From Pseudothioclava nitratireducens (lineage in GTDB: Bacteria > Pseudomonadota > Alphaproteobacteria > Rhodobacterales > Rhodobacteraceae), in NCBI RefSeq assembly GCF_029210495.1, contig NZ_JARGDK010000001.1:342010-406009 (forward strand): a DNA stretch of 64,000 nucleotides, in the 5' to 3' direction. Position numbers and translations under genes: made by a program. Each line of letters begins with the position of its first letter. Position 1 is the first letter of the stretch. The notes below the pieces were generated by a model. It did not search any database and was not told where the DNA came from. It saw only the letters and a list, made by a program, of their open reading frames with translations. Below, piece by piece: positions 1 through 64,000 of this stretch.

Positions 1-275
1 CGACCCTCCCCGTCAGCCTTACCATGGTGCGGGCGCTGCGCGATTACGGCGCGCGCACGGGGGCCAAGATCGGCTTCAAGCCAGCGGGCGGGCTCAAGAC
101 CGCCAAGGACGCGCTCAACTGGCAAATCCTGATGAACGAGGAGCTGGGCCGCGACTGGCTGCGCCCGGACCTGTTCCGTATCGGGGCGTCGTCGCTTCTG
201 GGCGATATCGAGCGCCAACTCGAACACCATGTCACCGGACGCTATGCGTCCTCCAGCCGCCATGCACTGGCCTGA
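1..275 (+). CDS. deoC: Deoxyribose-phosphate aldolase, C-terminal part (truncated by window edge)
   Basis: The reading frame enters from the left edge (first full codon at position 3) and ends with TGA at 273-275, so only about the last 90 residues are visible. The segment GFKPAGGLKTAKDAL is the DeoC signature that carries the second active-site lysine of this class I aldolase, which splits 2-deoxyribose 5-phosphate into glyceraldehyde 3-phosphate and acetaldehyde. The next gene begins 7 bases downstream and encodes an aldehyde dehydrogenase, which fits disposal of the acetaldehyde. Identification is firm from the motif; length and start cannot be judged. Confidence 0.9.
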   Translation, partial: TLPVSLTMVRALRDYGARTGAKIGFKPAGGLKTAKDALNWQILMNEELGRDWLRPDLFRIGASSLLGDIERQLEHHVTGRYASSSRHALA

Positions 276-282
276 GGGAAAG

Positions 283-2625
283 ATGCCGACCGTGAAAGAG
301 ATCCTCGACAGCATGGATTATGGCCCCGCGCCTGAAAGCAGCGCCGAAGTCATGGGCTGGCTCGGCGCACGCGGCGCGTTCGGGCACTATATCGACGGGG
401 GCTTCACCACGCCTGCCGACACCTTCGCGACCGAGAATCCCGCGACCGGCGCGACGCTTGCGCAGATCAGTCAGGGCAGCGCCGAGGATGTCGCCCGTGC
501 GGTGGATGCCGCCCGCAAGGCACAGCCGAAATGGGCGAAGCTCTCGGGTCATCAGCGCGCGAAATACCTCTATGCGCTGGCCCGCAGCCTGCAAAAACGC
601 GCGCGCTTCCTCGCCGTGCTGGAAACCCTCGATAATGGCAAACCGATCCGCGAGAGCCGCGATGTCGATATCCCGCTCGCGATCCGGCATTTCTACCACC
701 ATGCCGGCTGGGCCGAGATGCTGGCGGACGAATTCCCCGGCCTCGCACCGCATGGCGTCTGTGGGCAGATCATCCCGTGGAACTTCCCGCTGCTGATGCT
801 CGCATGGAAGATCGCCCCCGCGCTGGCCGCCGGGAACACGGTCGTCCTCAAACCCGCCGAACAGACGCCGCTCACCGCGCTCGCCTTTGCCGAAATCTGC
901 GCCGAGATCGGCCTGCCCAAAGGCGTCGTGAACATCGTCACCGGCGACGGGCGCACGGGTGCTGCGCTCACCGCCGCGCCCGTGGACAAGATCGCCTTCA
1001 CCGGCTCGACCGAAATCGGCCGCGAGATCCGCCGTGCCACCGCTGGCAGCGGCAAGGCGCTGACGCTTGAACTCGGCGGCAAGTCGCCCTTCGTGGTCTT
1101 TGCCGATGCCGATCTCGACGCCGCCGTCGAAGGCGTCGTCGATGCGATCTGGTTCAACCAAGGCCAAGTCTGCTGCGCGGGGTCGCGCATCCTCGTGGCC
1201 GAGGCCGTCGCCAATACCTTCACCGAACGTCTGCAAACGCGGCTCTCGAAGCTCCGCGTCGGCGACCCGCTCGACAAATGCACCGATATGGGGCCGATCG
1301 TCTCGGCCACCCAACGGCAGCGCGTGGCCGCGCTGGTCAGCGCGGGCGAGGCGGCGGGCGCGACCCTTGTCCAATGCGAGGGGCAACTCCCCGCCGCGGG
1401 TCATTTCTTCGCCCCCGGTCTTTTGATCGGCGCGGACCCGGCCAACCCGGCGAGCACCGAGGAAATCTTCGGCCCCGTCGCCACGCTCACCACCTTCCGC
1501 ACCCCCGAAGAGGCCGTGCAACTGGCGAACAACACCCGCTACGGGCTGGCCGCCTCGATCTGGTCCGAAAACATCACCCTCGCCCTCGACATCGCGTCGC
1601 AGGTCAAGGCGGGGGTTATCTGGATGAACGGCACCAACCTTTTTGATGCGGGCGCAGGCTTTGGCGGCATGCGCGAGAGCGGCTTCGGGCGCGAAGGCGG
1701 GCGCGAGGGGATGCTCGCCTATCTGCGTGGGCCTTCGCCCAAACCCCGCCCCGAGGCGCAGGCAAGCTTCGACGCCGCCCCCCATCCCGGCGCGCCCGGC
1801 AAGGGCGATCCGGCCATCGACCGAACGCCCAAGCTCTATATCGGCGGCAAGCAGGCCCGGCCCGACAGCGGACAATCCTATCGCGTGACCGCCAAAGGCA
1901 CCGAGATCGGCCTCGCGCCGCTCGGGTCTCGTAAGGATATCCGCAACGCGGTCGAGGCCGCGCACAAGGCGTCCGGCTGGGGCAAAACCACCGGCCACAA
2001 CCGCGCGCAGGTGCTCTATTACCTCGCCGAGAACCTCTCCGCCCGGCAGCGCGAGTTCGAATCCCGTCTGCGCGAGATGGGCGCCAACCCGGCCGAGGCC
2101 GAAGCCACCATCGCGCGCGCTTTCTACTATGCCGCATGGGCCGACAAGTTCGACGGCGCGGTGAAATCGACCACGGGCAACATGGTGACGCTTGCGATCA
2201 ATGAACCCTTCGGGGTGATGGGCGTGGTCTGCCCCGATGACGCGCCGCTGCTGGGCTTTGCCTCGCTGGTGCTACCCGCGATTGCGATGGGCAACCGGGT
2301 CGTGGCCGTGCCCTCGGCCTCGATGCCACTGGCCGCGACCGATCTCTATCAGGTCTTCGACACCTCGGACCTGCCCGGCGGCGTGGTCAATATCGTGACC
2401 GGCCCCAAGGACGAACTGGCCAAGACCCTCGCCCAGCACGACGACGTGGCCGCAGTTTGGTATTGCGGCGAGGCCGAGGGTCGCACCATGGCCGAGGCTG
2501 AAAGCGCCGGGAACCTCAAGGCGACATGGACGATGAGCAACCGCGACTGGACCGACGCCCAAGGCCGCGATTTCCTCACCCGCGCCACGCAGGTCAAAAC
2601 GATCTGGGTGCCCTACGGCGCATAA
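283..2625 (+). CDS. Two-domain aldehyde dehydrogenase, ALDH16 type
   Basis: 780 residues, far longer than the usual ~490 of ALDHs. Residues 1 to about 490 form a full ALDH domain with general base Glu263 (LELGGKSP) and nucleophile Cys297 (GQVCCAGSR). From about 525 a second ALDH-like half follows (KLYIGGKQ onward) that keeps the fold signature but has no recognisable GQxC nucleophile segment, so it is probably structural. This arrangement is that of the ALDH16 family, whose bacterial members keep the cysteine. The ATG at 283 is preferred over 229 because GAGGGA lies just before it and it clears deoC. Placement after deoC suggests oxidation of acetaldehyde from deoxyribose catabolism; the substrate is inferred. 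Confidence 0.85.
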   Translation: MPTVKEILDSMDYGPAPESSAEVMGWLGARGAFGHYIDGGFTTPADTFATENPATGATLAQISQGSAEDVARAVDAARKAQPKWAKLSGHQRAKYLYALARSLQKRARFLAVLETLDNGKPIRESRDVDIPLAIRHFYHHAGWAEMLADEFPGLAPHGVCGQIIPWNFPLLMLAWKIAPALAAGNTVVLKPAEQTPLTALAFAEICAEIGLPKGVVNIVTGDGRTGAALTAAPVDKIAFTGSTEIGREIRRATAGSGKALTLELGGKSPFVVFADADLDAAVEGVVDAIWFNQGQVCCAGSRILVAEAVANTFTERLQTRLSKLRVGDPLDKCTDMGPIVSATQRQRVAALVSAGEAAGATLVQCEGQLPAAGHFFAPGLLIGADPANPASTEEIFGPVATLTTFRTPEEAVQLANNTRYGLAASIWSENITLALDIASQVKAGVIWMNGTNLFDAGAGFGGMRESGFGREGGREGMLAYLRGPSPKPRPEAQASFDAAPHPGAPGKGDPAIDRTPKLYIGGKQARPDSGQSYRVTAKGTEIGLAPLGSRKDIRNAVEAAHKASGWGKTTGHNRAQVLYYLAENLSARQREFESRLREMGANPAEAEATIARAFYYAAWADKFDGAVKSTTGNMVTLAINEPFGVMGVVCPDDAPLLGFASLVLPAIAMGNRVVAVPSASMPLAATDLYQVFDTSDLPGGVVNIVTGPKDELAKTLAQHDDVAAVWYCGEAEGRTMAEAESAGNLKATWTMSNRDWTDAQGRDFLTRATQVKTIWVPYGA

Positions 2626-2629
2626 AGCA

Positions 2630-2654
2630 GCACGCCGCTAGCTACGCGGCGTGC
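2630..2654. terminator. Hairpin between convergent genes
   Basis: A perfect 9-bp stem GCACGCCGC / GCGGCGTGC with a 7-base loop lies between the ALDH16 stop and the 3' end of the minus-strand operon, overlapping the latter's stop codon. There is no strong T-run on either side, so it may act as a weak or factor-assisted bidirectional terminator or as an mRNA 3'-end stabiliser. Confidence 0.5.
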
Positions 2655-3192
2655 AATACTCCTTCACATAGGTCTCGTAGTCCTGAACGAGCCCCGCGAC
2701 TTTCGGCTCAAGCTCTGGCCCCTCGAAGGCAAAGATAAATTCGTCCCGCCATTCGTAGTAATGGGTCGTGCCATCGTTGCGCGGAGAGGGCTGTGTCTCG
2801 CCCGATGGCGGGCGCAGGATCGAGCGCTCTTGCCGGACCCGAGCCCCCTCGCGCATCTCGAACCCGATGATCGCGAAGCCATGGCCCTCCGGCCCCTTTG
2901 CCAGCGGCGAATAGGCGTATTTCATCCCCGGCCGCAGCTTGTCCTCGCGCGGGCTGGCATCGGCCATGTCGAACTGAAACACGGTCCACAGCACCCAGCC
3001 CTGCTCGGGCAGATCGCGCCAGCGATAGGTCGTCATCTGGCAGCCCTCGACCTCGGCCTCCAGACGCTCATCCTGATAGGCATGCTTCACGCCCGCCTCG
3101 ATGGCGCGCGCCAGATCCTCTTGCGGACCCGCCAGCGCGGACCCGCCGCCGACCCCCATCAGCGCGGCGGCCACCCAAAATACCGCTTTCAT
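2638..3192 (-). CDS. Exported protein of unknown function (operon end)
   Basis: 184 residues beginning MKAVFWVAAALMGVGGGSALAGP, a typical Sec signal peptide with a cleavage site near AxA at about 20. The start at 3192 is chosen because it overlaps the stop of the upstream gene as ATGA and gives the signal peptide directly. The mature part is soluble, with several Trp/Tyr residues and two cysteines (EGCQ, EYCTPRS) that could form a disulfide. I recognise no family. It is the last gene of an eight-gene operon, so it may be the periplasmic partner of the membrane proteins encoded just upstream. Confidence 0.8.
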   Translation of the reverse strand: MKAVFWVAAALMGVGGGSALAGPQEDLARAIEAGVKHAYQDERLEAEVEGCQMTTYRWRDLPEQGWVLWTVFQFDMADASPREDKLRPGMKYAYSPLAKGPEGHGFAIIGFEMREGARVRQERSILRPPSGETQPSPRNDGTTHYYEWRDEFIFAFEGPELEPKVAGLVQDYETYVKEYCTPRS

Positions 3193-3863
3193 TTCCGGGG
3201 TTTCCCCTTCCACGTGCCAAGCCAGCCCTTGAACCGGCCCCAGACGCCCCGCACCTCGTCGCCCGCCGCGTCAGCCCGGCTTTCGACCTCGTCCCAAGCC
3301 TCGCCCATATCCTCCAGAACCGGGTCGATGGAGCGTTCCTTGAACTGGCGCAGCATGGCGCGGATGGTCAGAATGATGACCAGCAGGATCACCAGCAGGA
3401 TGATGTTCACCCACGGGATGATCGTCACATCCGGCCCCTCGACCTCACGGATGCCAATCGCGTTCGGGAAAATCGAGAACAACTCCGAGCGCCAGCCGTA
3501 ATGCGTCACCACCGCCCAGACCGGCGCCTCGCGCGAGGAGCGCAGGTCATCCGCCTCGGTCTGAAGGCTCGCCGTGTCGAACTTGAAATAGGGCGGCCAG
3601 CCCCAGCCGGTATCCTCGTTGCGATAGACCATCGGATCGCCATTCGCGCGCACCGTCTGGATGAACTGCACGTCGCGGTTCACCAGCGTGCCCGACTGAT
3701 CGTCCGGCGAGGACCAGAAGATCCGCGTCCAGTCGCCCAGATCCTGCCGCTCCTGATACGTGCCGACGACGCGCACGATGTCATGCTGGGGCAGCGTGTA
3801 ATGCAGGAAGCTGCCCACGATGAGCACGATCAGCGCCAGAAAACCCCATTTCACATATCTCAT
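3189..3863 (-). CDS. DUF1523 family membrane protein
   Basis: 224 residues. One N-terminal transmembrane segment (about 7-25), a large Trp/Asp-rich extracytoplasmic region (about 30-145), a second very hydrophobic segment (about 148-168, runs of I/L/V), then a charged cytoplasmic tail of about 55 residues with acidic and basic helices. The features match the DUF1523 family as I know it from Rhodobacteraceae; function is unknown. GAGG precedes the ATG, and the stop overlaps the next start by 4 bases. Context suggests it anchors or senses for the AAA+ ATPase module of this operon, which is inference. Confidence 0.8.
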   Translation of the reverse strand: MRYVKWGFLALIVLIVGSFLHYTLPQHDIVRVVGTYQERQDLGDWTRIFWSSPDDQSGTLVNRDVQFIQTVRANGDPMVYRNEDTGWGWPPYFKFDTASLQTEADDLRSSREAPVWAVVTHYGWRSELFSIFPNAIGIREVEGPDVTIIPWVNIILLVILLVIILTIRAMLRQFKERSIDPVLEDMGEAWDEVESRADAAGDEVRGVWGRFKGWLGTWKGKPRK

Positions 3864-3870
3864 GACAGCC

Positions 3871-4152
3871 TCACGAACTGAAATTCATCACATAGAGCAG
3901 AATACCGAACAGACAGATCGGCACGATCACCACAAGCCAGATCAGCTTGCGCCTCAGGCTGCCCTCATAAGCGGCCAGCCCATCCTCGACAAAGGCCTCG
4001 CGCGGGCCGGGTTGCTGCCCCTCCGCAACCGCCTTGTCCCAGTCCTTCTCCAGCGCCTCGCGGCGCAGCGAACGCATGTAGATCAGCATCAGCCAATAGG
4101 CGAGCGTCAGCCCGATCAGCCCCACGATCATCAGCCGCGCAAACCCGATCAT
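3871..4152 (-). CDS. Small membrane protein, unknown function
   Basis: 93 residues with two transmembrane helices (about 3-24 and 66-86) separated by a charged loop of about 40 residues rich in Arg, Lys and Glu, so both ends probably face the same side. Start 4152 is used because ATG overlaps the stop of the upstream DUF6638 gene (ATGA) and removes an unlikely polar extension. No family recognised. It lies 7 bases upstream of the DUF1523 gene and is clearly co-transcribed with it. Confidence 0.75.
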   Translation of the reverse strand: MIGFARLMIVGLIGLTLAYWLMLIYMRSLRREALEKDWDKAVAEGQQPGPREAFVEDGLAAYEGSLRRKLIWLVVIVPICLFGILLYVMNFSS

Positions 4153-5522
4153 CGCTGCCCCCCGATCCGGCCCCACGGGCCCACGATATCCACCACATCG
4201 CGCGACGGCTTCACCTGACGCGCGGGCCGCCCGCCCGCCTCGGCGGCTTCCATCGACGGTTCGGGGCCAAACAGCGCCTCGCGCGTGCCCGCCTTGTCGA
4301 TCTGATATTCGCGCTCAAGGAAGTCCGCGACATAGGCGCGCTTGGCATCGGGCCAGGTCGCGTAAAGCCGGTAGAACAGCTCCTTGTGACAGATAAAAAG
4401 CTGGCGCACATCGAGCGGGCTCAACTCTGCCAGAAGCATGTTCACAAGGTCCTTCTGCGGCGTCTGCGCGGCGCGCAGCGTGTAGAAGTAAGCCGGGTGG
4501 CGGCTGTCGATCCGGGGCCACGGCCCGCCCGCCTCTTTCCAGCGCAACAGCGCCGCAAGCGCGTGGAACTCGGCAGGCAGCCGCTCGCCCAGACGCTGCG
4601 CCACCATCCGCAGGTCGCGCCGCGTGCCCGCACCGGTCTCAAGACCCAGTTCCGCCGCCGCCTCGACCAGAATGAAATCCATCTTCTGACGCAGGATCGC
4701 ACCCACATCAGCCCCGCCCGCGCTCACGATCGGCTCGACCAGCCCGTTCAACTCAAGGAATTTCGCAATCTCGTTGCGCTGCGTGCCGCTGAACACATAG
4801 CGGATCGGCAACGCACCCAGCACCTCGCGCTCGCCCATGCAGATCGCCGCCGGATGCGGCACCGAGCGGAACAGATAGACCCCGCCGAAATGCGCGGTCC
4901 AGAAATCCTCGGTCTCGAACCGGGTCGAGCGCAGCGTGACCGGGTTGCGCGTCACATCGCCCGTGCGCTTGGCCAGCGAAATCATGTCCGCGATCAGCAC
5001 ATCGTCGAACCACGCGTCCGGCTCTGCGCGGAACCGCTCGATCAGCCCCGTGAGCTTCTCCGACTCCGCCACATGATTGCCGGTCGTATCGGCCACCACC
5101 ACCATCCGGTGAATGTCAAAGAGCCGCCGTGGATCGCTCAGGTCATAGACCGTGTCCTCCAGCTCTCCGGCCACCGCATCGCGCGCCGTGAGGCTGAAAA
5201 GCTGCGCCTCATTGGCCTCGATGAACGCGCGCAGGATCGCCCGCTCCATCGAGAATTTCGCGTTGAGCAGCGGGCTGTTCTTCTGCTCGGTCGAGAGCAG
5301 GATGAACTGCCGGTTCACGCCATTGGGGTTGAGATAGAGATGATCGCCCAACTCGTCGCCGATCTCGGGGCTATAGCCCGAAATGTCGATATGGAACTCC
5401 GTCTGCGCGGTCCGGGGCTTGCCAAGATGCGCCAGCGCCCGGTTATAGCGTTCGACCAGCGCGGGCGCATCCACCCGCACCAGATTGCCGAACATCAGTC
5501 CCTTTTCGATCAGGCGTTTCAT
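4149..5522 (-). CDS. DUF6638-type cytoplasmic protein
   Basis: 457 residues, no signal peptide or membrane segment. The N-terminal third includes FHIDISGYSPEIGDELGDHL and a segment on asparagine-containing coils; the middle has YVFSGTQRNEIAKFLELN and a helical C-terminal part ending in a polar, basic tail. I associate it with the Rhodobacterales family DUF6638 from memory, without certainty; no catalytic motif is evident to me. A GGGACG ribosome site precedes the ATG. It is embedded in the operon between a small membrane protein and the next small membrane protein (9 bases from its upstream neighbour), so a role with the AAA+ ATPase is likely but not shown. Confidence 0.7.
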   Translation of the reverse strand: MKRLIEKGLMFGNLVRVDAPALVERYNRALAHLGKPRTAQTEFHIDISGYSPEIGDELGDHLYLNPNGVNRQFILLSTEQKNSPLLNAKFSMERAILRAFIEANEAQLFSLTARDAVAGELEDTVYDLSDPRRLFDIHRMVVVADTTGNHVAESEKLTGLIERFRAEPDAWFDDVLIADMISLAKRTGDVTRNPVTLRSTRFETEDFWTAHFGGVYLFRSVPHPAAICMGEREVLGALPIRYVFSGTQRNEIAKFLELNGLVEPIVSAGGADVGAILRQKMDFILVEAAAELGLETGAGTRRDLRMVAQRLGERLPAEFHALAALLRWKEAGGPWPRIDSRHPAYFYTLRAAQTPQKDLVNMLLAELSPLDVRQLFICHKELFYRLYATWPDAKRAYVADFLEREYQIDKAGTREALFGPEPSMEAAEAGGRPARQVKPSRDVVDIVGPWGRIGGQR

Positions 5523-5531
5523 CGCGTCCCG

Positions 5532-5840
5532 TTACGCCCCTTTCTTCTTCTCAGCCCAGACCCGGCCCAGCTTGGCCAGCACCGAGAACACCAGCACCGG
5601 CACGAAGGACAGGATATAGATCGCTCCGAACACTTCCCGCGGGGTGTTGCCGCCCCGGCACTCGCCCTGCCCGAAGAAGTCGAGCATGAACCCCAGCCCG
5701 CAATTCGTCGCCGCCCCGTAAAAGGCGGGCACCAGAACGCCCAGCGGGATCACCACCAGCATCTTGCCCCAGCTGTTCTTCGACAACCAGAACCCGATCA
5801 GCAGGCAGATGATAAGCAGAAAGGCCAAAAAGGAATTCAT
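5532..5840 (-). CDS. Small integral membrane protein, unknown function
   Basis: 102 residues, mostly hydrophobic: a first helix at about 3-19, a second at about 27-45 and a third at about 72-90, ending in a basic tail (AKLGRVWAEKKKGA). Two cysteines, in TNCGLG and GECRGG, flank the middle and may form a disulfide. ATG overlaps the stop of the AAA+ ATPase gene by 4 bases, so translation is probably coupled. No family recognised. Confidence 0.75.
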   Translation of the reverse strand: MNSFLAFLLIICLLIGFWLSKNSWGKMLVVIPLGVLVPAFYGAATNCGLGFMLDFFGQGECRGGNTPREVFGAIYILSFVPVLVFSVLAKLGRVWAEKKKGA

Positions 5841-7789
5841 GTCTTGCTCTCCAGATAGCGCCGCCGGGCTTCCTCGGTGCGGCCCATGTCGCGCACCATG
5901 CCCTCGATCGCGGCCTCGTCGGATTTGTCCGCGTAGCGGAACTCGCTGTCGGCATAGCGGTTGATCTCCTGAATGACCATCTCGACCGTGATCGGGCGGC
6001 GCAGCTCCGAGATCATCGCGGCCTTCTCGTCATAGGGTTTGAACAGGAACAGATCCGGGTTCTCCATCCACTCATCGGGCAGCTCGAAATCCATCGCGCG
6101 CACCTTCACCGCGTCCGTAATGTTCTTGATCGCGCGCCCCGTGAAGCGCTCATCCGCCTCCTGGATCGCCTTGAGATAGGCGCCGAGCCTGGCGATCGTA
6201 TCAAGCGGCCCGACACGCTCCTGCACCGCGTCAAAGACCCGGATCAGCCCACCCTCCTGCGGGCGGTTATGCCCCTCGAAGCTCTTGGCGACCGCGCGCT
6301 GGATCTGCTGCGCGGCGTATAGCTCGTGATCGCCCAGCGGGATGTCGTGCTTCTTGCCCAAGAGCAGCGCGAGGATGTCGATGTAATCCTCGCGGCTCTG
6401 CGGCCCGTCCACGAGGAACCGCGCCCCCGCCCGCTGACGCAGCGCATCGTCCACATTCTCCGGGTAGTTCGAGAACATCCCAAAGGTGCAGTTCCCGCGC
6501 ACCACCGTATTCGCGCCCGCAAAGGCCTCCATGAAGACCGCCGTCACCTCCTGCTGCCCCGCCGAGGACTGCCGGTCGCCGCGCTTGCCCGCGATCTGGT
6601 CGATATCGTCAATCGTGCCAAACCCGATCACACCCGGATCAAGCACATTCTGGATAAACGCCTTGGCGTTCTGCCCCGACTTGCCCTGATAGCTGTCGAT
6701 ATTGTCGATGCCGAAATTCTGGTAGCGGAACGGATAGCCCGCGACCTGACAATAGTCGTTTAACAGCCCCGCCATCATCTGGATCAGCGTGGTCTTGCCG
6801 GTACCGGGCTTGCCGTCGCCCATGAAAGTAAAAATGAACCCGCCCAGTTCCGCGAACGGGTTCAGCTTGCGCTCGAAGTCATAGGCCATGAGCATCTTGG
6901 CCAGCCGCATCGCCTGATATTTGGCGATATGGTTGCCGACCACCTCATGGGGCTTCTTGAACTGCATCGTCAGCGTCGTGCCGCGCGCCTTGCGGGCGGG
7001 CGCAAAGCCCGCGATTGGCAGGTCATCCGCCTCGACACGCCACGCCGCGCCAGTGAACGCCCCGATCCGCGGCGCCGCCTCGCCCCGCAGCCGGACCTTG
7101 TCCATCAGCGCCTCGGCATAGGCCAGAACCACCGCCACCAGCGTCTCGTCACTATCCGCCAAAAGCGCCACGTCCTGATCGAGTTCCCACAGCGCGCCAT
7201 GCAACGCAAGGATCGGATTGTCGGTCAGAACCTCCTCGACCTCACCGATCTCGACCGAGACCTCACCCGCATGAGGCGCCAGCAAGAACGCCGTCGCATT
7301 GCCGAAAACAGACAGCACCGCCAACGCCTCGGCACTCAGCAACTCGCCGAATTCCGCGCGCTTCATATCGGGCAGACGCCCCTCCAGATTGGCGCGCTTC
7401 AACTCGACCAGCCCGGTCGCCTCCGCCACCGCCTCGCCCACCGCCAGCGCAATCGCAATCGCGCGCCGCAGGCTTTGCAACACCACCGCCTGCGCAGGCG
7501 TCGGCAGATCGTCCGCGCCCACCGCCTCGATCCGGTCGGCCAGCCGCACCCCCTCGGGCCGTGCGGTCGAACGTGTCACCAGCCCCGGCGTGGTCGAGCG
7601 GAACCGCCGCCCCGTCGCCGTCACACCGCCTGTGCTCACACCGGGCGAGCGCTCCTTCGGCGGCTCCACCGCCTGTGCCTTGGCCAGACGCGGCGCATGA
7701 TCCACCCCCGACAGCATCCCCGCGGCCGCCGCGTAATGCGCCCGGATCGCCTCTTCCCGCAATTCCATCTCGTCGCGCGGTGCACTCAT
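5837..7789 (-). CDS. AAA+ ATPase of unknown role
   Basis: 650 residues. The first ~290 residues are a unique helical region with no motif I know. The AAA+ core follows: Walker A GKPGTGKTT at about 326-334, Walker B-like FGTIDDIDQIAG at about 390-402, then SNYPENVDDALRQRAGARF at about 440-460, which looks like a sensor 1/arginine-finger segment. It therefore should be an oligomeric ATP-driven remodeller, loosely MoxR- or classic-AAA-like. Ribosome site GAAGG precedes the ATG. It sits after a predicted coiled-coil protein and an unknown protein, and before membrane proteins whose genes overlap it. Substrate unknown. Confidence 0.85.
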   Translation of the reverse strand: MSAPRDEMELREEAIRAHYAAAAGMLSGVDHAPRLAKAQAVEPPKERSPGVSTGGVTATGRRFRSTTPGLVTRSTARPEGVRLADRIEAVGADDLPTPAQAVVLQSLRRAIAIALAVGEAVAEATGLVELKRANLEGRLPDMKRAEFGELLSAEALAVLSVFGNATAFLLAPHAGEVSVEIGEVEEVLTDNPILALHGALWELDQDVALLADSDETLVAVVLAYAEALMDKVRLRGEAAPRIGAFTGAAWRVEADDLPIAGFAPARKARGTTLTMQFKKPHEVVGNHIAKYQAMRLAKMLMAYDFERKLNPFAELGGFIFTFMGDGKPGTGKTTLIQMMAGLLNDYCQVAGYPFRYQNFGIDNIDSYQGKSGQNAKAFIQNVLDPGVIGFGTIDDIDQIAGKRGDRQSSAGQQEVTAVFMEAFAGANTVVRGNCTFGMFSNYPENVDDALRQRAGARFLVDGPQSREDYIDILALLLGKKHDIPLGDHELYAAQQIQRAVAKSFEGHNRPQEGGLIRVFDAVQERVGPLDTIARLGAYLKAIQEADERFTGRAIKNITDAVKVRAMDFELPDEWMENPDLFLFKPYDEKAAMISELRRPITVEMVIQEINRYADSEFRYADKSDEAAIEGMVRDMGRTEEARRRYLESKT

Positions 7790-7831
7790 CCGCCTTCACC
7801 CTTTCATCAAACGCCCAAACCTCTCGCGCGT

Positions 7832-7852
7832 CCGGGGGCAGACAGCCCCCGG
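7832..7852. other. Hairpin inside the AAA+ operon
   Basis: A perfect 7-bp GC stem (CCGGGGG / CCCCCGG, loop CAGACAG) lies in the 75-base gap between the 7865-9001 gene and the AAA+ gene. No T-run follows it on the minus strand, so a full terminator is unlikely; partial attenuation or an RNA processing/stability element would adjust expression of downstream genes. Confidence 0.45.
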
Positions 7853-7864
7853 CGCACCGGGCGC

Positions 7865-9001
7865 CTATCCGTAAACCATCACCCGCTCATGCGCGCCGAC
7901 CACGAATTTGCGCACATCCCTGAAACCGGCCGGGTCCTTTTCCGCCAACACCTGAAACGGGCGCTGCGGCAGGATGATCGCACGGCTCATCCGCGTGGCC
8001 CCGGTCTCCGCCGCCCGTGCGCCCAGCGGGTCGAGGTCGAACACCTCCCGCTCGGTCGCACTGAACCAGCCCTTCTCCATCTCGACACGGGTGCTTTCCA
8101 GCTCCTCGACGGTCCATGCGAGCGCCCAATCCTCGCCCACCGGCGCCTTCGCCTCGTCAAGCACCTCGCGGATCGGCCCGGTCTGAAGCGTGAACGCGTT
8201 GGAATACATCGGCCCCAGATGGATGCGCCGCAGCCGTTTCGGATGCAGATCGTCGAAATCCGTATCGAACCCCTTGCCAATAGTAATGAGCTTCAGCCCC
8301 CCCACCGACTGCGCCATCAGATGCGCCTTGACCCGCTCCCAGCGCCCCTCGTCGCGCGGCAGCGCGCGGCGCCCGCTGTCTTCCAGCTCCATGATATAGA
8401 CCACGGGCACGTTGAGTTGCGTGTCGTAGATCGCCCAATGGATCACAAAGCGCCGCCGCTCTCCCATCTCCGGCCCCGGCAGCGCCACCGGATGCATCTG
8501 CGCCCAGAACAGCCGCTGCGGATCATGCGCCAGCGCCTCGTAATAGAGCCGCTGACTCATCGCATATTGCAGGTCCGTCGGAATCTCGCGCGCGCCGACG
8601 ATCTGGCGCACCATCTGATCGCGCAGCTCGTCCGCGCTCGCCATGCCGGCCAGATGCTGATGCGCCTGCGCCGCGTCATTCGCCATCGAGACCAGCTCCT
8701 GATAGATCGGAAAGCCGCTCTCATGGAGGTCAATCGTCAGGTGCCGCCGCGCAGGGCCAACAACCCGGCCCGAAACCAGATACTTCATCGACAGTGCCTT
8801 GAAGCTCCCGGCGATGGCGTTGAAATAGCCCATCAGGATGCCCGCATCGCTGGAACTCAGCGCGCGGTCCATCTCCATCTCCTGCGCCACATGGCCAAGG
8901 ATCCGCGTGATCCGCTCGAACTTGGCGAAGTAACGCCGCGCCGCCAGATCGTCCTTGATCGCATGATGGTCCTTGGTCAGATCGACCTTGGCGTCACTCA
9001 T
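7865..9001 (-). CDS. Conserved-looking cytoplasmic protein, unknown function
   Basis: 378 residues, no signal peptide or membrane helix. The N-terminal part is helical (residues 1-140, with MEMDRALSSSDAGILMGYFNAIAG); the central part has beta-like segments (RRFVIHWAIYDTQLNVPVVYIMELED) and the C-terminus ends KFVVGAHERVMVYG. No catalytic motif recognised. A clear AAGGACG ribosome site precedes the ATG. It is gene 2 of the minus operon, 51 bases after the coiled-coil gene and 75 before the AAA+ ATPase, so it may be an adaptor or substrate for that ATPase; this is inference only. Confidence 0.7.
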   Translation of the reverse strand: MSDAKVDLTKDHHAIKDDLAARRYFAKFERITRILGHVAQEMEMDRALSSSDAGILMGYFNAIAGSFKALSMKYLVSGRVVGPARRHLTIDLHESGFPIYQELVSMANDAAQAHQHLAGMASADELRDQMVRQIVGAREIPTDLQYAMSQRLYYEALAHDPQRLFWAQMHPVALPGPEMGERRRFVIHWAIYDTQLNVPVVYIMELEDSGRRALPRDEGRWERVKAHLMAQSVGGLKLITIGKGFDTDFDDLHPKRLRRIHLGPMYSNAFTLQTGPIREVLDEAKAPVGEDWALAWTVEELESTRVEMEKGWFSATEREVFDLDPLGARAAETGATRMSRAIILPQRPFQVLAEKDPAGFRDVRKFVVGAHERVMVYG

Positions 9002-9052
9002 CGGCCCGTCCTTTCAGCCCGGAACCGGGGCGCACCGCCGCGCCCCGCCCCG

Positions 9053-10129
9053 TCAGCCGCCATAGAGGTTCTTGTCGTGCTTCTCGACAATCGCCTGAAA
9101 GCGCCGCGCGAACCGTTCGTCGGCCTTGGCCTTCTGCTCCAGAACCTTGCGGGCAAAGACCATGTGGCCCTCATGCGCCTCCAGCATCTCGGCCATCTTC
9201 GCATTGGTCGCGGCCCCGATGCCCGCCATGGCGGTCTGCGCCTCCTGGTCGGTCTGCACCCCGATCTCGTTGATCCGGTGCGCCACATCCTGCTGCTGCG
9301 CGGTTTTCAGCGACTTGGTCAGCGCATCGTAAAGCACCACGCGCTGCTGCGTATCGGTGCGCAGCTTGTTGATCAGCACCATCTGCGTTGCCGCCTGGTT
9401 TTGCAAACTGTCGACCCAGGTCTTGCCCTTCTCGATATAGCGCTCCAGCGTCTGCGACTTGGCAAGCTTCACCTGCTCGTCCTGCACCAGCGCGTTATAT
9501 TTCACGTTCAGATCGGCGAGCTCGGTTTCCAGCTTGGTGCGCGCCGCCGCGTCCTGCTCGACCGCGATCTTGTTCTCCAGCTCGATGATCTTCGGGTCCA
9601 TCCCAAGGATCTCCGCACGCAGCCCCTCCAGATCGCCGACCGTGAACTCACGCTCATCAAGCGTGCCCTTGAGGTTCGTCTCGACCTTGACCTTCTGCTC
9701 CTCCAGCACCGCCAACTGCCCTTCGAGCAGCTTCACGATGGTGTCCGATTTGGCGATCAGGTCCTGCAATTTCGTGTCGATCGAGGCCGCCCGCAGACGC
9801 TCCGCCCGCATCGATTCCGACTTCCCCTTGGCGAAAATGCCGACAAAGCTCTCCCAACCGGTTTTCGACCGCAACTCATCGAAATCCTTGGAGAACCCCG
9901 CCGTCACATCGTCGAGCCCCATGATCAGTTCCGCGATGTTCGCGTTCATCGCCTCGGAATGGGCCTGCACATCGGCAAGGCTCGCATTTTCGATATCGAG
10001 CGCGATGTCCTGACCCGCATCCATCTTGCTTTTCGCGGCCTCGATGCGGCTGGTAATCTCGGAAATCCGCGCCTGTGCCTCGGCAACCTGCTTCTGGCTC
10101 TCGGCGATCTGGGTGTCAAAACCGGCCAT
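9053..10129 (-). CDS. Coiled-coil protein, TelA/PspA-like in architecture
   Basis: 358 residues, almost entirely amphipathic helix with heptad-like spacing: helices at about 1-45, 60-85, 105-160, 180-235 and 240-350, and very few prolines. A GFxKDFDELRSKTGWESF segment near 80 is the only non-coil stretch. The layout recalls TelA (toxic anion resistance) and phage-shock type scaffolds, but I see no diagnostic motif, so this is only an architectural resemblance. Start 10129 is chosen over 10141 because GGAGGG sits 4 bases upstream. As first gene of the eight-gene operon it probably follows the operon promoter in 10130-10277. Confidence 0.75.
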   Translation of the reverse strand: MAGFDTQIAESQKQVAEAQARISEITSRIEAAKSKMDAGQDIALDIENASLADVQAHSEAMNANIAELIMGLDDVTAGFSKDFDELRSKTGWESFVGIFAKGKSESMRAERLRAASIDTKLQDLIAKSDTIVKLLEGQLAVLEEQKVKVETNLKGTLDEREFTVGDLEGLRAEILGMDPKIIELENKIAVEQDAAARTKLETELADLNVKYNALVQDEQVKLAKSQTLERYIEKGKTWVDSLQNQAATQMVLINKLRTDTQQRVVLYDALTKSLKTAQQQDVAHRINEIGVQTDQEAQTAMAGIGAATNAKMAEMLEAHEGHMVFARKVLEQKAKADERFARRFQAIVEKHDKNLYGG

Positions 10130-10277
10130 CGGGCCCTCCAATGTTAATCCTATTTACTATCTGGGAAGCCCTCACCCGTTTGTGAAGTCCCATCTTGCGA
10201 AAAAGCTAACCAAATCATGCGCGCAGCACCACTGCTTTCGCATGGACGGCGCGATTTCGGGGCGCTAGCCTCACCCA

Positions 10278-11558
10278 ATGGATTTGAACGACCGCATCCG
10301 GCACGAAATAGAGGCGCGGCGCGACGATCTGATCGCGCTGACGCAGGACCTGATCCGCATCCCGACGCTGAACCCGCCGGGGCGGCACTATCACGACATC
10401 TGCGCCTATCTCGAAACGCGCCTGCTCGCGAGCGGCTTCGAAACCGAGATGATCCGCGCCCATGGCGCGCCGGGCGATGCCGAGGCAACCCCGCGCTGGA
10501 ACCTCGTCGCCTGCCGCGAAGGCCGCGCGCCCGGCGAGTGCGTGCATTTCAACTCGCATCATGACGTGGTCGAAGTCGGCCATGGCTGGACCCGTGACCC
10601 CTTCGGCGGCGAACTGGACGGCGACCGCATCTACGGGCGCGGCGCGTGCGACATGAAAGGCGGGCTCGCCGCCTCGATCATCGCCGCCGAAGCCTTCATC
10701 GCCGCCTGCCCCGACTATCGCGGCGCCATCGAAATCTCTGCTACCGCCGACGAGGAAACCGGCGGCTATGGCGGCGTCGCCTATCTCGCGGAACGCGGCT
10801 ATTTCGACCCGGCCCGCGTGCAGCATGTCATCATCCCCGAACCGCTCCACAAGGATCAGATCTGCCTCGGCCATCGCGGCGTGTGGTGGGCCGAGATCGA
10901 AACCCATGGCCGCATCGCCCATGGCTCGATGCCGTTTCTGGGGGACTCCGCCATCCGCCACATGGGCGCGGTGCTGGCCGAGATGGAAGAAACCCTGTTC
11001 CCGCTCCTCCTTGGCAAACGCACCGAAATGCCGGTGATCCCCGAAGGCGCGAAACAAAGCACGCTCAACATCAATTCGATCCATGGCGGCGAGGCCGAGC
11101 AGGCGCCGGGCTATACCGGCCTGCCCGCCCCGGTGGTCCCCGACCGCTGCCGCATCGTGATCGACCGCCGCTTCCTGATCGAGGAACAGATCGACGAGGT
11201 CAAAGCCGAAATCACCGCGCTCATGGAGCGCGTCAAGGCGCGGCGCCACAACTTCACCTACGAGATCCGCGACCTGTTCGAGGTCCAGCCCAGCATGACC
11301 GACCGCGACGCCCCCATCGTGCGCTCCACCGCCAGCGCCATCGAAGCCGTGCTCGGGCGCGAGGCCGCCTATGTCGTCAGCCCCGGCACCTATGACCAGA
11401 AGCATATCGACCGGATCGGGCGGCTGAAGAACTGCATCGCCTATGGGCCGGGCCTGCTCGCCCTCGCGCATCAGCCCGACGAATGGGTGGGGGTGCAGGA
11501 CATGCAGGACAGTGCCCGCGTGATGGCCTTGGTGCTGGCCGAACTGCTCGGCCTCTAG
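10278..11558 (+). CDS. M20 family metallopeptidase (ArgE/DapE-like)
   Basis: 426 residues. Zinc-site motifs of the family are in order: HFNSHHDVV near 95, GRGACDMKGG near 120-130 (bridging Asp), ADEETGG near 158 (Glu base and ligand) and IIPEP near 187. A dimerisation domain is inserted in the middle. It should hydrolyse an N-acyl or amide bond; family members include acetylornithine deacetylase and succinyl-diaminopimelate desuccinylase, but the exact substrate cannot be read from sequence. The gene stands alone, divergent from the AAA+ operon, with a 148-base shared upstream region and a repeat-type spacer after it. Confidence 0.85.
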   Translation: MDLNDRIRHEIEARRDDLIALTQDLIRIPTLNPPGRHYHDICAYLETRLLASGFETEMIRAHGAPGDAEATPRWNLVACREGRAPGECVHFNSHHDVVEVGHGWTRDPFGGELDGDRIYGRGACDMKGGLAASIIAAEAFIAACPDYRGAIEISATADEETGGYGGVAYLAERGYFDPARVQHVIIPEPLHKDQICLGHRGVWWAEIETHGRIAHGSMPFLGDSAIRHMGAVLAEMEETLFPLLLGKRTEMPVIPEGAKQSTLNINSIHGGEAEQAPGYTGLPAPVVPDRCRIVIDRRFLIEEQIDEVKAEITALMERVKARRHNFTYEIRDLFEVQPSMTDRDAPIVRSTASAIEAVLGREAAYVVSPGTYDQKHIDRIGRLKNCIAYGPGLLALAHQPDEWVGVQDMQDSARVMALVLAELLGL

Positions 11559-11579
11559 GGGCGCTGCCCCTCGGCGCTT

Positions 11580-11700
11580 GCGCGCCTCACCCCGGGATAT
11601 TTGAAGCGATTGGAAGCGCAAACCGTCTTGGGTTCCAATCGCGCGAAATATCCTCGGGGGTGAATTGGCGCCAGCCAAGAGGGGGCAGACAGCCCCCTTC
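11580..11700. repeat. Inverted intergenic repeat, GGATATTT family (type A tail)
   Basis: Two oppositely oriented copies of the local repeat face each other between convergent genes: left arm ACCCCGGGATATTT plus AGCGATTGGAA (about 11588-11614) and right arm TTCCAATCGC plus AAATATCCTCGGGGGT (about 11632-11661). A further hairpin GGGGGC/GCCCCC lies at about 11680-11697. The whole could fold into a long cruciform or RNA stem and probably serves as bidirectional terminator between the M20 peptidase and panC. Confidence 0.65.
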
Positions 11701-11710
11701 GCTCGCGTTG

Positions 11711-12550
11711 TCACACGGCGATATTGTCGATCAGGCGCACATCGCCCAGCCAAGCGGCGGCCAGAAGTCGTGCGGGTTCCGAGAGGTCGGTGGCGGGGCG
11801 CAGCCCATCCACCGTGCGCAGTTCGAGATATTCGACCGCGCCAAAGCCGCCGGCCGTGATCGCGCGGGTCGCGGCCTCCAGCGCCACGGCCACCGGGGTG
11901 CCCGCGCGCATCGCCTCTGCCGCCTTTTGCATCTCGGCATGGAGCACCGGCGCCTGCGCGCGTTCCGCCGGGCTGAGCCGCACATTGCGCGACGACATCG
12001 CCAGCCCGTCCTCCTCGCGGATCGTCGGGCAGCCGATGATCCGGGTCGCAATGTTGAGGTCCTCGACCAACCGTTTGACGACCTGCAACTGCTGCCAGTC
12101 CTTTTCACCGAAGAAGGCGCGCCCCGCCTGCGTCATGCCGAAGAGCTTGGAGACCACGGTCGCCACCCCGTCGAAATGGCCGGGCCGCATCGCGCCTTCC
12201 AGCGGTTCCGAGACGCCGCCGACCGTCACCTTGGTCGCAAAGCCCTCGGGATAGACCTCATCGACGCCCGGCGCGAAGAGCACATCGACGCCTTCGGCCT
12301 CAAGAAGCGCCAGATCATGCGCCTCGTCGCGCGGGTATTTGTCGAGATCGGAGGCGTTGTTGAACTGCATCGGGTTGACAAAAATGGTCACGATCACCCG
12401 GTCCGACTGCCCACGCGCGGCCCGCGCAAGGCTCAGGTGCCCGTCATGGAGCGCCCCCATCGTCGGCACCACACCCACCAGCATTCCCGAGCGTTTCCAC
12501 GCCGCCACCTTCTCGCGCAGCTCGGCGGAGGTCCGGATCACTTCGGTCAT
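11711..12550 (-). CDS. panC: Pantothenate synthetase
   Basis: 279 residues, the usual length. Signature segments are present: [14 protein letters not shown] (nucleotide-binding HxGH-like motif, ~29-42), FVNPMQF, and the KDWQQL/SSRN pair around 150 and 187. It joins pantoate and beta-alanine with ATP to give pantothenate, the coenzyme A precursor, in the cytoplasm. ATG overlaps the panB stop (ATGA), so panB-panC is a coupled operon covering the pantoate branch. Confidence 0.95.
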
Positions 12551-13371
12551 TTTTTCACCTCATCGGCAAAGACATGTTCGGGCGCCGGAAACGTCCGGGC
12601 GCGCACTTCGGCGGCATAGGCGGCAATCGCGGCCTCGGCCTGCTCGCCCAGCGTGCCGAAGCGTTTGACGAATTTCGGTTTGAACGCGGTGAAGAGGCCA
12701 AGCATGTCATCAACCACCAGCACCTGCCCGTCGCAGCCCGCACTCGCGCCAATGCCGACCGTCGGGATCGCGACCTCGGCGGTTACCCGATCCGCCAACC
12801 CCTGCGGCACCTTTTCCAGCACCACCGAGAACGCGCCCGCCGCCGCCACGGCCTTGGCATCCGCCATCAGCCGCTCGCCATCGGCACCGCGCCCCTGCAC
12901 CTTGTAGCCGCCCAGCGTGTTGACCGACTGGGGCGTCAGACCCACATGCGCCATCACCGGGATACCGCGTTTGACGAGGAAGGCGATGGTCTCGGCCATA
13001 TGCTGCCCACCTTCGAGCTTGACCGCCCCCGCGCCCGTCTCGCGCATCAGCCGCGCGGCATTGCGAAACGCCTGCTCGGGACTTTCCTCGTAGCTGCCGA
13101 AGGGCATGTCGATGACCATCAGCGCCTGTTTGAGGCCCCGCGCCACCGCCTGCCCGTGCAGGATCATCATGTCCATCGTAACGCCCACGGTCGAGGGCAG
13201 CCCATGGAGCACCATCCCCACCGAGTCCCCCACCAGCACCAGATCGACATGCGCATCCATCATCGCTGCCATCGGCGTGGTGTAGGCGGTCAGGCACACG
13301 ATCGGCGCGCCGCCCTTCCTGGCCAAGATATCCGCGGGCATCAGCTGCCGCGCCTGTCCGGTTGCACTCAT
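12547..13371 (-). CDS. panB: 3-methyl-2-oxobutanoate hydroxymethyltransferase
   Basis: 274 residues starting [10 protein letters not shown]; the open frame extends further upstream but GGAGGCG just before 13371 fixes this start. TIM-barrel family with metal-binding [10 protein letters not shown] near 45-54, KLEGG near 115, and [12 protein letters not shown] near 134. It makes ketopantoate from alpha-ketoisovalerate and methylene-tetrahydrofolate. First gene of panBC; the 210 bases upstream separate it from a divergent binding-protein gene and should hold both promoters. Confidence 0.95.
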
Positions 13372-13581
13372 CAGCGCCTCCTCTCTCCCTTGGGCACAGG
13401 CATAGCCGCCCGGCCCCCATGACGCAAAGATAATTACGCCGCAGCGCAGCACCACGGGGGAGATTTGCGCGCCCTTTCCCCCTTTTCGACGCAGCGTCAT
13501 TTGCCTTGATCCAAGGGGGGATCGGGTCAATCATGTGATCCGACAGGCTGTTACGCCCCATTGCCACAGGGAGGCACACCG

Positions 13582-15054
13582 ATGACCTATCGCCTTTGGA
13601 CCACCGCCGCAGCGCTTGCGTTTCTGGCCGGCCCCGCGCTGGCCGCGCAGGACAGCATCACGCTTGGCATGGTGCTGGAGCCGCCGAATCTCGACCCGAC
13701 CGCAGGGGCCGCCGCCGCTATTGACGAGGTGGTCTATGCCAATCTCTTCGAAGGCCTGACCCGGTTCGGCCCCGATGGCTCGGTGCGCCCGGCGCTCGCC
13801 GAAAGCTGGGATCTGAGCGAGGATCAGCTCACCTATACCTTCCATCTGCGCACGGGCGTCACCTTCCACGATGGCACGGGCTTCGATGCGGAGGACGTGA
13901 AATTCACGCTCGACCGCGCCCGCGCCGAGGACAGCGCCAACGCGCAGAAGGCGCTCTTTGCGGGGATTACCGATGTGCGTGTGGTGGACCCGCAAACGGT
14001 CACCGTGACACTCTCCGCGCCCGATGGCGCGTTTCCGTTCAAGATGGCTTGGGGCGATGCCGTCATCGTCGCACCCGAAAGCGCCGCCGATCTTGCGACA
14101 AAACCCGTTGGCACCGGCCCCTTCACCTTCGCAGAGTGGGTGCAGGGCGATCATGTGACCCTCTCCGCCTATGAGGGCTATTGGGGCCAGCCGCCCGAGA
14201 TCGCCACCGCCACCTTCCGCTTCATCTCGGACCCGACGGCGGCCTTTGCGGCGATGATGGCGGGCGATGTCGATGCCTTCCCGAACTTCCCCGCGCCCGA
14301 AACCCTTGTGCAATTGGAGGCCGATCCCCGCTTCAAGGTGATCGTCGGCTCGACCGAGGGTGAGACGATCCTCGCGATGAACAACCGCCTCGCGCCGCTC
14401 GACAACCCGCTCGTCCGGGAGGCGGTTGCGCACGCGATCAACCGGCAGGACGTGATCGACGGGGCGATGTTCGGCTATGGCACGCCGATCGGCACCCATT
14501 TCGCCCCGCACAACCCCGATTACGAAGACCTGACCGCGCTTTCGGCCTATGACCCCGACAAGTCCCGCGCGCTTCTGGCCGAGGCGGGGGTAACGGACCT
14601 CAAGCTGCGCCTCGCGCTGCCGCCCCCCACCTATGCGCGCCGGGGCGGCGAGATCATCGCCGCCCAACTGGCCCAAGTCGGCATCCAGACAGAGATCACC
14701 AATCTCGAATGGGCCGGCTGGCTGGAAACCGTGTTCAAGGGCCGCGATTTCGACCTCACCATTGTGAGCCATACCGAACCCGCCGACATCAACATCTACG
14801 CCCGCGATGACTATTATTTCGGTTATGCGAAGCCCGAATTCGTGGCGCTGATGGAAGAACTCGGACGCACCTCCAATGCCGAACAACGCTCGGCGCTCAA
14901 TCGCACCGCCCAGCGTATGATCGCCGAGGATTTCGTGAACGGCTACCTGTTCCAGCTTGCGAAAACCGGGGTCGCCAATGCCAGGATCGAAGGGCTTTGG
15001 GAAAACGCGCCGACGCAGGCCAATGACCTGACCGCCGTCAAATGGGTCGAGTAA
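13582..15054 (+). CDS. ABC transporter substrate-binding protein, peptide/opine type (SBP_bac_5)
   Basis: 490 residues with a Sec signal peptide (MTYRLWTTAAALAFLAGPALA, cleavage near 22) and a GGGAGG ribosome site. The mature protein shows the family-5 pattern: EPPNLDPTAG, ANLFEGLTRF, ESWDLSEDQLTYTFHLRTGVTFHDG, and AVAHAINRQDVI. It should capture an oligopeptide or similar solute in the periplasm. No permease is next to it; the nearest dipeptide-type permease/ATPase set starts at 17790 and lacks its own binding protein, so the two probably form one importer split by two minus-strand genes. Confidence 0.88.
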   Translation: MTYRLWTTAAALAFLAGPALAAQDSITLGMVLEPPNLDPTAGAAAAIDEVVYANLFEGLTRFGPDGSVRPALAESWDLSEDQLTYTFHLRTGVTFHDGTGFDAEDVKFTLDRARAEDSANAQKALFAGITDVRVVDPQTVTVTLSAPDGAFPFKMAWGDAVIVAPESAADLATKPVGTGPFTFAEWVQGDHVTLSAYEGYWGQPPEIATATFRFISDPTAAFAAMMAGDVDAFPNFPAPETLVQLEADPRFKVIVGSTEGETILAMNNRLAPLDNPLVREAVAHAINRQDVIDGAMFGYGTPIGTHFAPHNPDYEDLTALSAYDPDKSRALLAEAGVTDLKLRLALPPPTYARRGGEIIAAQLAQVGIQTEITNLEWAGWLETVFKGRDFDLTIVSHTEPADINIYARDDYYFGYAKPEFVALMEELGRTSNAEQRSALNRTAQRMIAEDFVNGYLFQLAKTGVANARIEGLWENAPTQANDLTAVKWVE

Positions 15055-15072
15055 CCGCCTGACAAACGAAAA

Positions 15073-15102
15073 GGCGCGAGGGCCACCCCTCGCGCCTTTT
15101 TT
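15073..15102. terminator. Bidirectional intrinsic terminator
   Basis: 10-bp perfect stem GGCGCGAGGG / CCCTCGCGCC followed by TTTTTT on the plus strand and preceded by AAAA, so it works for the binding-protein gene and, on the other strand, for the convergent L,D-transpeptidase gene. Confidence 0.85.
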
Positions 15103-15121
15103 CATGCCTGAGCGCGTGGCC

Positions 15122-16102
15122 TCAGCTGCCCTGAAGCGCCGCGTCCCGCGCGGCCTGTGCCGCAGGCGAATTCGGGTCCGCCCAATAGGCCGCCTCCGCC
15201 GCCTCCGCCGCGGCCTCGATCTCCATCGGGCTCAGCCCCGCAGCCTGCGCCTCAGCCGCCGCAACATCGCGCGCATGCTCCGCCGCCTCGACACGCGCGC
15301 GATCCGGAATGCGGCCTGCCTCGAACGCGGCCTGATCGGCTTCGATCGCGGCCGTATCCGTTTCCGGCACCACATAGCCCGAATGCAACTCGACCATCCG
15401 CCCTTCCATCTCAAGGCTCTCCGAGCGCGAGCGCACCTTCACCCGCGCGCCGATCTCCATCTCGTCGTACAGGTCGATGATGTCCTGATTGAACAGCCGG
15501 ATGCAGCCCGCCGAGGTCGCCTTGCCGATGGAACTCGGGTCCATGGTGCCGTGGATGCGGTAATAGGTGTCGCGCCCGTTACGATAAAGATAAAGCGCCC
15601 GTGCGCCCAGCGGGTTGTCGAGCCCGCCCTTCAACCCGCCCGCGAGCGGCCCGTAAAGATCGGGATCGGTGCGAATCATGTTCTTGGTGGGGGTCCAGCT
15701 GGGCCATTCCTTCTTCACACGCACCACCGCGTTGCCCGAAAAGCCCCGGCCCGCCTTGCCGACCGCCACGCCAAAACGCATCGCGCGCCCCGGTCCGGTG
15801 ACGTGATACAGCACGCGCGCATAGGGATCGACGACCAGCGTATTGGCCTCTTCGAACCCGTTGTAATCGACCCATTGGCGGCGGTTGCGCCCCTGCAAAT
15901 AGACCGGGTTCACCGCCGGAATCACCCGCTCGCCATCTTGACGCGCGCGGTATTCCCAGCCCTGCCCCTTGGTGGACGCACTCAGCCCCGGCCCCGAATC
16001 CGGCATGTTCGGATCGCAGGCGGCCAGCGCCCCCATCGACAGCATCCCCAGCATCACGCCCCGGCGCGGCAGGGCGATGGATTTCGGTTTGGCATAGGGC
16101 AC
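15122..16102 (-). CDS. L,D-transpeptidase (YkuD) lipoprotein
   Basis: 326 residues. N-terminus has a signal with lipobox GALAAC (Cys about 29), so it is probably a lipid-anchored periplasmic enzyme. The YkuD catalytic block is RIHGTMDPSSIGKATSAGCIR-like at about 185-203, with the His and the nucleophile Cys in SAGCIRL. Such enzymes form 3-3 peptidoglycan cross-links or attach proteins to the wall. The last ~70 residues are an Ala/Glu-rich helical tail outside the catalytic domain. The start is not backed by a strong ribosome site. Confidence 0.88.
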   Translation of the reverse strand: MPYAKPKSIALPRRGVMLGMLSMGALAACDPNMPDSGPGLSASTKGQGWEYRARQDGERVIPAVNPVYLQGRNRRQWVDYNGFEEANTLVVDPYARVLYHVTGPGRAMRFGVAVGKAGRGFSGNAVVRVKKEWPSWTPTKNMIRTDPDLYGPLAGGLKGGLDNPLGARALYLYRNGRDTYYRIHGTMDPSSIGKATSAGCIRLFNQDIIDLYDEMEIGARVKVRSRSESLEMEGRMVELHSGYVVPETDTAAIEADQAAFEAGRIPDRARVEAAEHARDVAAAEAQAAGLSPMEIEAAAEAAEAAYWADPNSPAAQAARDAALQGS

Positions 16103-16271
16103 AGCAGCAGTCTCCCAGAACAGTCACGACCCCGGCGGGCAGATCGCCGGGCATCCGCGCATGAGTCCGGGACAGCCGCCCGGAGTCAACACCTGCCAGA
16201 ACGTTCTTCGCGCTATCTGGTTCCCGCGCCACGGTTTTCGGGCCGCCGCGCGGGAGTTCGCCGATCCCGGC

Positions 16272-17477
16272 TCAGCCGACCACGTTGAACGCGGGGCCGT
16301 AGGGGTAGCCGGTGATGTTCTCGCTGCTGTCTTCCCCGATCACCAGAATGTCGTGCTCGCGGTAACCGCCCGCACCCGGCATCCCCTCGGGCAGCGTGAG
16401 CATCGGCTCCATCGAGATCACCATCCCCGGCTCCAGCACCGTGTCGATATCCTCGCGCAGCTCCAGCCCCGCCTCGCGCCCGTAGTAATGGCTCAATACT
16501 CCGAAGGAATGCCCATAGCCAAAGGTGCGATATTGCAGCAGATCGCGCTCGGCAAAGAAGTCATTGATCTTGTGGGTGATTTCAGAGCAAACCGCGCCCG
16601 TTTTGAGCAGGCTCATGCCATATTCATGCGCCGCGACATTGGCCTCCCAGATCTTCAGGCTCGCCGCATCCACCTCGCCCACGAACATCGTCCGCTCCAG
16701 CGCCGTGTAATAGCCCGAGATCATCGGAAAGCAGTTCAGCGACAGGATGTCCCCGCGCTTCAGCTTGCGCCCGGTGACCGGGTTATGGGCGCCATCGGTG
16801 TTGATCCCCGACTGGAACCAAACCCAGGTGTCACGATATTCGGCATCCGGGAAACGCCTGGCGATCTCCGCCTCCATCGCGTCGCGGCCCGCCATCGCCA
16901 CGTCGATCTCGCGCACGCCCTCGCGCACCGCGTCCTTGATCGCGTAGCCCCCGACATCGGCCACCGCCGCGCCATGCTTGATCAGCACGATCTCGGCCTC
17001 GGACTTGACCATCCGCTGCGCCATGGTGCCGGGCGCGATATCCACCCCGCGCTTGGGCTTGAGGAAGGCGTTGAACTTCTCGGCATTGAGCATGCTCAGG
17101 TGATCGGCCTCGCAGCCCACCGCCTTGCCGGTCCCGATCACATGCACCACCGCGCGCCAGAAATTATCCCGCGCCCAGTCGGTATAGGTCAGCGCTTCCC
17201 CGTGGCAGCGCCGCCATGGCTGGCCCGCGTCGATCCCCGCCGAAATCACCACCGAGCGATCTCGCGTTACCACCAGCCCGTAGGGCCGCCCAAAGCTGCA
17301 ATAGAGAAAGCCCGAGTAATAGGCGATGTTATGCATCGACGTCATCAGGCAGGCGTCGAGATCGTGCATCTCCATCAAATCGCGCAAGCCCGCGAGCCGC
17401 GCCTCATATTCCGCCGCACCGAAGGGCAGCGCGGCCTTGGCGCCATTTTCACACGTATAGAATTCGGGTCTGGTCAT
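16272..17477 (-). CDS. Creatinase (creatine amidinohydrolase)
   Basis: 401 residues, the length of characterised creatinases. It belongs to the M24 'pita-bread' fold, but shows creatinase blocks rather than peptidase or DMSP-lyase ones: FLYCSFGRPY, GQPWRR, GINTDGAHNPVT with the catalytic His231, YYTALER with Glu261, FGYGHSFGVLSHYYGREAG and VISMEPM with another acidic residue. It hydrolyses creatine to sarcosine and urea. The frame continues upstream, but the ATG at 17477 gives the family N-terminus. It is divergent from an ABC importer and dehydrogenases, suggesting a shared catabolic locus and a shared promoter region. Confidence 0.9.
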   Translation of the reverse strand: MTRPEFYTCENGAKAALPFGAAEYEARLAGLRDLMEMHDLDACLMTSMHNIAYYSGFLYCSFGRPYGLVVTRDRSVVISAGIDAGQPWRRCHGEALTYTDWARDNFWRAVVHVIGTGKAVGCEADHLSMLNAEKFNAFLKPKRGVDIAPGTMAQRMVKSEAEIVLIKHGAAVADVGGYAIKDAVREGVREIDVAMAGRDAMEAEIARRFPDAEYRDTWVWFQSGINTDGAHNPVTGRKLKRGDILSLNCFPMISGYYTALERTMFVGEVDAASLKIWEANVAAHEYGMSLLKTGAVCSEITHKINDFFAERDLLQYRTFGYGHSFGVLSHYYGREAGLELREDIDTVLEPGMVISMEPMLTLPEGMPGAGGYREHDILVIGEDSSENITGYPYGPAFNVVG

Positions 17478-17639
17478 TGTCTGAGGTCCCCTGAACGAAG
17501 CCCCGGCGTACAGGGCGACAGCGGCTCTCGGGGAACCTCCCGGCAGCGACGCCATCGCTGCGGCCGCGTTCAGATTGCCGCAATCCCGGCGCCCGCGCAA
17601 TCCCCCGCAGCGCGCGCGGGCGGCGCCTGCCGGGTTGCC

Positions 17640-17745
17640 TCCGGCGGGGATATTTTTGGCAGACTGAAAGAGCCTCCTGTCAGTCTGCCCAAAATATCCT
17701 CGGGGGTGAATGGCCGCAGGCCAGAGGGGGCGGACAGCCCCCGTC
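17640..17745. repeat. Inverted intergenic repeat, GGATATTT family (type B tail)
   Basis: Within the 312-base gap between creatinase and the divergent permease. Left arm GGGGATATTTTTGGCAGACTG (about 17646-17666, counted here as 7 to 20 base blocks) and right arm CAGTCTGCC plus AAAATATCCTCGGGGG (about 17681-17706) are near-perfect inverted copies; a GGGGGC/GCCCCC hairpin follows. Unusual because it lies between divergent genes, where a terminator is not expected. The rest of the gap shows nothing else I can name. Confidence 0.6.
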
Positions 17746-17789
17746 TTCCGACTTGACCGCGCCGCCCGCGCGGAGGAACCTCGGCGCGC

Positions 17790-18734
17790 ATGGCACGGTA
17801 TTTTCTCAAACGCCTCGCGGCGCTCTCGCTCAGCCTGATCGTGGCGAGCCTCGTCATCTTTGCGCTGATCGAGGTGACGCCCGGCGATCCGGCGAGCTTC
17901 ATGCTGGGGCTCAATGCCGCCCCCGAAACCGTCGCGGCGCTGCGCGAGCAGATGGGCCTCGATCGCCCGCTCCCGCTGCGCTATCTCGGCTGGGTCGCGG
18001 GGATGCTCAGCGGCGATTTCGGGCAGAGCTATACCTACAAGATCCCTGTCGCCGATCTGGTTGCCGCGCGGCTCACCGTCTCGCTGCCCCTCGCCCTCCT
18101 CGCGCTCGCCCTGGCCGTGATCGTGGCCGTGCCGGTCGGGCTGATCGCGGCGGCGCGGCGCGGGCGGGCCACGGACGCGGCGATCATAGCGGGCACGCAG
18201 GTCGGCATCGCGGTCCCGAATTTCTGGTTCGCCATGCTGCTTGTCCTGCTGCTTGCGGTGAAATGGCGGCTTTTCCCGGCGGGCGGCTTTCCCGGCTGGT
18301 CCGACCCCCTCGCGGCACTCCGCGCCCTTACCCTTCCGGCCATCGCGCTGGCGCTGCCGCAAGCCGCGATCCTCGCCCGCGTGCTCCGCTCCGCGCTGAT
18401 CGAGACGCTGGGCCAGGACTATATCCGCACCGCCCGCGCCAAGGGCCTCTCGCGGGCTCAGGCCCTGACCCGCCACGCGCTGCGCAACGCGCTGATCCCG
18501 GTGCTGACCATCCTCGGCATGCAGTTCTCCTTCCTGCTCGCGGGCGCGATCATCATCGAGAACGTCTTCTACATCCCGGGGCTCGGACGGCTGATCTTTC
18601 AGGCGATCTCCCAGCGCGACCTGATCGTCGTCGAATCCGTGGTGATGATCCTCGTCTTCGCGGTCATCCTCGTGACCTTCCTGACCGACCTCGCCTATGC
18701 GCTGGTCGATCCCCGCCTGCGGAGACGCGCATGA
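17790..18734 (+). CDS. ABC transporter permease, dipeptide type (DppB-like)
   Basis: 314 residues with six predicted transmembrane helices. The N-terminal FLKRLAALSLSLIVASLVIF helix and EVTPGDPA segment are typical of DppB/OppB subunits, and the cytoplasmic EAA loop (DYIRTARAKGLSRAQAL, about 210-226) contacts the ATPase. First gene of an operon with a DppC-like subunit (ATGA overlap) and a fused ATPase. Substrate is not shown; proximity to creatinase suggests a guanidino or peptide-like nitrogen source. Confidence 0.9.
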   Translation: MARYFLKRLAALSLSLIVASLVIFALIEVTPGDPASFMLGLNAAPETVAALREQMGLDRPLPLRYLGWVAGMLSGDFGQSYTYKIPVADLVAARLTVSLPLALLALALAVIVAVPVGLIAAARRGRATDAAIIAGTQVGIAVPNFWFAMLLVLLLAVKWRLFPAGGFPGWSDPLAALRALTLPAIALALPQAAILARVLRSALIETLGQDYIRTARAKGLSRAQALTRHALRNALIPVLTILGMQFSFLLAGAIIIENVFYIPGLGRLIFQAISQRDLIVVESVVMILVFAVILVTFLTDLAYALVDPRLRRRA

Positions 18735-19545
18735 TCCGCCCGCTCCTGATCCTCGGCGCGGCACTGTCGCTGACCGCCCTCGCGGCGGCGCTCCTGTCGC
18801 TCGTCTGGACGCCCTACGACATCACCCAGATGGCCATCGCGCAAAAGCTCCGCCCGCCCAGCCCCGCGCATTGGGCAGGCACCGATCATTTCGGGCGCGA
18901 CATCGCCTCGATGCTGATGGCGGGGGCACGCACCTCGCTCGCCGTTGCACTGGTCGCGGTGGGGATCGGGATGGGCGTGGGCGTGCCGCTTGGCCTTGCC
19001 GCGGCGGCCCGGCGCGGGTCGTGGATCGACGAGTTGATCATGCGCGGCAACGACCTGATCTTTGCTTTCCCCTCGCTCGTCATTGCGATCCTGATCACCG
19101 CCGTTTTCGGCCCCTCCGCGCTCAACGCGATCATCGCCATCGGCATCTTCAACATCCCCGTCTTCGCCCGCGTCTCCCGCGCTGGCGCGCTCTCGCTCTG
19201 GACGCTCGATTACATCCGCGCAGCCCGTGTCGCGGGCAAATCCCGCACCCGGATCTCGGCCGAGCACATCCTGCCCAACATCGCCAACCTGCTGATCGTC
19301 CAGGGCACGATCCAGTTCTCGCTCGGCATCCTCGCCGAAGCGGGGCTGAGCTATGTCGGCCTTGGCGCACAACCCCCGACCGCAAGCTGGGGCCGGATGC
19401 TGGCCGAGGCCCAGACCTTCGTCACCCTCGCCCCCCATGTCGCACTGGCGCCGGGGCTGGCCATCGTCGCCACGGTGCTGGGCCTCAACCTGCTGGGCGA
19501 CGGGCTGCGCGATGCGCTCGACCCAAGGCTCCGGGGGCGTGTCGC

Positions 19546-19549
<4 letters not shown>
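18731..19549 (+). CDS. ABC transporter permease, dipeptide type (DppC-like)
   Basis: 272 residues starting MIRPLLILGAA; the ATG overlaps the preceding stop as ATGA. Shows the DppC/OppC landmarks AGTDHFGRDIASMLMAGARTSL, an EAA loop (DYIRAARVAGKSRTRI) and the conserved terminal NLLGDGLRDALDPRLRG. Partners with the 17790 permease to form the membrane pore. Its stop overlaps the ATPase start. Confidence 0.9.
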
Positions 19550-21130
<1,581 letters not shown>

Positions 21131-21153
<23 letters not shown>

Positions 21154-22576
21154 CCCGACCGAAATGCTGATCGGCGGCCAATGGCTGCCCGCGCCCGACC
21201 GCCTCCCCGTCGAAAATCCCTCCACCGGTCAGGAGATGGCCGAGATCGGGCGCGCGGGCGCCGCCGAGGTCGATGCCGCCGTCCATGCCGCGCAAGACGC
21301 GCTCGAAGGCGACTGGGGCGCGCTCACCGCCGCCGAACGCGGGCGCGTGCTGATGCGCATGTCGCAACTCGTCCTCGACAATGCCGAGGCGCTCGCCACC
21401 GCCGAAGCGCTCGATGTTGGCAAACCCCTCAGCCAGGCCCGCGCCGATGTCACGGCGCTCGCGCGCTACCTCGAATTCTACGGCGGCGCGGCGGATAAGG
21501 TGATGGGCGAGACCATCCCCTTCCAGAACGGCTACACCGCCTACACGCTGCGCGAACCGCATGGCGTCACCGGCCATATCGTGCCGTGGAACTACCCGAT
21601 GCAGATCATCGGCCGCTCGGTCGGCGCGGCGCTCGCCATGGGCAACGCCGCCGTCCTCAAACCTGCCGAAGAGGCCTCGCTGACCGCGCTCGCCTTCGCC
21701 CGCATCGCGACCGAAGCAGGCCTGCCACCGGGCGCGCTCAACGTGGTCCCGGGCCTTGGCGAAGAGGCGGGCGCGGCGCTCTCCGGCCATCCCGGCGTCA
21801 ACCACCTGAGCTTCACCGGCTCCGTGGGCGTGGGCCAGATGATCCAGACCGCAGCGGCCCGCAACGTGGTTCCCGTCACACTCGAACTCGGCGGCAAATC
21901 GCCCCAAATCGTGTTCCAGGACGCCGACCTCGCCCGCGCGCTCCCCTTCCTCGTCAACGCGGGCATCCAGAACGCGGGCCAGACCTGCTCCGCCGCCTCG
22001 CGCATCCTCGTCGAACGCAGCCGCTACGACGAGGTCGTCGCGCTCATGGCCGCGCGCTACAAAACCCTGATCGCGGGCCCCGCGCTCTCCGACCTCTCGC
22101 TCGGCCCGCTTATCTCCGCCCGCCAGAAAGAGATCGTCGAAGGCTACCTCGCCCTCGCCTCCGACCTCGAAATCGCAGCCCTCGGCACGATCTCGCCGGA
22201 CGCGCCCGAGACCGGCCATTACGTGACGCCCACCCTGATCGCGGGCGGTCACGGCGACCACCGCCTTGCGCAAGAGGAAATCTTCGGCCCCGCGCAACTG
22301 GTGATCCCCTTCGACACCGAGGAAGAAGCCATCGCCATCGCCAACGGCACCGATTACGGCCTCGTCGCCGCCGTCTGGTCCGAAAGCGGCCCCCGCACCA
22401 TGCGCATGGCGCGCAAACTGCGCGCAGGCCAGGTGTTCCTCAACAATTACGGCGCAGGCGGGGGCGTCGAACTGCCATTCGGCGGCACCGGCAAATCCGG
22501 CCATGGCCGCGAAAAGGGCTTCGAGGCGCTCTACGGCTTTTCCGCCCTCAAGACCGTCGCCGCTTGGCACGGCTGA
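21131..22576 (+). CDS. NAD(P)-dependent aldehyde dehydrogenase
   Basis: 481 residues, full ALDH fold. General base Glu252 (LELGGKSP) and nucleophile Cys286 (NAGQTCSAASR), with the NAD-binding VPWNYP and FTGSVGVG segments. Similar overall to betaine- or aminoaldehyde-type dehydrogenases, but substrate specificity cannot be fixed. The start lies inside the end of the ATPase gene (GGAGGA sits just upstream), so it is translationally linked to the importer and probably handles an aldehyde produced from the imported compound. Confidence 0.88.
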
Positions 22577-22586
22577 CCGTTCATTC

Positions 22587-22635
22587 TGCTCTAAATATCC
22601 CGGGGGTCCGGGGGCAGCGCCCCCGGCCCGGCCAC
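22587..22635. repeat. Intergenic repeat copy, inverted orientation (AAATATCCCGGGGGT)
   Basis: TAAATATCCCGGGGGTCC followed by the strong hairpin GGGGGC/GCCCCC and CCCGGCC occupies the 74-base gap between the dehydrogenase and the SDR gene. Same core as other spacers in this window, here within an operon, where it could moderate transcription or stabilise upstream mRNA. Confidence 0.55.
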
Positions 22636-22650
22636 CAAGGACACAGGCCC

Positions 22651-23391
22651 ATGAGACTTGAAAACAAAACCGCCATCGTCACCGGCGCCGCCTCGGGCTT
22701 TGGCGCCGGCATCGCGCGCCGCTTCGCCGCCGAAGGCGCGCAGGTGATGATCGCCGACATCAACGCCGACGCCGCCCAAGCCCTTGCCGCCGAACTCGGC
22801 GCGCTTGGCTGCGCCGTCAATGTGGCCGAGGACGCTTCGGTCGCCGCCATGGCCCAAGCCGCCCTCGACGCGTGGGGCCGGATCGACATTCTCGTGAACA
22901 ACGCGGGCGTCACCCACCTCCCCGGCCCGATGGAGGAAATCCCCGAAGAGGATTTCGACCGCGTGCTCGCCGTGAACGCGAAGTCGGTCTACCTCACCGC
23001 GCGCCATATCCTCCCCGCGATGAAGCGCGCGGGCTCGGGCGCGATCCTCAACGTCGCCTCCACCGCAGGTGTCAGCCCGCGCCCGCGGCTCAGCTGGTAT
23101 AATGCCTCCAAGGGCTGGATGATCACCGCCACCCGCGCCATGGCCGTGGAACTCGCCCCCGAGGGCATCCGTGTGAATGCGATCAACCCCGTCGCGGGCG
23201 AGACACCGCTTCTGAAAAGCTTCATGGGCGAGGACACCCCCGAGATCCGCGCGAAGTTCCTCTCGACGATCCCGCTGGGGCGGTTCTCGACCCCCGAGGA
23301 CATGGCGAACGCCGCGCTGTTCCTGTGCTCGGACGAGGCGTCGATGATCACCGGGGTTGCGCTCGAAGTGGATGGCGGGCGCTGTATCTGA
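22651..23391 (+). CDS. SDR family oxidoreductase
   Basis: 246 residues, classical short-chain dehydrogenase: cofactor motif TGAASGFGAG near 11-20, NNAGV near 88-92, catalytic Tyr150-x3-Lys154 (YNASK) and the C-terminal PEDMANAALFLCSDEAS region. The Asp after beta-2 (IADINADAA) suggests NAD rather than NADP. It follows the aldehyde dehydrogenase in the same direction, so an alcohol-aldehyde-acid sequence in one pathway is plausible. An AAGGA ribosome site lies about 12 bases before the ATG. Confidence 0.88.
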   Translation: MRLENKTAIVTGAASGFGAGIARRFAAEGAQVMIADINADAAQALAAELGALGCAVNVAEDASVAAMAQAALDAWGRIDILVNNAGVTHLPGPMEEIPEEDFDRVLAVNAKSVYLTARHILPAMKRAGSGAILNVASTAGVSPRPRLSWYNASKGWMITATRAMAVELAPEGIRVNAINPVAGETPLLKSFMGEDTPEIRAKFLSTIPLGRFSTPEDMANAALFLCSDEASMITGVALEVDGGRCI

Positions 23392-23399
23392 ACCCGCGC

Positions 23400-23452
23400 G
23401 CCGGGGGTTTTGCACCCCCGGACCCCCGCAGGATATTTGGAGCGATTGGAAC
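23400..23452. repeat. Intergenic repeat copy, type A tail, abutting a start codon
   Basis: Hairpin GGGGGT/ACCCCC then ACCCCCGCAGGATATTTGG and AGCGATTGGAA, ending 2 bases before the ATG of the P1 peptidase. The GGAG inside the repeat (23439-23442) is the only Shine-Dalgarno candidate for that gene, so the repeat seems to have become part of its translation start region. Confidence 0.55.
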
Positions 23453-24442
23453 ATGAAGCCGGGACCGAGAAACCTGATTACCGATGTAGCGGGCCTTCGG
23501 GTCGGCAATGCCGAGGATGGGGCGCTGCGCAGCGGGGTGAGCGTGCTTCTGGGCGAGCGGCCCTTCGTGGCGGGACTGCATGTCATGGGCGGCGCGCCCG
23601 GCACCCGTGAGAGCGATCTTCTCGCGCCCGACAAGCTGGTGCAGGAGGTCGATGCGCTGGTGCTTTCGGGCGGATCTGCCTTTGGGCTTGCGGCGGCGGA
23701 TGGGGTGATGGCGGGGCTGCGCGCCGCCGGTCGCGGCTTTGCCGTGGGCGAGATGCGCGTGCCGATCGTGCCGGGCGCAATCCTGTTCGACCTGTTGAAC
23801 GGGGGCGCAAAGGACTGGGCCGAGAACCCGTATCCCGCGCTTGGCCGGGCCGCTTGCGAGGCGGCGGATGCGGCGTTCGAGATCGGCACGGCGGGTGCGG
23901 GCTTTGGCGCGATGACCGGAACGCTCAAGGGCGGGCTCGGCTCGGCCTCGGTGGTTCTGGAGAGCGGCATCACCATCGGCGCGCTGGTCGCGGTGAACGC
24001 GCTTGGCTCGGTGACCGTGGGCGAGGGGCCGAACTTCTGGGCCGCGCCGTTCGAGATGGGGGCGGAGTTCGGCGGGCTGGGACTTGGGTCGGGCCATGAT
24101 CCGGGTGCCGAACCCGAGCCGATGAAGCGCGCGGGCGAGGCCACGACCATCGCCATCGTCGCCACCGATGCGGCGCTCACACAGGCGCAATGCTCGCGGC
24201 TGGCGGTCGCCGCGCATGACGGGATGGCCCGCGCGATCGTGCCGTCCCACACGCCGCTCGACGGCGATCTGGTCTTTGCGGCGGCCACCGGCGCGCGGGC
24301 GTTGCGCGACCCTTTGCGCGACACGTTCCAGATGGGGCACGCCGCCGCCTGCTGTCTGGCGCGGGCGATTGCGCGCGGGGTTCATGCCGCCAGCGACCTG
24401 CCCGGCGACCCGCAGCCGACATGGGCCGCACGCTTCGGCTGA
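23453..24442 (+). CDS. P1 family peptidase (DmpA/L-aminopeptidase-esterase type)
   Basis: 329 residues. Family landmarks: ITDVAGLRVGN at the N-terminus, LSGGSAFGLAAADGVM near 70-85, GAGFGAMTGTLKGG near 150, then GITIGALVAVNALGS, in which Thr174 is the expected residue at the autoprocessing site and the N-terminal nucleophile after self-cleavage. These enzymes remove N-terminal residues from peptides or amides, in some members including D- or beta-amino acids. Its position after importer and dehydrogenase genes fits peptide or amide catabolism; substrate unknown. Confidence 0.88.
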   Translation: MKPGPRNLITDVAGLRVGNAEDGALRSGVSVLLGERPFVAGLHVMGGAPGTRESDLLAPDKLVQEVDALVLSGGSAFGLAAADGVMAGLRAAGRGFAVGEMRVPIVPGAILFDLLNGGAKDWAENPYPALGRAACEAADAAFEIGTAGAGFGAMTGTLKGGLGSASVVLESGITIGALVAVNALGSVTVGEGPNFWAAPFEMGAEFGGLGLGSGHDPGAEPEPMKRAGEATTIAIVATDAALTQAQCSRLAVAAHDGMARAIVPSHTPLDGDLVFAAATGARALRDPLRDTFQMGHAAACCLARAIARGVHAASDLPGDPQPTWAARFG

Positions 24443-24539
24443 GCCTTGTCCGGCGCGCCCCTTGCGCTAGCTGCGAGGCCAAGGATGGACAAGCGGCCCG
24501 TGCCCGGCGATGCTGCGCCAAAGCCAATGGGAGGCCATG

Positions 24540-26018
24540 ATGCTCGACACGAAATCCGACCTGAAATCCCTGCTCAAGGACCCGTCGCTGCTCGAAACCC
24601 GCGCCTTTGTCGCGGGCGAGTGGGTGGGGGCCGATGACGGCGCAACCTTCGAGGTCACCAACCCCGCGCGGGGCGACGTGATCTGCACCGTGCCCGATCT
24701 GGGCCGCGCCGAGACCGCGCGTGCGATTACAGCCGCCAAGGAGGCAATGAAGGACTGGGCCGCGCGCACCGGCAAGGAACGCGCCGCCGTCATGCGGACA
24801 TGGTTCGACCTGATGATGGAGAATCAGGACGATCTGGGCGCGATCCTGACCGCCGAGATGGGCAAGCCGCTGGCCGAGGCCAAGGGCGAGATCGCCTATG
24901 GCGCTGCCTTCATCGAGTGGTTCGGCGAAGAGGCCAAGCGCGTCTATGGAGAGACCATCCCCGGCCATCAGCGCGACAAGCGCATCACCGTGATCAAGCA
25001 GCCGATCGGCGTGGTCGGCTCGATCACGCCGTGGAACTTCCCGAACGCGATGATCGCACGCAAGGCGGGCCCGGCACTCGCGGTCGGCTGCGGCTTCGTC
25101 GCCCGCCCCGCCGCCGAGACGCCCCTGTCCGCGCTCGCCATGGCGGTGCTCGGCGAACGCGCGGGCCTGCCCAAGGGCATCCTCTCGGTCGTCACCTCGA
25201 CGAAATCCTCCGAGATCGGCAAGGAGTTCTGCGAGAACCACGACGTGCGCAAACTCACCTTCACCGGCTCGACCGAGGTCGGGCGCATCCTGCTGCGTCA
25301 GGCCGCCGATCAGGTGATGAAATGCTCGATGGAGCTGGGCGGCAACGCGCCCTTCATCGTCTTCGACGACGCCGATCTGGATGCGGCTGTCGAAGGCGCG
25401 ATGATGTCGAAGTTCCGCAATAACGGCCAGACCTGCGTCTGCGCGAACCGGATCTACGTGCAGGCGGGCGTCTACGATGCCTTCGCGGCCAAACTCGCCG
25501 CCGCCGTCGAGAAGCTCAGGATCGGGGACGGGCTCGAGGCCGACACGACGACCGGACCGCTGATCTCCGACAAGGCCGTCGCCAAGGTCGAAGATCATAT
25601 CGCGGACGTCATCTCGGGCGGCGGGCAGATCGTGACGGGCGGCAAACGCCACGCGCTCGGCGGCACGTTCTTCGAGCCGACCGTGCTCACCGGGGTCACG
25701 CAGGAGATGAAAGTCTCGACCGAGGAAACCTTCGGCCCTGTCGCGCCGCTGTTCAAATTCGACACCGAGGAAGAGGTCATCGCCAAGGCGAACGCGACCA
25801 TCTTCGGCCTCGCCAGCTACTTCTACGCCCGCGATATCGGCCGCATCACCCGCGTGCAGGAGGGCCTCGAATACGGGATCGTCGGCGTCAATACCGGCAT
25901 CATCTCGACCGAACTCGCCCCCTTCGGCGGCGTCAAACAATCGGGGCTGGGCCGCGAAGGCAGCCATCACGGCATCGAGGATTACCTCGAGATGAAATAT
26001 ATCTGCCTCTCGGTCTGA
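24540..26018 (+). CDS. gabD: Succinate-semialdehyde dehydrogenase family protein
   Basis: 492 residues. NAD(P)-binding PWNFPNAMIARK, general base Glu265 (MELGGNAPF) and nucleophile Cys299 within NNGQTCVCANR, with the second redox Cys301 typical of GabD enzymes. The C-terminus GREGSHHGIEDYLEMKY is likewise GabD-like. It should oxidise succinate semialdehyde to succinate for the TCA cycle. Three ATGs compete (24510, 24537, 24540); GGGAGG at 24529-24534 gives best spacing to 24540. Possibly part of the same catabolic region, but separated from the P1 gene by about 100 bases. Confidence 0.85.
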   Translation: MLDTKSDLKSLLKDPSLLETRAFVAGEWVGADDGATFEVTNPARGDVICTVPDLGRAETARAITAAKEAMKDWAARTGKERAAVMRTWFDLMMENQDDLGAILTAEMGKPLAEAKGEIAYGAAFIEWFGEEAKRVYGETIPGHQRDKRITVIKQPIGVVGSITPWNFPNAMIARKAGPALAVGCGFVARPAAETPLSALAMAVLGERAGLPKGILSVVTSTKSSEIGKEFCENHDVRKLTFTGSTEVGRILLRQAADQVMKCSMELGGNAPFIVFDDADLDAAVEGAMMSKFRNNGQTCVCANRIYVQAGVYDAFAAKLAAAVEKLRIGDGLEADTTTGPLISDKAVAKVEDHIADVISGGGQIVTGGKRHALGGTFFEPTVLTGVTQEMKVSTEETFGPVAPLFKFDTEEEVIAKANATIFGLASYFYARDIGRITRVQEGLEYGIVGVNTGIISTELAPFGGVKQSGLGREGSHHGIEDYLEMKYICLSV

Positions 26019-26027
26019 GCCCGGCGG

Positions 26028-26082
26028 AGGGGCGCCGCCCCTCTTTGCCGCCGGCCCATTCACCCCGGCATATTCCAGGTTT
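26028..26082. repeat. Degenerate intergenic repeat copy (CACCCCGGCATATTCC)
   Basis: Hairpin GGGGCG/CGCCCC followed by CATTCACCCCGGCATATT and CCAGG, the same layout as other spacers but with a changed core (CATATT instead of GATATTT). Lies after gabD and before a proper terminator. Confidence 0.45.
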
Positions 26083-26096
26083 GAGGACATGCAAAA

Positions 26097-26119
26097 GGCC
26101 GCCCCGAAAGGCGGCCTTT
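26097..26119. terminator. Bidirectional intrinsic terminator
   Basis: 7-bp stem GGCCGCC / GGCGGCC, loop CCGAAA, flanked by AAAA on the left and TTTA on the right, between the convergent gabD and trcR genes. Confidence 0.75.
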
Positions 26120-26141
26120 ATCCTTGGGCGGGAGGGACGAC

Positions 26142-26894
26142 TTATTTGTCGTCCTCGTCCTCATCCTCGTCCGCATCGGGCAGGTTGAAGAAGCTGTCCG
26201 CGTTCGAGAAGTCCTTGGCGTCGTGATCCTCGTCCTTGTCATTCGACAGGGTGAAGTTCTCGAGGCCCGCAATCGCGGTCGGCAGGCGCGGCTCGTCCGA
26301 CATGCCCAGCGACTGCTCGGTCGAGACCAGCTTGCGACGCTCGTCATCCGACATCACGCCTTCGGCGGCGCGCTTCTTGGCGGCTTTCTGCACTTCGCTA
26401 TCCAGTTCAGACTGGCGGCACAGGCCCAGCGCGACCGGGTCGATCGGCGTCATGCTCTGGATGTTCCAGTGGGTGCGCTCACGGATCGACTGGATCGTCG
26501 GCTTGGTGGTGCCCACCAGACGCGCGATCTGCGCATCGGCCAGCTCGGGGTGGAACTTCACCAACCACAGGATCGCGTTCGGGCGGTCCTGACGCTTCGA
26601 CAGCGGCGTGTAGCGCGGGCCACGGCGCTTGTCTTCGCCAAGTGCCGCCGCGTTGAACTTCAGCTTGAGCTTGTAGAGCGGGTCAGCCTCGCCCTTCTCG
26701 ATCTCGCCCTGGTCGAGCTGGTTCGAAGCGATCGGGTCGAACCCCTTCACGCCAGCCGCCACGTCACCATCGGCGATACCTTGCACTTCCAACTCGTGCA
26801 GCCCGCAGAAATCCGCGATCTGCTTGAAGCTGAGCGTCGTGTTGTCGACCAGCCAGACTGCGGTCGCTTTGGCCATCAGGGGCTTGTTCGTCAT
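26142..26894 (-). CDS. trcR: Cell cycle transcriptional regulator TrcR (DUF1013)
   Basis: 250 residues. N-terminal MTNKPLMAKATAVWLVDNTTLSF then QIADFCGLHELEV is the DUF1013 signature; a second HTH-like region is at DAQIARLVGTTKPTIQSIRERTHW (about 122-145). The C-terminus ends in a strongly acidic tail (DADEDEDEDDK). The family is nearly confined to alphaproteobacteria and is annotated as a cell-cycle transcription regulator linked with RNA polymerase. Start 26894 is preferred because AAAGGA precedes it and it matches the family N-terminus. Divergent from RNase T2. Confidence 0.9.
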   Translation of the reverse strand: MTNKPLMAKATAVWLVDNTTLSFKQIADFCGLHELEVQGIADGDVAAGVKGFDPIASNQLDQGEIEKGEADPLYKLKLKFNAAALGEDKRRGPRYTPLSKRQDRPNAILWLVKFHPELADAQIARLVGTTKPTIQSIRERTHWNIQSMTPIDPVALGLCRQSELDSEVQKAAKKRAAEGVMSDDERRKLVSTEQSLGMSDEPRLPTAIAGLENFTLSNDKDEDHDAKDFSNADSFFNLPDADEDEDEDDK

Positions 26895-27026
26895 CGGAGC
26901 CATCCTTTACAAATCTCTCCCGGGCCGAGAAATCGGCTGCGGCGCGGGAATTCCCTGCCGCGGTCCATTTCTGGAAGGGGAATTGGCGGTGTATATAGTG
27001 CCGAACGCGGCGAGAGGAAAGAGAAA

Positions 27027-27665
27027 ATGAAACCTGTAACGATTGCGGCCCTGCTTGGCCTGACGGCTGGCGCGGCGCTGGCCGAGGGCGAGCGCGCGGG
27101 CGATTTCGACTATTATCTCCTCGCGCTGAGCTGGTCGCCAACATGGTGCGCGCTCGAAGGCGACGATCGCGGCTCCCCGCAATGTGATCCCGCCAAGGAT
27201 TACGCCTTCGTCCTGCACGGGCTTTGGCCGCAATACGAAGAGGGCTGGCCAAGCTATTGCCGCACCACCCAACGCGACCCTTCGCGCGGGCAGACGGCGG
27301 CGATGGAGGACATCATGGGGGCGCCCGGCACCGCGTGGTATCAGTGGAAAAAGCATGGCCGCTGCGCAGGCCTCAGCGCAGACACCTATTTCGAGACCGC
27401 GCGCGAAGCTTACGAGAGCATCACCGTGCCGCCCGTCTTCGCGCAGATGGTCAAGGATTACAAATTGCCCGCCGCCGTGGTCGAGGAAGCCTTTCTCGAG
27501 GCCAACCCCGGCCTTACGCGCGACATGCTGACGGTCACCTGCAAGGCGGGCCGAATCCAAGAGGTGCGCGTGTGCCTGACCAAGGATCTGGAGCCGCGCC
27601 GCTGTGGCGCGGACACGATCCGCGACTGCACGATGAAGGGCGCGCTGATGGAGGGCGTGCGCTAG
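27027..27665 (+). CDS. Ribonuclease T2 family protein, exported
   Basis: 212 residues with a short Sec signal (MKPVTIAALLGLTAGAALAEG). Both catalytic blocks are present: CAS I HGLWPQ with His64 and CAS II WKKHGRC with His110, plus several cysteines suited to disulfides. T2 enzymes cut single-stranded RNA via 2',3'-cyclic phosphates and act in the periplasm or outside; this suits a bacterium that also makes a periplasmic cyclic phosphodiesterase (40165-42132). Start is preceded by GAGAGGAAAGA. Confidence 0.92.
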   Translation: MKPVTIAALLGLTAGAALAEGERAGDFDYYLLALSWSPTWCALEGDDRGSPQCDPAKDYAFVLHGLWPQYEEGWPSYCRTTQRDPSRGQTAAMEDIMGAPGTAWYQWKKHGRCAGLSADTYFETAREAYESITVPPVFAQMVKDYKLPAAVVEEAFLEANPGLTRDMLTVTCKAGRIQEVRVCLTKDLEPRRCGADTIRDCTMKGALMEGVR

Positions 27666-27669
27666 CGGA

Positions 27670-27750
27670 GGGCGCGCGAAGGGGGGCGCTGCCCCCCTCT
27701 GGGCTTCGCCCATTCACCCCCCGGGATATTTTGGGCAGCGTGAGGGCGGC
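27670..27750. repeat. Intergenic repeat copy, type B tail
   Basis: GGGGGGC/GCCCCCC hairpin, then CATTCACCCCCCGGGATATTTTGGGCAGCGTGA. Same organisation as the copy near 17650, single orientation, directly after the RNase T2 gene and before the 3' end of a convergent gene. Confidence 0.55.
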
Positions 27751-27810
27751 GGGATTTTTGCTGGCGCGAATCCAGCGCAAAACCAGACGAAAGCTGGCTT
27801 TGAATCTGGC

Positions 27811-28800
27811 CTAGCCGCCGACCTTCAGGACGATCTTGCCGATATGCGCGCTGCTCTCCATCCGGGCATGGGCCTCGGCGGCCTCGGCAAGCGCGAATTC
27901 GCTGTCATGGACCACCCGGAGCCGCCCCGATTCGACCATTGGCCAGACCGTCGCGAGAAGCTCCTCGGCGATGCGCGCCTTGGCGACATCCGATTGCGGG
28001 CGCAGCGTGGAGCCGGTGATCGTCAGGCGGCGCAGCATGATCTGGGCGAAGTTGATCTCGGCCTTGGGGCTTTCGAGAAAGGCGATGAAGACAAGCCGTC
28101 CGTCATCAGCCAAGGCTTTGATATTGCGCGGGATATAGCTGCCGCCGACCATGTCGAGGATCAGGTTCGCGCCGCCTTCCGCGCGCAGGATCTCGACGAA
28201 ATCCTGCGTCTTGTAGTTGATCGCGGTGGCGCCAAGCTCGGTGCAGGCCGCGCATTTTTCATCCGATCCGGCGGTGGCAAAGACGCGTGCGCCCAGCGCC
28301 GCGGCGATCTGGATGGCGGTGGTGCCAATGCCGCTTGAGCCGCCATGAACGAGGAACCGCTCCCCCGCTTTGAGGCCCCCCCGCTGGACGATATTCGACC
28401 AGACGGTGAAGCAGGTCTCCGGCAGGCAAGCCGCTGATTTCATGTCGATTTCCGCCGGAACCGGCAGCGCATGCGCCGCCGGACACGTGGCGTATTGCGC
28501 ATAGCCTCCACCCGGCAAAAGCGCGCAAACCCGGTCGCCCACCTTCCAGGTTTCGACCCCCGGACCCAGCGCCGCGATCCGCCCCGAGCATTCCAGCCCC
28601 GGCAGGTCCGACGCCCCCGGAGGTGCGCGATAGGCCCCTGCACGCTGCAAAGCATCAGGGCGGTTCACGCCCGCATAGGCGATCTCGATCAGGATCTCTC
28701 CATGCCCCGGCACCGGAACCGTCCGGGTCGTCATGCGCAACACCTCGGGCCCGCCGGGCGCACTGATCTCCACGGCGGTCATCTGATGCGGCAGGCTCAT
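27811..28800 (-). CDS. NAD(P)H quinone oxidoreductase, zinc-independent MDR family (TP53I3/Qor-like)
   Basis: 329 residues, medium-chain dehydrogenase/reductase fold. N-terminal GroES-like part with NRPDALQRAGAY, then Rossmann region LVHGGSSGIGTTAIQIAAALGA near 145-165. The structural zinc cysteines of alcohol dehydrogenases are absent. Such enzymes reduce quinones or enones with NADPH. AAGGAGA precedes the ATG, which overlaps the stop of the upstream COQ9 gene, an association that suggests a link to quinone metabolism. Confidence 0.87.
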   Translation of the reverse strand: MSLPHQMTAVEISAPGGPEVLRMTTRTVPVPGHGEILIEIAYAGVNRPDALQRAGAYRAPPGASDLPGLECSGRIAALGPGVETWKVGDRVCALLPGGGYAQYATCPAAHALPVPAEIDMKSAACLPETCFTVWSNIVQRGGLKAGERFLVHGGSSGIGTTAIQIAAALGARVFATAGSDEKCAACTELGATAINYKTQDFVEILRAEGGANLILDMVGGSYIPRNIKALADDGRLVFIAFLESPKAEINFAQIMLRRLTITGSTLRPQSDVAKARIAEELLATVWPMVESGRLRVVHDSEFALAEAAEAHARMESSAHIGKIVLKVGG

Positions 28801-29468
28801 GCGCGGGTCTCCTTGCCGGGCAGGTCGGTTTCAGTCTTCGGCGCGCGGATCGAGCCGAGCAGCGAGGTCACGAAAGGCAGCTTGGTCAGCGTTCCCTTCA
28901 CCTTCTCGAACTGCATGACATCGCCGATCCGGCGGTCGAGGAAATTCCACGTCTCGACATGGTCCTCACTCTCGTCGCCAATCCAATAAAGCACGACCGA
29001 GCTATAGACGCCCGAGAGGGTCAAGCGCTTGGAATACCAGTTATAATCCTCGCTCGTGTCACCCAGAACGCGCCAGATCCGGTCGCTCGTTTCCCAGATC
29101 AGCTTGCTGCCTGTGGCAACATTCTGCGGCAGTGCGAAGAGGCTCGCCCCCCGCCGCACCAGTTCCTTGTCCGCCGCCTCAAGACGCAGCCGAACCGCGA
29201 GCGCGACCTTCTCGCGGAACTTCAGACCGGTCATGTCGGCCGCTGCCAACGCCTCTTCCATCGCCGCGTCCCCCGCCCGGTGATAGGCCACCGCAAGGTC
29301 CACCGCGCCGCGCGGCAACACCACGCGCACCAGCGCCGGGTCAATCCCGAGATCGGCAATCGCCGCCTGAAGCGCGGGCTCCGACCAGCCATCGAAAGGC
29401 ACATGCGGCACAATCGCCGCCAACAGGTCCGCCGTCATCCGCGCCACATCCAAATGGTCGTTTTTCAT
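28797..29468 (-). CDS. COQ9 family protein (ubiquinone biosynthesis)
   Basis: 223 residues. The TetR-like lipid-binding fold of COQ9 is indicated by MTADLLAAIVPHVPFDGWSE-type N-terminus, the central SDRIWRVLGDTSEDYNWYSKR block and YWIGDESEDHVETWNFLDRRI, which are family hallmarks. In eukaryotes and alphaproteobacteria COQ9 supports ubiquinone hydroxylation by binding lipid intermediates. Start 29468 is backed by GGGAGA. Operon with the quinone oxidoreductase downstream; divergent from rpsU. Confidence 0.92.
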   Translation of the reverse strand: MKNDHLDVARMTADLLAAIVPHVPFDGWSEPALQAAIADLGIDPALVRVVLPRGAVDLAVAYHRAGDAAMEEALAAADMTGLKFREKVALAVRLRLEAADKELVRRGASLFALPQNVATGSKLIWETSDRIWRVLGDTSEDYNWYSKRLTLSGVYSSVVLYWIGDESEDHVETWNFLDRRIGDVMQFEKVKGTLTKLPFVTSLLGSIRAPKTETDLPGKETRA

Positions 29469-29492
29469 GGCATTTTCTCCCGCTGGCAAAGG

Positions 29493-29521
29493 TAGACAAA
29501 CCGTCTGGCCTTTGCTATATG
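29493..29521 (+). promoter_or_regulatory. Candidate sigma-70 promoter for rpsU
   Basis: TAGACA and TATATG separated by exactly 17 bases, about 52 bases before the rpsU ATG. The -35 differs from TTGACA by one base. Judged by eye only. Confidence 0.5.
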
Positions 29522-29573
29522 GCCGCTTCCTGCAATCTGATGCAACTTTAACTTAGGAAGGTGGTGACACCAC

Positions 29574-29780
29574 ATGCAGGTCAGCGTTCGCGACAATAAC
29601 GTCGAACAAGCGCTTCGTGCCCTGAAGAAAAAACTTCAGCGCGAGGGCGTGTTCCGCGAAATGAAGCTTCGTCAACATTTCGAGAAACCGTCCGTGAAGA
29701 AAGCGCGCGAAAAAGCTGAGGCCGTCCGCCGTGCCCGTAAACTGGCACGCAAGAAGGCCCAACGCGAAGGCGCTCTCTAA
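29574..29780 (+). CDS. rpsU: 30S ribosomal protein S21
   Basis: 68 residues, very basic, starting [20 protein letters not shown] and with the repeated Lys/Arg-rich C-terminus of alphaproteobacterial S21. It binds the small subunit near the anti-Shine-Dalgarno region and assists initiation. Strong AGGAAGG upstream. Single-gene unit with own promoter candidate and terminator. Confidence 0.97.
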
Positions 29781-29818
29781 GCGTTTGAAAATGCTGGCGG
29801 GCTTGCCCGCACCGGGAA

Positions 29819-29847
29819 CCCCCATGGCTCGCCATCGGGGGTTTTTT
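29819..29847 (+). terminator. Intrinsic terminator of rpsU
   Basis: Stem CCCCCATGGC / GCCATCGGGGG with one bulged C, loop TC, followed by six T. The convergent Lrp gene ends 8 bases further on. Confidence 0.85.
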
Positions 29848-29855
29848 GGTGCCCG

Positions 29856-30314
29856 TCAGACCGGCAGCGCCGTGGTATTCGACACCGAACGCAGCGAAAA
29901 ACTCGACTGCATCTGCGCCACGCCCGGAAGCCGCGCAAGCTTGGCCCGGTGAATGCGTGCGAAGTCTTCGGTATCCTCAGCCACGACCTTGAGCAGATAA
30001 TCCGCCGTCCCCGCCATCAGGTGACATTCCAGCACATCAGGAATCTTGCGCACCTCGCGCTCGAACGCGTCCAGAACCTCATCCGCCTGAGTCGACAGCG
30101 TTATCTCGACGAAGACGGTCGTCGGGCGACCCAGCTTGCGCGGGTCCACCAATGCCACGTAGTCGCGGATGTAACCCTCTTCCTCAAGCCGCTGTACCCT
30201 GCGGTGGCAGGCCGAGGCCGATAGGTTCACGCGTTCCGACAGGTCCGCATTCGAGATTCGGCCCTGCTTTTGCAAGACTGTCAAAATGCGGCGATCCGTG
30301 GCGTCCAATGTCAT
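29856..30314 (-). CDS. Lrp/AsnC family transcriptional regulator (AldR-like)
   Basis: 152 residues. N-terminal winged HTH (DATDRRILTVLQKQGRISNADLS, then SASACHRRVQRLEEEGYI) and C-terminal RAM ligand-binding domain (ECHLMAGTADYLLKVVAED). Start MTLDATD at 30314 rather than the longer upstream frame. It is transcribed divergently from alanine dehydrogenase, the standard arrangement in which this regulator senses alanine or related amino acids and controls ald. Confidence 0.9.
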   Translation of the reverse strand: MTLDATDRRILTVLQKQGRISNADLSERVNLSASACHRRVQRLEEEGYIRDYVALVDPRKLGRPTTVFVEITLSTQADEVLDAFEREVRKIPDVLECHLMAGTADYLLKVVAEDTEDFARIHRAKLARLPGVAQMQSSFSLRSVSNTTALPV

Positions 30315-30351
30315 GGTTTCCGATTTTTCTTCTCTGCTTTCGCCATTAAGC

Positions 30352-30366
30352 GCACAATAATTGCAC
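30352..30366. promoter_or_regulatory. Candidate Lrp-family operator between lrp-like gene and ald
   Basis: 15-base imperfect palindrome GCACAATAATTGCAC with 5 of 7 symmetric pairs and an AT-rich centre, in the 150-base divergent gap. The shape suits Lrp/AsnC regulators, but a single site seen by eye is weak evidence. Confidence 0.3.
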
Positions 30367-30464
30367 AGTATCCCGATTTCCAAGAGGAATTTTCAATCCG
30401 TCATCATCCAAAGGCGCGCAAACTGAGAACCATAAAGGTCCGCAAGCGCCCAAGGGAGGAAGTT

Positions 30465-31583
30465 ATGAAAGTCGGATGCATCAGGGAAATCAAGGCGCAG
30501 GAGTTTCGGGTCGGACTCACACCCGGGGCGGCGCAAGAGGTGATTGCGAATGGCCATGATGTGGTGATCGAGGCGGGTGCGGGGGTTGGCTCCGGCTATC
30601 CGGACGACGATTACCGCGCGGTTGGGGCACAGATCGCGCCCACGGCGCAGGCAGTTTTCGATCTCGCGGAGATGATCGTCAAGGTGAAGGAGCCGCAGCC
30701 TGCGGAACGCGCGATGCTGCGTCCGGGCCAGGTTCTGTTCGCCTATCTGCACCTCGCTCCAGACCGCGCCCAAACCGAGGATTTGATCAAGTCGGGCGCT
30801 ACATGCATCGCGTTTGAAACCGTGACCGACGCCAATCGCGGATTACCGCTTCTGGCGCCCATGTCCGAGGTGGCCGGGAAACTGGCCCCCCAAATGGGGG
30901 CTTGGACGCTTCAAAAGGCGAATGGCGGGCGGGGTGTTCTCATGGGCGGGGTTCCCGGCGTATCGCCCGCCCGTGTGGCGGTCATCGGCGGCGGGGTCGT
31001 CGGCACGAATGCCGCGCGTGTCGCGGCAGGTATGGGGGCGGACGTCGTTGTCCTCGACCGGTCGGTCGCGCGGCTGCGCTATCTCGATGAGGTTTATGCC
31101 GGGCAGTTCCGCACGCTGTATTCCTCGAGCGCCAATCTCGCCGAGCAGATCGCATCGGCGGATATGGTCATCGGTGCGGTGCTGATCCCCGGTGCGGCGG
31201 CACCGAAACTCGTGACGCGCGCGATGCTGGCGACAATGAAGCCGGGCGCGGCGATCGTGGATGTCGCTATCGATCAGGGCGGCTGCTTTGAAACCTCGCA
31301 CGCCACCACCCATCAGGACCCGATTTTCGAGGTCGATGGCATCTTGCATTACTGTGTGGCCAATATGCCCGGCGCGGTCGCGCGCACATCCACGCAGGCA
31401 CTTGGCAATGCAACGCTGCCCTTCGTGGTCGCATTAGCCAACAAGGGCTGGCGGCAGGCCTGCCGCGACGATGCGCATCTGCGCGCGGGGCTAAATGTGC
31501 ATGCCGGGCAGATCACCTGCCCGCCCGTCGGCGAAGCTTTGGGCCTGCCCGCGATCACGCCCGAGGCAGCCCTCGAGCTGTGA
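30465..31583 (+). CDS. ald: Alanine dehydrogenase
   Basis: 372 residues, usual length. [20 protein letters not shown] with the substrate-binding Arg/Lys, [14 protein letters not shown] with the catalytic His/Lys region, Rossmann motif [15 protein letters not shown] near 172, and [15 protein letters not shown] near 300. It interconverts L-alanine and pyruvate plus ammonia with NAD. AAGGGAGGA ribosome site. Divergent Lrp-type regulator upstream and strong terminator downstream. Confidence 0.96.
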
Positions 31584-31591
31584 CCAAAAAA

Positions 31592-31616
31592 GGCCCGGGG
31601 AACACCCGGGCCTTTT
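31592..31616. terminator. Bidirectional intrinsic terminator
   Basis: 8-bp stem GGCCCGGG / CCCGGGCC followed by TTTT and preceded by AAAAAA, between convergent ald and mscL. Confidence 0.85.
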
Positions 31617-31633
31617 CGTTTGATCTTATCTGC

Positions 31634-32062
31634 TTACTTCTTCAAAGCGTCGCGGATCTCGAGAAGTACGTCGAGTTCGCTCGGACCGGTCGCAACCTCG
31701 GGGGCGACTTCCTCGGGCTTTTCGGCCGCTTCCTTGACGCGGTTCACCATCTTGACCAGCATGAAGACAACGAAAGCGATGATCAGGAAGTTGATGATCG
31801 CCATCAGAAAGGCCCCATAGGCAAAGACCGAAGCCCCGGCTTCGCGCGCGGCCTCAAGGCTCGCCCCTTCGGGCACATCGCCCGACAGAACAGCATAATT
31901 GTTGGTGAAGTCGATGCCACCCGTGAACAGCCCGATGATCGGATTGATCAGGTCGGCAACAAGCGAACTGACAATCGCGGTAAAGGCCGCACCGATGATG
32001 ATACCAACGGCCATGTCCATGACATTGCCTTTGGCGATGAAATCTTTGAACTCTTGGATCAT
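31634..32062 (-). CDS. mscL: Large-conductance mechanosensitive channel
   Basis: 142 residues starting [20 protein letters not shown], the MscL N-terminal amphipathic helix, followed by TM1 ([19 protein letters not shown]) , a periplasmic loop of about 40 residues, TM2 ([20 protein letters not shown]) and a charged C-terminal helix. Opens on membrane tension to release solutes on osmotic downshock. Start 32062 has GAGGGACGG upstream; the longer frame is ignored. Confidence 0.95.
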
Positions 32063-32179
32063 ATTCCGTCCCTCGTACTCTGCCCGGTTTGTTTCCGGCA
32101 TGGTAACGTTATCATAAGGGTAGAGGGACGAAACAGTCCTATTCGAAATCGACGACGCAAAGACAACCTGGAGCATACC

Positions 32180-32875
32180 TTGGATACACTTTCCGACTTT
32201 CCGATCACACAGCGTTGGCCGGCCACCGATCCGACGGCCATACAGCTCTACTCGCTACCCACGCCGAACGGGGTCAAGGTGTCGATCATGCTGGAGGAAA
32301 CCGGGCTCGCTTATGAGCCGCATCTCGTGAAGTTCGACACCAACGATCAGATGACCCCGGAATTCCTCTCGCTCAACCCCAATAACAAGATCCCGGCGAT
32401 CATTGATCCGAATGGCCCCGATGGTGCGCCATTGGCCCTGTTCGAAAGCGGCGCGATCCTGATCTATCTGGCCGAAAAGACCGGGCAGCTTCTGCCACAG
32501 GCACGGCGCTATCAGGTGCTGCAATGGCTGATGTTCCAGATGGGTGGCGTCGGGCCGATGTTCGGACAGCTTGGGTTCTACCACAGTTTCGCGGGCAAGG
32601 AGATCGAGGACCCACGCCCGAAAGAGCGTTACCGCGCCGAAGTCGCGCGCCTGCTTCGCGTGCTCGACGGCACACTGGAGGGGCGGGAGTGGCTGGCCGA
32701 GGATTACTCGATCGCCGATATCGCCACGGCACCGTGGTTGCGGACGTTGCGCGACTTTTACAAGGCGGGGGATATCACCGGCTGGGCTGAGCTGCGCAAC
32801 GTGCCCGCCTATCTTGATCGGTTCCTGGCCCGGCCAGCCGTGCAACGCGGCCTCGTGATCCCGAAACGGGACTGA
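32180..32875 (+). CDS. Glutathione S-transferase, Nu-class (YfcG-like)
   Basis: 231 residues. Thioredoxin-like N-domain with [25 protein letters not shown] and the glutathione-binding [14 protein letters not shown]; helical C-domain. The pattern resembles E. coli YfcG, a disulfide-bond oxidoreductase, rather than conjugating GSTs. The frame has no suitable ATG; TTG at 32180 with GGAG seven bases upstream is the likely start. Divergent from mscL; the start lies in the region upstream of that gene. Confidence 0.85.
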
Positions 32876-32887
32876 GCCGCACCGCCC

Positions 32888-33442
32888 TCAGGCCCAATCC
32901 TCCGGAGCAAGAACGGGGGCGGTTGCGATCCGCGCGCTGGCCTCTGCCCGGGCGGCGGCCAGAATATCGTCGGGCCCGCGTGACAGCGCGGTCTCGACCC
33001 GCTCGATGGCCTCGTCCAGCGTGAGCAAAGGATCGAAGGCGTTCTCCCGCGCGGCCGGATCGATCAGAAAGCGGCGCAACCGATCCTGCGCATCGGTGAT
33101 CCGGACCCGCAAGAGATCGCGCTGATCGGCGCGAAAGGCGGTTTCAAGCGGCAGCGTTTCCTCAAGGCTCGCCAACTCCTCGCGTAAAGTGTCGATGGTA
33201 TCGCTGAGCCGCTCAAACGCCTCACCCTCACGGTGCGACAGCTCGTCCTCGCAGCCAACGATCATCTGGCGCAGCATCGCGACCCGATCGCGCGCGATAA
33301 CTTCCGCCGCTTCGACAAAAGCCGCATCGCGCACCGCACGGCCAATATCGTCCATCGCCGTCTCGACCGGATAAAGACCGCTATCCTCGCCCATAGGCAG
33401 GAAAAAACCACCAACTGGCGCCCAGTTCGATTGTCGCAGCAT
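32888..33442 (-). CDS. Hypothetical helical protein
   Basis: 184 residues, cytoplasmic, acidic, mostly alpha-helix with a coiled-coil-like central part (about 45-125, many Arg, Glu and Leu) and two cysteine-free termini. No family recognised. ATG at 33442 is preferred because GGGGAG sits seven bases before it; a GTG three bases earlier is possible. Monocistronic by position, 12 bases from the convergent GST gene. Confidence 0.65.
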   Translation of the reverse strand: MLRQSNWAPVGGFFLPMGEDSGLYPVETAMDDIGRAVRDAAFVEAAEVIARDRVAMLRQMIVGCEDELSHREGEAFERLSDTIDTLREELASLEETLPLETAFRADQRDLLRVRITDAQDRLRRFLIDPAARENAFDPLLTLDEAIERVETALSRGPDDILAAARAEASARIATAPVLAPEDWA

Positions 33443-33557
33443 CACATTACTCCCCGCATGTCTGACCGAGAGAACGGTGACATATCAGGGTGAACAAGTT
33501 GTGAACGAGCGCCAGAATGTTCCCAATCCGTTCCGAAGACGGAACGACTGGTAGGCC

Positions 33558-34349
33558 TTAGGCCGGCTGACGCAATATCTTGGTCAGCGGATCGAACATT
33601 TCGGCGTTGGTCGCAATCACCGAACCCGATTCGAAGATCTCGCGGCCTTCGCGCACAGCCCCCACGAACCCACCGGCTTCCTTCACGAGAATCAGCCCCG
33701 CCGCCATGTCCCACGCGTTGATGCCACGTTCCCAATAGCCGTCGTAGCGCCCCGCCGCGACATAGGCGAGGTCGAGCGCCGCAGAGCCGAAACGGCGCAC
33801 GCCCGCGCAGACCGGCATCAGCCGCGCGAGGTCTTGCAGCGTTGCGGGGAGCGTCGAGCGCCCACCAAAAGGCACACCCGTCGCAAAAATAGCCTCGATC
33901 ATGTTGCGTCGTCCCGACACGCGCAGACGGGTGTCGTTCATATAGGCGCCAAGGCCTTTCTCGGCGTAGAAGAGTTCGTCCTTGGCGGCGTCAAAGATCA
34001 CACCGGCGACAACCTCGCCCTTGTGTTCGAGCGCGATCGAGACCGCCCAATGCGGCAGGCCGTGCAGGAAGTTGGTGGTGCCGTCGAGCGGATCGACGAT
34101 CCAGCGACGCGTCGGGTCTTCGCCATCCGCCTCGCCGGTTTCTTCGCCAAGCCAGCCATAGCTGGGGCGCGCCCCGCGGAGTTCGTCCTTGATGATGCGT
34201 TCGGCTTCACGGTCGGCACGGCTTACGAAGTCGCCCGGGCCTTTCGCCGAGACCTGAAGGTTCTCGACCTCGCGGAAATCCTTCACGAGCGAACGGCCCG
34301 CCTTACGGGCGGCCTTGATCATCAGGTTGAGGTTTGCGCTGCCTTGCAT
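33558..34349 (-). CDS. suhB: Inositol monophosphatase family protein
   Basis: 263 residues. Metal-binding motifs in order: GEETG (about 70), DPLDGTTNF (about 87-95) and the C-terminal WERGINAWDMAAG (about 212), all diagnostic of the family. It dephosphorylates inositol-1-phosphate or related sugar phosphates; the SuhB name reflects similarity, not tested function. Start 34349 is supported by AAGGAG eight bases upstream. Confidence 0.9.
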   Translation of the reverse strand: MQGSANLNLMIKAARKAGRSLVKDFREVENLQVSAKGPGDFVSRADREAERIIKDELRGARPSYGWLGEETGEADGEDPTRRWIVDPLDGTTNFLHGLPHWAVSIALEHKGEVVAGVIFDAAKDELFYAEKGLGAYMNDTRLRVSGRRNMIEAIFATGVPFGGRSTLPATLQDLARLMPVCAGVRRFGSAALDLAYVAAGRYDGYWERGINAWDMAAGLILVKEAGGFVGAVREGREIFESGSVIATNAEMFDPLTKILRQPA

Positions 34350-34434
34350 GCCGGGGCTCCTTCGGTTCAAGCGCGTGCCTTACACGCGCGCGCATGGGAT
34401 TCCAAGAGGTTTAGGCATGGTGGCACGCTGGGAA

Positions 34435-34500
34435 AGGGGGCTGCCTGCCCCCTTGGTGCGCTGCGCGCACCTACCCCCGGGGATATTTGGCGCGATTGGA
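34435..34500. repeat. Intergenic repeat copy, type A tail
   Basis: AAGGGGGC / GCCCCCTT hairpin, then ACCTACCCCCGGGGATATTTGG and CGCGATTGGAGG, ending at the stop of the metR-like gene. Same order of elements as at 11580 and 23400. Confidence 0.55.
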
Positions 34501-34502
34501 GG

Positions 34503-35408
34503 TCAACTGCGCTGAAGCTTGACCGGCTCGGTCCGCGCGAGGCGCAGGAAATGCGCCATGAAGGGCTGTGTCGCGTCTTCGCTGCGGGTGGCCGCATAGA
34601 GCCGTTTGGTCAGCCCGCCTTCGGTGACCGGGCGGGTGATGTAATCGGGTTGGTATTTCACCTCGCGCAGAACCCAATCGGGCAGGACCGCGACGCCGCG
34701 ATTTGAGGCCACGAGCATCAGGATCACGGCGGTCAATTCAACTTGGCGGTGCGCCTTGGGTTCGACCCGCGCGGGGGTCAGAAGCTTGGTGAAAATGTCG
34801 ATGCGCCCGCGATCCACCGGATAGGTGATAAGCGTCTGATCGGCGAAATCCTCGGCCTCGATGAAGGGCTTCTCGGCCAGCGGATTGCTGGCGGCGGCGA
34901 CGAAGGTCGGGTGGTAATCGAAGAGCGGATTGAAAGTGACGCCGGGCAGGTCTTCGGGATCGGAGGAGATTACCAGATCGACCTCTTCACGCATCAGCGC
35001 GGGTAGTGCATTAAAAGCGAGCCCCGGCCGAATATCCACGTCGATATCGGGCCAAGCGCGGCGGAACTGTTCGAGGACCGGGAAGAGCCAATCGAAACAG
35101 GCATGGCATTCGATGGCGATATGCAGCCGCCCTGCCCGCCCCGAGCGCAGCGCCGCGAATTCCTCTTCGGTGGCTTCGATTTCCGGCAGGATGCGTTCCG
35201 CAAGACGGAAGAGTTTCATGCCCGCCGAGGACAGCTTCAGCGGCTTCGAGCGGCGCACGAACAGCTCGACCCCGGCTTGATCCTCTAGCCCCTTGATCTG
35301 ATGCGAGAGCGCACTTTGCGTGATGTGAAGGATATCGGCCGCCCGCGCGAGCCCCCCGGCGTCATGGATCGCTTTGATCGTGCGGAGATGTCGGAACTCG
35401 AGATGCAT
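34503..35408 (-). CDS. metR: LysR family regulator, MetR-like
   Basis: 301 residues starting MHLEFRHLRTIKAIHDAGGLARAADILHITQSALSHQIKGLE, a LysR HTH whose wording is close to MetR. The effector domain includes LHIAIECHACFDWLFPVL, a MetR-like block. It is divergent from metF, the classic target of MetR, which responds to homocysteine. The longer upstream frame is rejected because it would run through metF's promoter region. Confidence 0.88.
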   Translation of the reverse strand: MHLEFRHLRTIKAIHDAGGLARAADILHITQSALSHQIKGLEDQAGVELFVRRSKPLKLSSAGMKLFRLAERILPEIEATEEEFAALRSGRAGRLHIAIECHACFDWLFPVLEQFRRAWPDIDVDIRPGLAFNALPALMREEVDLVISSDPEDLPGVTFNPLFDYHPTFVAAASNPLAEKPFIEAEDFADQTLITYPVDRGRIDIFTKLLTPARVEPKAHRQVELTAVILMLVASNRGVAVLPDWVLREVKYQPDYITRPVTEGGLTKRLYAATRSEDATQPFMAHFLRLARTEPVKLQRS

Positions 35409-35442
35409 CTTGTGGTTGGGCTCATAACAATCTTGAGGATTA

Positions 35443-35455
35443 TGAGTTTGTCTCA
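35443..35455. promoter_or_regulatory. Candidate MetR binding site
   Basis: TGAGTTTGTCTCA, a perfect TGAG-N5-CTCA palindrome in the 94-base gap between metR and metF. The E. coli MetR consensus has the same geometry (TGAA-N5-TTCA). Two more TGAG half-sites lie within 16 bases on its left. Confidence 0.6.
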
Positions 35456-35502
35456 CATTGCGATTTTTGGCACAAGGGGTGCAACGAAAGGACACCATCA
35501 TC

Positions 35503-36369
35503 ATGACGACGCCCAATGTCAGCTTTGAGTTTTTCCCGCCGCAGACGCTCGATGCGTCCTTCCGCCTGTGGGAAACTGCGCAGATGCTTGCGCCGCTCAA
35601 GCCGAACTTCGTCTCGGTGACCTATGGCGCTGGCGGCACCACCCGCAAGCTCACCCATGAGGCGGTCGGGACCATCCACCGCAATTACGGTCTGAACGTG
35701 GCCGCGCATCTGACCTGTGTCGATGCAACCCGCGCCGAGACCAAAGAGATCATCGACGCCTATGCCGAGGCGGGCGTCACCGAGATCGTTGCACTGCGCG
35801 GCGATCCGCCGAAAGGCGCGAGCCGCTTCACCCCGCATCCAGAGGGGTTTGCCTCGTCGGTCGAGCTGATCGAGTGGCTGGCCGAGGACGGTCGGTTCAC
35901 CCTGCGTTGCGGCGCTTACCCCGAGCCCCATCCCGAGGCCGCCAATACGCTGGCCGATGTGAAATGGCTGAAGCGGAAGGTGGAGGCTGGGGCGACCTCG
36001 GCAATCACGCAGTTCTTCTTCGAGGCGGAAACCTTCTTCCGTTTCCGCGATGCCTGCGAAAAAGAAGGCATCGACGCCAAGATCATCCCCGGCATCCTGC
36101 CGATCCAGTCATGGAAGGGTGCGAAGAACTTTGCGCAGCGTTGCGGGACCTCGATCCCGACATGGGTGGAGGAGGCTTTTGAGGCCGCGACCCGTGACGA
36201 CCGCGAGGCGCTTCTGGCGACCGCACTTTGCACGGAGCTGTGCGACGACCTGATCGCAGGCGGTGTCGAGGACCTGCATTTCTACACGCTGAATCGCCCG
36301 AACATGACCCGCGACGTGTGTCACGCCCTGGGCGTGACCCCGGCAACGGCGCTGGAGAATGTCGCCTGA
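35503..36369 (+). CDS. metF: Methylenetetrahydrofolate reductase
   Basis: 288 residues, TIM barrel flavoprotein. Begins MTTPNVSFEFFPPQ, with FVSVTYGAGGTTR, HLTCVDATRAE, ALRGDPP (the active-site loop) and FFFEAETFFRF. It reduces methylene-THF to methyl-THF for methionine synthesis. AAAGGA ribosome site. Probably activated by the divergent MetR-like protein. Confidence 0.96.
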   Translation: MTTPNVSFEFFPPQTLDASFRLWETAQMLAPLKPNFVSVTYGAGGTTRKLTHEAVGTIHRNYGLNVAAHLTCVDATRAETKEIIDAYAEAGVTEIVALRGDPPKGASRFTPHPEGFASSVELIEWLAEDGRFTLRCGAYPEPHPEAANTLADVKWLKRKVEAGATSAITQFFFEAETFFRFRDACEKEGIDAKIIPGILPIQSWKGAKNFAQRCGTSIPTWVEEAFEAATRDDREALLATALCTELCDDLIAGGVEDLHFYTLNRPNMTRDVCHALGVTPATALENVA

Positions 36370-36425
36370 AGGGAGCCTCCGGCGGGGATATTTCGGGCAG
36401 ATTGAGGGGGGCGCGGCTCCCCTTT
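36368..36425. repeat. Intergenic repeat copy, type B tail
   Basis: GGGAGCCTCCGGCGGGGATATTTCGGGCAGATTGAGG starting at the metF stop, followed by GGGGGCGCGGCTCCCC then TTTTT. The GGGGAGCC-type stem with the T-run could be the actual metF terminator. Confidence 0.55.
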
Positions 36426-36506
36426 TTCGTTCGTGACGCAACGGAAATTTCTTCCACCCTTCCGGCCAGCGGCGGCGCGGTTACTCTGCGTCAAAAAGGA
36501 GGGGCC

Positions 36507-36992
36507 ATGACCAGACAGACTTTCGCCGAAGGGCCCGAGGATTTTCTCTCGCTCGACGAAGTGCTGGCCCAGAATGGGCTGGACTATATGCACAAGATGG
36601 CAGCCGGCGAGGTGCCGAGCCCGACCGTCCAGCGCGCAATGGCCTATCACATCAGCAAGGTCGAAGCGGGCCGCGTGGAGGTGCGTGGCACGCCCGAGCA
36701 TCCGCAGACCAACGGCTATGGCGGGGTGCATGGGGGATGGTATGCGATGGTGCTCGACACCTGCATGACCTGTGCCGTTATCACCGGGCTGAAAAAGGGC
36801 CAGACCCAGACAACGCTGGAATTCAAGGTCAACCTGATCCGGGCGATCCCACTTGGGACCGAGGTGGTCGGGATCGGGATGCTGGAGCATCTTGGCCGGT
36901 CAACCGGCGTCGCCCGCGGCGAGATCCGTGGGGCGGCGGACGGGCGACTCTATGCCACCGGCACTGCCACCTGCTTCGTCATGACCCCCTGA
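36507..36992 (+). CDS. PaaI-type thioesterase (hotdog fold)
   Basis: 161 residues. Central helix motif NGYGGVHGGWYAMVLDTCM and TLEFKVNLIRAIPLG are typical of the PaaI/4HBT hotdog thioesterases that hydrolyse acyl-CoA or aryl-CoA esters. AAGGAGGGG ribosome site. Substrate unknown. The last 93 bases overlap, on the opposite strand, the 3' end of the DUF2235 gene. Confidence 0.85.
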   Translation: MTRQTFAEGPEDFLSLDEVLAQNGLDYMHKMAAGEVPSPTVQRAMAYHISKVEAGRVEVRGTPEHPQTNGYGGVHGGWYAMVLDTCMTCAVITGLKKGQTQTTLEFKVNLIRAIPLGTEVVGIGMLEHLGRSTGVARGEIRGAADGRLYATGTATCFVMTP

Positions 36993-38108
36993 GCCGGAGG
37001 GCGCTGCGGGCGCCTCGGCAGGGGAGGGCTGGAAGGTGCGCCGCAAGACGCCCGGAACGAGAATGGTCTGCCAGCTGCGGCGCGCGCCGATGGCGCTTTC
37101 GTGGATGCGCTCGCTGGGATCGCGTCCGACGATTCGCGGCGCGCGAAACAGGAAGAGCTTGCCCCAGCCTGACCAACTGCCGACAGAGGGAGCGGCGGGA
37201 TCGGTCGGGAAATCCTCTCGCCACGTATCCGGGAGCGCGAAGGCCAGCTCTTCGGCACGCTCCAGCATCCAGACCAACGGGATATTCGCCAGCGGACGCG
37301 ACTCCTCTCGGCCCGAAAGCTGTCCGCCGATGTCACCGTGGCAGCCGCGGAACCAGACCTGCTCGACCCGTCCCGCCCCGGTGCCCTCGCAATCCCAGAT
37401 CAATGGCTCAAAGATCGAGCGGGTTTCCTCGATGGCCAATGCCTGAAAGCCGTGTTTGACCGAAGGCCCAAGGTGGTGGTCGTGAAACCGATAGCGCGGC
37501 TCCGAGAGCATCCAGAGGAGCGGAAGCTGAAAGCCCAGACCCATCACCGTATCAAAAGCCCCGACCATCTCGATCGGACAGGTGTCATGGCACAGGCTCG
37601 CCTTGAAGCCCTGCAAGGTCTCGGGGCGCGCGCCGCCTTCATAGTGACGCCACGCCATGCTCACATTCCGCTCTATGGCGGCATCGCTGCGCAGGAGGCC
37701 GACCCGCTCGATCATGCCCGCCAGAGAGCGCGCGGCAAAGGCGCCGCGGGAGTAGCCGATCAGAAAGACGCGGTCTCCGGGACGGTACCGCATCGCCAGC
37801 CAGCCGTAGGCGCGCTGAATCTGGCGGTTCACCCCCCAGCCGAACCACAGGTCCGACAACTCGCGCCATTCGCGCCACTGCAACCCCTTGCCGTAATAGA
37901 GCGAGTGATGCAGACCGCTGCGACGCAAATATTGATAGAGCAACCCGATCGACGTGACCTGATGTGGCTTGAGCGAGCCCATCGTGCCATCGAACAACAG
38001 AACATGATCGACCGGCTCGCGCCCCAAGCGGGTGCTAGGCTGAGCGGGCGGCCCCCAAGGCGGCAGGCGCCGGAACATGACGGCGATCTTTTCGATCAGC
38101 CCGCGCAT
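36900..38108 (-). CDS. DUF2235 alpha/beta-hydrolase protein
   Basis: 402 residues. Signature points: HVLLFDGTMGS (N-terminal FDGT), nucleophile elbow GYSRGAFAARSLAGMI with Ser near 120, and WFRGCHGDIGGQ with acidic/His residues, all typical of DUF2235, a family that also contributes catalytic domains to some type VI phospholipase effectors. No secretion partner genes are nearby, so an effector role is not implied. GGAGGG precedes the ATG. The last ~60 residues (Pro/Ala/Gly-rich) are low-complexity and encoded largely antisense to the thioesterase gene. Confidence 0.82.
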   Translation of the reverse strand: MRGLIEKIAVMFRRLPPWGPPAQPSTRLGREPVDHVLLFDGTMGSLKPHQVTSIGLLYQYLRRSGLHHSLYYGKGLQWREWRELSDLWFGWGVNRQIQRAYGWLAMRYRPGDRVFLIGYSRGAFAARSLAGMIERVGLLRSDAAIERNVSMAWRHYEGGARPETLQGFKASLCHDTCPIEMVGAFDTVMGLGFQLPLLWMLSEPRYRFHDHHLGPSVKHGFQALAIEETRSIFEPLIWDCEGTGAGRVEQVWFRGCHGDIGGQLSGREESRPLANIPLVWMLERAEELAFALPDTWREDFPTDPAAPSVGSWSGWGKLFLFRAPRIVGRDPSERIHESAIGARRSWQTILVPGVLRRTFQPSPAEAPAAPSGSGGHDEAGGSAGGIESPVRRPTDLAAGDAG

Positions 38109-38234
38109 GTCATCAGCCCTCCGCCGATCATGTCAACGCGTTCGGGCATGTCTCCCCGGAAACGAAAAGGACCCTGCCAGTATAGGCAAGGTCCGTTGTC
38201 ATGTCATTGACGTTCCGGTGAAAACCGGGCGCGC

Positions 38235-39380
38235 TCAGTCCGCCAGGGTGAGCGCAGTCACGATTTCCATCTGGCCGAACCCGTTGAAGCGGGTGTTGGT
38301 GGCCGAGGAATAGGCGCCCATCCCTTTGAAGACGATGAAATCGCCCTCTTCGAGATCAGCCGGCAGCGGCAGTTCGCCCGGCAGGCGGTCGACCGAGTCG
38401 CAGGTCGGGCCAAAAACGATGCGCGGCTCGGCGGCGCGGATGCGCTTTTCCCCCTCGGGCGAGTAGACCGCGATGCGGTCGATATTGCCGACCAGCGGCA
38501 GCTCTGCCAGACCGCCATAGACACCGTCATTGAGGAAGATGTGGGTGCGGTCGCGGAACGCTTTGACGCGGGTGATGTGGCTGAACGCATCGCCCACGAG
38601 GCCGCGGCCCGGCTCGCAGACAAGAGCGGGCGCATCGGCGCCGAAGGCCTCTTCGGTGACGCGACCGATCAGGGCAAAGATCGCCTCAAGCTCGGGTGCC
38701 GGGCCTTCGATCCGGTGGTTCGGGAAGCCGCCGCCCACGTTCAGGCGACGCGCCTTCACACCGGCATTCGTGCAAATCTCTGCGGCGGTGCGGATATAGG
38801 CGTCCCATGCCATGGGGTCGGTGCACTGGGTGCCCGGATGGAAGGTCAGCGACGGGATGAAGCCAGCCGCCGCAGCGCGCGACAGAAGCACGGCCGCCAG
38901 CTCCGCGGTCGCGCCAAATTTCGCGCCGAAGTTATAAGCCGCACCCGCCACCGGCAGCTTGAAGCGCACCGAGATTTCACATCCTTCGGCCGGCACCATC
39001 TCGATCAGCTTTTCGAGTTCAGAAACCGAGTCGACCGACCAGGTTTTCACCTCGGCGCGGACCGCGTGGGCGATCTCCGAGCGGGACCGGACCGGGTTGT
39101 GATAATGCAGCGCAGCGCTCGGCGCGATGCGGCGGATCATGTCGATTTCGGCGGGCGAGGCCACGTCGAACCCCTTGATGCCTGCGGCCACGAGATTCTC
39201 GATCACCATCTCGTCGGGATTGGATTTGACGGCATAGGTCACAAGGCCCGGAAAGCCCTTGAGGAACCGACGCGCGGTCGCCTGAAGGATGGAGGGCGCG
39301 AACACCAGAACAGGGTGATCGGGCTGCTTGTTGCGGATGATTTCGGCCGGGTTCGACCAGATAGTCTTCGACAGTCCCAT
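38235..39380 (-). CDS. Ornithine/lysine decarboxylase family protein (fold III, PLP)
   Basis: 381 residues. PLP lysine Lys52 in YAVKSNPD, Gly-rich phosphate site NVGGGFP, EPGRG, and the subunit-interface cysteine in GPTCDSVD that completes the active site. This is the eukaryotic-like ornithine decarboxylase class, which makes putrescine (or cadaverine from lysine). AAAGGAG ribosome site fixes the start at 39380. Divergent from an AsnC-type regulator, likely its controller. Confidence 0.9.
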   Translation of the reverse strand: MGLSKTIWSNPAEIIRNKQPDHPVLVFAPSILQATARRFLKGFPGLVTYAVKSNPDEMVIENLVAAGIKGFDVASPAEIDMIRRIAPSAALHYHNPVRSRSEIAHAVRAEVKTWSVDSVSELEKLIEMVPAEGCEISVRFKLPVAGAAYNFGAKFGATAELAAVLLSRAAAAGFIPSLTFHPGTQCTDPMAWDAYIRTAAEICTNAGVKARRLNVGGGFPNHRIEGPAPELEAIFALIGRVTEEAFGADAPALVCEPGRGLVGDAFSHITRVKAFRDRTHIFLNDGVYGGLAELPLVGNIDRIAVYSPEGEKRIRAAEPRIVFGPTCDSVDRLPGELPLPADLEEGDFIVFKGMGAYSSATNTRFNGFGQMEIVTALTLAD

Positions 39381-39604
39381 TGGCTTCTCCTTTGCCGAAT
39401 GAGTGGCAGCCACCTCTTGCCCCATAAGGGTTGGGAGAGCGCTTACGCGTTTCAACCAATCCCAGGCAAGGTACGTATGAGCCGCCCTTTTCCTGTCTTT
39501 CTATAGTCCGCCATATGAGGCACAATTTCACCTGTGGAAAGTGCAAAAATGATGTGATACTTCGTTATAATGACGAAAATTCCGGTCATATTGTTAGGTG
39601 TTGC

Positions 39605-40036
39605 ATGGATGACCTAGATCGCAAGATCGTCGCACTCCTTTCCGGGGATGCGCGCATATCTCTGGCGACGATGGCGCGGCGGCTCAAGGTCGCGCGCTCC
39701 ACCGTTCAGGCGCGGCTTGAGCGGCTGGAAACCACTGGCGTGATCGCGGGCTATACGGTGAAACTCGGAGAGGCGGCGCGGGCCGGGCGGCTCCGCGCGA
39801 CCGCCCTTCTCGAGATTGAATTACGCGTCCAGCCTGCGATTTTACAGAAGCTCAAGGCGATCCCGGAAATCGAGCGCATCTCGACCACTTCGGGACGTGT
39901 CGATCTTGTCGTGCAGATTGCCGCCAATTCGACTCAGCAACTCGACAAGGTGTTGGATACGATCGGCGAAATTCCGGGCGTCAATAACTCCGAGAGCCTG
40001 ATTCACCTGACCACGAAACTGGATCGTGCGGTCTGA
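39605..40036 (+). CDS. Lrp/AsnC family transcriptional regulator
   Basis: 143 residues from MDDLDRKIVALLSGDARISLATMARRL (HTH) with SRTVQ-type recognition helix (ARSTVQARLERLE) and the RAM domain. The frame stays open upstream to 39431, giving a Cys-rich extension, but that stretch is AT-rich promoter-like DNA. It is divergent from the decarboxylase, so it probably responds to a basic amino acid or polyamine; that is inference from position. Confidence 0.87.
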   Translation: MDDLDRKIVALLSGDARISLATMARRLKVARSTVQARLERLETTGVIAGYTVKLGEAARAGRLRATALLEIELRVQPAILQKLKAIPEIERISTTSGRVDLVVQIAANSTQQLDKVLDTIGEIPGVNNSESLIHLTTKLDRAV

Positions 40037-40164
40037 ACGGGCAGTTTCGGCCAAAACTGGCCGATGTGGCGGCGACGCTGTCGCGCGATTGTCGAAAAAG
40101 GCGTTCACTATCCCGATGCACCCGGCCCCGTGCCGGGATCAACACGCACAGATGGGGGTAGATC

Positions 40165-42132
40165 ATGACTTTGTTTTCAGGGCTTTCGCGGCGCGGCTTT
40201 CTGACCGGGACCGCCGCCACCGCGCTTTTGACGCTGCATCCGTTCAAGGCCCGCGCCCAAGCGGGGCAGGTTCACCTGCGTCTTATCGAGACCACCGACC
40301 TGCATGTTGCGATCAACCCTTATGATTATTACGGCGACAAGCCCGACGACACGCAGGGCCTTGCCCGCACTGCCACCCTGATCGCGGGCATCCGCGCCGA
40401 GGCCGGCAACTCGATCCTGCTCGACAATGGCGACCTGATCCAAGGCAATCCGCTCGGCGACTACATCGCGCTTGAGAAAGGCGTCGAGACCGAGCCGCAC
40501 CCGATGTTCAAGGCAATGAACCTTCTGGGCTATGATTGCGCGACGCTGGGCAATCACGAATTCAACTACGGGCTGGAGTTCCTGACGGCTTCGCTAGCGG
40601 GGGCGAATTTCCCCTTCGTTTGCGCGAATGCGGTGAAGGGGCCGGAGCTTGGCGCAGACCCGCTGTCTGATGAGACACTGATCGCCCCCTATATCATTCT
40701 CGACAAAATGCTGACGGATGGCGCGGGCAATGAGCACCCAATCCGCATCGGGCTGATCGGGTTTGTCCCGCCGCAGATCATGCAATGGGACGAAGCGAAC
40801 CTCTCGGGCAAGCTTTCGACCCGCGACATCGTGGAGACCGCCGAGGCTTTCGTTCCGAAAATGAAGGCCGAGGGCGCGGAGCTGATCGTGGCGCTCGCCC
40901 ATACCGGGATCGAGGGCGGCGGTCGGATTGACGGCATGGAAAACGCGGCGCTCTACCTTGCCGGGGTCGAGGGGATCGACGCCGTGCTGACCGGCCACCA
41001 CCATCGCACCCTGCCCGGCCCCGATTACGAGGGGATCGAGGGCGTGGATGCGGCCCGCGGCACGCTCATGGGCAAACCCGCCGTGATGGCCGGGTTCTGG
41101 GGCTCGCATATGGGGCTGATCGACCTGCTGCTCGAAAAGACCGACGCAGGTTGGAGCGTCGTCGATCACACCTCCGAGGCGCGTCCGATCTTTGAGCGGG
41201 TGGAGCGCAAGCCCGTGCCCCTTGTCGAAAGCACCGCCGCTGTTTCGGACGCGGTCGCCGCCGACCATCAGGCCACGCTCGACTATGTGCGCCGTCCGGT
41301 GGGCGAGACCTCGGCCCCGCTCTACAGCTATTTCGCGCTGGTGGCGGATGACCCCTCGGTGCAAATCGTGAGCCAGGCGCAGCTTTGGTATGCCCGCGAA
41401 ATGCTCAAGGAGACCGAATTCGGCGCGCTGCCGATGCTGTCTGCGGCGGCGCCCTTCAAGGCGGGCGGGCGCGGCGGGCCGGATTACTACACCGATGTCC
41501 CCGCCGGGCCGGTCGCAATCAAGAACGTGGCGGACCTCTATCTCTATCCGAACACGTTCCGCGCGGTGAAGGTCACGGGCGCGACGGTCAAGGAATGGCT
41601 CGAACGCTCTGCCGGGGCATTCAACCAGATCGAAGCGGGCGCGCAGGATGCGCCGCTCCTGAACCCCGATTTCCCGTCCTATAATTTCGACGTGATCGAC
41701 GGCGTGACCTATCAGATCGACCTCAGCCAACCGTCCAAATACAACAATGACGGCGAGGTGATCTCGGATGGCAACCGCATCGTCAACCTGATGTTCGACG
41801 GCGCGCCCATCGACCCCGCGCAAGAGTTCATCGTCGCCTCCAACAACTACCGCGCGGGCGGCGGCGGGCATTTCCCGGGTGTGGACAGCTCGAAGATCAT
41901 CTTCGAGGGTCCGGACACCAACCGCGACCTGCTGGTGCGCTTCATCCAGAAGGAGGGCACGATCAACCCTTCGGCGGATGCCAACTGGACCTTCGCGCCG
42001 ATGCCGGGGACGACGGTGCTCTTCGACACCGGTCCCGGCGGCAAGGGCTTCCTTGCCGATGTGAAGGGCGTGAAAATCGAAGAAGCCGGCGAGGGCGAAA
42101 ACGGGTTCGCCCGCTACCGGATCTCGCTCTGA
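40165..42132 (+). CDS. cpdB: 2',3'-cyclic-nucleotide 2'-phosphodiesterase/3'-nucleotidase
   Basis: 655 residues. Tat signal SRRGFLTGTAATALLTL sends it folded to the periplasm. Metallophosphoesterase domain motifs: TTDLHVAI, LDNGDLIQGNPLGDY, LGNHEFNYGL and GHHHR. The C-terminal 5'-nucleotidase domain includes YLYPNTFRAVKVTG and NNYRAGGGGHFPG. It degrades RNA breakdown products to nucleosides and phosphate, pairing functionally with the exported RNase T2 in this window. Confidence 0.93.
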   Translation: MTLFSGLSRRGFLTGTAATALLTLHPFKARAQAGQVHLRLIETTDLHVAINPYDYYGDKPDDTQGLARTATLIAGIRAEAGNSILLDNGDLIQGNPLGDYIALEKGVETEPHPMFKAMNLLGYDCATLGNHEFNYGLEFLTASLAGANFPFVCANAVKGPELGADPLSDETLIAPYIILDKMLTDGAGNEHPIRIGLIGFVPPQIMQWDEANLSGKLSTRDIVETAEAFVPKMKAEGAELIVALAHTGIEGGGRIDGMENAALYLAGVEGIDAVLTGHHHRTLPGPDYEGIEGVDAARGTLMGKPAVMAGFWGSHMGLIDLLLEKTDAGWSVVDHTSEARPIFERVERKPVPLVESTAAVSDAVAADHQATLDYVRRPVGETSAPLYSYFALVADDPSVQIVSQAQLWYAREMLKETEFGALPMLSAAAPFKAGGRGGPDYYTDVPAGPVAIKNVADLYLYPNTFRAVKVTGATVKEWLERSAGAFNQIEAGAQDAPLLNPDFPSYNFDVIDGVTYQIDLSQPSKYNNDGEVISDGNRIVNLMFDGAPIDPAQEFIVASNNYRAGGGGHFPGVDSSKIIFEGPDTNRDLLVRFIQKEGTINPSADANWTFAPMPGTTVLFDTGPGGKGFLADVKGVKIEEAGEGENGFARYRISL

Positions 42133-42146
42133 TCCGCAGATACCCG

Positions 42147-42180
42147 AAGGGCGCGGAGGAGTCTTCCGCGCCCTTTGTTT
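42147..42180 (+). terminator. Intrinsic terminator of cpdB
   Basis: 11-bp stem AAGGGCGCGGA / TCCGCGCCCTT with a 7-base loop, followed by TGTTTT. Located 15 bases after the stop. Confidence 0.8.
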
Positions 42181-42251
42181 TAGGCCCAGAAGGCTTTTCC
42201 TTGCCGCGCCCTCGCGTTAAAGAGCGTCAAGCCCGAACAAGGACGTGATCG

Positions 42252-45200
42252 ATGACGATGGAAAAGACCTTCAACGCCCAAGAGGCGGAACCGCGGATCT
42301 ACGCGAAATGGGAAGAGGCCGGGGCCTTCAAGGCGGGCGCGAATGCGCAGCCCGGCGCCGATAGCTTCACCATCATGATCCCGCCGCCCAACGTCACCGG
42401 CGCGCTCCATGTCGGCCACGCCTTCAACAACACCATTCAGGACATCCTGATCCGCTGGCACCGGATGCGCGGCTTCGACACGCTGTGGCAGCCGGGGCAG
42501 GATCATGCGGGCATCGCGACCCAGCTCATGGTGGAAAAGGAACTGGCCAAGACCGGCCAACCCAAGCGCACCGAACTGGGCCGCGAAGCGTTCCTCGAAA
42601 AGGTCTGGGAGTGGAAGGGCAAATACGGCTCGACCATCATCAACCAGCTCAAGCGCCTCGGCTCCAGCTGTGACTGGGAGCGTAACGCCTTCACCATGTC
42701 GGGCGCACCGGGCGCGCCTGCGGGCGAAGAGGGCAACTTCCATGATGCCGTCATCAAGGTCTTTGTGGATATGTATAACAAGGGCCTGATCTATCGCGGC
42801 AAACGCCTTGTGAACTGGGACCCCCATTTCGAGACCGCGATTTCCGACCTCGAAGTCGAGAATATCGAGGTCGCGGGCCATATGTGGCACTTCAAATACC
42901 CGCTCGCCGGGGGCGCCACCTATGAATATGTCGAGAAGGACGAGGACGGGAACGTCACCCTGCGCGAAACGCGCGACTATATCTCGATCGCAACCACGCG
43001 CCCCGAAACTATGCTGGGCGATGGCGCGGTGGCCGTGCACCCTTCGGACGAGCGGTATGCGCCTATCGTCGGCATGCTTTGCGAAATTCCGGTCGGCCCG
43101 AAAGAGCATCGCCGCCTGATCCCGATCATCACCGATGACTACCCGGACCCGACCTTTGGTTCGGGCGCGGTGAAGATCACCGGCGCGCATGACTTCAACG
43201 ACTATCAGGTCGCCAAGCGCGGCGGCATCCCGATGTATCGCCTGATGGACACCAAGGGCGCGATGCGCGCTGACGGGCTGAGCTACGAGGACTGTGCCGC
43301 CCGCGCCATGGACATCTCGAAAGGCGCCGATTTCACCGAAGCCGAGATCGACGCGCTGAACCTCGTCCCCGAGGAACTGCGCGGGCTCGACCGGTTTGAC
43401 GCGCGCAAGGCCGTGGTGCAGCAGATCACCGAGGAAGGTCTCGCCGTGATGATCGCCAACCCGACAGCGGGTGAAGAGGGCGAGCCGGACCTGATCCCCT
43501 ATGTCGAGGCCAAGCCGATCATGCAGCCCTTCGGGGATCGCTCGAAGGTCGTGATCGAGCCGATGCTGACCGACCAATGGTATGTGGACGCCGAGAAAAT
43601 CGTGGGCAAGGCGCTGGACGCCGTGCGCACTGGCCGCACCAAGATCATGCCCGAGGCAGGCGAGAAAACCTATTACCACTGGCTCGAAAACATCGAGCCG
43701 TGGTGCATCTCGCGCCAGCTTTGGTGGGGGCACCAGATCCCGGTGTGGTATGGGCTCAACCTCTCGGCCGAAGGCTTCGTCGACGACGAACGCGATGGCT
43801 CTCTCGACCTGGTCGAAATGGGGCGCCTGCTGGTCGAAACCAAGATGGTCCACCAAGGCGACGTCTATCACTGCGCCGCCGATCTCGACACGGTGGCATC
43901 GCTCTTCAAAGCGGGGATCGCGGACCTGCCGACGCCGCTCAATGCGGCGCGGATCGTCGAGGTGAAGGACAAGCACGAGGCAGTCGAGACCCTTGCCGCC
44001 AGCCTCGCGCAATATGAGGTCAATCAGGACCCGACGCAGTTGGTCTACCCGGTCTGGCGCGACCCCGATGTGCTCGACACCTGGTTCTCGTCGGGCCTCT
44101 GGCCCATCGGTACGCTCGGCTGGCCCGAGGATACCGAGGAAATGCGCAAGTATTTCCCGACCGATGTGCTCGTCACCGGCTTCGACATCCTGTTCTTCTG
44201 GGTGGCGCGGATGATGATGATGCAACTCGCCGTCACGGGCGAGGTGCCGTTCCACACCGTCTACCTGCACCAACTCGTCCGTGACGAGAAGGGCAAGAAG
44301 ATGTCGAAAACCGCCGGCAACGTGATCGACCCGCTCGAGATCATCGACGAATACGGCGCGGATGCGCTGCGCTTCACCAATACGTCGATGGCAGCCATCG
44401 GCGGCGTGCTGAAACTGTCGAAAGACCGCATCGCGGGCTATCGCAACTTTGGCACCAAGATCTGGAACGCGACCCGCTTCGCCGAGATGAACGGCGTCTT
44501 CGAGGGGCCCGCCCCGGCTGGAATCCCGCAGCCCTCGCACACGGTGAACCGCTGGATCATCGGCGAAACCGCCCGCGTGCGCGAAGTGGTGGACGAGGCC
44601 TTTGCCAGCTACCGTTTCAACGACGCGGCACAGGCGCTTTACGGCTTTGTCTGGGGTAAGGTCTGCGACTGGTATGTCGAATTCGCCAAGCCTCTCTTCG
44701 ATGGTGAGGACGCTGCCGAGACCCGCGAGACGATGCGCTGGGTCCTCGATCAGTGCTACACGCTGCTGCACCCGATCATGCCCTTCATCACCGAAGAGCT
44801 GTGGGAGCTGACCGCGCCCGAAGGCGGGCGGGCAAAGATGCTCGTCCATGGGGACTGGCCGACCTATGGCGCCGACCTGATCGACGCCGAAGCCGACCGC
44901 GAAATGAATTGGGTGATCGGCCTGATCGAGGAAATCCGCTCGTCGCGCACGCAGATGGGCGTGCCGGTGGGTCTCAGGTTGCCGATGGTTCTGGCCGAAG
45001 CGGATGAGGCCGCGCGCGCAGCGCTGGCCAATAACGAGGCGCTGATCCTGAAACTCGCGCGGATCGACTCGATCACCGAAACGGCGATCCCGAAAGGGGC
45101 GATCTCGATCCCGGCGCCGGGCGCGCTGTTTGGGCTGCCGCTCGAAGGCGTGATCGACATCGGCGCCGAGAAGGCCCGGCTCGAAAAGGCACTTGGCAAG

Positions 45201-45365
45201 ATCGAGAAGGAAATCGGCGGTCTCAAGGGGCGTCTGTCGAACCCGCAATTCATCGCCAAAGCCAGCGACGAAGTGGTCGAGGAAGCCCGCGACAACCTCG
45301 CCGCGCGCGAGGAAGAGGCCGCCAAGGTGGCCGCCGCGGTCAAGCGGCTCGCGGAACTGGGCTGA
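42252..45365 (+). CDS. valS: Valine--tRNA ligase
   Basis: 1037 residues. Class I signatures [13 protein letters not shown] (HIGH form, ~39-51) and KMSKTAGN (KMSKS, ~685), editing domain between, anticodon-binding domain after ~800, and C-terminal coiled coil (~965-1037) that contacts tRNA. AAGGACG ribosome site. Charges tRNA-Val in the cytoplasm. In Caulobacter, valS neighbours popZ as I recall; here they are about 10 kb apart. Confidence 0.97.
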
Positions 45366-45387
45366 GACGCCTCGTCAGAGATCTTGA

Positions 45388-45413
45388 CCCCCGGTGCGAG
45401 CGCCGGGGGTTTT
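45388..45413. terminator. Intrinsic terminator of valS
   Basis: 7-bp stem CCCCCGG / CCGGGGG followed by TTTT; the convergent enoyl-CoA hydratase stop codon begins at its right end. Confidence 0.75.
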
Positions 45414-46198
45414 CATTTGAACTGAGGTGCGCGCTTTTGCAGGTTCGCCGCGATCACCTCCATCTGATCGGGCTTACCGATCAGGTCGGTCTGCTCGCGG
45501 CTCTCTGTCATCAGCACCTCAGCCTCGGGCGCGGTCAAAGCTTTGCGGATCAGCCGCTTCGCCGCCCGGATCGCGGACGGGCTGCGCCCCGCGATGGACT
45601 GCGCCAGCGCCAAGGCGCGGGCCTGTGGGTCGGCGTTTAGCTCGGTCACCAGCCCCCAATCCGCGCCCTGCTCTGCGGTGATCTCATCGGCCGTATAGGT
45701 CAGGCGCCCGATGACATCGGCGCGCGTCAGATGCGGCAGCGTCGCCATGCCGCCCATATCGGGCACGAGCCCCCATTTCATCTCCATGATCGACAGCCGG
45801 GTTTCGGGGGCGGCGATACGCATGTCGGCACCGAGCGCCAACTGGAACCCCGCGCCGAACGCCACACCATGCAACGCAGCAATCACCGGCACCGGCAGGT
45901 CGCGCCAGACCAGCGAGAATTGCTGGAACTTGTTCGCAGCCCCATGCGTGCGCGGCATGATGAGCGCCTCCGGGTCGCCCATCGCGAGCGCACCGAAATT
46001 CACGACATCAAGGCCCGCACAGAACGCCCGCCCCTCGCCTTGCAGCACAACCGCGCGCAAATCGTCGCGCGCGGCCAAGGCCTCACCTGCCGCGATCACC
46101 GCGTCGATCATCTCGAAATCGACCGCGTTCATCTTGTCGGGCCGGTTGAGCGTCACAAGCGCCAGATTGTCCTGAATATCAAGTGTCACACGGGTCAT
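45413..46198 (-). CDS. Enoyl-CoA hydratase/isomerase family protein
   Basis: 261 residues, crotonase fold. RPDKMNAVD, GRAFCAGLDV (oxyanion hole) and PVIAALHGVAFGAGFQLALGADMRIA are hallmark blocks. The Asp in MKWGLVPDMGGM is in the position of one catalytic residue; the two glutamates of true hydratases are not both evident, so the reaction may be isomerase-like. AGGAGG ribosome site. No neighbours of the same pathway. Confidence 0.88.
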   Translation of the reverse strand: MTRVTLDIQDNLALVTLNRPDKMNAVDFEMIDAVIAAGEALAARDDLRAVVLQGEGRAFCAGLDVVNFGALAMGDPEALIMPRTHGAANKFQQFSLVWRDLPVPVIAALHGVAFGAGFQLALGADMRIAAPETRLSIMEMKWGLVPDMGGMATLPHLTRADVIGRLTYTADEITAEQGADWGLVTELNADPQARALALAQSIAGRSPSAIRAAKRLIRKALTAPEAEVLMTESREQTDLIGKPDQMEVIAANLQKRAPQFK

Positions 46199-46263
46199 CG
46201 GGGCCTCCTCTTTGCGCCGACTATAGCGGTGCTTCTGGCTGGCCCTAGGATGACGTGGCGTTC

Positions 46264-46446
46264 CTAGCGCGGCACCAGTCTCTCGACCGCGCGCAAACCG
46301 CCCGCCGCCTTGTCATAGACCAGCGTGAGGATTCGCCGTTGCGCCACGACCTGTCCGATGCGCGTCCCGATCACCGGGGCGACGCGCACCGTGCCGGCTG
46401 CTGCGATCCCTGCCAGAAAGCCGCGTCTTGAAAGCTTGTCCACCAT
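46264..46446 (-). CDS. Small Tat-signal protein, unknown function
   Basis: 60 residues: MVDKLSRRGFLAGIAAAGTVRVAP is a twin-arginine signal, leaving a mature part of only about 30 residues (basic, no cysteine). GGGAGA precedes the ATG. Too short for a cofactor-binding enzyme, so it could be a partner or a decayed remnant. No family recognised. Short ORF, so coding is likely but not certain. Confidence 0.55.
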   Translation of the reverse strand: MVDKLSRRGFLAGIAAAGTVRVAPVIGTRIGQVVAQRRILTLVYDKAAGGLRAVERLVPR

Positions 46447-46524
46447 GGCAATCTCCCTTCGCATTTGAGATGGGGGACGATGCGCCCCCTTGCGAGGGGG
46501 AAAAAGAAGGCCTACGCCTCAGAT

Positions 46525-47634
46525 ATGACCGGACCTCGCTATACCCGCCTCGTGCAATCGCTCCCCGCCACCGTGCCCTTTGTCGGGCCCGAAACGCAGG
46601 AGCGCGAGCGGGGCCGACCCTTTGCCGCCCGCCTTGGTGCGAATGAGAACGGGTTTGGCCCAAGCCCCCGCGCGATTGCCGCGATGGCGGCGGCGGCGGG
46701 GGAGGTTTGGAAATACGGCGACTCGGTCAGCTACGACCTGCGCGTGGCGCTCGCAGCCCGTCACGGCTGTACGCCCGAGCATATCGTCGTGGGCGAAGGG
46801 ATCGACGGGCTGCTTGGATATCTCGTGCGGCTCCTGATCGAGCCGGGCGACGCGGTAGTGACCTCGGACGGGGCCTACCCGACCTTCAACTACCATGTCG
46901 CGGGCTTTGGCGGCGTTCTGCACAAGGTCCCTTATCTGAACGACCATGAGGACCCGGACGCCCTGTTGGCGATGGCGGAGAAGACCGGCGCCAAGCTGAT
47001 CTACCTCGCCAATCCCGACAACCCGATGGGTACGGCACATCCGCGCGCAGTGATTGCGTCGATGATCGAACGTCTGCCCGAAGGCGCGCTGCTCGTCCTC
47101 GACGAGGCCTATGTCGAGCTTGCCCCGGACGGGATCGAGGCCGAGATCGCGCCGGATGATCCGCGCGTGATCCGGATGCGGACCTTCTCCAAGGCGCATG
47201 GCATGGCGGGGGCGCGTGTGGGCTATGCGATCGGGGCGAGGCCGCTGATCCAATCCTTCGACAAGATCCGCAACCATTTTGGCATGTGCCGGATCAGTCA
47301 GGCGGGCGCGTTGGCGGCCATCGAAGATCGCACATGGCAAGCCTATATGCGGCTCTTGGTCGATGGCGCGCGTAAGCGCATTGCCGAGATCGCGCGCGAA
47401 AACGGCCTCACGCCGATCCCATCAGCCACGAATTTCGTCGCGGTCGATTGCGGGCGCGATGGGGCTTTTGCCCGCGCTGTGCTGCGTGAGCTGACGGCGG
47501 CGGATGTGTTCGTGCGGATGCCGTTCGTCGCGCCGCAAGATCGTTGCATCCGCATTTCCTGCGGGCCGGATGCAGAGCTTGATCTGCTGGCAGCCGCACT
47601 TCCCGGCGCATTGGCGCGCGCCGCCAAGGGCTGA
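46525..47634 (+). CDS. PLP-dependent aminotransferase, HisC-like (fold I)
   Basis: 369 residues. Contains GANENGFGPSPRA, YLANPDNPMGT, DEAYVEL and RTFSKAHGMAGARVGYA with the PLP lysine in SKAHG, then C-terminal RISCGPDAE. Resembles histidinol-phosphate and related class I/II aminotransferases, with no his operon nearby; specificity unknown. The ATG at 46525 is taken because homologues start near this MTGPRY; ribosome site weak. Confidence 0.85.
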   Translation: MTGPRYTRLVQSLPATVPFVGPETQERERGRPFAARLGANENGFGPSPRAIAAMAAAAGEVWKYGDSVSYDLRVALAARHGCTPEHIVVGEGIDGLLGYLVRLLIEPGDAVVTSDGAYPTFNYHVAGFGGVLHKVPYLNDHEDPDALLAMAEKTGAKLIYLANPDNPMGTAHPRAVIASMIERLPEGALLVLDEAYVELAPDGIEAEIAPDDPRVIRMRTFSKAHGMAGARVGYAIGARPLIQSFDKIRNHFGMCRISQAGALAAIEDRTWQAYMRLLVDGARKRIAEIARENGLTPIPSATNFVAVDCGRDGAFARAVLRELTAADVFVRMPFVAPQDRCIRISCGPDAELDLLAAALPGALARAAKG

Positions 47635-47731
47635 GCGACCGCGCGCCGATCACGCATTTCTCTCGGGCTGGTGATTTGCCGAGGCCCCGCCAGAGCGGCA
47701 TCTTGCCTCAAAACAAGAGCAGGAGAGTCGC

Positions 47732-47935
47732 ATGAAACGCGCGCAGAAAACCATCACCCTTCTCAGCCCGCTGGCCTTTGCGCTGACGCTTGGGGCATAT
47801 GCCGAAAGCAGCCCGCCGCCGCTCGATGCCGCGCTGGTCTGGACCGAGGCCGCCTTGGTTGCACAAGACGGGAGCACCGGGTCGGACGATCTCGACTGGG
47901 TCATCGACTGGATCGAGCGGCACGGCGCCGCCTGA
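47732..47935 (+). CDS. Small exported acidic protein
   Basis: 67 residues with a signal peptide (about 1-24, MKRAQKTITLLSPLAFALTLGAYA) and an acidic mature part of about 43 residues ending DDLDWVIDWIERHGAA. AGGAGAG precedes the ATG. Unrecognised. It abuts the convergent aminotransferase stop with no spacing. Confidence 0.6.
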   Translation: MKRAQKTITLLSPLAFALTLGAYAESSPPPLDAALVWTEAALVAQDGSTGSDDLDWVIDWIERHGAA

Positions 47936-49144
47936 TCACTTCGGGTTCGGCAAAGCCAGAACCCGCGCCGCAGCCGCAACGCCGCCCGCTCCGTGCGGAA
48001 TGCCAAGCGCCTGCATCCCCGCCTCCATCACCCCCAGAACGCCCATCGTCATATGGGCGTTCACATGGCCCATATGCGCGACGCGCAGGTAGTCGCCGTA
48101 GCGCGGACTGTCGAAGGGCACCATGCCAAGCCCGATGCCAAGGGTGACGCCCGCCACGTCCTCGCACCATTTGCGCAACCGACCGGCCCCGCCATCGCCG
48201 ATCTTTACCGCCGTCACCGAATGCGCGCGATGCGCCGGATCGGCAATGTTGAGCGAAATATCCCCCGCCTTGCCCCATTCGTCAAACGCTGCCCAGACCG
48301 CCGAGGCCAGATGATGGTGGCGCGCCCAGACCTCGCTCAGCCCCTCTTCGTCAAGGATCATCTTGAGCGACTCGGACAAGCCGAACAGGTGATGCGTGGG
48401 CGCGGTGCCCGCGAAATGCAGGTAGAACATCTCGGGGAAGGCGCGCGGCGTCCAATCCCAATAGGGCGTACGTAGATCGGCCGTTTTGCTTGCCGCCAAC
48501 GCCTTGTCGGAGAACCACACGAAGGCGAGACCGGGCGGCACCATCAGCCCTTTCTGACTTGAGGCGACCATGACATCCACGCCCCAGTCATCCATTCGAA
48601 ACGCATCACAGCCGAGCGAGGCAATGCTGTCCACCGCGAGAAGTGCGGGATGCCCCGCCGCGTCTATCGCCGCCCGCAGCGCCACAATATCGTTGCGCAC
48701 CGAAGTCGCCGTATCCACCTGCGACACCAGAACAGCCTTGATCTCATGCTTGGTATCGGCCCTGAGCGCGGCCTCGAGACGCGCCGGATCGGCGGGGCTG
48801 TGCAGCCCGAAGTCGATGCTCTCGACCGTGACGCCCATGGCCTGAGCGTGCTCGGCCCAGCCATGCCCAAAGCGCCCCGTGATCAGCACCAGCGCCTTAT
48901 CCCCACGCGAGAACATGTTGGCGATGGCTGCCTCCCATGCGCCGTGCCCGTTCGAGATATAGATCGCCACATGGCTCGACGAGAGCGCGACACGGCGCAG
49001 GTCCGAGACGATCCCGGCCGTCATCTCGATCAGTTCGCCCTCATAGATATTGGGCGCGGCGCGATGCATGGCACGCAGAACGCGGTCCGGCATCACCGAG
49101 GGGCCGGGGATCGAGAGATAGGGCCGTCCGTGGGAAAGGGGCAT
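47936..49144 (-). CDS. Alanine/serine--glyoxylate aminotransferase family protein (class V)
   Basis: 402 residues. ISNGHGAWEAAIANMFSRGDKAL, VSQVDTATSVRNDI, VDSIASLGC and the PLP lysine in SSQKGLMVPPGLAF are class V features shared with serine-glyoxylate aminotransferases. It transfers an amino group to glyoxylate or another keto acid. GGAGA ribosome site places the start at 49144; the longer upstream frame is rejected. Confidence 0.87.
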   Translation of the reverse strand: MPLSHGRPYLSIPGPSVMPDRVLRAMHRAAPNIYEGELIEMTAGIVSDLRRVALSSSHVAIYISNGHGAWEAAIANMFSRGDKALVLITGRFGHGWAEHAQAMGVTVESIDFGLHSPADPARLEAALRADTKHEIKAVLVSQVDTATSVRNDIVALRAAIDAAGHPALLAVDSIASLGCDAFRMDDWGVDVMVASSQKGLMVPPGLAFVWFSDKALAASKTADLRTPYWDWTPRAFPEMFYLHFAGTAPTHHLFGLSESLKMILDEEGLSEVWARHHHLASAVWAAFDEWGKAGDISLNIADPAHRAHSVTAVKIGDGGAGRLRKWCEDVAGVTLGIGLGMVPFDSPRYGDYLRVAHMGHVNAHMTMGVLGVMEAGMQALGIPHGAGGVAAAARVLALPNPK

Positions 49145-49317
49145 CGGGGGTCTCCGGTAACGTGTCGGGCCATCCGATCCGCGCGCCGCGAGATTGTCAA
49201 TTGGCTGCAATGCAATGCCGCCACCCTCGGGCGGCATCGCTTGCCGCTTGTTTGCATTCGGGCTAGACCCTAGATCAGCCGTGCGCATGTCCGCGCTCAT
49301 GGAACACAGGCCCGCCT

Positions 49318-51066
49318 TTGCCCCAAAGCCACACCCCATACAGCTCCCGCGACTTGTTCGCACGCATGTGGCGCGACTACCTGCGATCCCACTGGCCGCT
49401 GATGAGCGTCGCGCTCTTGCTGATGGTGATCGAAGGCTCGACGCTGGGCGCGCTAAGCTGGATGCTGGAGCCGCTTTTCGACCGGGTGTTCTCGGCCAAG
49501 GAAGCGGGGATGATCTGGTGGGTCGGGGGCGCGATCTTCGGCCTGTTCTTGCTGCGCGCGTTGACCTCGGTCCTGTCGCGCACGGTGTTGACGAATATCT
49601 CGCTCAAGACCTCGACCGCAATGCAGGTGGACCTGCTGCGCCACATTCTGACACTCGATCAGGGCTTCTTCGTGCGAAACCCGCCCGGCGCGCTGATCGA
49701 GCGGGTGCAGGGTGATACGCAAGCCGTGCAGGGCACATGGCAGGTGTTCATTGCGGGCGGTGGGCGCGATATGGTCGCGCTTGTGTCACTGTTCGGTGTT
49801 GCGATTTCCATCGACCCGATCTGGACGCTGGCCGCACTGATCGGCGCACCCCTTCTGATCGTGCCAACCGCGCTCGCGCAACGTTATATCCGGCGCAAAA
49901 CCCGCCAGATGCGCGAGGAATCGAGTGATCGCGCCACCCATCTCGACGAGGTGTTTCACGGCATCAACGCTGTCAAACTCAACCGGATGGAAGACTACCA
50001 GGTGGGTCGCTTCACCGCACTGGTGAATAAGATCCGCCGGTCGCAGGTGAAAATGAGCGCCTCGACCGCGACCATTCCGGCACTGATCGATGTCACCACG
50101 GGGCTTGGCTTTTTCGCGGTGCTGCTCTTGGGCGGCGGTGAGATCATCTCTGGCGAGCGCTCGGTCGGTGAATTCATGTCCTTCTTCACAGCGATGGCGC
50201 TGGCATTCCAGCCGCTCCGGCGTCTGGGCAACATCTCGGGAACGTGGCAATCGGCGGCGGCGAGCCTGGAGCGGCTCTATGGTCTGTTCGACACAGAGCC
50301 CACGATCCGTCCGCCCGCACAGCCCAAACCCCTGCCCGCCAGCACCGAAATCCGGCTCGAGGATGTGCGGCTCAGCTATGGCCAAACCCCGGTCTTGCGC
50401 GGGCTCTCCTTCACCGCCGAAGCGGGCAAGACCACCGCGCTTGTCGGTCCGTCAGGCGCCGGCAAGAGCACGGTGTTCGGTCTGCTGACCCGGCTGATCG
50501 ACCCGAATGAAGGCCGCGTGACACTTGGCGGCACTGACCTGCGCGATCTCGATCTGGCGGAACTGCGCAGCCAGTTTTCCTCGGTTGCGCAAGAGGCCGC
50601 ACTCTTCGACGAGACGATCCGCGAGAACGTGCTCCTCGGGCGCGATGATGTCTCGCCCGAGACCCTCGCCCGCGTCCTTGAGGCCGCGCATGTGCAGGAT
50701 TTCGTCGCCCCCTTGGCCGAGGGGCTGGACACCCGCGCCGGCCCGCGTGGCTCGGCGCTGTCGGGTGGGCAGCGGCAGCGTGTGGCCATCGCGCGCGCGC
50801 TGATGCGCGACACGCCGATCCTGCTTCTGGACGAGGCGACGTCGGCGCTTGACACGGCGTCTGAGGCAAAGGTGGCGCAGGCGCTCGAAGACCTGTCGCA
50901 AGGACGCACGACGCTGGTCATCGCGCACCGTCTGTCGACGGTTCGGAACGCCGACAAGATCGTGGTCATGGCCGAGGGGCGCGTTGTCGAAGAAGGCACG
51001 CATGAGACCCTGCTCGCAGCGGGCGGCACCTATGCCGCGCTGTGCCAGATGCAACTTGTGGACTGA
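49318..51066 (+). CDS. ABC exporter, fused permease-ATPase (MsbA-like)
   Basis: 582 residues. Six-helix transmembrane domain (about 20-310) then NBD: Walker A GPSGAGKST, Q-loop, signature LSGGQRQR, Walker B ILLLDEATSALD and H-loop IAHRLST. MsbA-type; may flip lipids or export a hydrophobic compound. No good ATG exists at the N-terminus: TTG at 49318 has a weak AGG seven bases before; ATG at 49366 is an alternative. Followed by ygfZ. Confidence 0.87.
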   Translation: MPQSHTPYSSRDLFARMWRDYLRSHWPLMSVALLLMVIEGSTLGALSWMLEPLFDRVFSAKEAGMIWWVGGAIFGLFLLRALTSVLSRTVLTNISLKTSTAMQVDLLRHILTLDQGFFVRNPPGALIERVQGDTQAVQGTWQVFIAGGGRDMVALVSLFGVAISIDPIWTLAALIGAPLLIVPTALAQRYIRRKTRQMREESSDRATHLDEVFHGINAVKLNRMEDYQVGRFTALVNKIRRSQVKMSASTATIPALIDVTTGLGFFAVLLLGGGEIISGERSVGEFMSFFTAMALAFQPLRRLGNISGTWQSAAASLERLYGLFDTEPTIRPPAQPKPLPASTEIRLEDVRLSYGQTPVLRGLSFTAEAGKTTALVGPSGAGKSTVFGLLTRLIDPNEGRVTLGGTDLRDLDLAELRSQFSSVAQEAALFDETIRENVLLGRDDVSPETLARVLEAAHVQDFVAPLAEGLDTRAGPRGSALSGGQRQRVAIARALMRDTPILLLDEATSALDTASEAKVAQALEDLSQGRTTLVIAHRLSTVRNADKIVVMAEGRVVEEGTHETLLAAGGTYAALCQMQLVD

Positions 51067-51102
51067 GCCGCGCGGCCTATATCGGACGCGAAGGAGACCC
51101 CA

Positions 51103-51849
51103 ATGGCCGAACGCAAGATTTACGAGATCACTGGCCCGGACCGGATTCACTTCCTGCAAGGGTTGATCACGAACGACGCCCGAAAACTGGCGGATGGGCC
51201 GATCTACGCCGCGCTGCTGACACCGCAAGGCAAATATCTTGCCGATTTTTTTCTGGTGCCGCAGGGGGATGCGATCCTGCTCGATATTGCTGCGGGGATC
51301 GCCGAGGCCACGATCAAACGGCTGTCGATGTATAAATTGCGCGCGGATGTCGCCATCACGCCCTCGGACCTTGGGGTCTGGCGCGGCACCGGCGCCGCAC
51401 CCGTTGGCGCTGTTCCCGACCCACGTCACGCGGATCTTGGATGGCGGCTCTATGGCGAGACAAGCGGCGATGACGGCACGGATTGGGACTCCATCCGAGT
51501 TGCGCATTGCATCCCCGAGACCGGGATCGAGTTGACGCCAGAGACATACATCCTCGAAGCGGGCTTAGAGCGACTGAACGGCGTCGATTTTCGCAAGGGG
51601 TGCTATGTCGGACAGGAGGTCACCGCGCGGATGAAGCACAAGACCGAGTTGCGCAAAGGTCTCGTGCGCGTGACAGTGGAGGGCGCAGCCCCCATCGGCA
51701 CCGAGATCGTCGCCATCGACGCGGAAGGCGGCACAAGACAGGCGGGCATGCTTTACACGCAATCGGGGGGGCAAGGCATCGCCTATCTGCGCTTTGATCG
51801 TGGCTCTTTGCCATTGCGCGCCGGTGCGGCGCAGATCACTCCAGCCTGA
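51103..51849 (+). CDS. ygfZ: Folate-binding protein YgfZ
   Basis: 248 residues. The YgfZ hallmark KGCYVGQE is present (about 167-174) in a GcvT-like fold that binds tetrahydrofolate and aids iron-sulfur cluster maintenance. Start at AAGGAGA. 36 bases after the exporter gene, so probably co-transcribed. A weak hairpin ATGCG/CGCAT followed by TTTTTT lies about 30-50 bases after the stop. Confidence 0.93.
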   Translation: MAERKIYEITGPDRIHFLQGLITNDARKLADGPIYAALLTPQGKYLADFFLVPQGDAILLDIAAGIAEATIKRLSMYKLRADVAITPSDLGVWRGTGAAPVGAVPDPRHADLGWRLYGETSGDDGTDWDSIRVAHCIPETGIELTPETYILEAGLERLNGVDFRKGCYVGQEVTARMKHKTELRKGLVRVTVEGAAPIGTEIVAIDAEGGTRQAGMLYTQSGGQGIAYLRFDRGSLPLRAGAAQITPA

Positions 51850-52310
51850 GTGTTAGCGTTCACCTTTCCGCGAGCCATGCGCGTGACGCATAGTTTTTTC
51901 TCCTCCGCTGGCGCCATCGGCAGGACGTTTCTTGTCCTCCTTCGCGGTTAACGGCGCCACGTCTTCACACCGCAGGAGTTACACGGCCACGGCCCTGACT
52001 TGTTTCGCTTGAAAGAACAGTACACGGGCGAGCGCATCGCGTGGCCCCTTGTTTCAAAGGGGGAGAACCCATGTGAGGGCCGAGGGCCAGTAGAAAAACA
52101 CTCCCTCGCCAACACCTTGAAAAGAGCGAAACGCTTTCTAGATTTAGTGAATGCCTTCCCCGGATGCAGACTAAATCCTGCGTGGGTCAGTTCGAGCCAT
52201 GCGAAAAACGCATGGCTGCCATGATCTGAGGGGCATATCGAATCAAGTGAGAAAGGCCATAGATGCCCCTCACGCCAGGAAACGCAAGAGCAATAACAAA
52301 GGACGGAACA
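51850..52310 (+). other. Gene-poor region with consecutive hairpins (candidate structured RNA or long leader)
   Basis: 461 bases without a convincing gene. Perfect stems seen: CCCCTT/AAGGGG (52045-52062), AGCG/CGCT (52125-52135), GATTTAGT/ACTAAATC (52141-52177), AGCCATGCG/CGCATGGCT with A5 loop (52195-52217) and AGGGGCAT/ATGCCCCT (52229-52270). They follow one another and end 41 bases before the next gene's ATG. I do not recognise RNase P, 6S or tmRNA signatures. Strand is set by the downstream gene. Confidence 0.5.
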
Positions 52311-52631
52311 ATGCGCGATTTCGTTGACGGCTCCGCCTTCAACTACGAACAAGGTCAGCGCGCACGGAAGCTGTTTGCTGCCGTTGTGCTTGCTGCACTC
52401 GATGACGCGATTGCCGATGACAAGAAATATGGCAACGGCCCCGAGCAGATCGCTCGCTGGGCGCGGTCGCGTGATGGCCGCGAGGTCCTGTCCTGTGCCG
52501 GGATCGACCCGAACGAACGGGTCGTCAAAGGTTTGATGGAATTCGTGTCCAAGGGTGTGCGCACCTCCGTCGCGCTGTCGCGCGAAGAGAGCGAGCGCCG
52601 TATGGCCGCGGAAGAGGCAGAGGCCGCGTAA
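52311..52631 (+). CDS. Small conserved protein, DUF6280-like
   Basis: 106 residues, no signal, helical, with many Ala/Arg/Glu: MRDFVDGSAFNYEQGQRARKLF, then DDAIADDKKYGNGPEQIARWARSRDG and a Glu-rich tail. I associate it with DUF6280 of Rhodobacteraceae from memory, not checked. AAGGACGG places the start at 52311, and the hairpin-rich leader precedes it. Function unknown. Confidence 0.75.
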   Translation: MRDFVDGSAFNYEQGQRARKLFAAVVLAALDDAIADDKKYGNGPEQIARWARSRDGREVLSCAGIDPNERVVKGLMEFVSKGVRTSVALSREESERRMAAEEAEAA

Positions 52632-52654
52632 GCACCCCTCAATTCATTCAAAAA

Positions 52655-52678
52655 GGCGCAGCCCCGGCTGCGCCTTTT
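52655..52678. terminator. Bidirectional intrinsic terminator
   Basis: 8-bp stem GGCGCAGC / GCTGCGCC, 4-base loop, TTTT to the right and AAAAA to the left, between the 52311 gene and the convergent popZ-like gene. Confidence 0.85.
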
Positions 52679-52709
52679 GTATTTTCGCCCTGCTCCAAAG
52701 TCAGTCGGT

Positions 52710-53804
52710 TCACTCGAACTCACGGCTGACAAGTGCCCGCTGAATCTCCCGCCGCACCAGTTTACGCACGTTGCGCGTGATGCGCTCGCCCAAGGCACCC
52801 TGAAGCTCTTCACGGATCATATCGGCCACCAGATCACGCAGCGCCTCTTCCGAGATCGGAAGCTTGTCGAGGGCCGGGGCAATCACGTTTTCGTCGCGCA
52901 GGATGTTCTCGCTGGCCTCTTCGAGTGCGATATCCTCGCGCAGGCGCTCGTAGCTGGACGCCCGTGCATTGCTGTTGAGCACCTGCTCCTCGGCATCGTG
53001 AAGATGCAAACGGCGCAGCACCTTGCCCGTCACAGCGCTGGCAAGCGGATCGGTGGCTGCGGGCGCGGGTTCCTCGGACCAGTCCTCTGCATCACCGGCC
53101 CAAGCATCGCTTTCAAGATCGGGATCGACAAGCGCCTCCTGAGCCTCGGCAAGCTCAGGGTCGAAGAGTTCGACCTCCTCATCCTGCGCCTCAGCGGCAA
53201 ACGGCTCGTGCGCATCATCGGCTTGAGGGGCTTCGGCATCCTGTGCTTCCGCCTCGACCGGCATCTCGGGCGCCGCGTCCTGCGCATCATCGTGCGACTC
53301 AGACTGGGCGTCGAATTGATCGGCCAGCGCTGCCCCCTCGTCGGGCGCAAAGGGATCTCCCTGCTCCGGCTCGAACTCGGCACCACTCTGCGCGACGGCG
53401 GCCTCCATCTCGGCGATGGTATCCTCGAGACGATTCAGCTCTTCTCCCAGATCGACCTGGGTTTCCGGCGCGGGCGGGAAGGCCGTGTCATCATCGAAAA
53501 TGACTTCGCCCTCATAGGTTTCTTCTGCGTCGGCGGCGGTCGCCTCTTCGCAGGTAGCCTCCAGCTCGGGGGTCGCCGGTGCGTCGGCACAGGACGGCTC
53601 TTCGACGGCGGCATCTTCCTCGCTCACGCGTTGCGCCGGGGTGAGGACCAATGTCGGGGCTTCATCCTCCAGCACGACGGCGTGCTCGGCCGGCGCGGTC
53701 CGATGCGGCATCGGGCGATGACGCACGGCGGCATCTTGCGAAACGAGCCGCCGGATCGACGACAGCACATCCTCGATTTCGATATTGGTTCCGGGATCAG
53801 ACAT
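52710..53804 (-). CDS. popZ: PopZ-like polar organiser protein (divergent)
   Basis: 364 residues (start at 53804 or 53807). N-terminal amphipathic helix IEIEDVLSSIRRLVSQD resembles the DUF2497/PopZ EEILASIRRII segment; a long Glu/Asp/Pro-rich, presumably disordered middle (about 45-270) corresponds to PopZ's acidic linker; the helical C-terminus (EEALRDLVADMIREELQGALGER, then LVRREIQRAL) is like its oligomerisation domain. Immediately followed by tolC and pcm, a neighbourhood seen for popZ in Caulobacter. Longer linker than PopZ of Caulobacter. Family assignment is inferred. Confidence 0.65.
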   Translation of the reverse strand: MSDPGTNIEIEDVLSSIRRLVSQDAAVRHRPMPHRTAPAEHAVVLEDEAPTLVLTPAQRVSEEDAAVEEPSCADAPATPELEATCEEATAADAEETYEGEVIFDDDTAFPPAPETQVDLGEELNRLEDTIAEMEAAVAQSGAEFEPEQGDPFAPDEGAALADQFDAQSESHDDAQDAAPEMPVEAEAQDAEAPQADDAHEPFAAEAQDEEVELFDPELAEAQEALVDPDLESDAWAGDAEDWSEEPAPAATDPLASAVTGKVLRRLHLHDAEEQVLNSNARASSYERLREDIALEEASENILRDENVIAPALDKLPISEEALRDLVADMIREELQGALGERITRNVRKLVRREIQRALVSREFE

Positions 53805-53936
53805 CATGCCCCCCATCCTGCGTTTACCAGTCTCACAAGTCCAGCCCCATGCAGGAGAATCCGGGAAAGCGGGGCACCAGACACACAAGAACGGACGCCC
53901 CGGTCAGAGACGCCCGTTCCAAACTCATACAGCAAG

Positions 53937-55340
53937 TCAGGGCTTGCCAATGGCCCGAAGCACCCGGTCCAGGCTTTCACCATGGGTGCTGGTATAGGGC
54001 GCATTGCGCACCGCGTTGTAATAGGCCGCCGGATCATAGGTCGGAATTCCGAGCTTGAGGTTTTCTACCGTCAAGAGACCCATAGCCGACAAAAGTTGAT
54101 AATAAGCTACCTGCAACCCTGCCTCGGCATCGATACGCGACGCCCGCGCATCCAGCAGGTCCTGCTCGGCATCAAGCACATCCAGCGTGGTCCGCGCGCC
54201 GAGCGTCGCCTCTTCGCGCACACCTTGATAGGCGATGGTCGCGGCTTGAATCTGCTCATCATAGGCGCGGATCTGGGCGCGGCGCACTTCGATGCCCGCC
54301 CATGCGTTGGCCACCGCTTCGGCCACTTGCGATGTAGCACTGCCAAGCGCGGCACGCGCGCCATCCCGACCCGCGATCGCCTTGCGATGCGCCGAGGACA
54401 GCGCGCCGCCGGAATAGATGGTTTGCGAGGCGCGCACGCCTACGCTCGCGTAATCGTTCGAGCTGTCTTCCGGGATCGTCGTGGTCAAGGAGCCGGTCAC
54501 CGTTGGCATACGGCTCTTGGCGGCCAGTTCAACACGCAGATCATTGACGGTGACCTGATGCTGGGCCTGCCGGATCACCGGGTGCTGACGCACGCCGATG
54601 GACCTTGCCTCCTCCAACGATTTCGGGAGCGATGGCGCGCGCGGCAACGCGGCGAGCGCCTTGGGATAGTGCCCCGTCACCGCCTTATATGCCTCGCGCG
54701 CGGCAGAAAGATCCCCTTGGGCAGCCGCGAGGCTTGCACGGGCAGCAGCAAGCTGCGCTTCGGCCAGCGAGACATCGGTGCGGGTCACCTCACCAACCTC
54801 GAAGCGATCTTGTGCCGCCTTGAGTTCCTCACCGATGACGCGCACCGAATTCTGGTTGATCGCAACCTGCTCGGAGGCGGATTTCACATCCGCATAGGCC
54901 TGGACCGTGTCGAGCAACACATTCTGCTCGATATTGACGAGCGCCTGACGAGTGGCCAGCACAGCTTCCTTGGCGATTTCGATGCCAAGCCGGGTCTGAC
55001 CGAAATCGAACAGCGTCATTTCGCCGGAGAGCTGCAGCGAGGCCCCGAGACGATCGGGTTGCCGACCCGCCGCTCGTGTCTGCGCTTCTCCAAGCGGGTT
55101 GCGGGTATAGCCGACATCCGCGATCCAGCGGATCACCGGGCGCAGCGCGGCCATCGCACCCGCGACATCCTCATCCGCTGCGCGCAAGGTCGCGCGGTTC
55201 TGTTCGAGAAGGTCGGAATTCCGGTAGGCCGCCACCAACGCGTCGGCGAGGGTCTCGGCACGCGCGGCAAGCGGCGTCGCCATCAGCCCAAGACCCGCGA
55301 CTGCGGCCAAGAGAAGGGGTTTAAAGGTCTTGCGTTTCAT
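53937..55340 (-). CDS. tolC: TolC family outer membrane protein
   Basis: 467 residues with a signal peptide (MKRKTFKPLLLAAVAGLGLMATPLAARA). Repeated helical pairs with NIEQNVLLDTVQAYADV and a structurally duplicate second half (GVREEATLGARTTLDVLDAEQDLLDA) are TolC features. It forms the outer-membrane duct for efflux or type I secretion. GAGGAAG ribosome site fixes 55340. Located between the PopZ-like gene and pcm. Confidence 0.92.
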   Translation of the reverse strand: MKRKTFKPLLLAAVAGLGLMATPLAARAETLADALVAAYRNSDLLEQNRATLRAADEDVAGAMAALRPVIRWIADVGYTRNPLGEAQTRAAGRQPDRLGASLQLSGEMTLFDFGQTRLGIEIAKEAVLATRQALVNIEQNVLLDTVQAYADVKSASEQVAINQNSVRVIGEELKAAQDRFEVGEVTRTDVSLAEAQLAAARASLAAAQGDLSAAREAYKAVTGHYPKALAALPRAPSLPKSLEEARSIGVRQHPVIRQAQHQVTVNDLRVELAAKSRMPTVTGSLTTTIPEDSSNDYASVGVRASQTIYSGGALSSAHRKAIAGRDGARAALGSATSQVAEAVANAWAGIEVRRAQIRAYDEQIQAATIAYQGVREEATLGARTTLDVLDAEQDLLDARASRIDAEAGLQVAYYQLLSAMGLLTVENLKLGIPTYDPAAYYNAVRNAPYTSTHGESLDRVLRAIGKP

Positions 55341-55461
55341 GCCTGGCTTCCTCATTGTAACGGCCATGCCCTGCACTTCTTGCGGCGCAATGGGCACCGT
55401 GGCGCCGAAAACGCCACGCATTCAATTCTGCCTATACGAGCCTAAGAACGCAAGCCGTCGC

Positions 55462-56112
55462 TTAGAGCACGAATTCCTTGGACGCCTCGAAGCCCGGCAG
55501 CAGCGGGGCCGATGCGTTGAACGCGAAGCGCCAGGTCACCGAACCGTCGATCTTATGCCCGATCCGGGCGGTGCCCAGCGACCCTTCGAGGAAGATCGCG
55601 CCAATGCGGCCACCTTCCTTGAGTTGGTCGAGCAACGCGGCGGGCACGTCCTCGACGCCACCTTCGATCAGAATGACATCGTAGGGGCCATGTTTCGCGG
55701 ACCCATCCGAGAGCGCAGCGGCCACGACGACGGCGTTATCCGCGCCCACCGATGCGAGCGCCGCCTCGGCCTGCGCCGCAAGATCCTCACCCTCAACCGC
55801 GACAACCGCCTCGGCCATTCGCGCCATGACGGCGGTCGAGTAGCCAAGGCCGCAGCCCAGGTCGAGCACCAGATCGGTCGGCTGAATGTTGAGCGCGTCC
55901 AGCAGCTTGGCGAAATTGCGCGGCTCCAGAAGCACACGACCCGACCCCAAATCAATATTCTCGCCGACATAGGCGGCTTCACGGCGGGCAGCGGGAACGA
56001 ATTCCTCACGCGGAACAGAGAGCATCGCCTCGATGATCGGGAATTTGGTCACGTCATTCGGGCGAACCTGCGTGTCGACCATCATGGTGCGGCGCGTGGC
56101 GAAATCTTGCAT
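55462..56112 (-). CDS. pcm: Protein-L-isoaspartate O-methyltransferase family
   Basis: 216 residues, starting [23 protein letters not shown]-adenosylmethionine site [17 protein letters not shown] and the family block [13 protein letters not shown]. It methylates isoaspartyl residues for repair. The family member in this neighbourhood is often annotated just as a methyltransferase; repair function is probable. Terminates 121 bases before tolC's start, same direction. Confidence 0.88.
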
Positions 56113-56265
56113 GTTGGAACTCTTCGGTCTGAGGAACCCTGCGCGGGTTCTGCCACAGAAAAACGGCTTGGGCAACCACGCGCGCCATGGTTGCCACGCA
56201 AAAACACCGGCGACCGCTGCGGGTCAAGCGTAGCGGTTTTCGCCGCTCCGCATATAACACCCCCC

Positions 56266-56294
56266 TTGCGCCGGGTGCCGCGATACACTATCCG
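56266..56294 (+). promoter_or_regulatory. Candidate promoter of tRNA-Cys
   Basis: TTGCGC and TATCCG separated by 17 bases, 18 bases before the mature tRNA 5' end. Weak -10; by eye only. Confidence 0.35.
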
Positions 56295-56311
56295 AAGTCC
56301 GAACCACGGCT

Positions 56312-56385
56312 GGCGAGTTGGCGGAGTGGTGACGCAGCGGATTGCAAATCCGTGTACACCGGTTCGATTCCGGTACTCGCCTCCA
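56312..56385 (+). tRNA. tRNA-Cys (anticodon GCA)
   Basis: 74 bases. Acceptor stem GGCGAGT/ACTCGCC, anticodon stem GCGGA/TCCGT around loop TTGCAAA with anticodon GCA at 56344-56346, T-loop GTTCGATTC, and encoded CCA end (56383-56385). Lies in the 321-base gap between pcm and the TetR gene; the rest of that gap shows only a weak promoter. Confidence 0.97.
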
Positions 56386-56433
56386 TCTTCCCGACAGATC
56401 CATATCGAATCCATTGGCTGATCGTCTGAACGG

Positions 56434-57018
56434 TTATTCGGGCGCGATCAGGGCAAGCTGGACGTCGAAGAGGCGCAGGCCCTCATGCGTCAGGTCGAAC
56501 CCGCGCGCACCGAGACTCCAACGGATTGCGATCCCCTGCACCAGCGAACTCAGGAACACGGCCGCGTCCGCGGGTGAGAGCGCACCTCTGGGCAGAATTT
56601 CGGTCAACTCCTCCACGAGATGCGCCTGAAATCGCTGTAATGCACCATTGAAGCAGCCCCGCAGCGCCGGATTCTCGACATTCAGCTCGCGGGAGAACAG
56701 GATCACCGGCAGTGCAGGCCACGCCTCGATCTGCGCCAGCTGCGCCGCGACCACCGCGCGCAACCGCTCACGCGGCCTGGTTTGCGGTTCCAGCGCCGCG
56801 CCCCACGCCTCCCCCAGACGCGCGACGATCACCTCGCCAGCAGCCGTCCAAAGCGCCGCCTTGCTTGGAAAGTGCCGGAAAATCGCCGCCTGCGTAATCC
56901 CGACCTCTCGTGCGATGTCATTGGTCGTCAGCCGATCTGGCCCGATGCGATCGGATAGTACCAGCAATGCTTCGACGATTTCGGCCTTGCGGTCCGTAGC
57001 AGATTTGCGAGCGGTCAT
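56434..57018 (-). CDS. TetR family transcriptional regulator
   Basis: 194 residues. HTH LTTNDIAREVGITQAAIFRHFPSKAAL (about 33-58) followed by a helical ligand domain. AAGGGG before the ATG at 57018. Divergent from an efflux MFP-RND pair, so it is presumably the local repressor, with a palindrome in the shared 130-base gap. Confidence 0.9.
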   Translation of the reverse strand: MTARKSATDRKAEIVEALLVLSDRIGPDRLTTNDIAREVGITQAAIFRHFPSKAALWTAAGEVIVARLGEAWGAALEPQTRPRERLRAVVAAQLAQIEAWPALPVILFSRELNVENPALRGCFNGALQRFQAHLVEELTEILPRGALSPADAAVFLSSLVQGIAIRWSLGARGFDLTHEGLRLFDVQLALIAPE

Positions 57019-57030
57019 GGCTGCCCCTTG

Positions 57031-57048
57031 TAAGTAATCAATCACTAA
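57031..57048. promoter_or_regulatory. Candidate TetR-family operator
   Basis: TAAGTAAT-CA-ATCACTAA, an 18-base near-palindrome (6 of 8 pairs) 13 bases before the TetR start and about 100 before the MFP start. AT-rich island in GC-rich sequence; placed for autoregulation and repression of the efflux genes. Confidence 0.5.
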
Positions 57049-57148
57049 CATATCCTGCGCGACAATCAAGGCGACTCATGCGCCCCGGATTTTGATGCGC
57101 GCTCGGCCGCCCCGACAGGCGAGCCGCCCACCGACACAGGAGACCTTC

Positions 57149-58450
57149 ATGTCCCGCCTCTCCGCGCTTTGGGCGCTCCCGCCAATTGCCCTCGGTGTCG
57201 CCACCGCGATCTGGTTCGTATCCAACGCGCCCGAGCCGGCGCAGCTCGACACTGAAACGCAAGGGCCTGCCGTCCGGGTTCGCACGATCACCCCGACCGA
57301 GATTCGCCCGGTCGCGCATGGTTGGGGCAGCGTGCGCCCGGCGACCCGGTGGACCGCCATTGCCGAGGTGCGCGGGCAGATCGTCTGGCGTCACCCCGAT
57401 CTGGAGGCGGGACGTCTGATCAGGGCCGGGACAGAGGTGATGCGGATTGACCCGTCGGATTACGAGCTTGCCATCGCGCAAGCCCGCGCCGATGCGCAGG
57501 CGCTTGCGGCGGAGGCTGCGCAACTCGCGGCCGAGCAGGCCAATACCGAGCGGGTTCTTGCGCTGGAAACCGAGCGGTTGCGCCTGGCCGAGGCAGATCA
57601 GACCCGCATTGACGGCTTGGTGGCGCAGGGCGTGAACCCGCAGACGCGCGCCGATGAAGCCGAGCGCGCGGTTCTTGCGGCACGCCGGACGGTCACTGAA
57701 CTGACCAACAGCCTTGCTTTGATGCCCGCGCGCCGCGCCCGGATCGAGGCGCAGCAAGCCCGCACCGAGGCCGCCCTTGCACGGGCCGAACGCGATCTCT
57801 CGCATACCCGGCTCAGCGCCCCGTTCGACATGCGCGTGACCCGCGTAAACGCCGAGCGGTTTCAACCGGTTTCCGTCGGGCAGGTGCTGATCGAGGGCGA
57901 TGCGCTCGATCAGGTCGAAGTCGTGGTCCAAGTGCCCGTTCCCGCCTTCCAGCGTCTTCTCGCACCGCTGCATCTTCCGGGCGATACGCTAAGCGCGATG
58001 CGCACAGGGCCGGCGGAACTGATCGCGGCGGAACTTCATCCGATCGACAATCCCGGGCAGGTTTGGGCGGCGACCGTGACACGGGTCGAGGGGATGCTCG
58101 ATCCGAAAGCGCGCACCGTCCCCGTGGTCGTGACGGTAGAGGCGCCCTATGACGGCGCGGCCCCGCCCCTGCGCCTGCCGCTTGTGCCGAACATGCAGGT
58201 CGAGGTCACGCTGCGCGGTGCGCCGTTGGCCGATGTGATCACCGTGCCGGAGGCCGCACTCCACGGGGACGAAATCTATCTCGTGACCGAGGAGAACCGG
58301 CTTCAGCGCCGTCTCGTTTCCGTGGCCTTCCGTCAGGACGGGCAGGTCACACTGCGCGAAGGCCTCGCTGCGGGGGAGCGGATCGTGCTTGATGATCTGG
58401 CCCCGGCCTTCGAGGGCATGGCGCTGACCCCGATCGAGGACACGCCATGA
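57149..58450 (+). CDS. Efflux membrane fusion protein (HlyD/RND periplasmic adaptor)
   Basis: 433 residues. Single N-terminal membrane segment, beta-barrel/lipoyl half motifs, a coiled-coil hairpin (about 125-220, many Ala, Glu, Arg) and a C-terminal barrel (GVITVPEAALHG-type segment). Links an RND pump to an outer membrane duct. AGGAGA before the ATG at 57149; stop overlaps the RND start (ATGA). Confidence 0.9.
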   Translation: MSRLSALWALPPIALGVATAIWFVSNAPEPAQLDTETQGPAVRVRTITPTEIRPVAHGWGSVRPATRWTAIAEVRGQIVWRHPDLEAGRLIRAGTEVMRIDPSDYELAIAQARADAQALAAEAAQLAAEQANTERVLALETERLRLAEADQTRIDGLVAQGVNPQTRADEAERAVLAARRTVTELTNSLALMPARRARIEAQQARTEAALARAERDLSHTRLSAPFDMRVTRVNAERFQPVSVGQVLIEGDALDQVEVVVQVPVPAFQRLLAPLHLPGDTLSAMRTGPAELIAAELHPIDNPGQVWAATVTRVEGMLDPKARTVPVVVTVEAPYDGAAPPLRLPLVPNMQVEVTLRGAPLADVITVPEAALHGDEIYLVTEENRLQRRLVSVAFRQDGQVTLREGLAAGERIVLDDLAPAFEGMALTPIEDTP

Positions 58451-61400
58451 TCCGCTGGTTTGCTGGTCACCCGACCGCCGCCAATCTGCTGCTTTTGGTG
58501 TTTATCGCAGCGGGCATCTTCGCGGCCCCGACGCTTCTGCGCGAGACCTTCCCCGACTTCCGTCCAACCGAGGCGGAGGTCAGCGTCACCTATCGCGGCG
58601 CGGCGGCCCTCGATGTCGAGAGCGCCATCTGCGCGCCACTCTGGGATGCGGTGCAGGGGGTCGAGGCGCTGGACTCCTTCACCTGCACGGCGCAGGACAA
58701 TCTGGCGCGCGCCGTTGCCACGATGGAGCCGGCGGGCGATGCGCTGCGCTTTCTCAATGCGCTGCGAACCGAAGTCGCAGCCATCGACACCTTCCCCGAG
58801 CGCGCCGATCCCGCCACCGTGCGGGAACTGCACCGCACCGATCTGGTGACTTCGGTCGCGGTTTCGGGCGCGGCGCCGCTGCGCGACCTCGACCGCTATG
58901 CCGAGCAGCTCGGCGACCGGCTGGCCGCGCTGGAAGATGTGGCACAGGTGAACCGCTCGGGGCTCGGCACGCGGACGCTGTCCGTGCTGCCCGATCATGC
59001 CCGGCTGTCGCAGCACGGGCTCGGCGCGGCGGCGCTCGCCGCGGCGATTGGCGCGCAAAGCCTTGACCTGCCGGGGGGGCTCCTTGAGACGCCGGGCACG
59101 GACCTGACGCTGCGCTTCACCGCCGAGGCGCGCGATGTCACGGCGCTGGCGGCGCTCCCGGTGATGACCCTGCCCGACGGCGCGGTGCTGCGGCTGGGCG
59201 ATCTGGCCGATATTCGCGAAACCTTCGAGCCCGCCGAGCAGGCCGCCTTTGTGAACGGGGCCCCCGCGATCCTTCTGGAGGTGCATAAACCCCTCGATGC
59301 GGATGCGCTGCGAGCCCTCGACGATGTCCAGCGCGTGGTCGATGCAGAGGCCGCCGCCCTGCCGCCCGGCATTCATGTCGAGGTGGTGCAGGACGTGACC
59401 TCGATCATCCGGGACCGGCTGGCGATGCTGGTGCAGAACGGCATCCTCGGGCTGGTGCTGGTGATCGCGGTGATGAGCCTGTTCTTCCGTCCCGGCTTTG
59501 CGATCTGGGCGGCGATGGGGCTGCCCGTCGCCTTTCTCGGAGCCTTTGTCTGGATGGCGCTGACGGGGCTGAGCCTCAACATGATGACGCTGGTCGCGTT
59601 GCTGATGGCGATCGGGATCGTGATGGACGACTCGATCGTGCTCTCTGACTCCATCGCCGTTCACGCGGCCAAAGGAATCAGCGTGGACACCGTGACCGCC
59701 GGGGTCATGGCGGTTGCGCCCGGCGTGCTGTCTTCGTTCCTGACGACCGTATCGGTCTTTCTGCCACTCTCCTTTCTCTCCGGTGAGTTGGGCGCGGTGC
59801 TGGAGGTCTTGCCCCTTGTCTTGCTCGCAGCTCTGGCCGCGAGTCTGATCGAAGCCTTCCTGATCCTGCCGCATCACCTCAAAGGCGGGCTGCGGAGCCT
59901 GTCGAAGCCACCCTCCCGGTTCCGCCAGCGGTTCGAGACCGGTTTCGATCATCTGCGCGAGACCGTGGTGGGCCGTGCAGCGGATATCGCCATTGCGCGG
60001 CGGTGGCTGGTGGCAGGGCTTGCCATCGGCGCGCTGATCCTGACCGTCGGCGCGCTGCGCGGCGGCGTCGTCAAACGCGAGGCCATGCCCGAAATCGACG
60101 GCGATGTGCTCGAAGCGCGGCTACTGCTGCCGGCCGGCACACCCCTCGCACGCACGGAACAGGCGGTGCGCAGCGTCGAAGAGGCACTGGACCGCGTGAA
60201 CGCGCGCCTTGCACCCACGCAACCGGAAGGTCAGGATCTCGTGCTGCGCACCATCACACGGATGGGGCGCAATGCCTCTGCGGGCGAAAGCGGCGCGCAT
60301 GTCGCCACGGTCTCTGCGGATCTGCTCTCGGCAGAGACCCGCACCACCACGCTCGACACGCTGATCGCCGACTGGCGGGCAGAAGCCGGGCTACTGCCCG
60401 GTGTGTCCTCGCTGATCCTGACCGAGCCGGGCATCGGCCCGCAGGGGATCGCGATCGAGTTGCGCCTGTCACATCCCGATCTGACCACGCTTGAGCGGGC
60501 GGGACATGAGGCGCTCTCGGTGCTGGGGCGCTATGAGGGGGTGCGCAACGCGATGCTTGATCTGCGAGCGGGCAAGCCAGAGCTTCGGCTGACGCTGGCA
60601 GCGGGGGCGCATACGCTGGGCCTTACGGCGGCTGATGTCGCGGGGCAATTGCGCGCGGCCTATCTGGGCACGCAGCTGGCCGATGTGCGGCAGGGCGATC
60701 TACCCTTCGACGTGCTGGTTCAACTGCGAGAGAGCGACCGCGACGCGCGCGCCGATCTGGACGATTTCATGGTGGCGCTGGGGGATGGGACAGCCGTTCC
60801 TCTGGGCACCGTGGTCGAGATCAAAGAGGCGCGCGGCTGGTCCAGTATCAACCGGCGTGACGGTCTACGCTCGCTGACCGTGCAGGCGGATGTGGACGGG
60901 CGGCTTGGCAACGCGGACGCGATAACGGCCCGCATGGGCGCCGAGATTCTGCCCCTGCTCGCCACCCGCTACCCCGGTCTGAGCTTCGAAATCGCAGGGC
61001 AAGCCGCCAATTCCGCAGAAACCGTCGGCTCGATCCTACGCGGCTTCCTCGTCGGGATCGTCGGCATCTATCTGGTGCTCTCCTTCCAGTTCCGCAGCTA
61101 TGTCGAGCCGGTCATCGTGATGCTGACGATCCCGCTGGCCTTCCTCGGTGTGATCTGGGGGCATGCCGCCATGGGCTACAATATCTCGATGCCCTCGCTG
61201 GTGGGGGCGGCCTCGCTGGCCGGGATCGTGGTCAATAACGCGATCCTGCTGGTCGAGGTAATCAATGCGACGCTGGCCGAAGGCGCGACCGTGGCAGAGG
61301 CCGCCGGGCGCGCGGTGCGGGCGCGGTTCAGGCCGATCTTCGTGTCGGTCTCGACGACGATCCTTGGCATGGCGCCGCTGCTGGCGGAAAGCTCCACGCA

Positions 61401-61542
61401 GGCGCAGACGCTCAAGCCGCTGGTGATCTCGGTGGTGTTCGGGCTGCTGGCCTCGACAGTGCTGGTGCTGCTGGTGCTGCCCGCGCTCTACGCGATCCTT
61501 GCCGAGCTTGGTCTGACACGGCATCGCAAAGCCAAAGAATGA
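58447..61542 (+). CDS. RND efflux transporter permease
   Basis: 1031 residues, AcrB/MdtB size. N-terminal WFAGHPTAANLLLLVFIAAGIF, two large periplasmic loops, GLPVAFLGAFVWMALTGLSLNMMTLVALLMAIGIVMDDSIV (TM4 with proton-relay aspartates DD), and the matching second-half helix FLGVIWGHAAMGYNISMPSLVGAASLAGIVVNNAILL. Pumps hydrophobic or toxic compounds with the adaptor encoded upstream; no dedicated TolC in this operon. Confidence 0.93.
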   Translation: MIRWFAGHPTAANLLLLVFIAAGIFAAPTLLRETFPDFRPTEAEVSVTYRGAAALDVESAICAPLWDAVQGVEALDSFTCTAQDNLARAVATMEPAGDALRFLNALRTEVAAIDTFPERADPATVRELHRTDLVTSVAVSGAAPLRDLDRYAEQLGDRLAALEDVAQVNRSGLGTRTLSVLPDHARLSQHGLGAAALAAAIGAQSLDLPGGLLETPGTDLTLRFTAEARDVTALAALPVMTLPDGAVLRLGDLADIRETFEPAEQAAFVNGAPAILLEVHKPLDADALRALDDVQRVVDAEAAALPPGIHVEVVQDVTSIIRDRLAMLVQNGILGLVLVIAVMSLFFRPGFAIWAAMGLPVAFLGAFVWMALTGLSLNMMTLVALLMAIGIVMDDSIVLSDSIAVHAAKGISVDTVTAGVMAVAPGVLSSFLTTVSVFLPLSFLSGELGAVLEVLPLVLLAALAASLIEAFLILPHHLKGGLRSLSKPPSRFRQRFETGFDHLRETVVGRAADIAIARRWLVAGLAIGALILTVGALRGGVVKREAMPEIDGDVLEARLLLPAGTPLARTEQAVRSVEEALDRVNARLAPTQPEGQDLVLRTITRMGRNASAGESGAHVATVSADLLSAETRTTTLDTLIADWRAEAGLLPGVSSLILTEPGIGPQGIAIELRLSHPDLTTLERAGHEALSVLGRYEGVRNAMLDLRAGKPELRLTLAAGAHTLGLTAADVAGQLRAAYLGTQLADVRQGDLPFDVLVQLRESDRDARADLDDFMVALGDGTAVPLGTVVEIKEARGWSSINRRDGLRSLTVQADVDGRLGNADAITARMGAEILPLLATRYPGLSFEIAGQAANSAETVGSILRGFLVGIVGIYLVLSFQFRSYVEPVIVMLTIPLAFLGVIWGHAAMGYNISMPSLVGAASLAGIVVNNAILLVEVINATLAEGATVAEAAGRAVRARFRPIFVSVSTTILGMAPLLAESSTQAQTLKPLVISVVFGLLASTVLVLLVLPALYAILAELGLTRHRKAKE

Positions 61543-61625
61543 GATGCAAGGCGGCTCTGCGCGCCTTGCTGCAAGGCTGGTGAGCGTTTACATCCTTGGA
61601 AAGCTTTCCGAATGTGGCGCATCAG

Positions 61626-62312
61626 ATGACCCAGACAGTTGCGATCCTGCCCGCGCGTGGCGGCTCCAAGCGTATCCCGCGCAAGAATGTACGCCCTTTC
61701 GCCGGGCGTCCCGCCATCGGCTGGCCGATCGCCGCAGCGCAGGCATCCGGTCTGTTCGACCGGATCGTGGTCAGCACCGATGATCCCGAAATCGCCGAGA
61801 CTGCACGCGATCTGGGGGCAGAGACCCCGTTTCTGCGCGATGCAACGCTGTCGGATGACTACACCGGCACGACCGATGTGATCCGCGATGCCGTCACGCG
61901 GCTCGGGCTTGAGGCGGGTGATGCGGTGTGCTGCATCTATCCGACCGCGTTTTTCCTTCTGCCCGAGGATTTGCAGACCGGTCAGGGCTATCTCGCGGAG
62001 GGCGCGACATGGGTGCTCGCCCTTGGCGAATACCGCACCCCCATCGACCGCGCCTACCGGATGACCGGGACAGACGGAACGATTGCCGCGCGCGACCCGT
62101 CGAAAATGCCGCTGCGCTCGCAGGATCTCGAACCCGCTTATTTCGATGCCGGGCAATTCTATTGGGCCCATGCCGCGACCTGGGCCGATCCGAAGGCGCG
62201 CGTCTGGGACGGCGCACGCGGCGTCATCCTGCCGGCGGAGCGCTGCCTCGATATCGACACCTGGGAGGATTGGCATCAGGCCGAACGCCTTCTGGCACTC
62301 CGGGAGGGCTAG
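61626..62312 (+). CDS. pseF: Pseudaminic acid cytidylyltransferase
   Basis: 228 residues. ILPARGGSKRIPRKNVRPFAG is the CMP-sugar synthetase nucleotide-binding motif; GTTDVIRDAV, CCIYPTAFFL and FDAGQFYWA match PseF. It activates pseudaminic acid with CTP. Start MTQTVAIL fits; ribosome site weak. The next gene starts 1 base after the stop. Confidence 0.88.
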   Translation: MTQTVAILPARGGSKRIPRKNVRPFAGRPAIGWPIAAAQASGLFDRIVVSTDDPEIAETARDLGAETPFLRDATLSDDYTGTTDVIRDAVTRLGLEAGDAVCCIYPTAFFLLPEDLQTGQGYLAEGATWVLALGEYRTPIDRAYRMTGTDGTIAARDPSKMPLRSQDLEPAYFDAGQFYWAHAATWADPKARVWDGARGVILPAERCLDIDTWEDWHQAERLLALREG

Positions 62313-62313
62313 G

Positions 62314-63876
62314 ATGCGCCTGCTGATCCGGGTGGATGGCGACGGGCGGATCGGCGGCGGCCATGTGATGCGCTGCCTGACGCTGGCCGAGGGCGCGCGC
62401 GCCTTGGGACATCATGTGCATTTCGTGATGGTGGATGCGCCCGACACGATGGCGGGGCGGGTCCGCGCTGCGGGCTATGAACTGACGGCACTGCCCGAAA
62501 TCGCGCACAATCCCGCCGAGGCCCCGGCCCATGCCGGATGGCTGCGCCTTCCCCCGGACGAGGATGCACGGCTCTCCGCCACGGCGGCGCAGACAGTCTC
62601 TCCCGACTGGATCGTGCTCGACCATTATGGGCTGGATGCCGACTGGGTTGCGACGCTCCGCGACGCGCACCCGCAGGCGCGGGTTCTGGCCATAGACGAT
62701 CTCGACGACCGGGCGCTGGCCGCCGATTTGCTGCTCGATCAGGCGCGCCTCGACCCAGAGCCCTATCGCCACCCACCGCTCGCCACGCTGCGCGGCCCGG
62801 CCTATGCGCTCTTGCGCCCCGAATTCGCGGAGCTGCGCGAGGCCGCGCTCGCCCGGCGTGACGGGGCCATTACGCGGGTGCTGATTGCACCCGGCATGAT
62901 GGATGCGGCGGGGCTGGCCCCGATGTGCCTGCGGCTGCTCGCCGCCGAATTTCCCGATTTGCAGGCCGAGGTCGTGATGGGATCGACCAGCCAATCCGTC
63001 GAAGCGACGCGCGCGCTTGTGGCGGCGCACCCGCAATTTTCGCTGACCCTCGATGCGGGCGACATGGCGGCGCGGATGGCGCAGGCCGATCTGTGCATCG
63101 GAGCAGGCGGGATGACGAGTTGGGAACGCTGCTGCCTCGGGCTGCCGACTTTGGCCGTGGCGGTCGCAGACAATCAACGCAAAGGCGTCGCGCAACTGGC
63201 CGCCCGCGGCGCGGTGGTGCCGCTTTCGCTTGAGGAGGCGCGCGACCAGAAGACGCTGGCGGCAGCGCTGCGGCAGGCCATCGGAAGCGCGGCGCCGCAG
63301 TCGCACGCGGCAACAACGATCTGTGACGGGACCGGCCGTGACCGCGTGCTGGGCGCGCTGAGCGGCGCGTTCCGACCGCTCCGCGCGGATGATGCCACCC
63401 GGCTTTTCGAATGGCGCAATCAGCCGCGGATCAGGGCGATCAGCCTGACGCAGGACCCGCTCGTCTGGGAGACGCACGAGGCCTGGGTCGCACGCACCGC
63501 CGCGCGGCAAGATGGCCTGTGGCGCATCTATTCCGAGAATGGCTGCGACATCGGCTTTGCCGGTGCAAGTATCGACAGCGACGGCGTCGCCCGGTGGAGC
63601 TTCTACATCGGGGCCGAGGACGCGCCCGAGGGCGCGGGCGGGCGGATGATGGCGGCCTTTCTGCGCGGCCTTGCGGAGCGCCCCGATGTGAAGTCGATCC
63701 GCGCCGAGGTTCTGTCGGAAAACGCCGCCTCGGTCCGATTGCATGAACGACTGGGCTTCGCCCGCGACCCGGCTCAGAGCACGCCTGCCGTGCTTGCCTT
63801 CACGCGCGACCCGTGGGATGTTCGCGCCCGCCTCCGGCTGCCCACACCACCGGACAGCGCCCTGCGAAAGGACTGA
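62314..63876 (+). CDS. pseG: PseG-PseH fusion: UDP-sugar hydrolase and N-acetyltransferase
   Basis: 520 residues. Residues about 1-350 are PseG: RVDGDGRIGGGHVMRCLTLA (the GGGH motif), IVLDHYGLD, and the GT28-like C-terminal CIGAGGMTSWER. About 355-500 is a GNAT domain (LRADDATRLFEWRNQPRIRAIS, SENAASVRLHERLGF), the place of PseH. In Campylobacter they are separate enzymes acting in successive steps of pseudaminic acid synthesis. GGGAGG before the ATG. Confidence 0.85.
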   Translation: MRLLIRVDGDGRIGGGHVMRCLTLAEGARALGHHVHFVMVDAPDTMAGRVRAAGYELTALPEIAHNPAEAPAHAGWLRLPPDEDARLSATAAQTVSPDWIVLDHYGLDADWVATLRDAHPQARVLAIDDLDDRALAADLLLDQARLDPEPYRHPPLATLRGPAYALLRPEFAELREAALARRDGAITRVLIAPGMMDAAGLAPMCLRLLAAEFPDLQAEVVMGSTSQSVEATRALVAAHPQFSLTLDAGDMAARMAQADLCIGAGGMTSWERCCLGLPTLAVAVADNQRKGVAQLAARGAVVPLSLEEARDQKTLAAALRQAIGSAAPQSHAATTICDGTGRDRVLGALSGAFRPLRADDATRLFEWRNQPRIRAISLTQDPLVWETHEAWVARTAARQDGLWRIYSENGCDIGFAGASIDSDGVARWSFYIGAEDAPEGAGGRMMAAFLRGLAERPDVKSIRAEVLSENAASVRLHERLGFARDPAQSTPAVLAFTRDPWDVRARLRLPTPPDSALRKD

Positions 63877-63879
63877 CCC

Positions 63880-64000
63880 ATGACCGCTGCGTTCCAGATC
63901 GCAAACCGCCCCATCGGGCCGGACCAGTCGCCCTATATCATCGCCGAATTGTCGGGCAATCATAACGGCGATCTGGGCCGGGCACTCGCACTGGTCGATG
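63880..64000 (+). CDS. pseI: Pseudaminic acid synthase, N-terminus (truncated by window edge)
   Basis: First 40 residues only: MTAAFQIANRPIGPDQSPYI then IAELSGNHNGDLGRALALV, the NeuB/PseI N-terminal signature with the ELSGNHN wording typical of PseI. AAAGGA before the ATG; 3 bases after the previous stop. Condenses the sugar with phosphoenolpyruvate. Confidence 0.85.
   Translation, partial: MTAAFQIANRPIGPDQSPYIIAELSGNHNGDLGRALALVD

Follow-up and report, generated by a model that had tools for sequence, protein, structure and literature searches.

The window, by which we mean the whole analysed stretch of 64,000 nucleotides of Pseudothioclava nitratireducens, carries on its minus strand eight consecutive genes, here named A to H. 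Their coordinates were confirmed, as were the three ATGA overlaps and the gaps of 7-75 nt of the original prediction; from A to H the successive gaps are 51, 75, -4, 9, -4, 7 and -4 nt. The region is built up as follows.

10130..10277, no strand: divergent intergenic region between gene A and a plus-strand ORF
9053..10129, minus strand: gene A, 358 aa, nearly all-coil, soluble; first gene of the operon
9002..9052, minus strand: A-B junction, 51 nt, empty in the window; second variable site
7865..9001, minus strand: gene B, 378 aa, soluble; outside known families
5837..7789, minus strand: gene C, AAA+ ATPase of 650 aa
5532..5840, minus strand: gene D, 102 aa, 3-TM protein; occupies the C-E exchange slot in the window genome
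5523..5836, minus strand: C-E slot (C stop to E start), 314 nt in the window
4149..5522, minus strand: gene E, 457 aa, DUF6638
3871..4152, minus strand: gene F, 93 aa, two TM segments; resident membrane module
3189..3863, minus strand: gene G, 224 aa, DUF1523, central domain between two TM segments; resident membrane module
2638..3192, minus strand: gene H, 184 aa, signal-like N-terminal segment
2630..2654, minus strand: GC-rich hairpin of terminator type (consensus scan), followed by a short T-rich tail; end of H

The operon promoter is expected in the divergent intergenic region, across which lies an ORF that we take to encode an ArgE-like peptidase; a search for the sigma-70 consensus in 2500-10400 gave no match. 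The hairpin constitutes weak evidence for an operon end at H, since seven terminator-type hairpin sites were observed in the region versus 3.9 expected from shuffles. A Pfam scan of the window proteins confirmed the predicted AAA domain in C (residues 326-459, E 9.7e-12) and the assignment of E to DUF6638 (E 4.8e-215, 714.9 bits versus a curated cut-off of 27 bits) and of G to DUF1523 (E 1.9e-72, 242.8 bits versus 23 bits), but A, B, D, F and H had no match at the curated cut-offs. The hydropathy scan marked three TM segments in D, two each in F and G and one at the N-terminus of H. An uncharacterised operon with membrane products is indeed what is found at this position, and this eight-gene operon is real but composite.

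The order A-B-C-E is kept in all 36 contiguous loci of the first set (two contig fragments of one genome, L026 and L029, are excluded, and G610 was left out of the 26 genomes with B) and in 73 of the 80 named loci, a collection that repeats three first-set loci; six of the others are cut by contig ends and one consists of C alone. Sinorhizobium meliloti and two Vibrio records, with a gene C 38% identical to that of the window, also keep the order. It reaches from Rhodobacteraceae to S. meliloti, Halomonas and Vibrio, i.e. over two bacterial classes, and this conservation across genera and classes places the eight-gene arrangement far above chance. Moreover, the pairwise distances of A, B, C and E correlate mutually at 0.72-0.80, versus 0.51-0.63 with those of F and G (91 loci, four dropped). 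Among phages no relative of B was found at E 0.001 and none of C at E 1e-20. From the comparison of loci we conclude that A-B-C-E is a four-gene module conserved in order, which in Rhodobacteraceae adjoins a resident 3TM-F-G module. Since the set is kept together across two bacterial classes it probably makes one machine, and the proposed AAA+ motor and coiled-coil partner have been conserved as a set.

The distribution of F and G is different. DUF1523 occurs in 122 of the 139 genomes of the family and B in 60; the two are neighbours in 52 of these 60 genomes and lie on different contigs in the other eight. In genomes that lack B the 3TM-(F)-G group stands without the motor, with the 3-TM gene before G in 11 of the 11 inspected. 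The motor set, in turn, occurs with neither F nor G detected in two Vibrio records (where mfd comes after E), in ten rhizobia-like loci (f160) and in S. meliloti, in which DUF2333 follows directly after E. Judged from this distribution, F and G belong to a resident membrane module that is separable from the motor. The window resembles the rhizobial A-DUF2333 locus in that S. meliloti has an A-B-C-E block followed by a membrane protein, but in the rhizobial locus DUF2333 stands for F-G, and one Rhizobium leguminosarum record (pSK03) has an A-like gene immediately before DUF2333 without B-C-E: the record contains no C, and no B, C or E is present in the 16.8 kb examined. SMc02733 of S. meliloti appears in a ChvI DNA-binding screen, according to a passage of PMC3687685. 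By tag order it presumably lies in the A-B-C-E operon, a mapping so tentative that the screen is no evidence for the operon. The passages on DUF1523 in PMC10783040 and on DUF2333 in PMC5256989 do not give a function.

The ATPase C carries the motifs Walker A (GDGKPGTGKTT), a pore-loop-like YQGKS and Walker B (IDD). The Walker A pattern GDG.PGTGKT is found in 114 of 114 loci and DDID at Walker B in 113, the pattern being absent from one, while the aromatic pore loop 1 was matched by the pattern DSYQGKS in 104 of 114. S366-S371 is invariant in a 37-row alignment, as are R451, R453 and R457, the candidates for an arginine finger. In the PDB a single sequence relative was found at E 0.001, the ATPase domain of an i-AAA protein (5ubv, E 1.4e-4); its YVG aligns with the YQG of C and its FIDELD with TIDDID, so that an Asp takes the place of the catalytic Glu in the DE of classical AAA+ proteins. 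C resembles a threading ATPase in which this Glu has become Asp. It shares the AAA domain, the Walker A and the aromatic pore-loop motif with the FtsH/i-AAA ATPase domain, Vps4 and TRIP13 (a weak profile match, E 3.4e-4), but differs from classical AAA+ remodellers in the Walker B Asp, an N-terminus of about 300 residues without a family match, the four-gene setting and the protease domain: the zinc protease of FtsH and i-AAA was not detected, and the Pfam scan gave AAA, AAA_19 and ABC_tran only. Hydropathy marks two hydrophobic stretches in C.

The product of A, 41-91% identical to its homologues in 35 aligned loci, is nearly all-coil according to its sequence. A coil-rich partner of an ATPase with an FtsH/i-AAA-like pore loop is in line with the originally proposed machine for envelope stress or membrane remodelling, here read as one of the PSP/ESCRT type, in which A would polymerise on the membrane, C would act like Vps4, the membrane proteins would sense stress and the C-E slot would be incidental. 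The link to 3TM-F-G or DUF2333 membrane proteins fits as well, and one genome (G551) has a PspA_IM30 gene in the vicinity of the operon. The excerpts of PMC11237479 describe a similar arrangement in PSP (PspA-AAA+) and ESCRT-III-Vps4 loci, i.e. a coiled-coil gene beside an AAA+ ATPase and membrane proteins, and AAA+ partners known in PSP loci; they name no PSP family to which B or E belongs. However, A shows no detectable similarity to PspA: hhalign gave a probability of 2.1% versus five PspA sequences, and PspA was neither in the Pfam table of the window's A nor among the 25 of 47 weak families listed for 36 members. TelA (toxic anion resistance) was rejected likewise, with a probability of 1.5% versus 16 TelA sequences. 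In addition, a profile from the five PspA sequences detected a PspA gene in just one of 39 loci scanned, and the two Vibrio loci with mfd after E do without F and G. A PspA-like scaffold is thus not detectable in A by profile comparison, and we regard the PSP/ESCRT reading as unlikely, though worth serious consideration. A separate TelA gene is present on G000:C3.

The structure models of B (pLDDT 87.7) and E (pLDDT 78.5) had no PDB match at E 0.001, and B had no viral structure match at E 0.001 either. A second look with VIA gave best rows of Z at most 5.0 for B (120 residues, rmsd 3.9), which we take to be T-fold-like, and nothing above Z 4.8 for E. The missing fold matches do not establish a new fold for B or E. 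An apparent E fusion of 831 aa in L073 was an ORF extension past the stop, and its row was removed from alignment A8.

The most variable part of the operon lies between C and E. Of 111 loci, 95 have a gap of 150 nt or more here and 16 a shorter one, whereas none of 98 loci reaches this length at E-F and none of 98 at F-G. In DNA alignments the C-E content was replaced in 34 of 38 congeneric pairs, drawn from a non-exhaustive pick of ten genera in which pairs within a genus are not independent; a Halomonas pair, slotless in both members, was kept out of the 38. No replacement was seen in the window pair and in all three Pseudorhodobacter pairs. In four pairs the slot is the sole replaced segment in about 19 kb, and in Marivita its content was replaced while C is 93-95% and E 90-96% identical. 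The alignments place the C-E junction as a hypervariable slot, the content of which is replaced again and again, by unrelated genes, between close and even sister species. The occupant in the window, D, forms a similarity cluster with four other loci. A-B is a second variable site, where 48 of 110 loci have a junction of 150 nt or longer, mostly with small TM proteins.

Thus, with respect to what had been predicted, the gene order in relatives was conserved for A-B-C-E, not for D and H, and in part for the link to F-G. D is a replaceable slot occupant rather than a conserved operon member, and H, proposed as the periplasmic partner, was matched in none of the other loci searched. The conserved AAA+/coil set is supported; a single machine that would join all genes from motor to periplasm is not, with F-G separable, D replaceable and H unmatched.

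The C-E gap could also be a neutral scar, i.e. the join of two transcription units, at which insertions are merely tolerated and would be functionally uninformative, with part of the signal arising from gene-calling in GC-rich DNA. Indeed, relatives have 3TM-F-G by itself, DUF559 genes occur in rhizobia-like slots, antisense ORFs confuse gene calls at GC-rich loci, and 16 of the 95 longer slots lack a plus-strand ORF of at least 70 aa. When the C-E ORFs were called by longest-ORF tiling, 19 of 87 fell on the minus strand, be they real or spurious. However, the turnover does not stem from ORF calls, since replacement was measured on the DNA alignments. Moreover, slots of at least 600 nt (n=53) lie a median of 8.8 GC points under the core, a shift that marks the larger slots as foreign and is absent from slots of 250-450 nt (n=24). 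Finally the A-B site, which is not a join, varies too (15 of 38 congeneric pairs). We consider such a scar improbable, yet to be kept in mind.

The cargo of the slot includes Mrr, Schlafen, PIN, exonuclease, AbiJ-type and HEPN-like proteins. Pfam domains in the gap genes were Mrr, RNase_T, SLFN_AlbA_2, PIN_10 with DUF433, DUF2971, AbiJ_NTD4 and DUF3825, next to weak HEPN/DUF4145 matches. Ten flank genes drawn at random yielded DUF2333 and nine families of metabolism, transport or the like, in a comparison that is biased because the gap genes were hand-picked and the flank genes came from 589 ORFs pre-filtered for host-typical codon use. A search for HEPN-like cargo, run without a positive control, found 0 in 139 genomes. 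The slot has the conserved flanks and the turnover of defence-type cargo of a defence hotspot, with defence-type domains in part of the cargo. In this it resembles the core defence hotspots of Pseudomonas aeruginosa described in the excerpts of PMC10250203, but it is small (up to about 1.5 kb, few genes), and the two genes that border it are both core members of one module in a co-directional operon.

This content raises the possibility that A-B-C-E is an undescribed immune or stress chassis, which would sense a threat (phage, envelope damage) and, by ATP-driven remodelling, license an exchangeable effector in the slot, e.g. a nuclease, RNase or small pore-like TM protein. Slot turnover would be effector diversification, and the swapped effectors would be translationally coupled to the ATPase gene and controlled by its product. 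Under this reading the effectors would be nucleases, RNase-like HEPN proteins, kinase-like ATPases and small membrane proteins. The domains of the gap genes argue for it, as does orientation: the 40 C-E ORFs with typical codon use are all co-oriented with the operon, the codon filter being used for strand bias alone since it removed atypical cargo. A 4-nt overlap with the C stop was seen for the first C-E ORF in 33 of 79 cases, though ORF extension favours such an overlap. In genomes with B, the best match to the 3-TM family lies inside the slot in 16 of 16 and the 2-TM family, compared by eye, in 4 of 4. Against it speak the short gaps, the absence of cargo from two Vibrio and two Halomonas loci, HATPase cargo outside the slot in two of three genomes with B, the 3-TM family in the stand-alone membrane module, and the biased flank comparison. 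Likewise, PADLOC 2.0.0 gave nothing better than the TRIP13 match of C among the eight window proteins, with LmuB at E 0.0012 for A. MoxR-vWA ternary and variable-effector conflict systems, as far as excerpted from PMC7159879, also pair an AAA+ core with a gene position of variable, defence-type content, but here the effector is not fused to the core and the slot may be empty; a vWA search of the eight window proteins was negative at E 1. Altogether we deem such a chassis rather unlikely.

The explanation we prefer, with a confidence just short of even, is a composite operon: a machine that would remodel A at the expense of ATP, linked to a membrane locus and provided with a co-directional exchange slot. 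C would form a hexameric classical AAA+ ring that pulls its substrate through the YQG pore loops, with a hydrolysis possibly slowed or altered by the Asp at Walker B. Conservation and gene order suggest A as the substrate, and B and E may serve as adaptors. The ring would dismantle or cycle assemblies of A on the cytoplasmic side of the inner membrane, docked there by the 3TM-F-G proteins (DUF2333 in rhizobia). The slot would be a permissive co-directional landing site, where accessory genes, many for defence-type or small membrane proteins, could be exchanged without loss of E-F-G. Several observations count against this reading. The C-terminal tail of C varies with the cargo in L129 and L142, so that cargo could interact with C, and one MAG locus (L186) has C without A, B or E within 9 kb. 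The 16 short C-E gaps, the 16 longer slots without an ORF of 70 aa, the minus-strand C-E ORFs, the slots of 250-450 nt without a GC shift and the pairs without replacement count here as well.

The literature covered, in titles and the starts of abstracts and mostly outside subscription papers and preprints, contained no description of this operon. A, B, E and the N-terminus of C have no known role, yet they are carried together, also in S. meliloti and Vibrio strains. The slot turns a vague operon into a testable system and raises the question of how genes are swapped at one operon junction with hardly any change in the two neighbours. The separable modules, i.e. the motor set, 3TM-F-G and A with DUF2333, amount to natural deletion experiments, and in marine alphaproteobacteria the C-E slot may serve as a pointer to new genes for defence or toxins.

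The operon comprises eight co-directional minus-strand genes spanning positions 2638-10129 of the window. Its gene layout and gap sizes agree exactly with the original description, the seven intergenic gaps from A to H measuring 51, 75, -4, 9, -4, 7 and -4 nt.

A, minus strand: coiled-coil protein, 358 aa
B, minus strand: soluble protein of no known family, 378 aa
C, minus strand: AAA+ ATPase (Pfam AAA), 650 aa
D, minus strand: protein with three transmembrane (TM) segments in the C-E slot, 102 aa
E, minus strand: DUF6638 protein, 457 aa
F, minus strand: protein with two TM segments, 93 aa
G, minus strand: DUF1523 protein, 224 aa
H, minus strand: protein with a signal-like N-terminus, 184 aa
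10278-13530, upstream side: presumably an ArgE-like peptidase gene with panC/panB genes
229-2625, other side, convergent: what we take to be a double aldehyde dehydrogenase gene

No Pfam family scored above cut-off for A, B, D, F or H, and an NCBIfam search of the window proteins gave no further confident match. PHROGs returned weak AAA-type matches for C and one weak match for G, and an Rfam scan of positions 1-14000 of the window found no family at gathering score.

The order of A, B, C and E is strongly conserved. C is present in 14 of 41 relatives, and mapping the first of them by tblastn gave the arrangement A-B-C-(variable)-E-F-G. The order A, B, C, E was kept in all 36 contiguous loci outside the window, the later of which were fetched for carrying B, C or E; one, G353, belongs to another class. 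F was undetected in 12 of these 36 (G235, G551 and ten genomes of a rhizobia-like family) and G in the same ten. Among the best 80 of a larger number of matches in named genomes, nearly all Rhodobacteraceae plus two Halomonas, 73 had the full order A-B-C-(D)-E-F-G; six of the others end at contig edges and three of the 80 duplicate loci of the first set. The seventh is a MAG contig (L186, 9001-10935) whose C gene is open and shares 73% identity with that of the window; A, B, E, F and G were undetected within 9 kb on either side. C also occurs in ten records of a plasmid collection (Sinorhizobium, Shinella, Rhizobium, Vibrio), and the three records checked (S. meliloti AK57, V. parahaemolyticus and V. 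vulnificus) all had the order A-B-C-E. Neither Vibrio record matched F or G and in both mfd follows E; identities of V. parahaemolyticus to the window were 40% (A), 29% (B), 38% (C) and 27% (E). B was found in 60/139 sampled genomes of the family, 26/398 of the phylum and 1/369 of the class of G353, namely G353 itself. Pairwise distances (91 loci, four dropped) intercorrelate at 0.72-0.80 among A, B, C and E, versus 0.51-0.63 between these and F and G.

Searching PDB sequences with the C profile gave a single relative at E 0.001, the ATPase domain of an i-AAA protease (5ubv, E 1.4e-4). The alignment pairs YQG with the YVG pore loop and TIDDID with FIDELD, which puts an Asp in the position of the catalytic Glu. 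DDID is found in 113 of 114 C loci, Walker A is intact in all 114, and N441, R451, R453 and R457 are invariant across 37 sequences; Pfam detected no protease domain. We infer that C may form a substrate-threading ring with altered hydrolysis.

The slot between the stop of C and the start of E measures at least 150 nt in 95/111 pooled loci; such gaps occur at A-B in 48/110, B-C in 9/112, and E-F and F-G in 0/98 each. At the DNA level, 38 congeneric pairs from ten genera chosen from record titles (a slotless Halomonas pair was omitted) had C-E replaced in 34 and A-B in 15, against 41 replaced segments in 261.6 kb of colinear flank and nine further ones inside the genes B, E, F or G. C-E was not replaced in four pairs, three of Pseudorhodobacter and that of the window. 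Three Marivita pairs and one Defluviimonas pair have, over about 19 kb, no replaced segment of at least 150 nt other than the slot. The Marivita C and E genes are 93-95% and 90-96% identical, yet five of six slot pairs share no DNA similarity. Inspected by eye, similarity breaks off at the C stop or very close to it and returns with the E start; two loci have final C codons that differ along with the cargo. Slots of at least 600 nt (n=53) have a median GC 8.8 points under the core, 21 of them more than 10 points under; those of 250-450 nt (n=24) have no GC shift. Both the module structure and the turnover of the slot are shown by sequence comparison.

Plus-strand ORFs of at least 70 aa occupy 79 of the 95 slots; the 99 ORFs group by similarity into 50 clusters, of which 35 have a single member. 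Tiling both strands of the 80 named loci gave 68 plus-strand versus 19 minus-strand C-E ORFs. Ten of 20 gap ORFs hand-chosen as representatives carry a Pfam family above the curated cut-off: AbiJ_NTD4, DUF3825, DUF559/MTES_1575, DUF2971, DUF433, PIN_10, Mrr, SLFN_AlbA_2, RNase_T and, from a B-C gap, Fic. Matches to HEPN/DUF4145 and HATPase fall under it, and PADLOC concurs for Mrr, DUF2971 and the exonuclease. Ten flank genes, a biased control drawn at random from host-typical ORFs only, gave nine families of metabolism, transport or the like; the tenth gene, itself the one after E, matched DUF2333. At least two TM segments are predicted in 37/50 slot ORFs of up to 135 aa, and at least one in 40/45 A-B ORFs. 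DUF559-type genes fill six of ten slots in the rhizobia-like genomes (L072-L081), with little else; Rhodobacteraceae cargo is varied. In L128 (10947-12094) the slot within the operon encodes a DUF433 protein and, after it, a PIN_10 protein; the two resemble a toxin-antitoxin module. A 3-TM cargo ORF of L157 (11012-11506) begins about 40 residues ahead of its relative in L160, which leaves its real start uncertain, and other cargo starts may be wrong.

In all 16 genomes with B that have the 3-TM family, its best match is on the strand of B and 1.9-3.0 kb behind it. A 2-TM family matches at the slot position in 4/4 genomes with B (by eye); three more genomes have a match to it but no B. A HATPase family sits at the slot in just one of three genomes with B. 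The membrane occupants thus look dedicated to the operon, and at least one soluble cargo family appears generic. D of the window falls in a small cluster of 3-TM proteins, from five loci, with no detectable relation to the main 3-TM family. A-B-C-E could also be read as a carrier of exchangeable slot effectors, but the data do not demand this, given that a slot may be empty and that generic cargo is also found elsewhere.

DUF1523 is present in 122/139 family genomes, including all 60 with B. In 52 of these 60 the two genes share a strand and are no more than 9 kb apart, and in the other eight DUF1523 is on a different contig. The 3-TM family was detected in 11 genomes without B, all with G following the 3-TM gene and seven with F in between. 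On these data 3TM-F-G is a resident locus, where A-B-C-E was either gained or lost. In L200 and L209, both without A-B-C-E, 3TM-G and 3TM-F-G respectively are followed by a convergent gene whose N-terminus resembles, by eye, that of the convergent gene beside the window's operon, which suggests that the operon and these stand-alone loci share one ancestral site. A periplasmic partner, as originally proposed, is unsupported: H is not conserved, having no counterpart in the other loci searched, and F-G is separable.

DUF2333 follows E in S. meliloti, and in L080 the gene after E matches it. On Rhizobium leguminosarum pSK03 (L217, 7794-10148) an A-like gene (26% identity) directly precedes DUF2333; C was not detected on the record, nor B, C or E in the 16.8 kb fetched. 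Its outer neighbours, choXWV-thymidine kinase-fhs, are those of the full S. meliloti set (L196). The coil-rich A thus keeps a membrane neighbour even without the ATPase. Near the downstream end of the operon of G551 (L071, about 3099-4790; also L111) lies a PspA_IM30 gene (E 5.4e-25), the only PspA match among 39 loci scanned, followed by a 94-aa ORF that we take to be YiaA-like; a presumably TetR-like ORF separates the PspA_IM30 gene from the operon end.

The best-supported interpretation sees A-B-C-E as a putative ATP-driven remodeller, associated with a membrane locus and provided with a co-directional exchange slot. The presumably co-transcribed A-B-C-E motor would remodel A, its putative substrate, at the expense of ATP, and would dock at the membrane locus.
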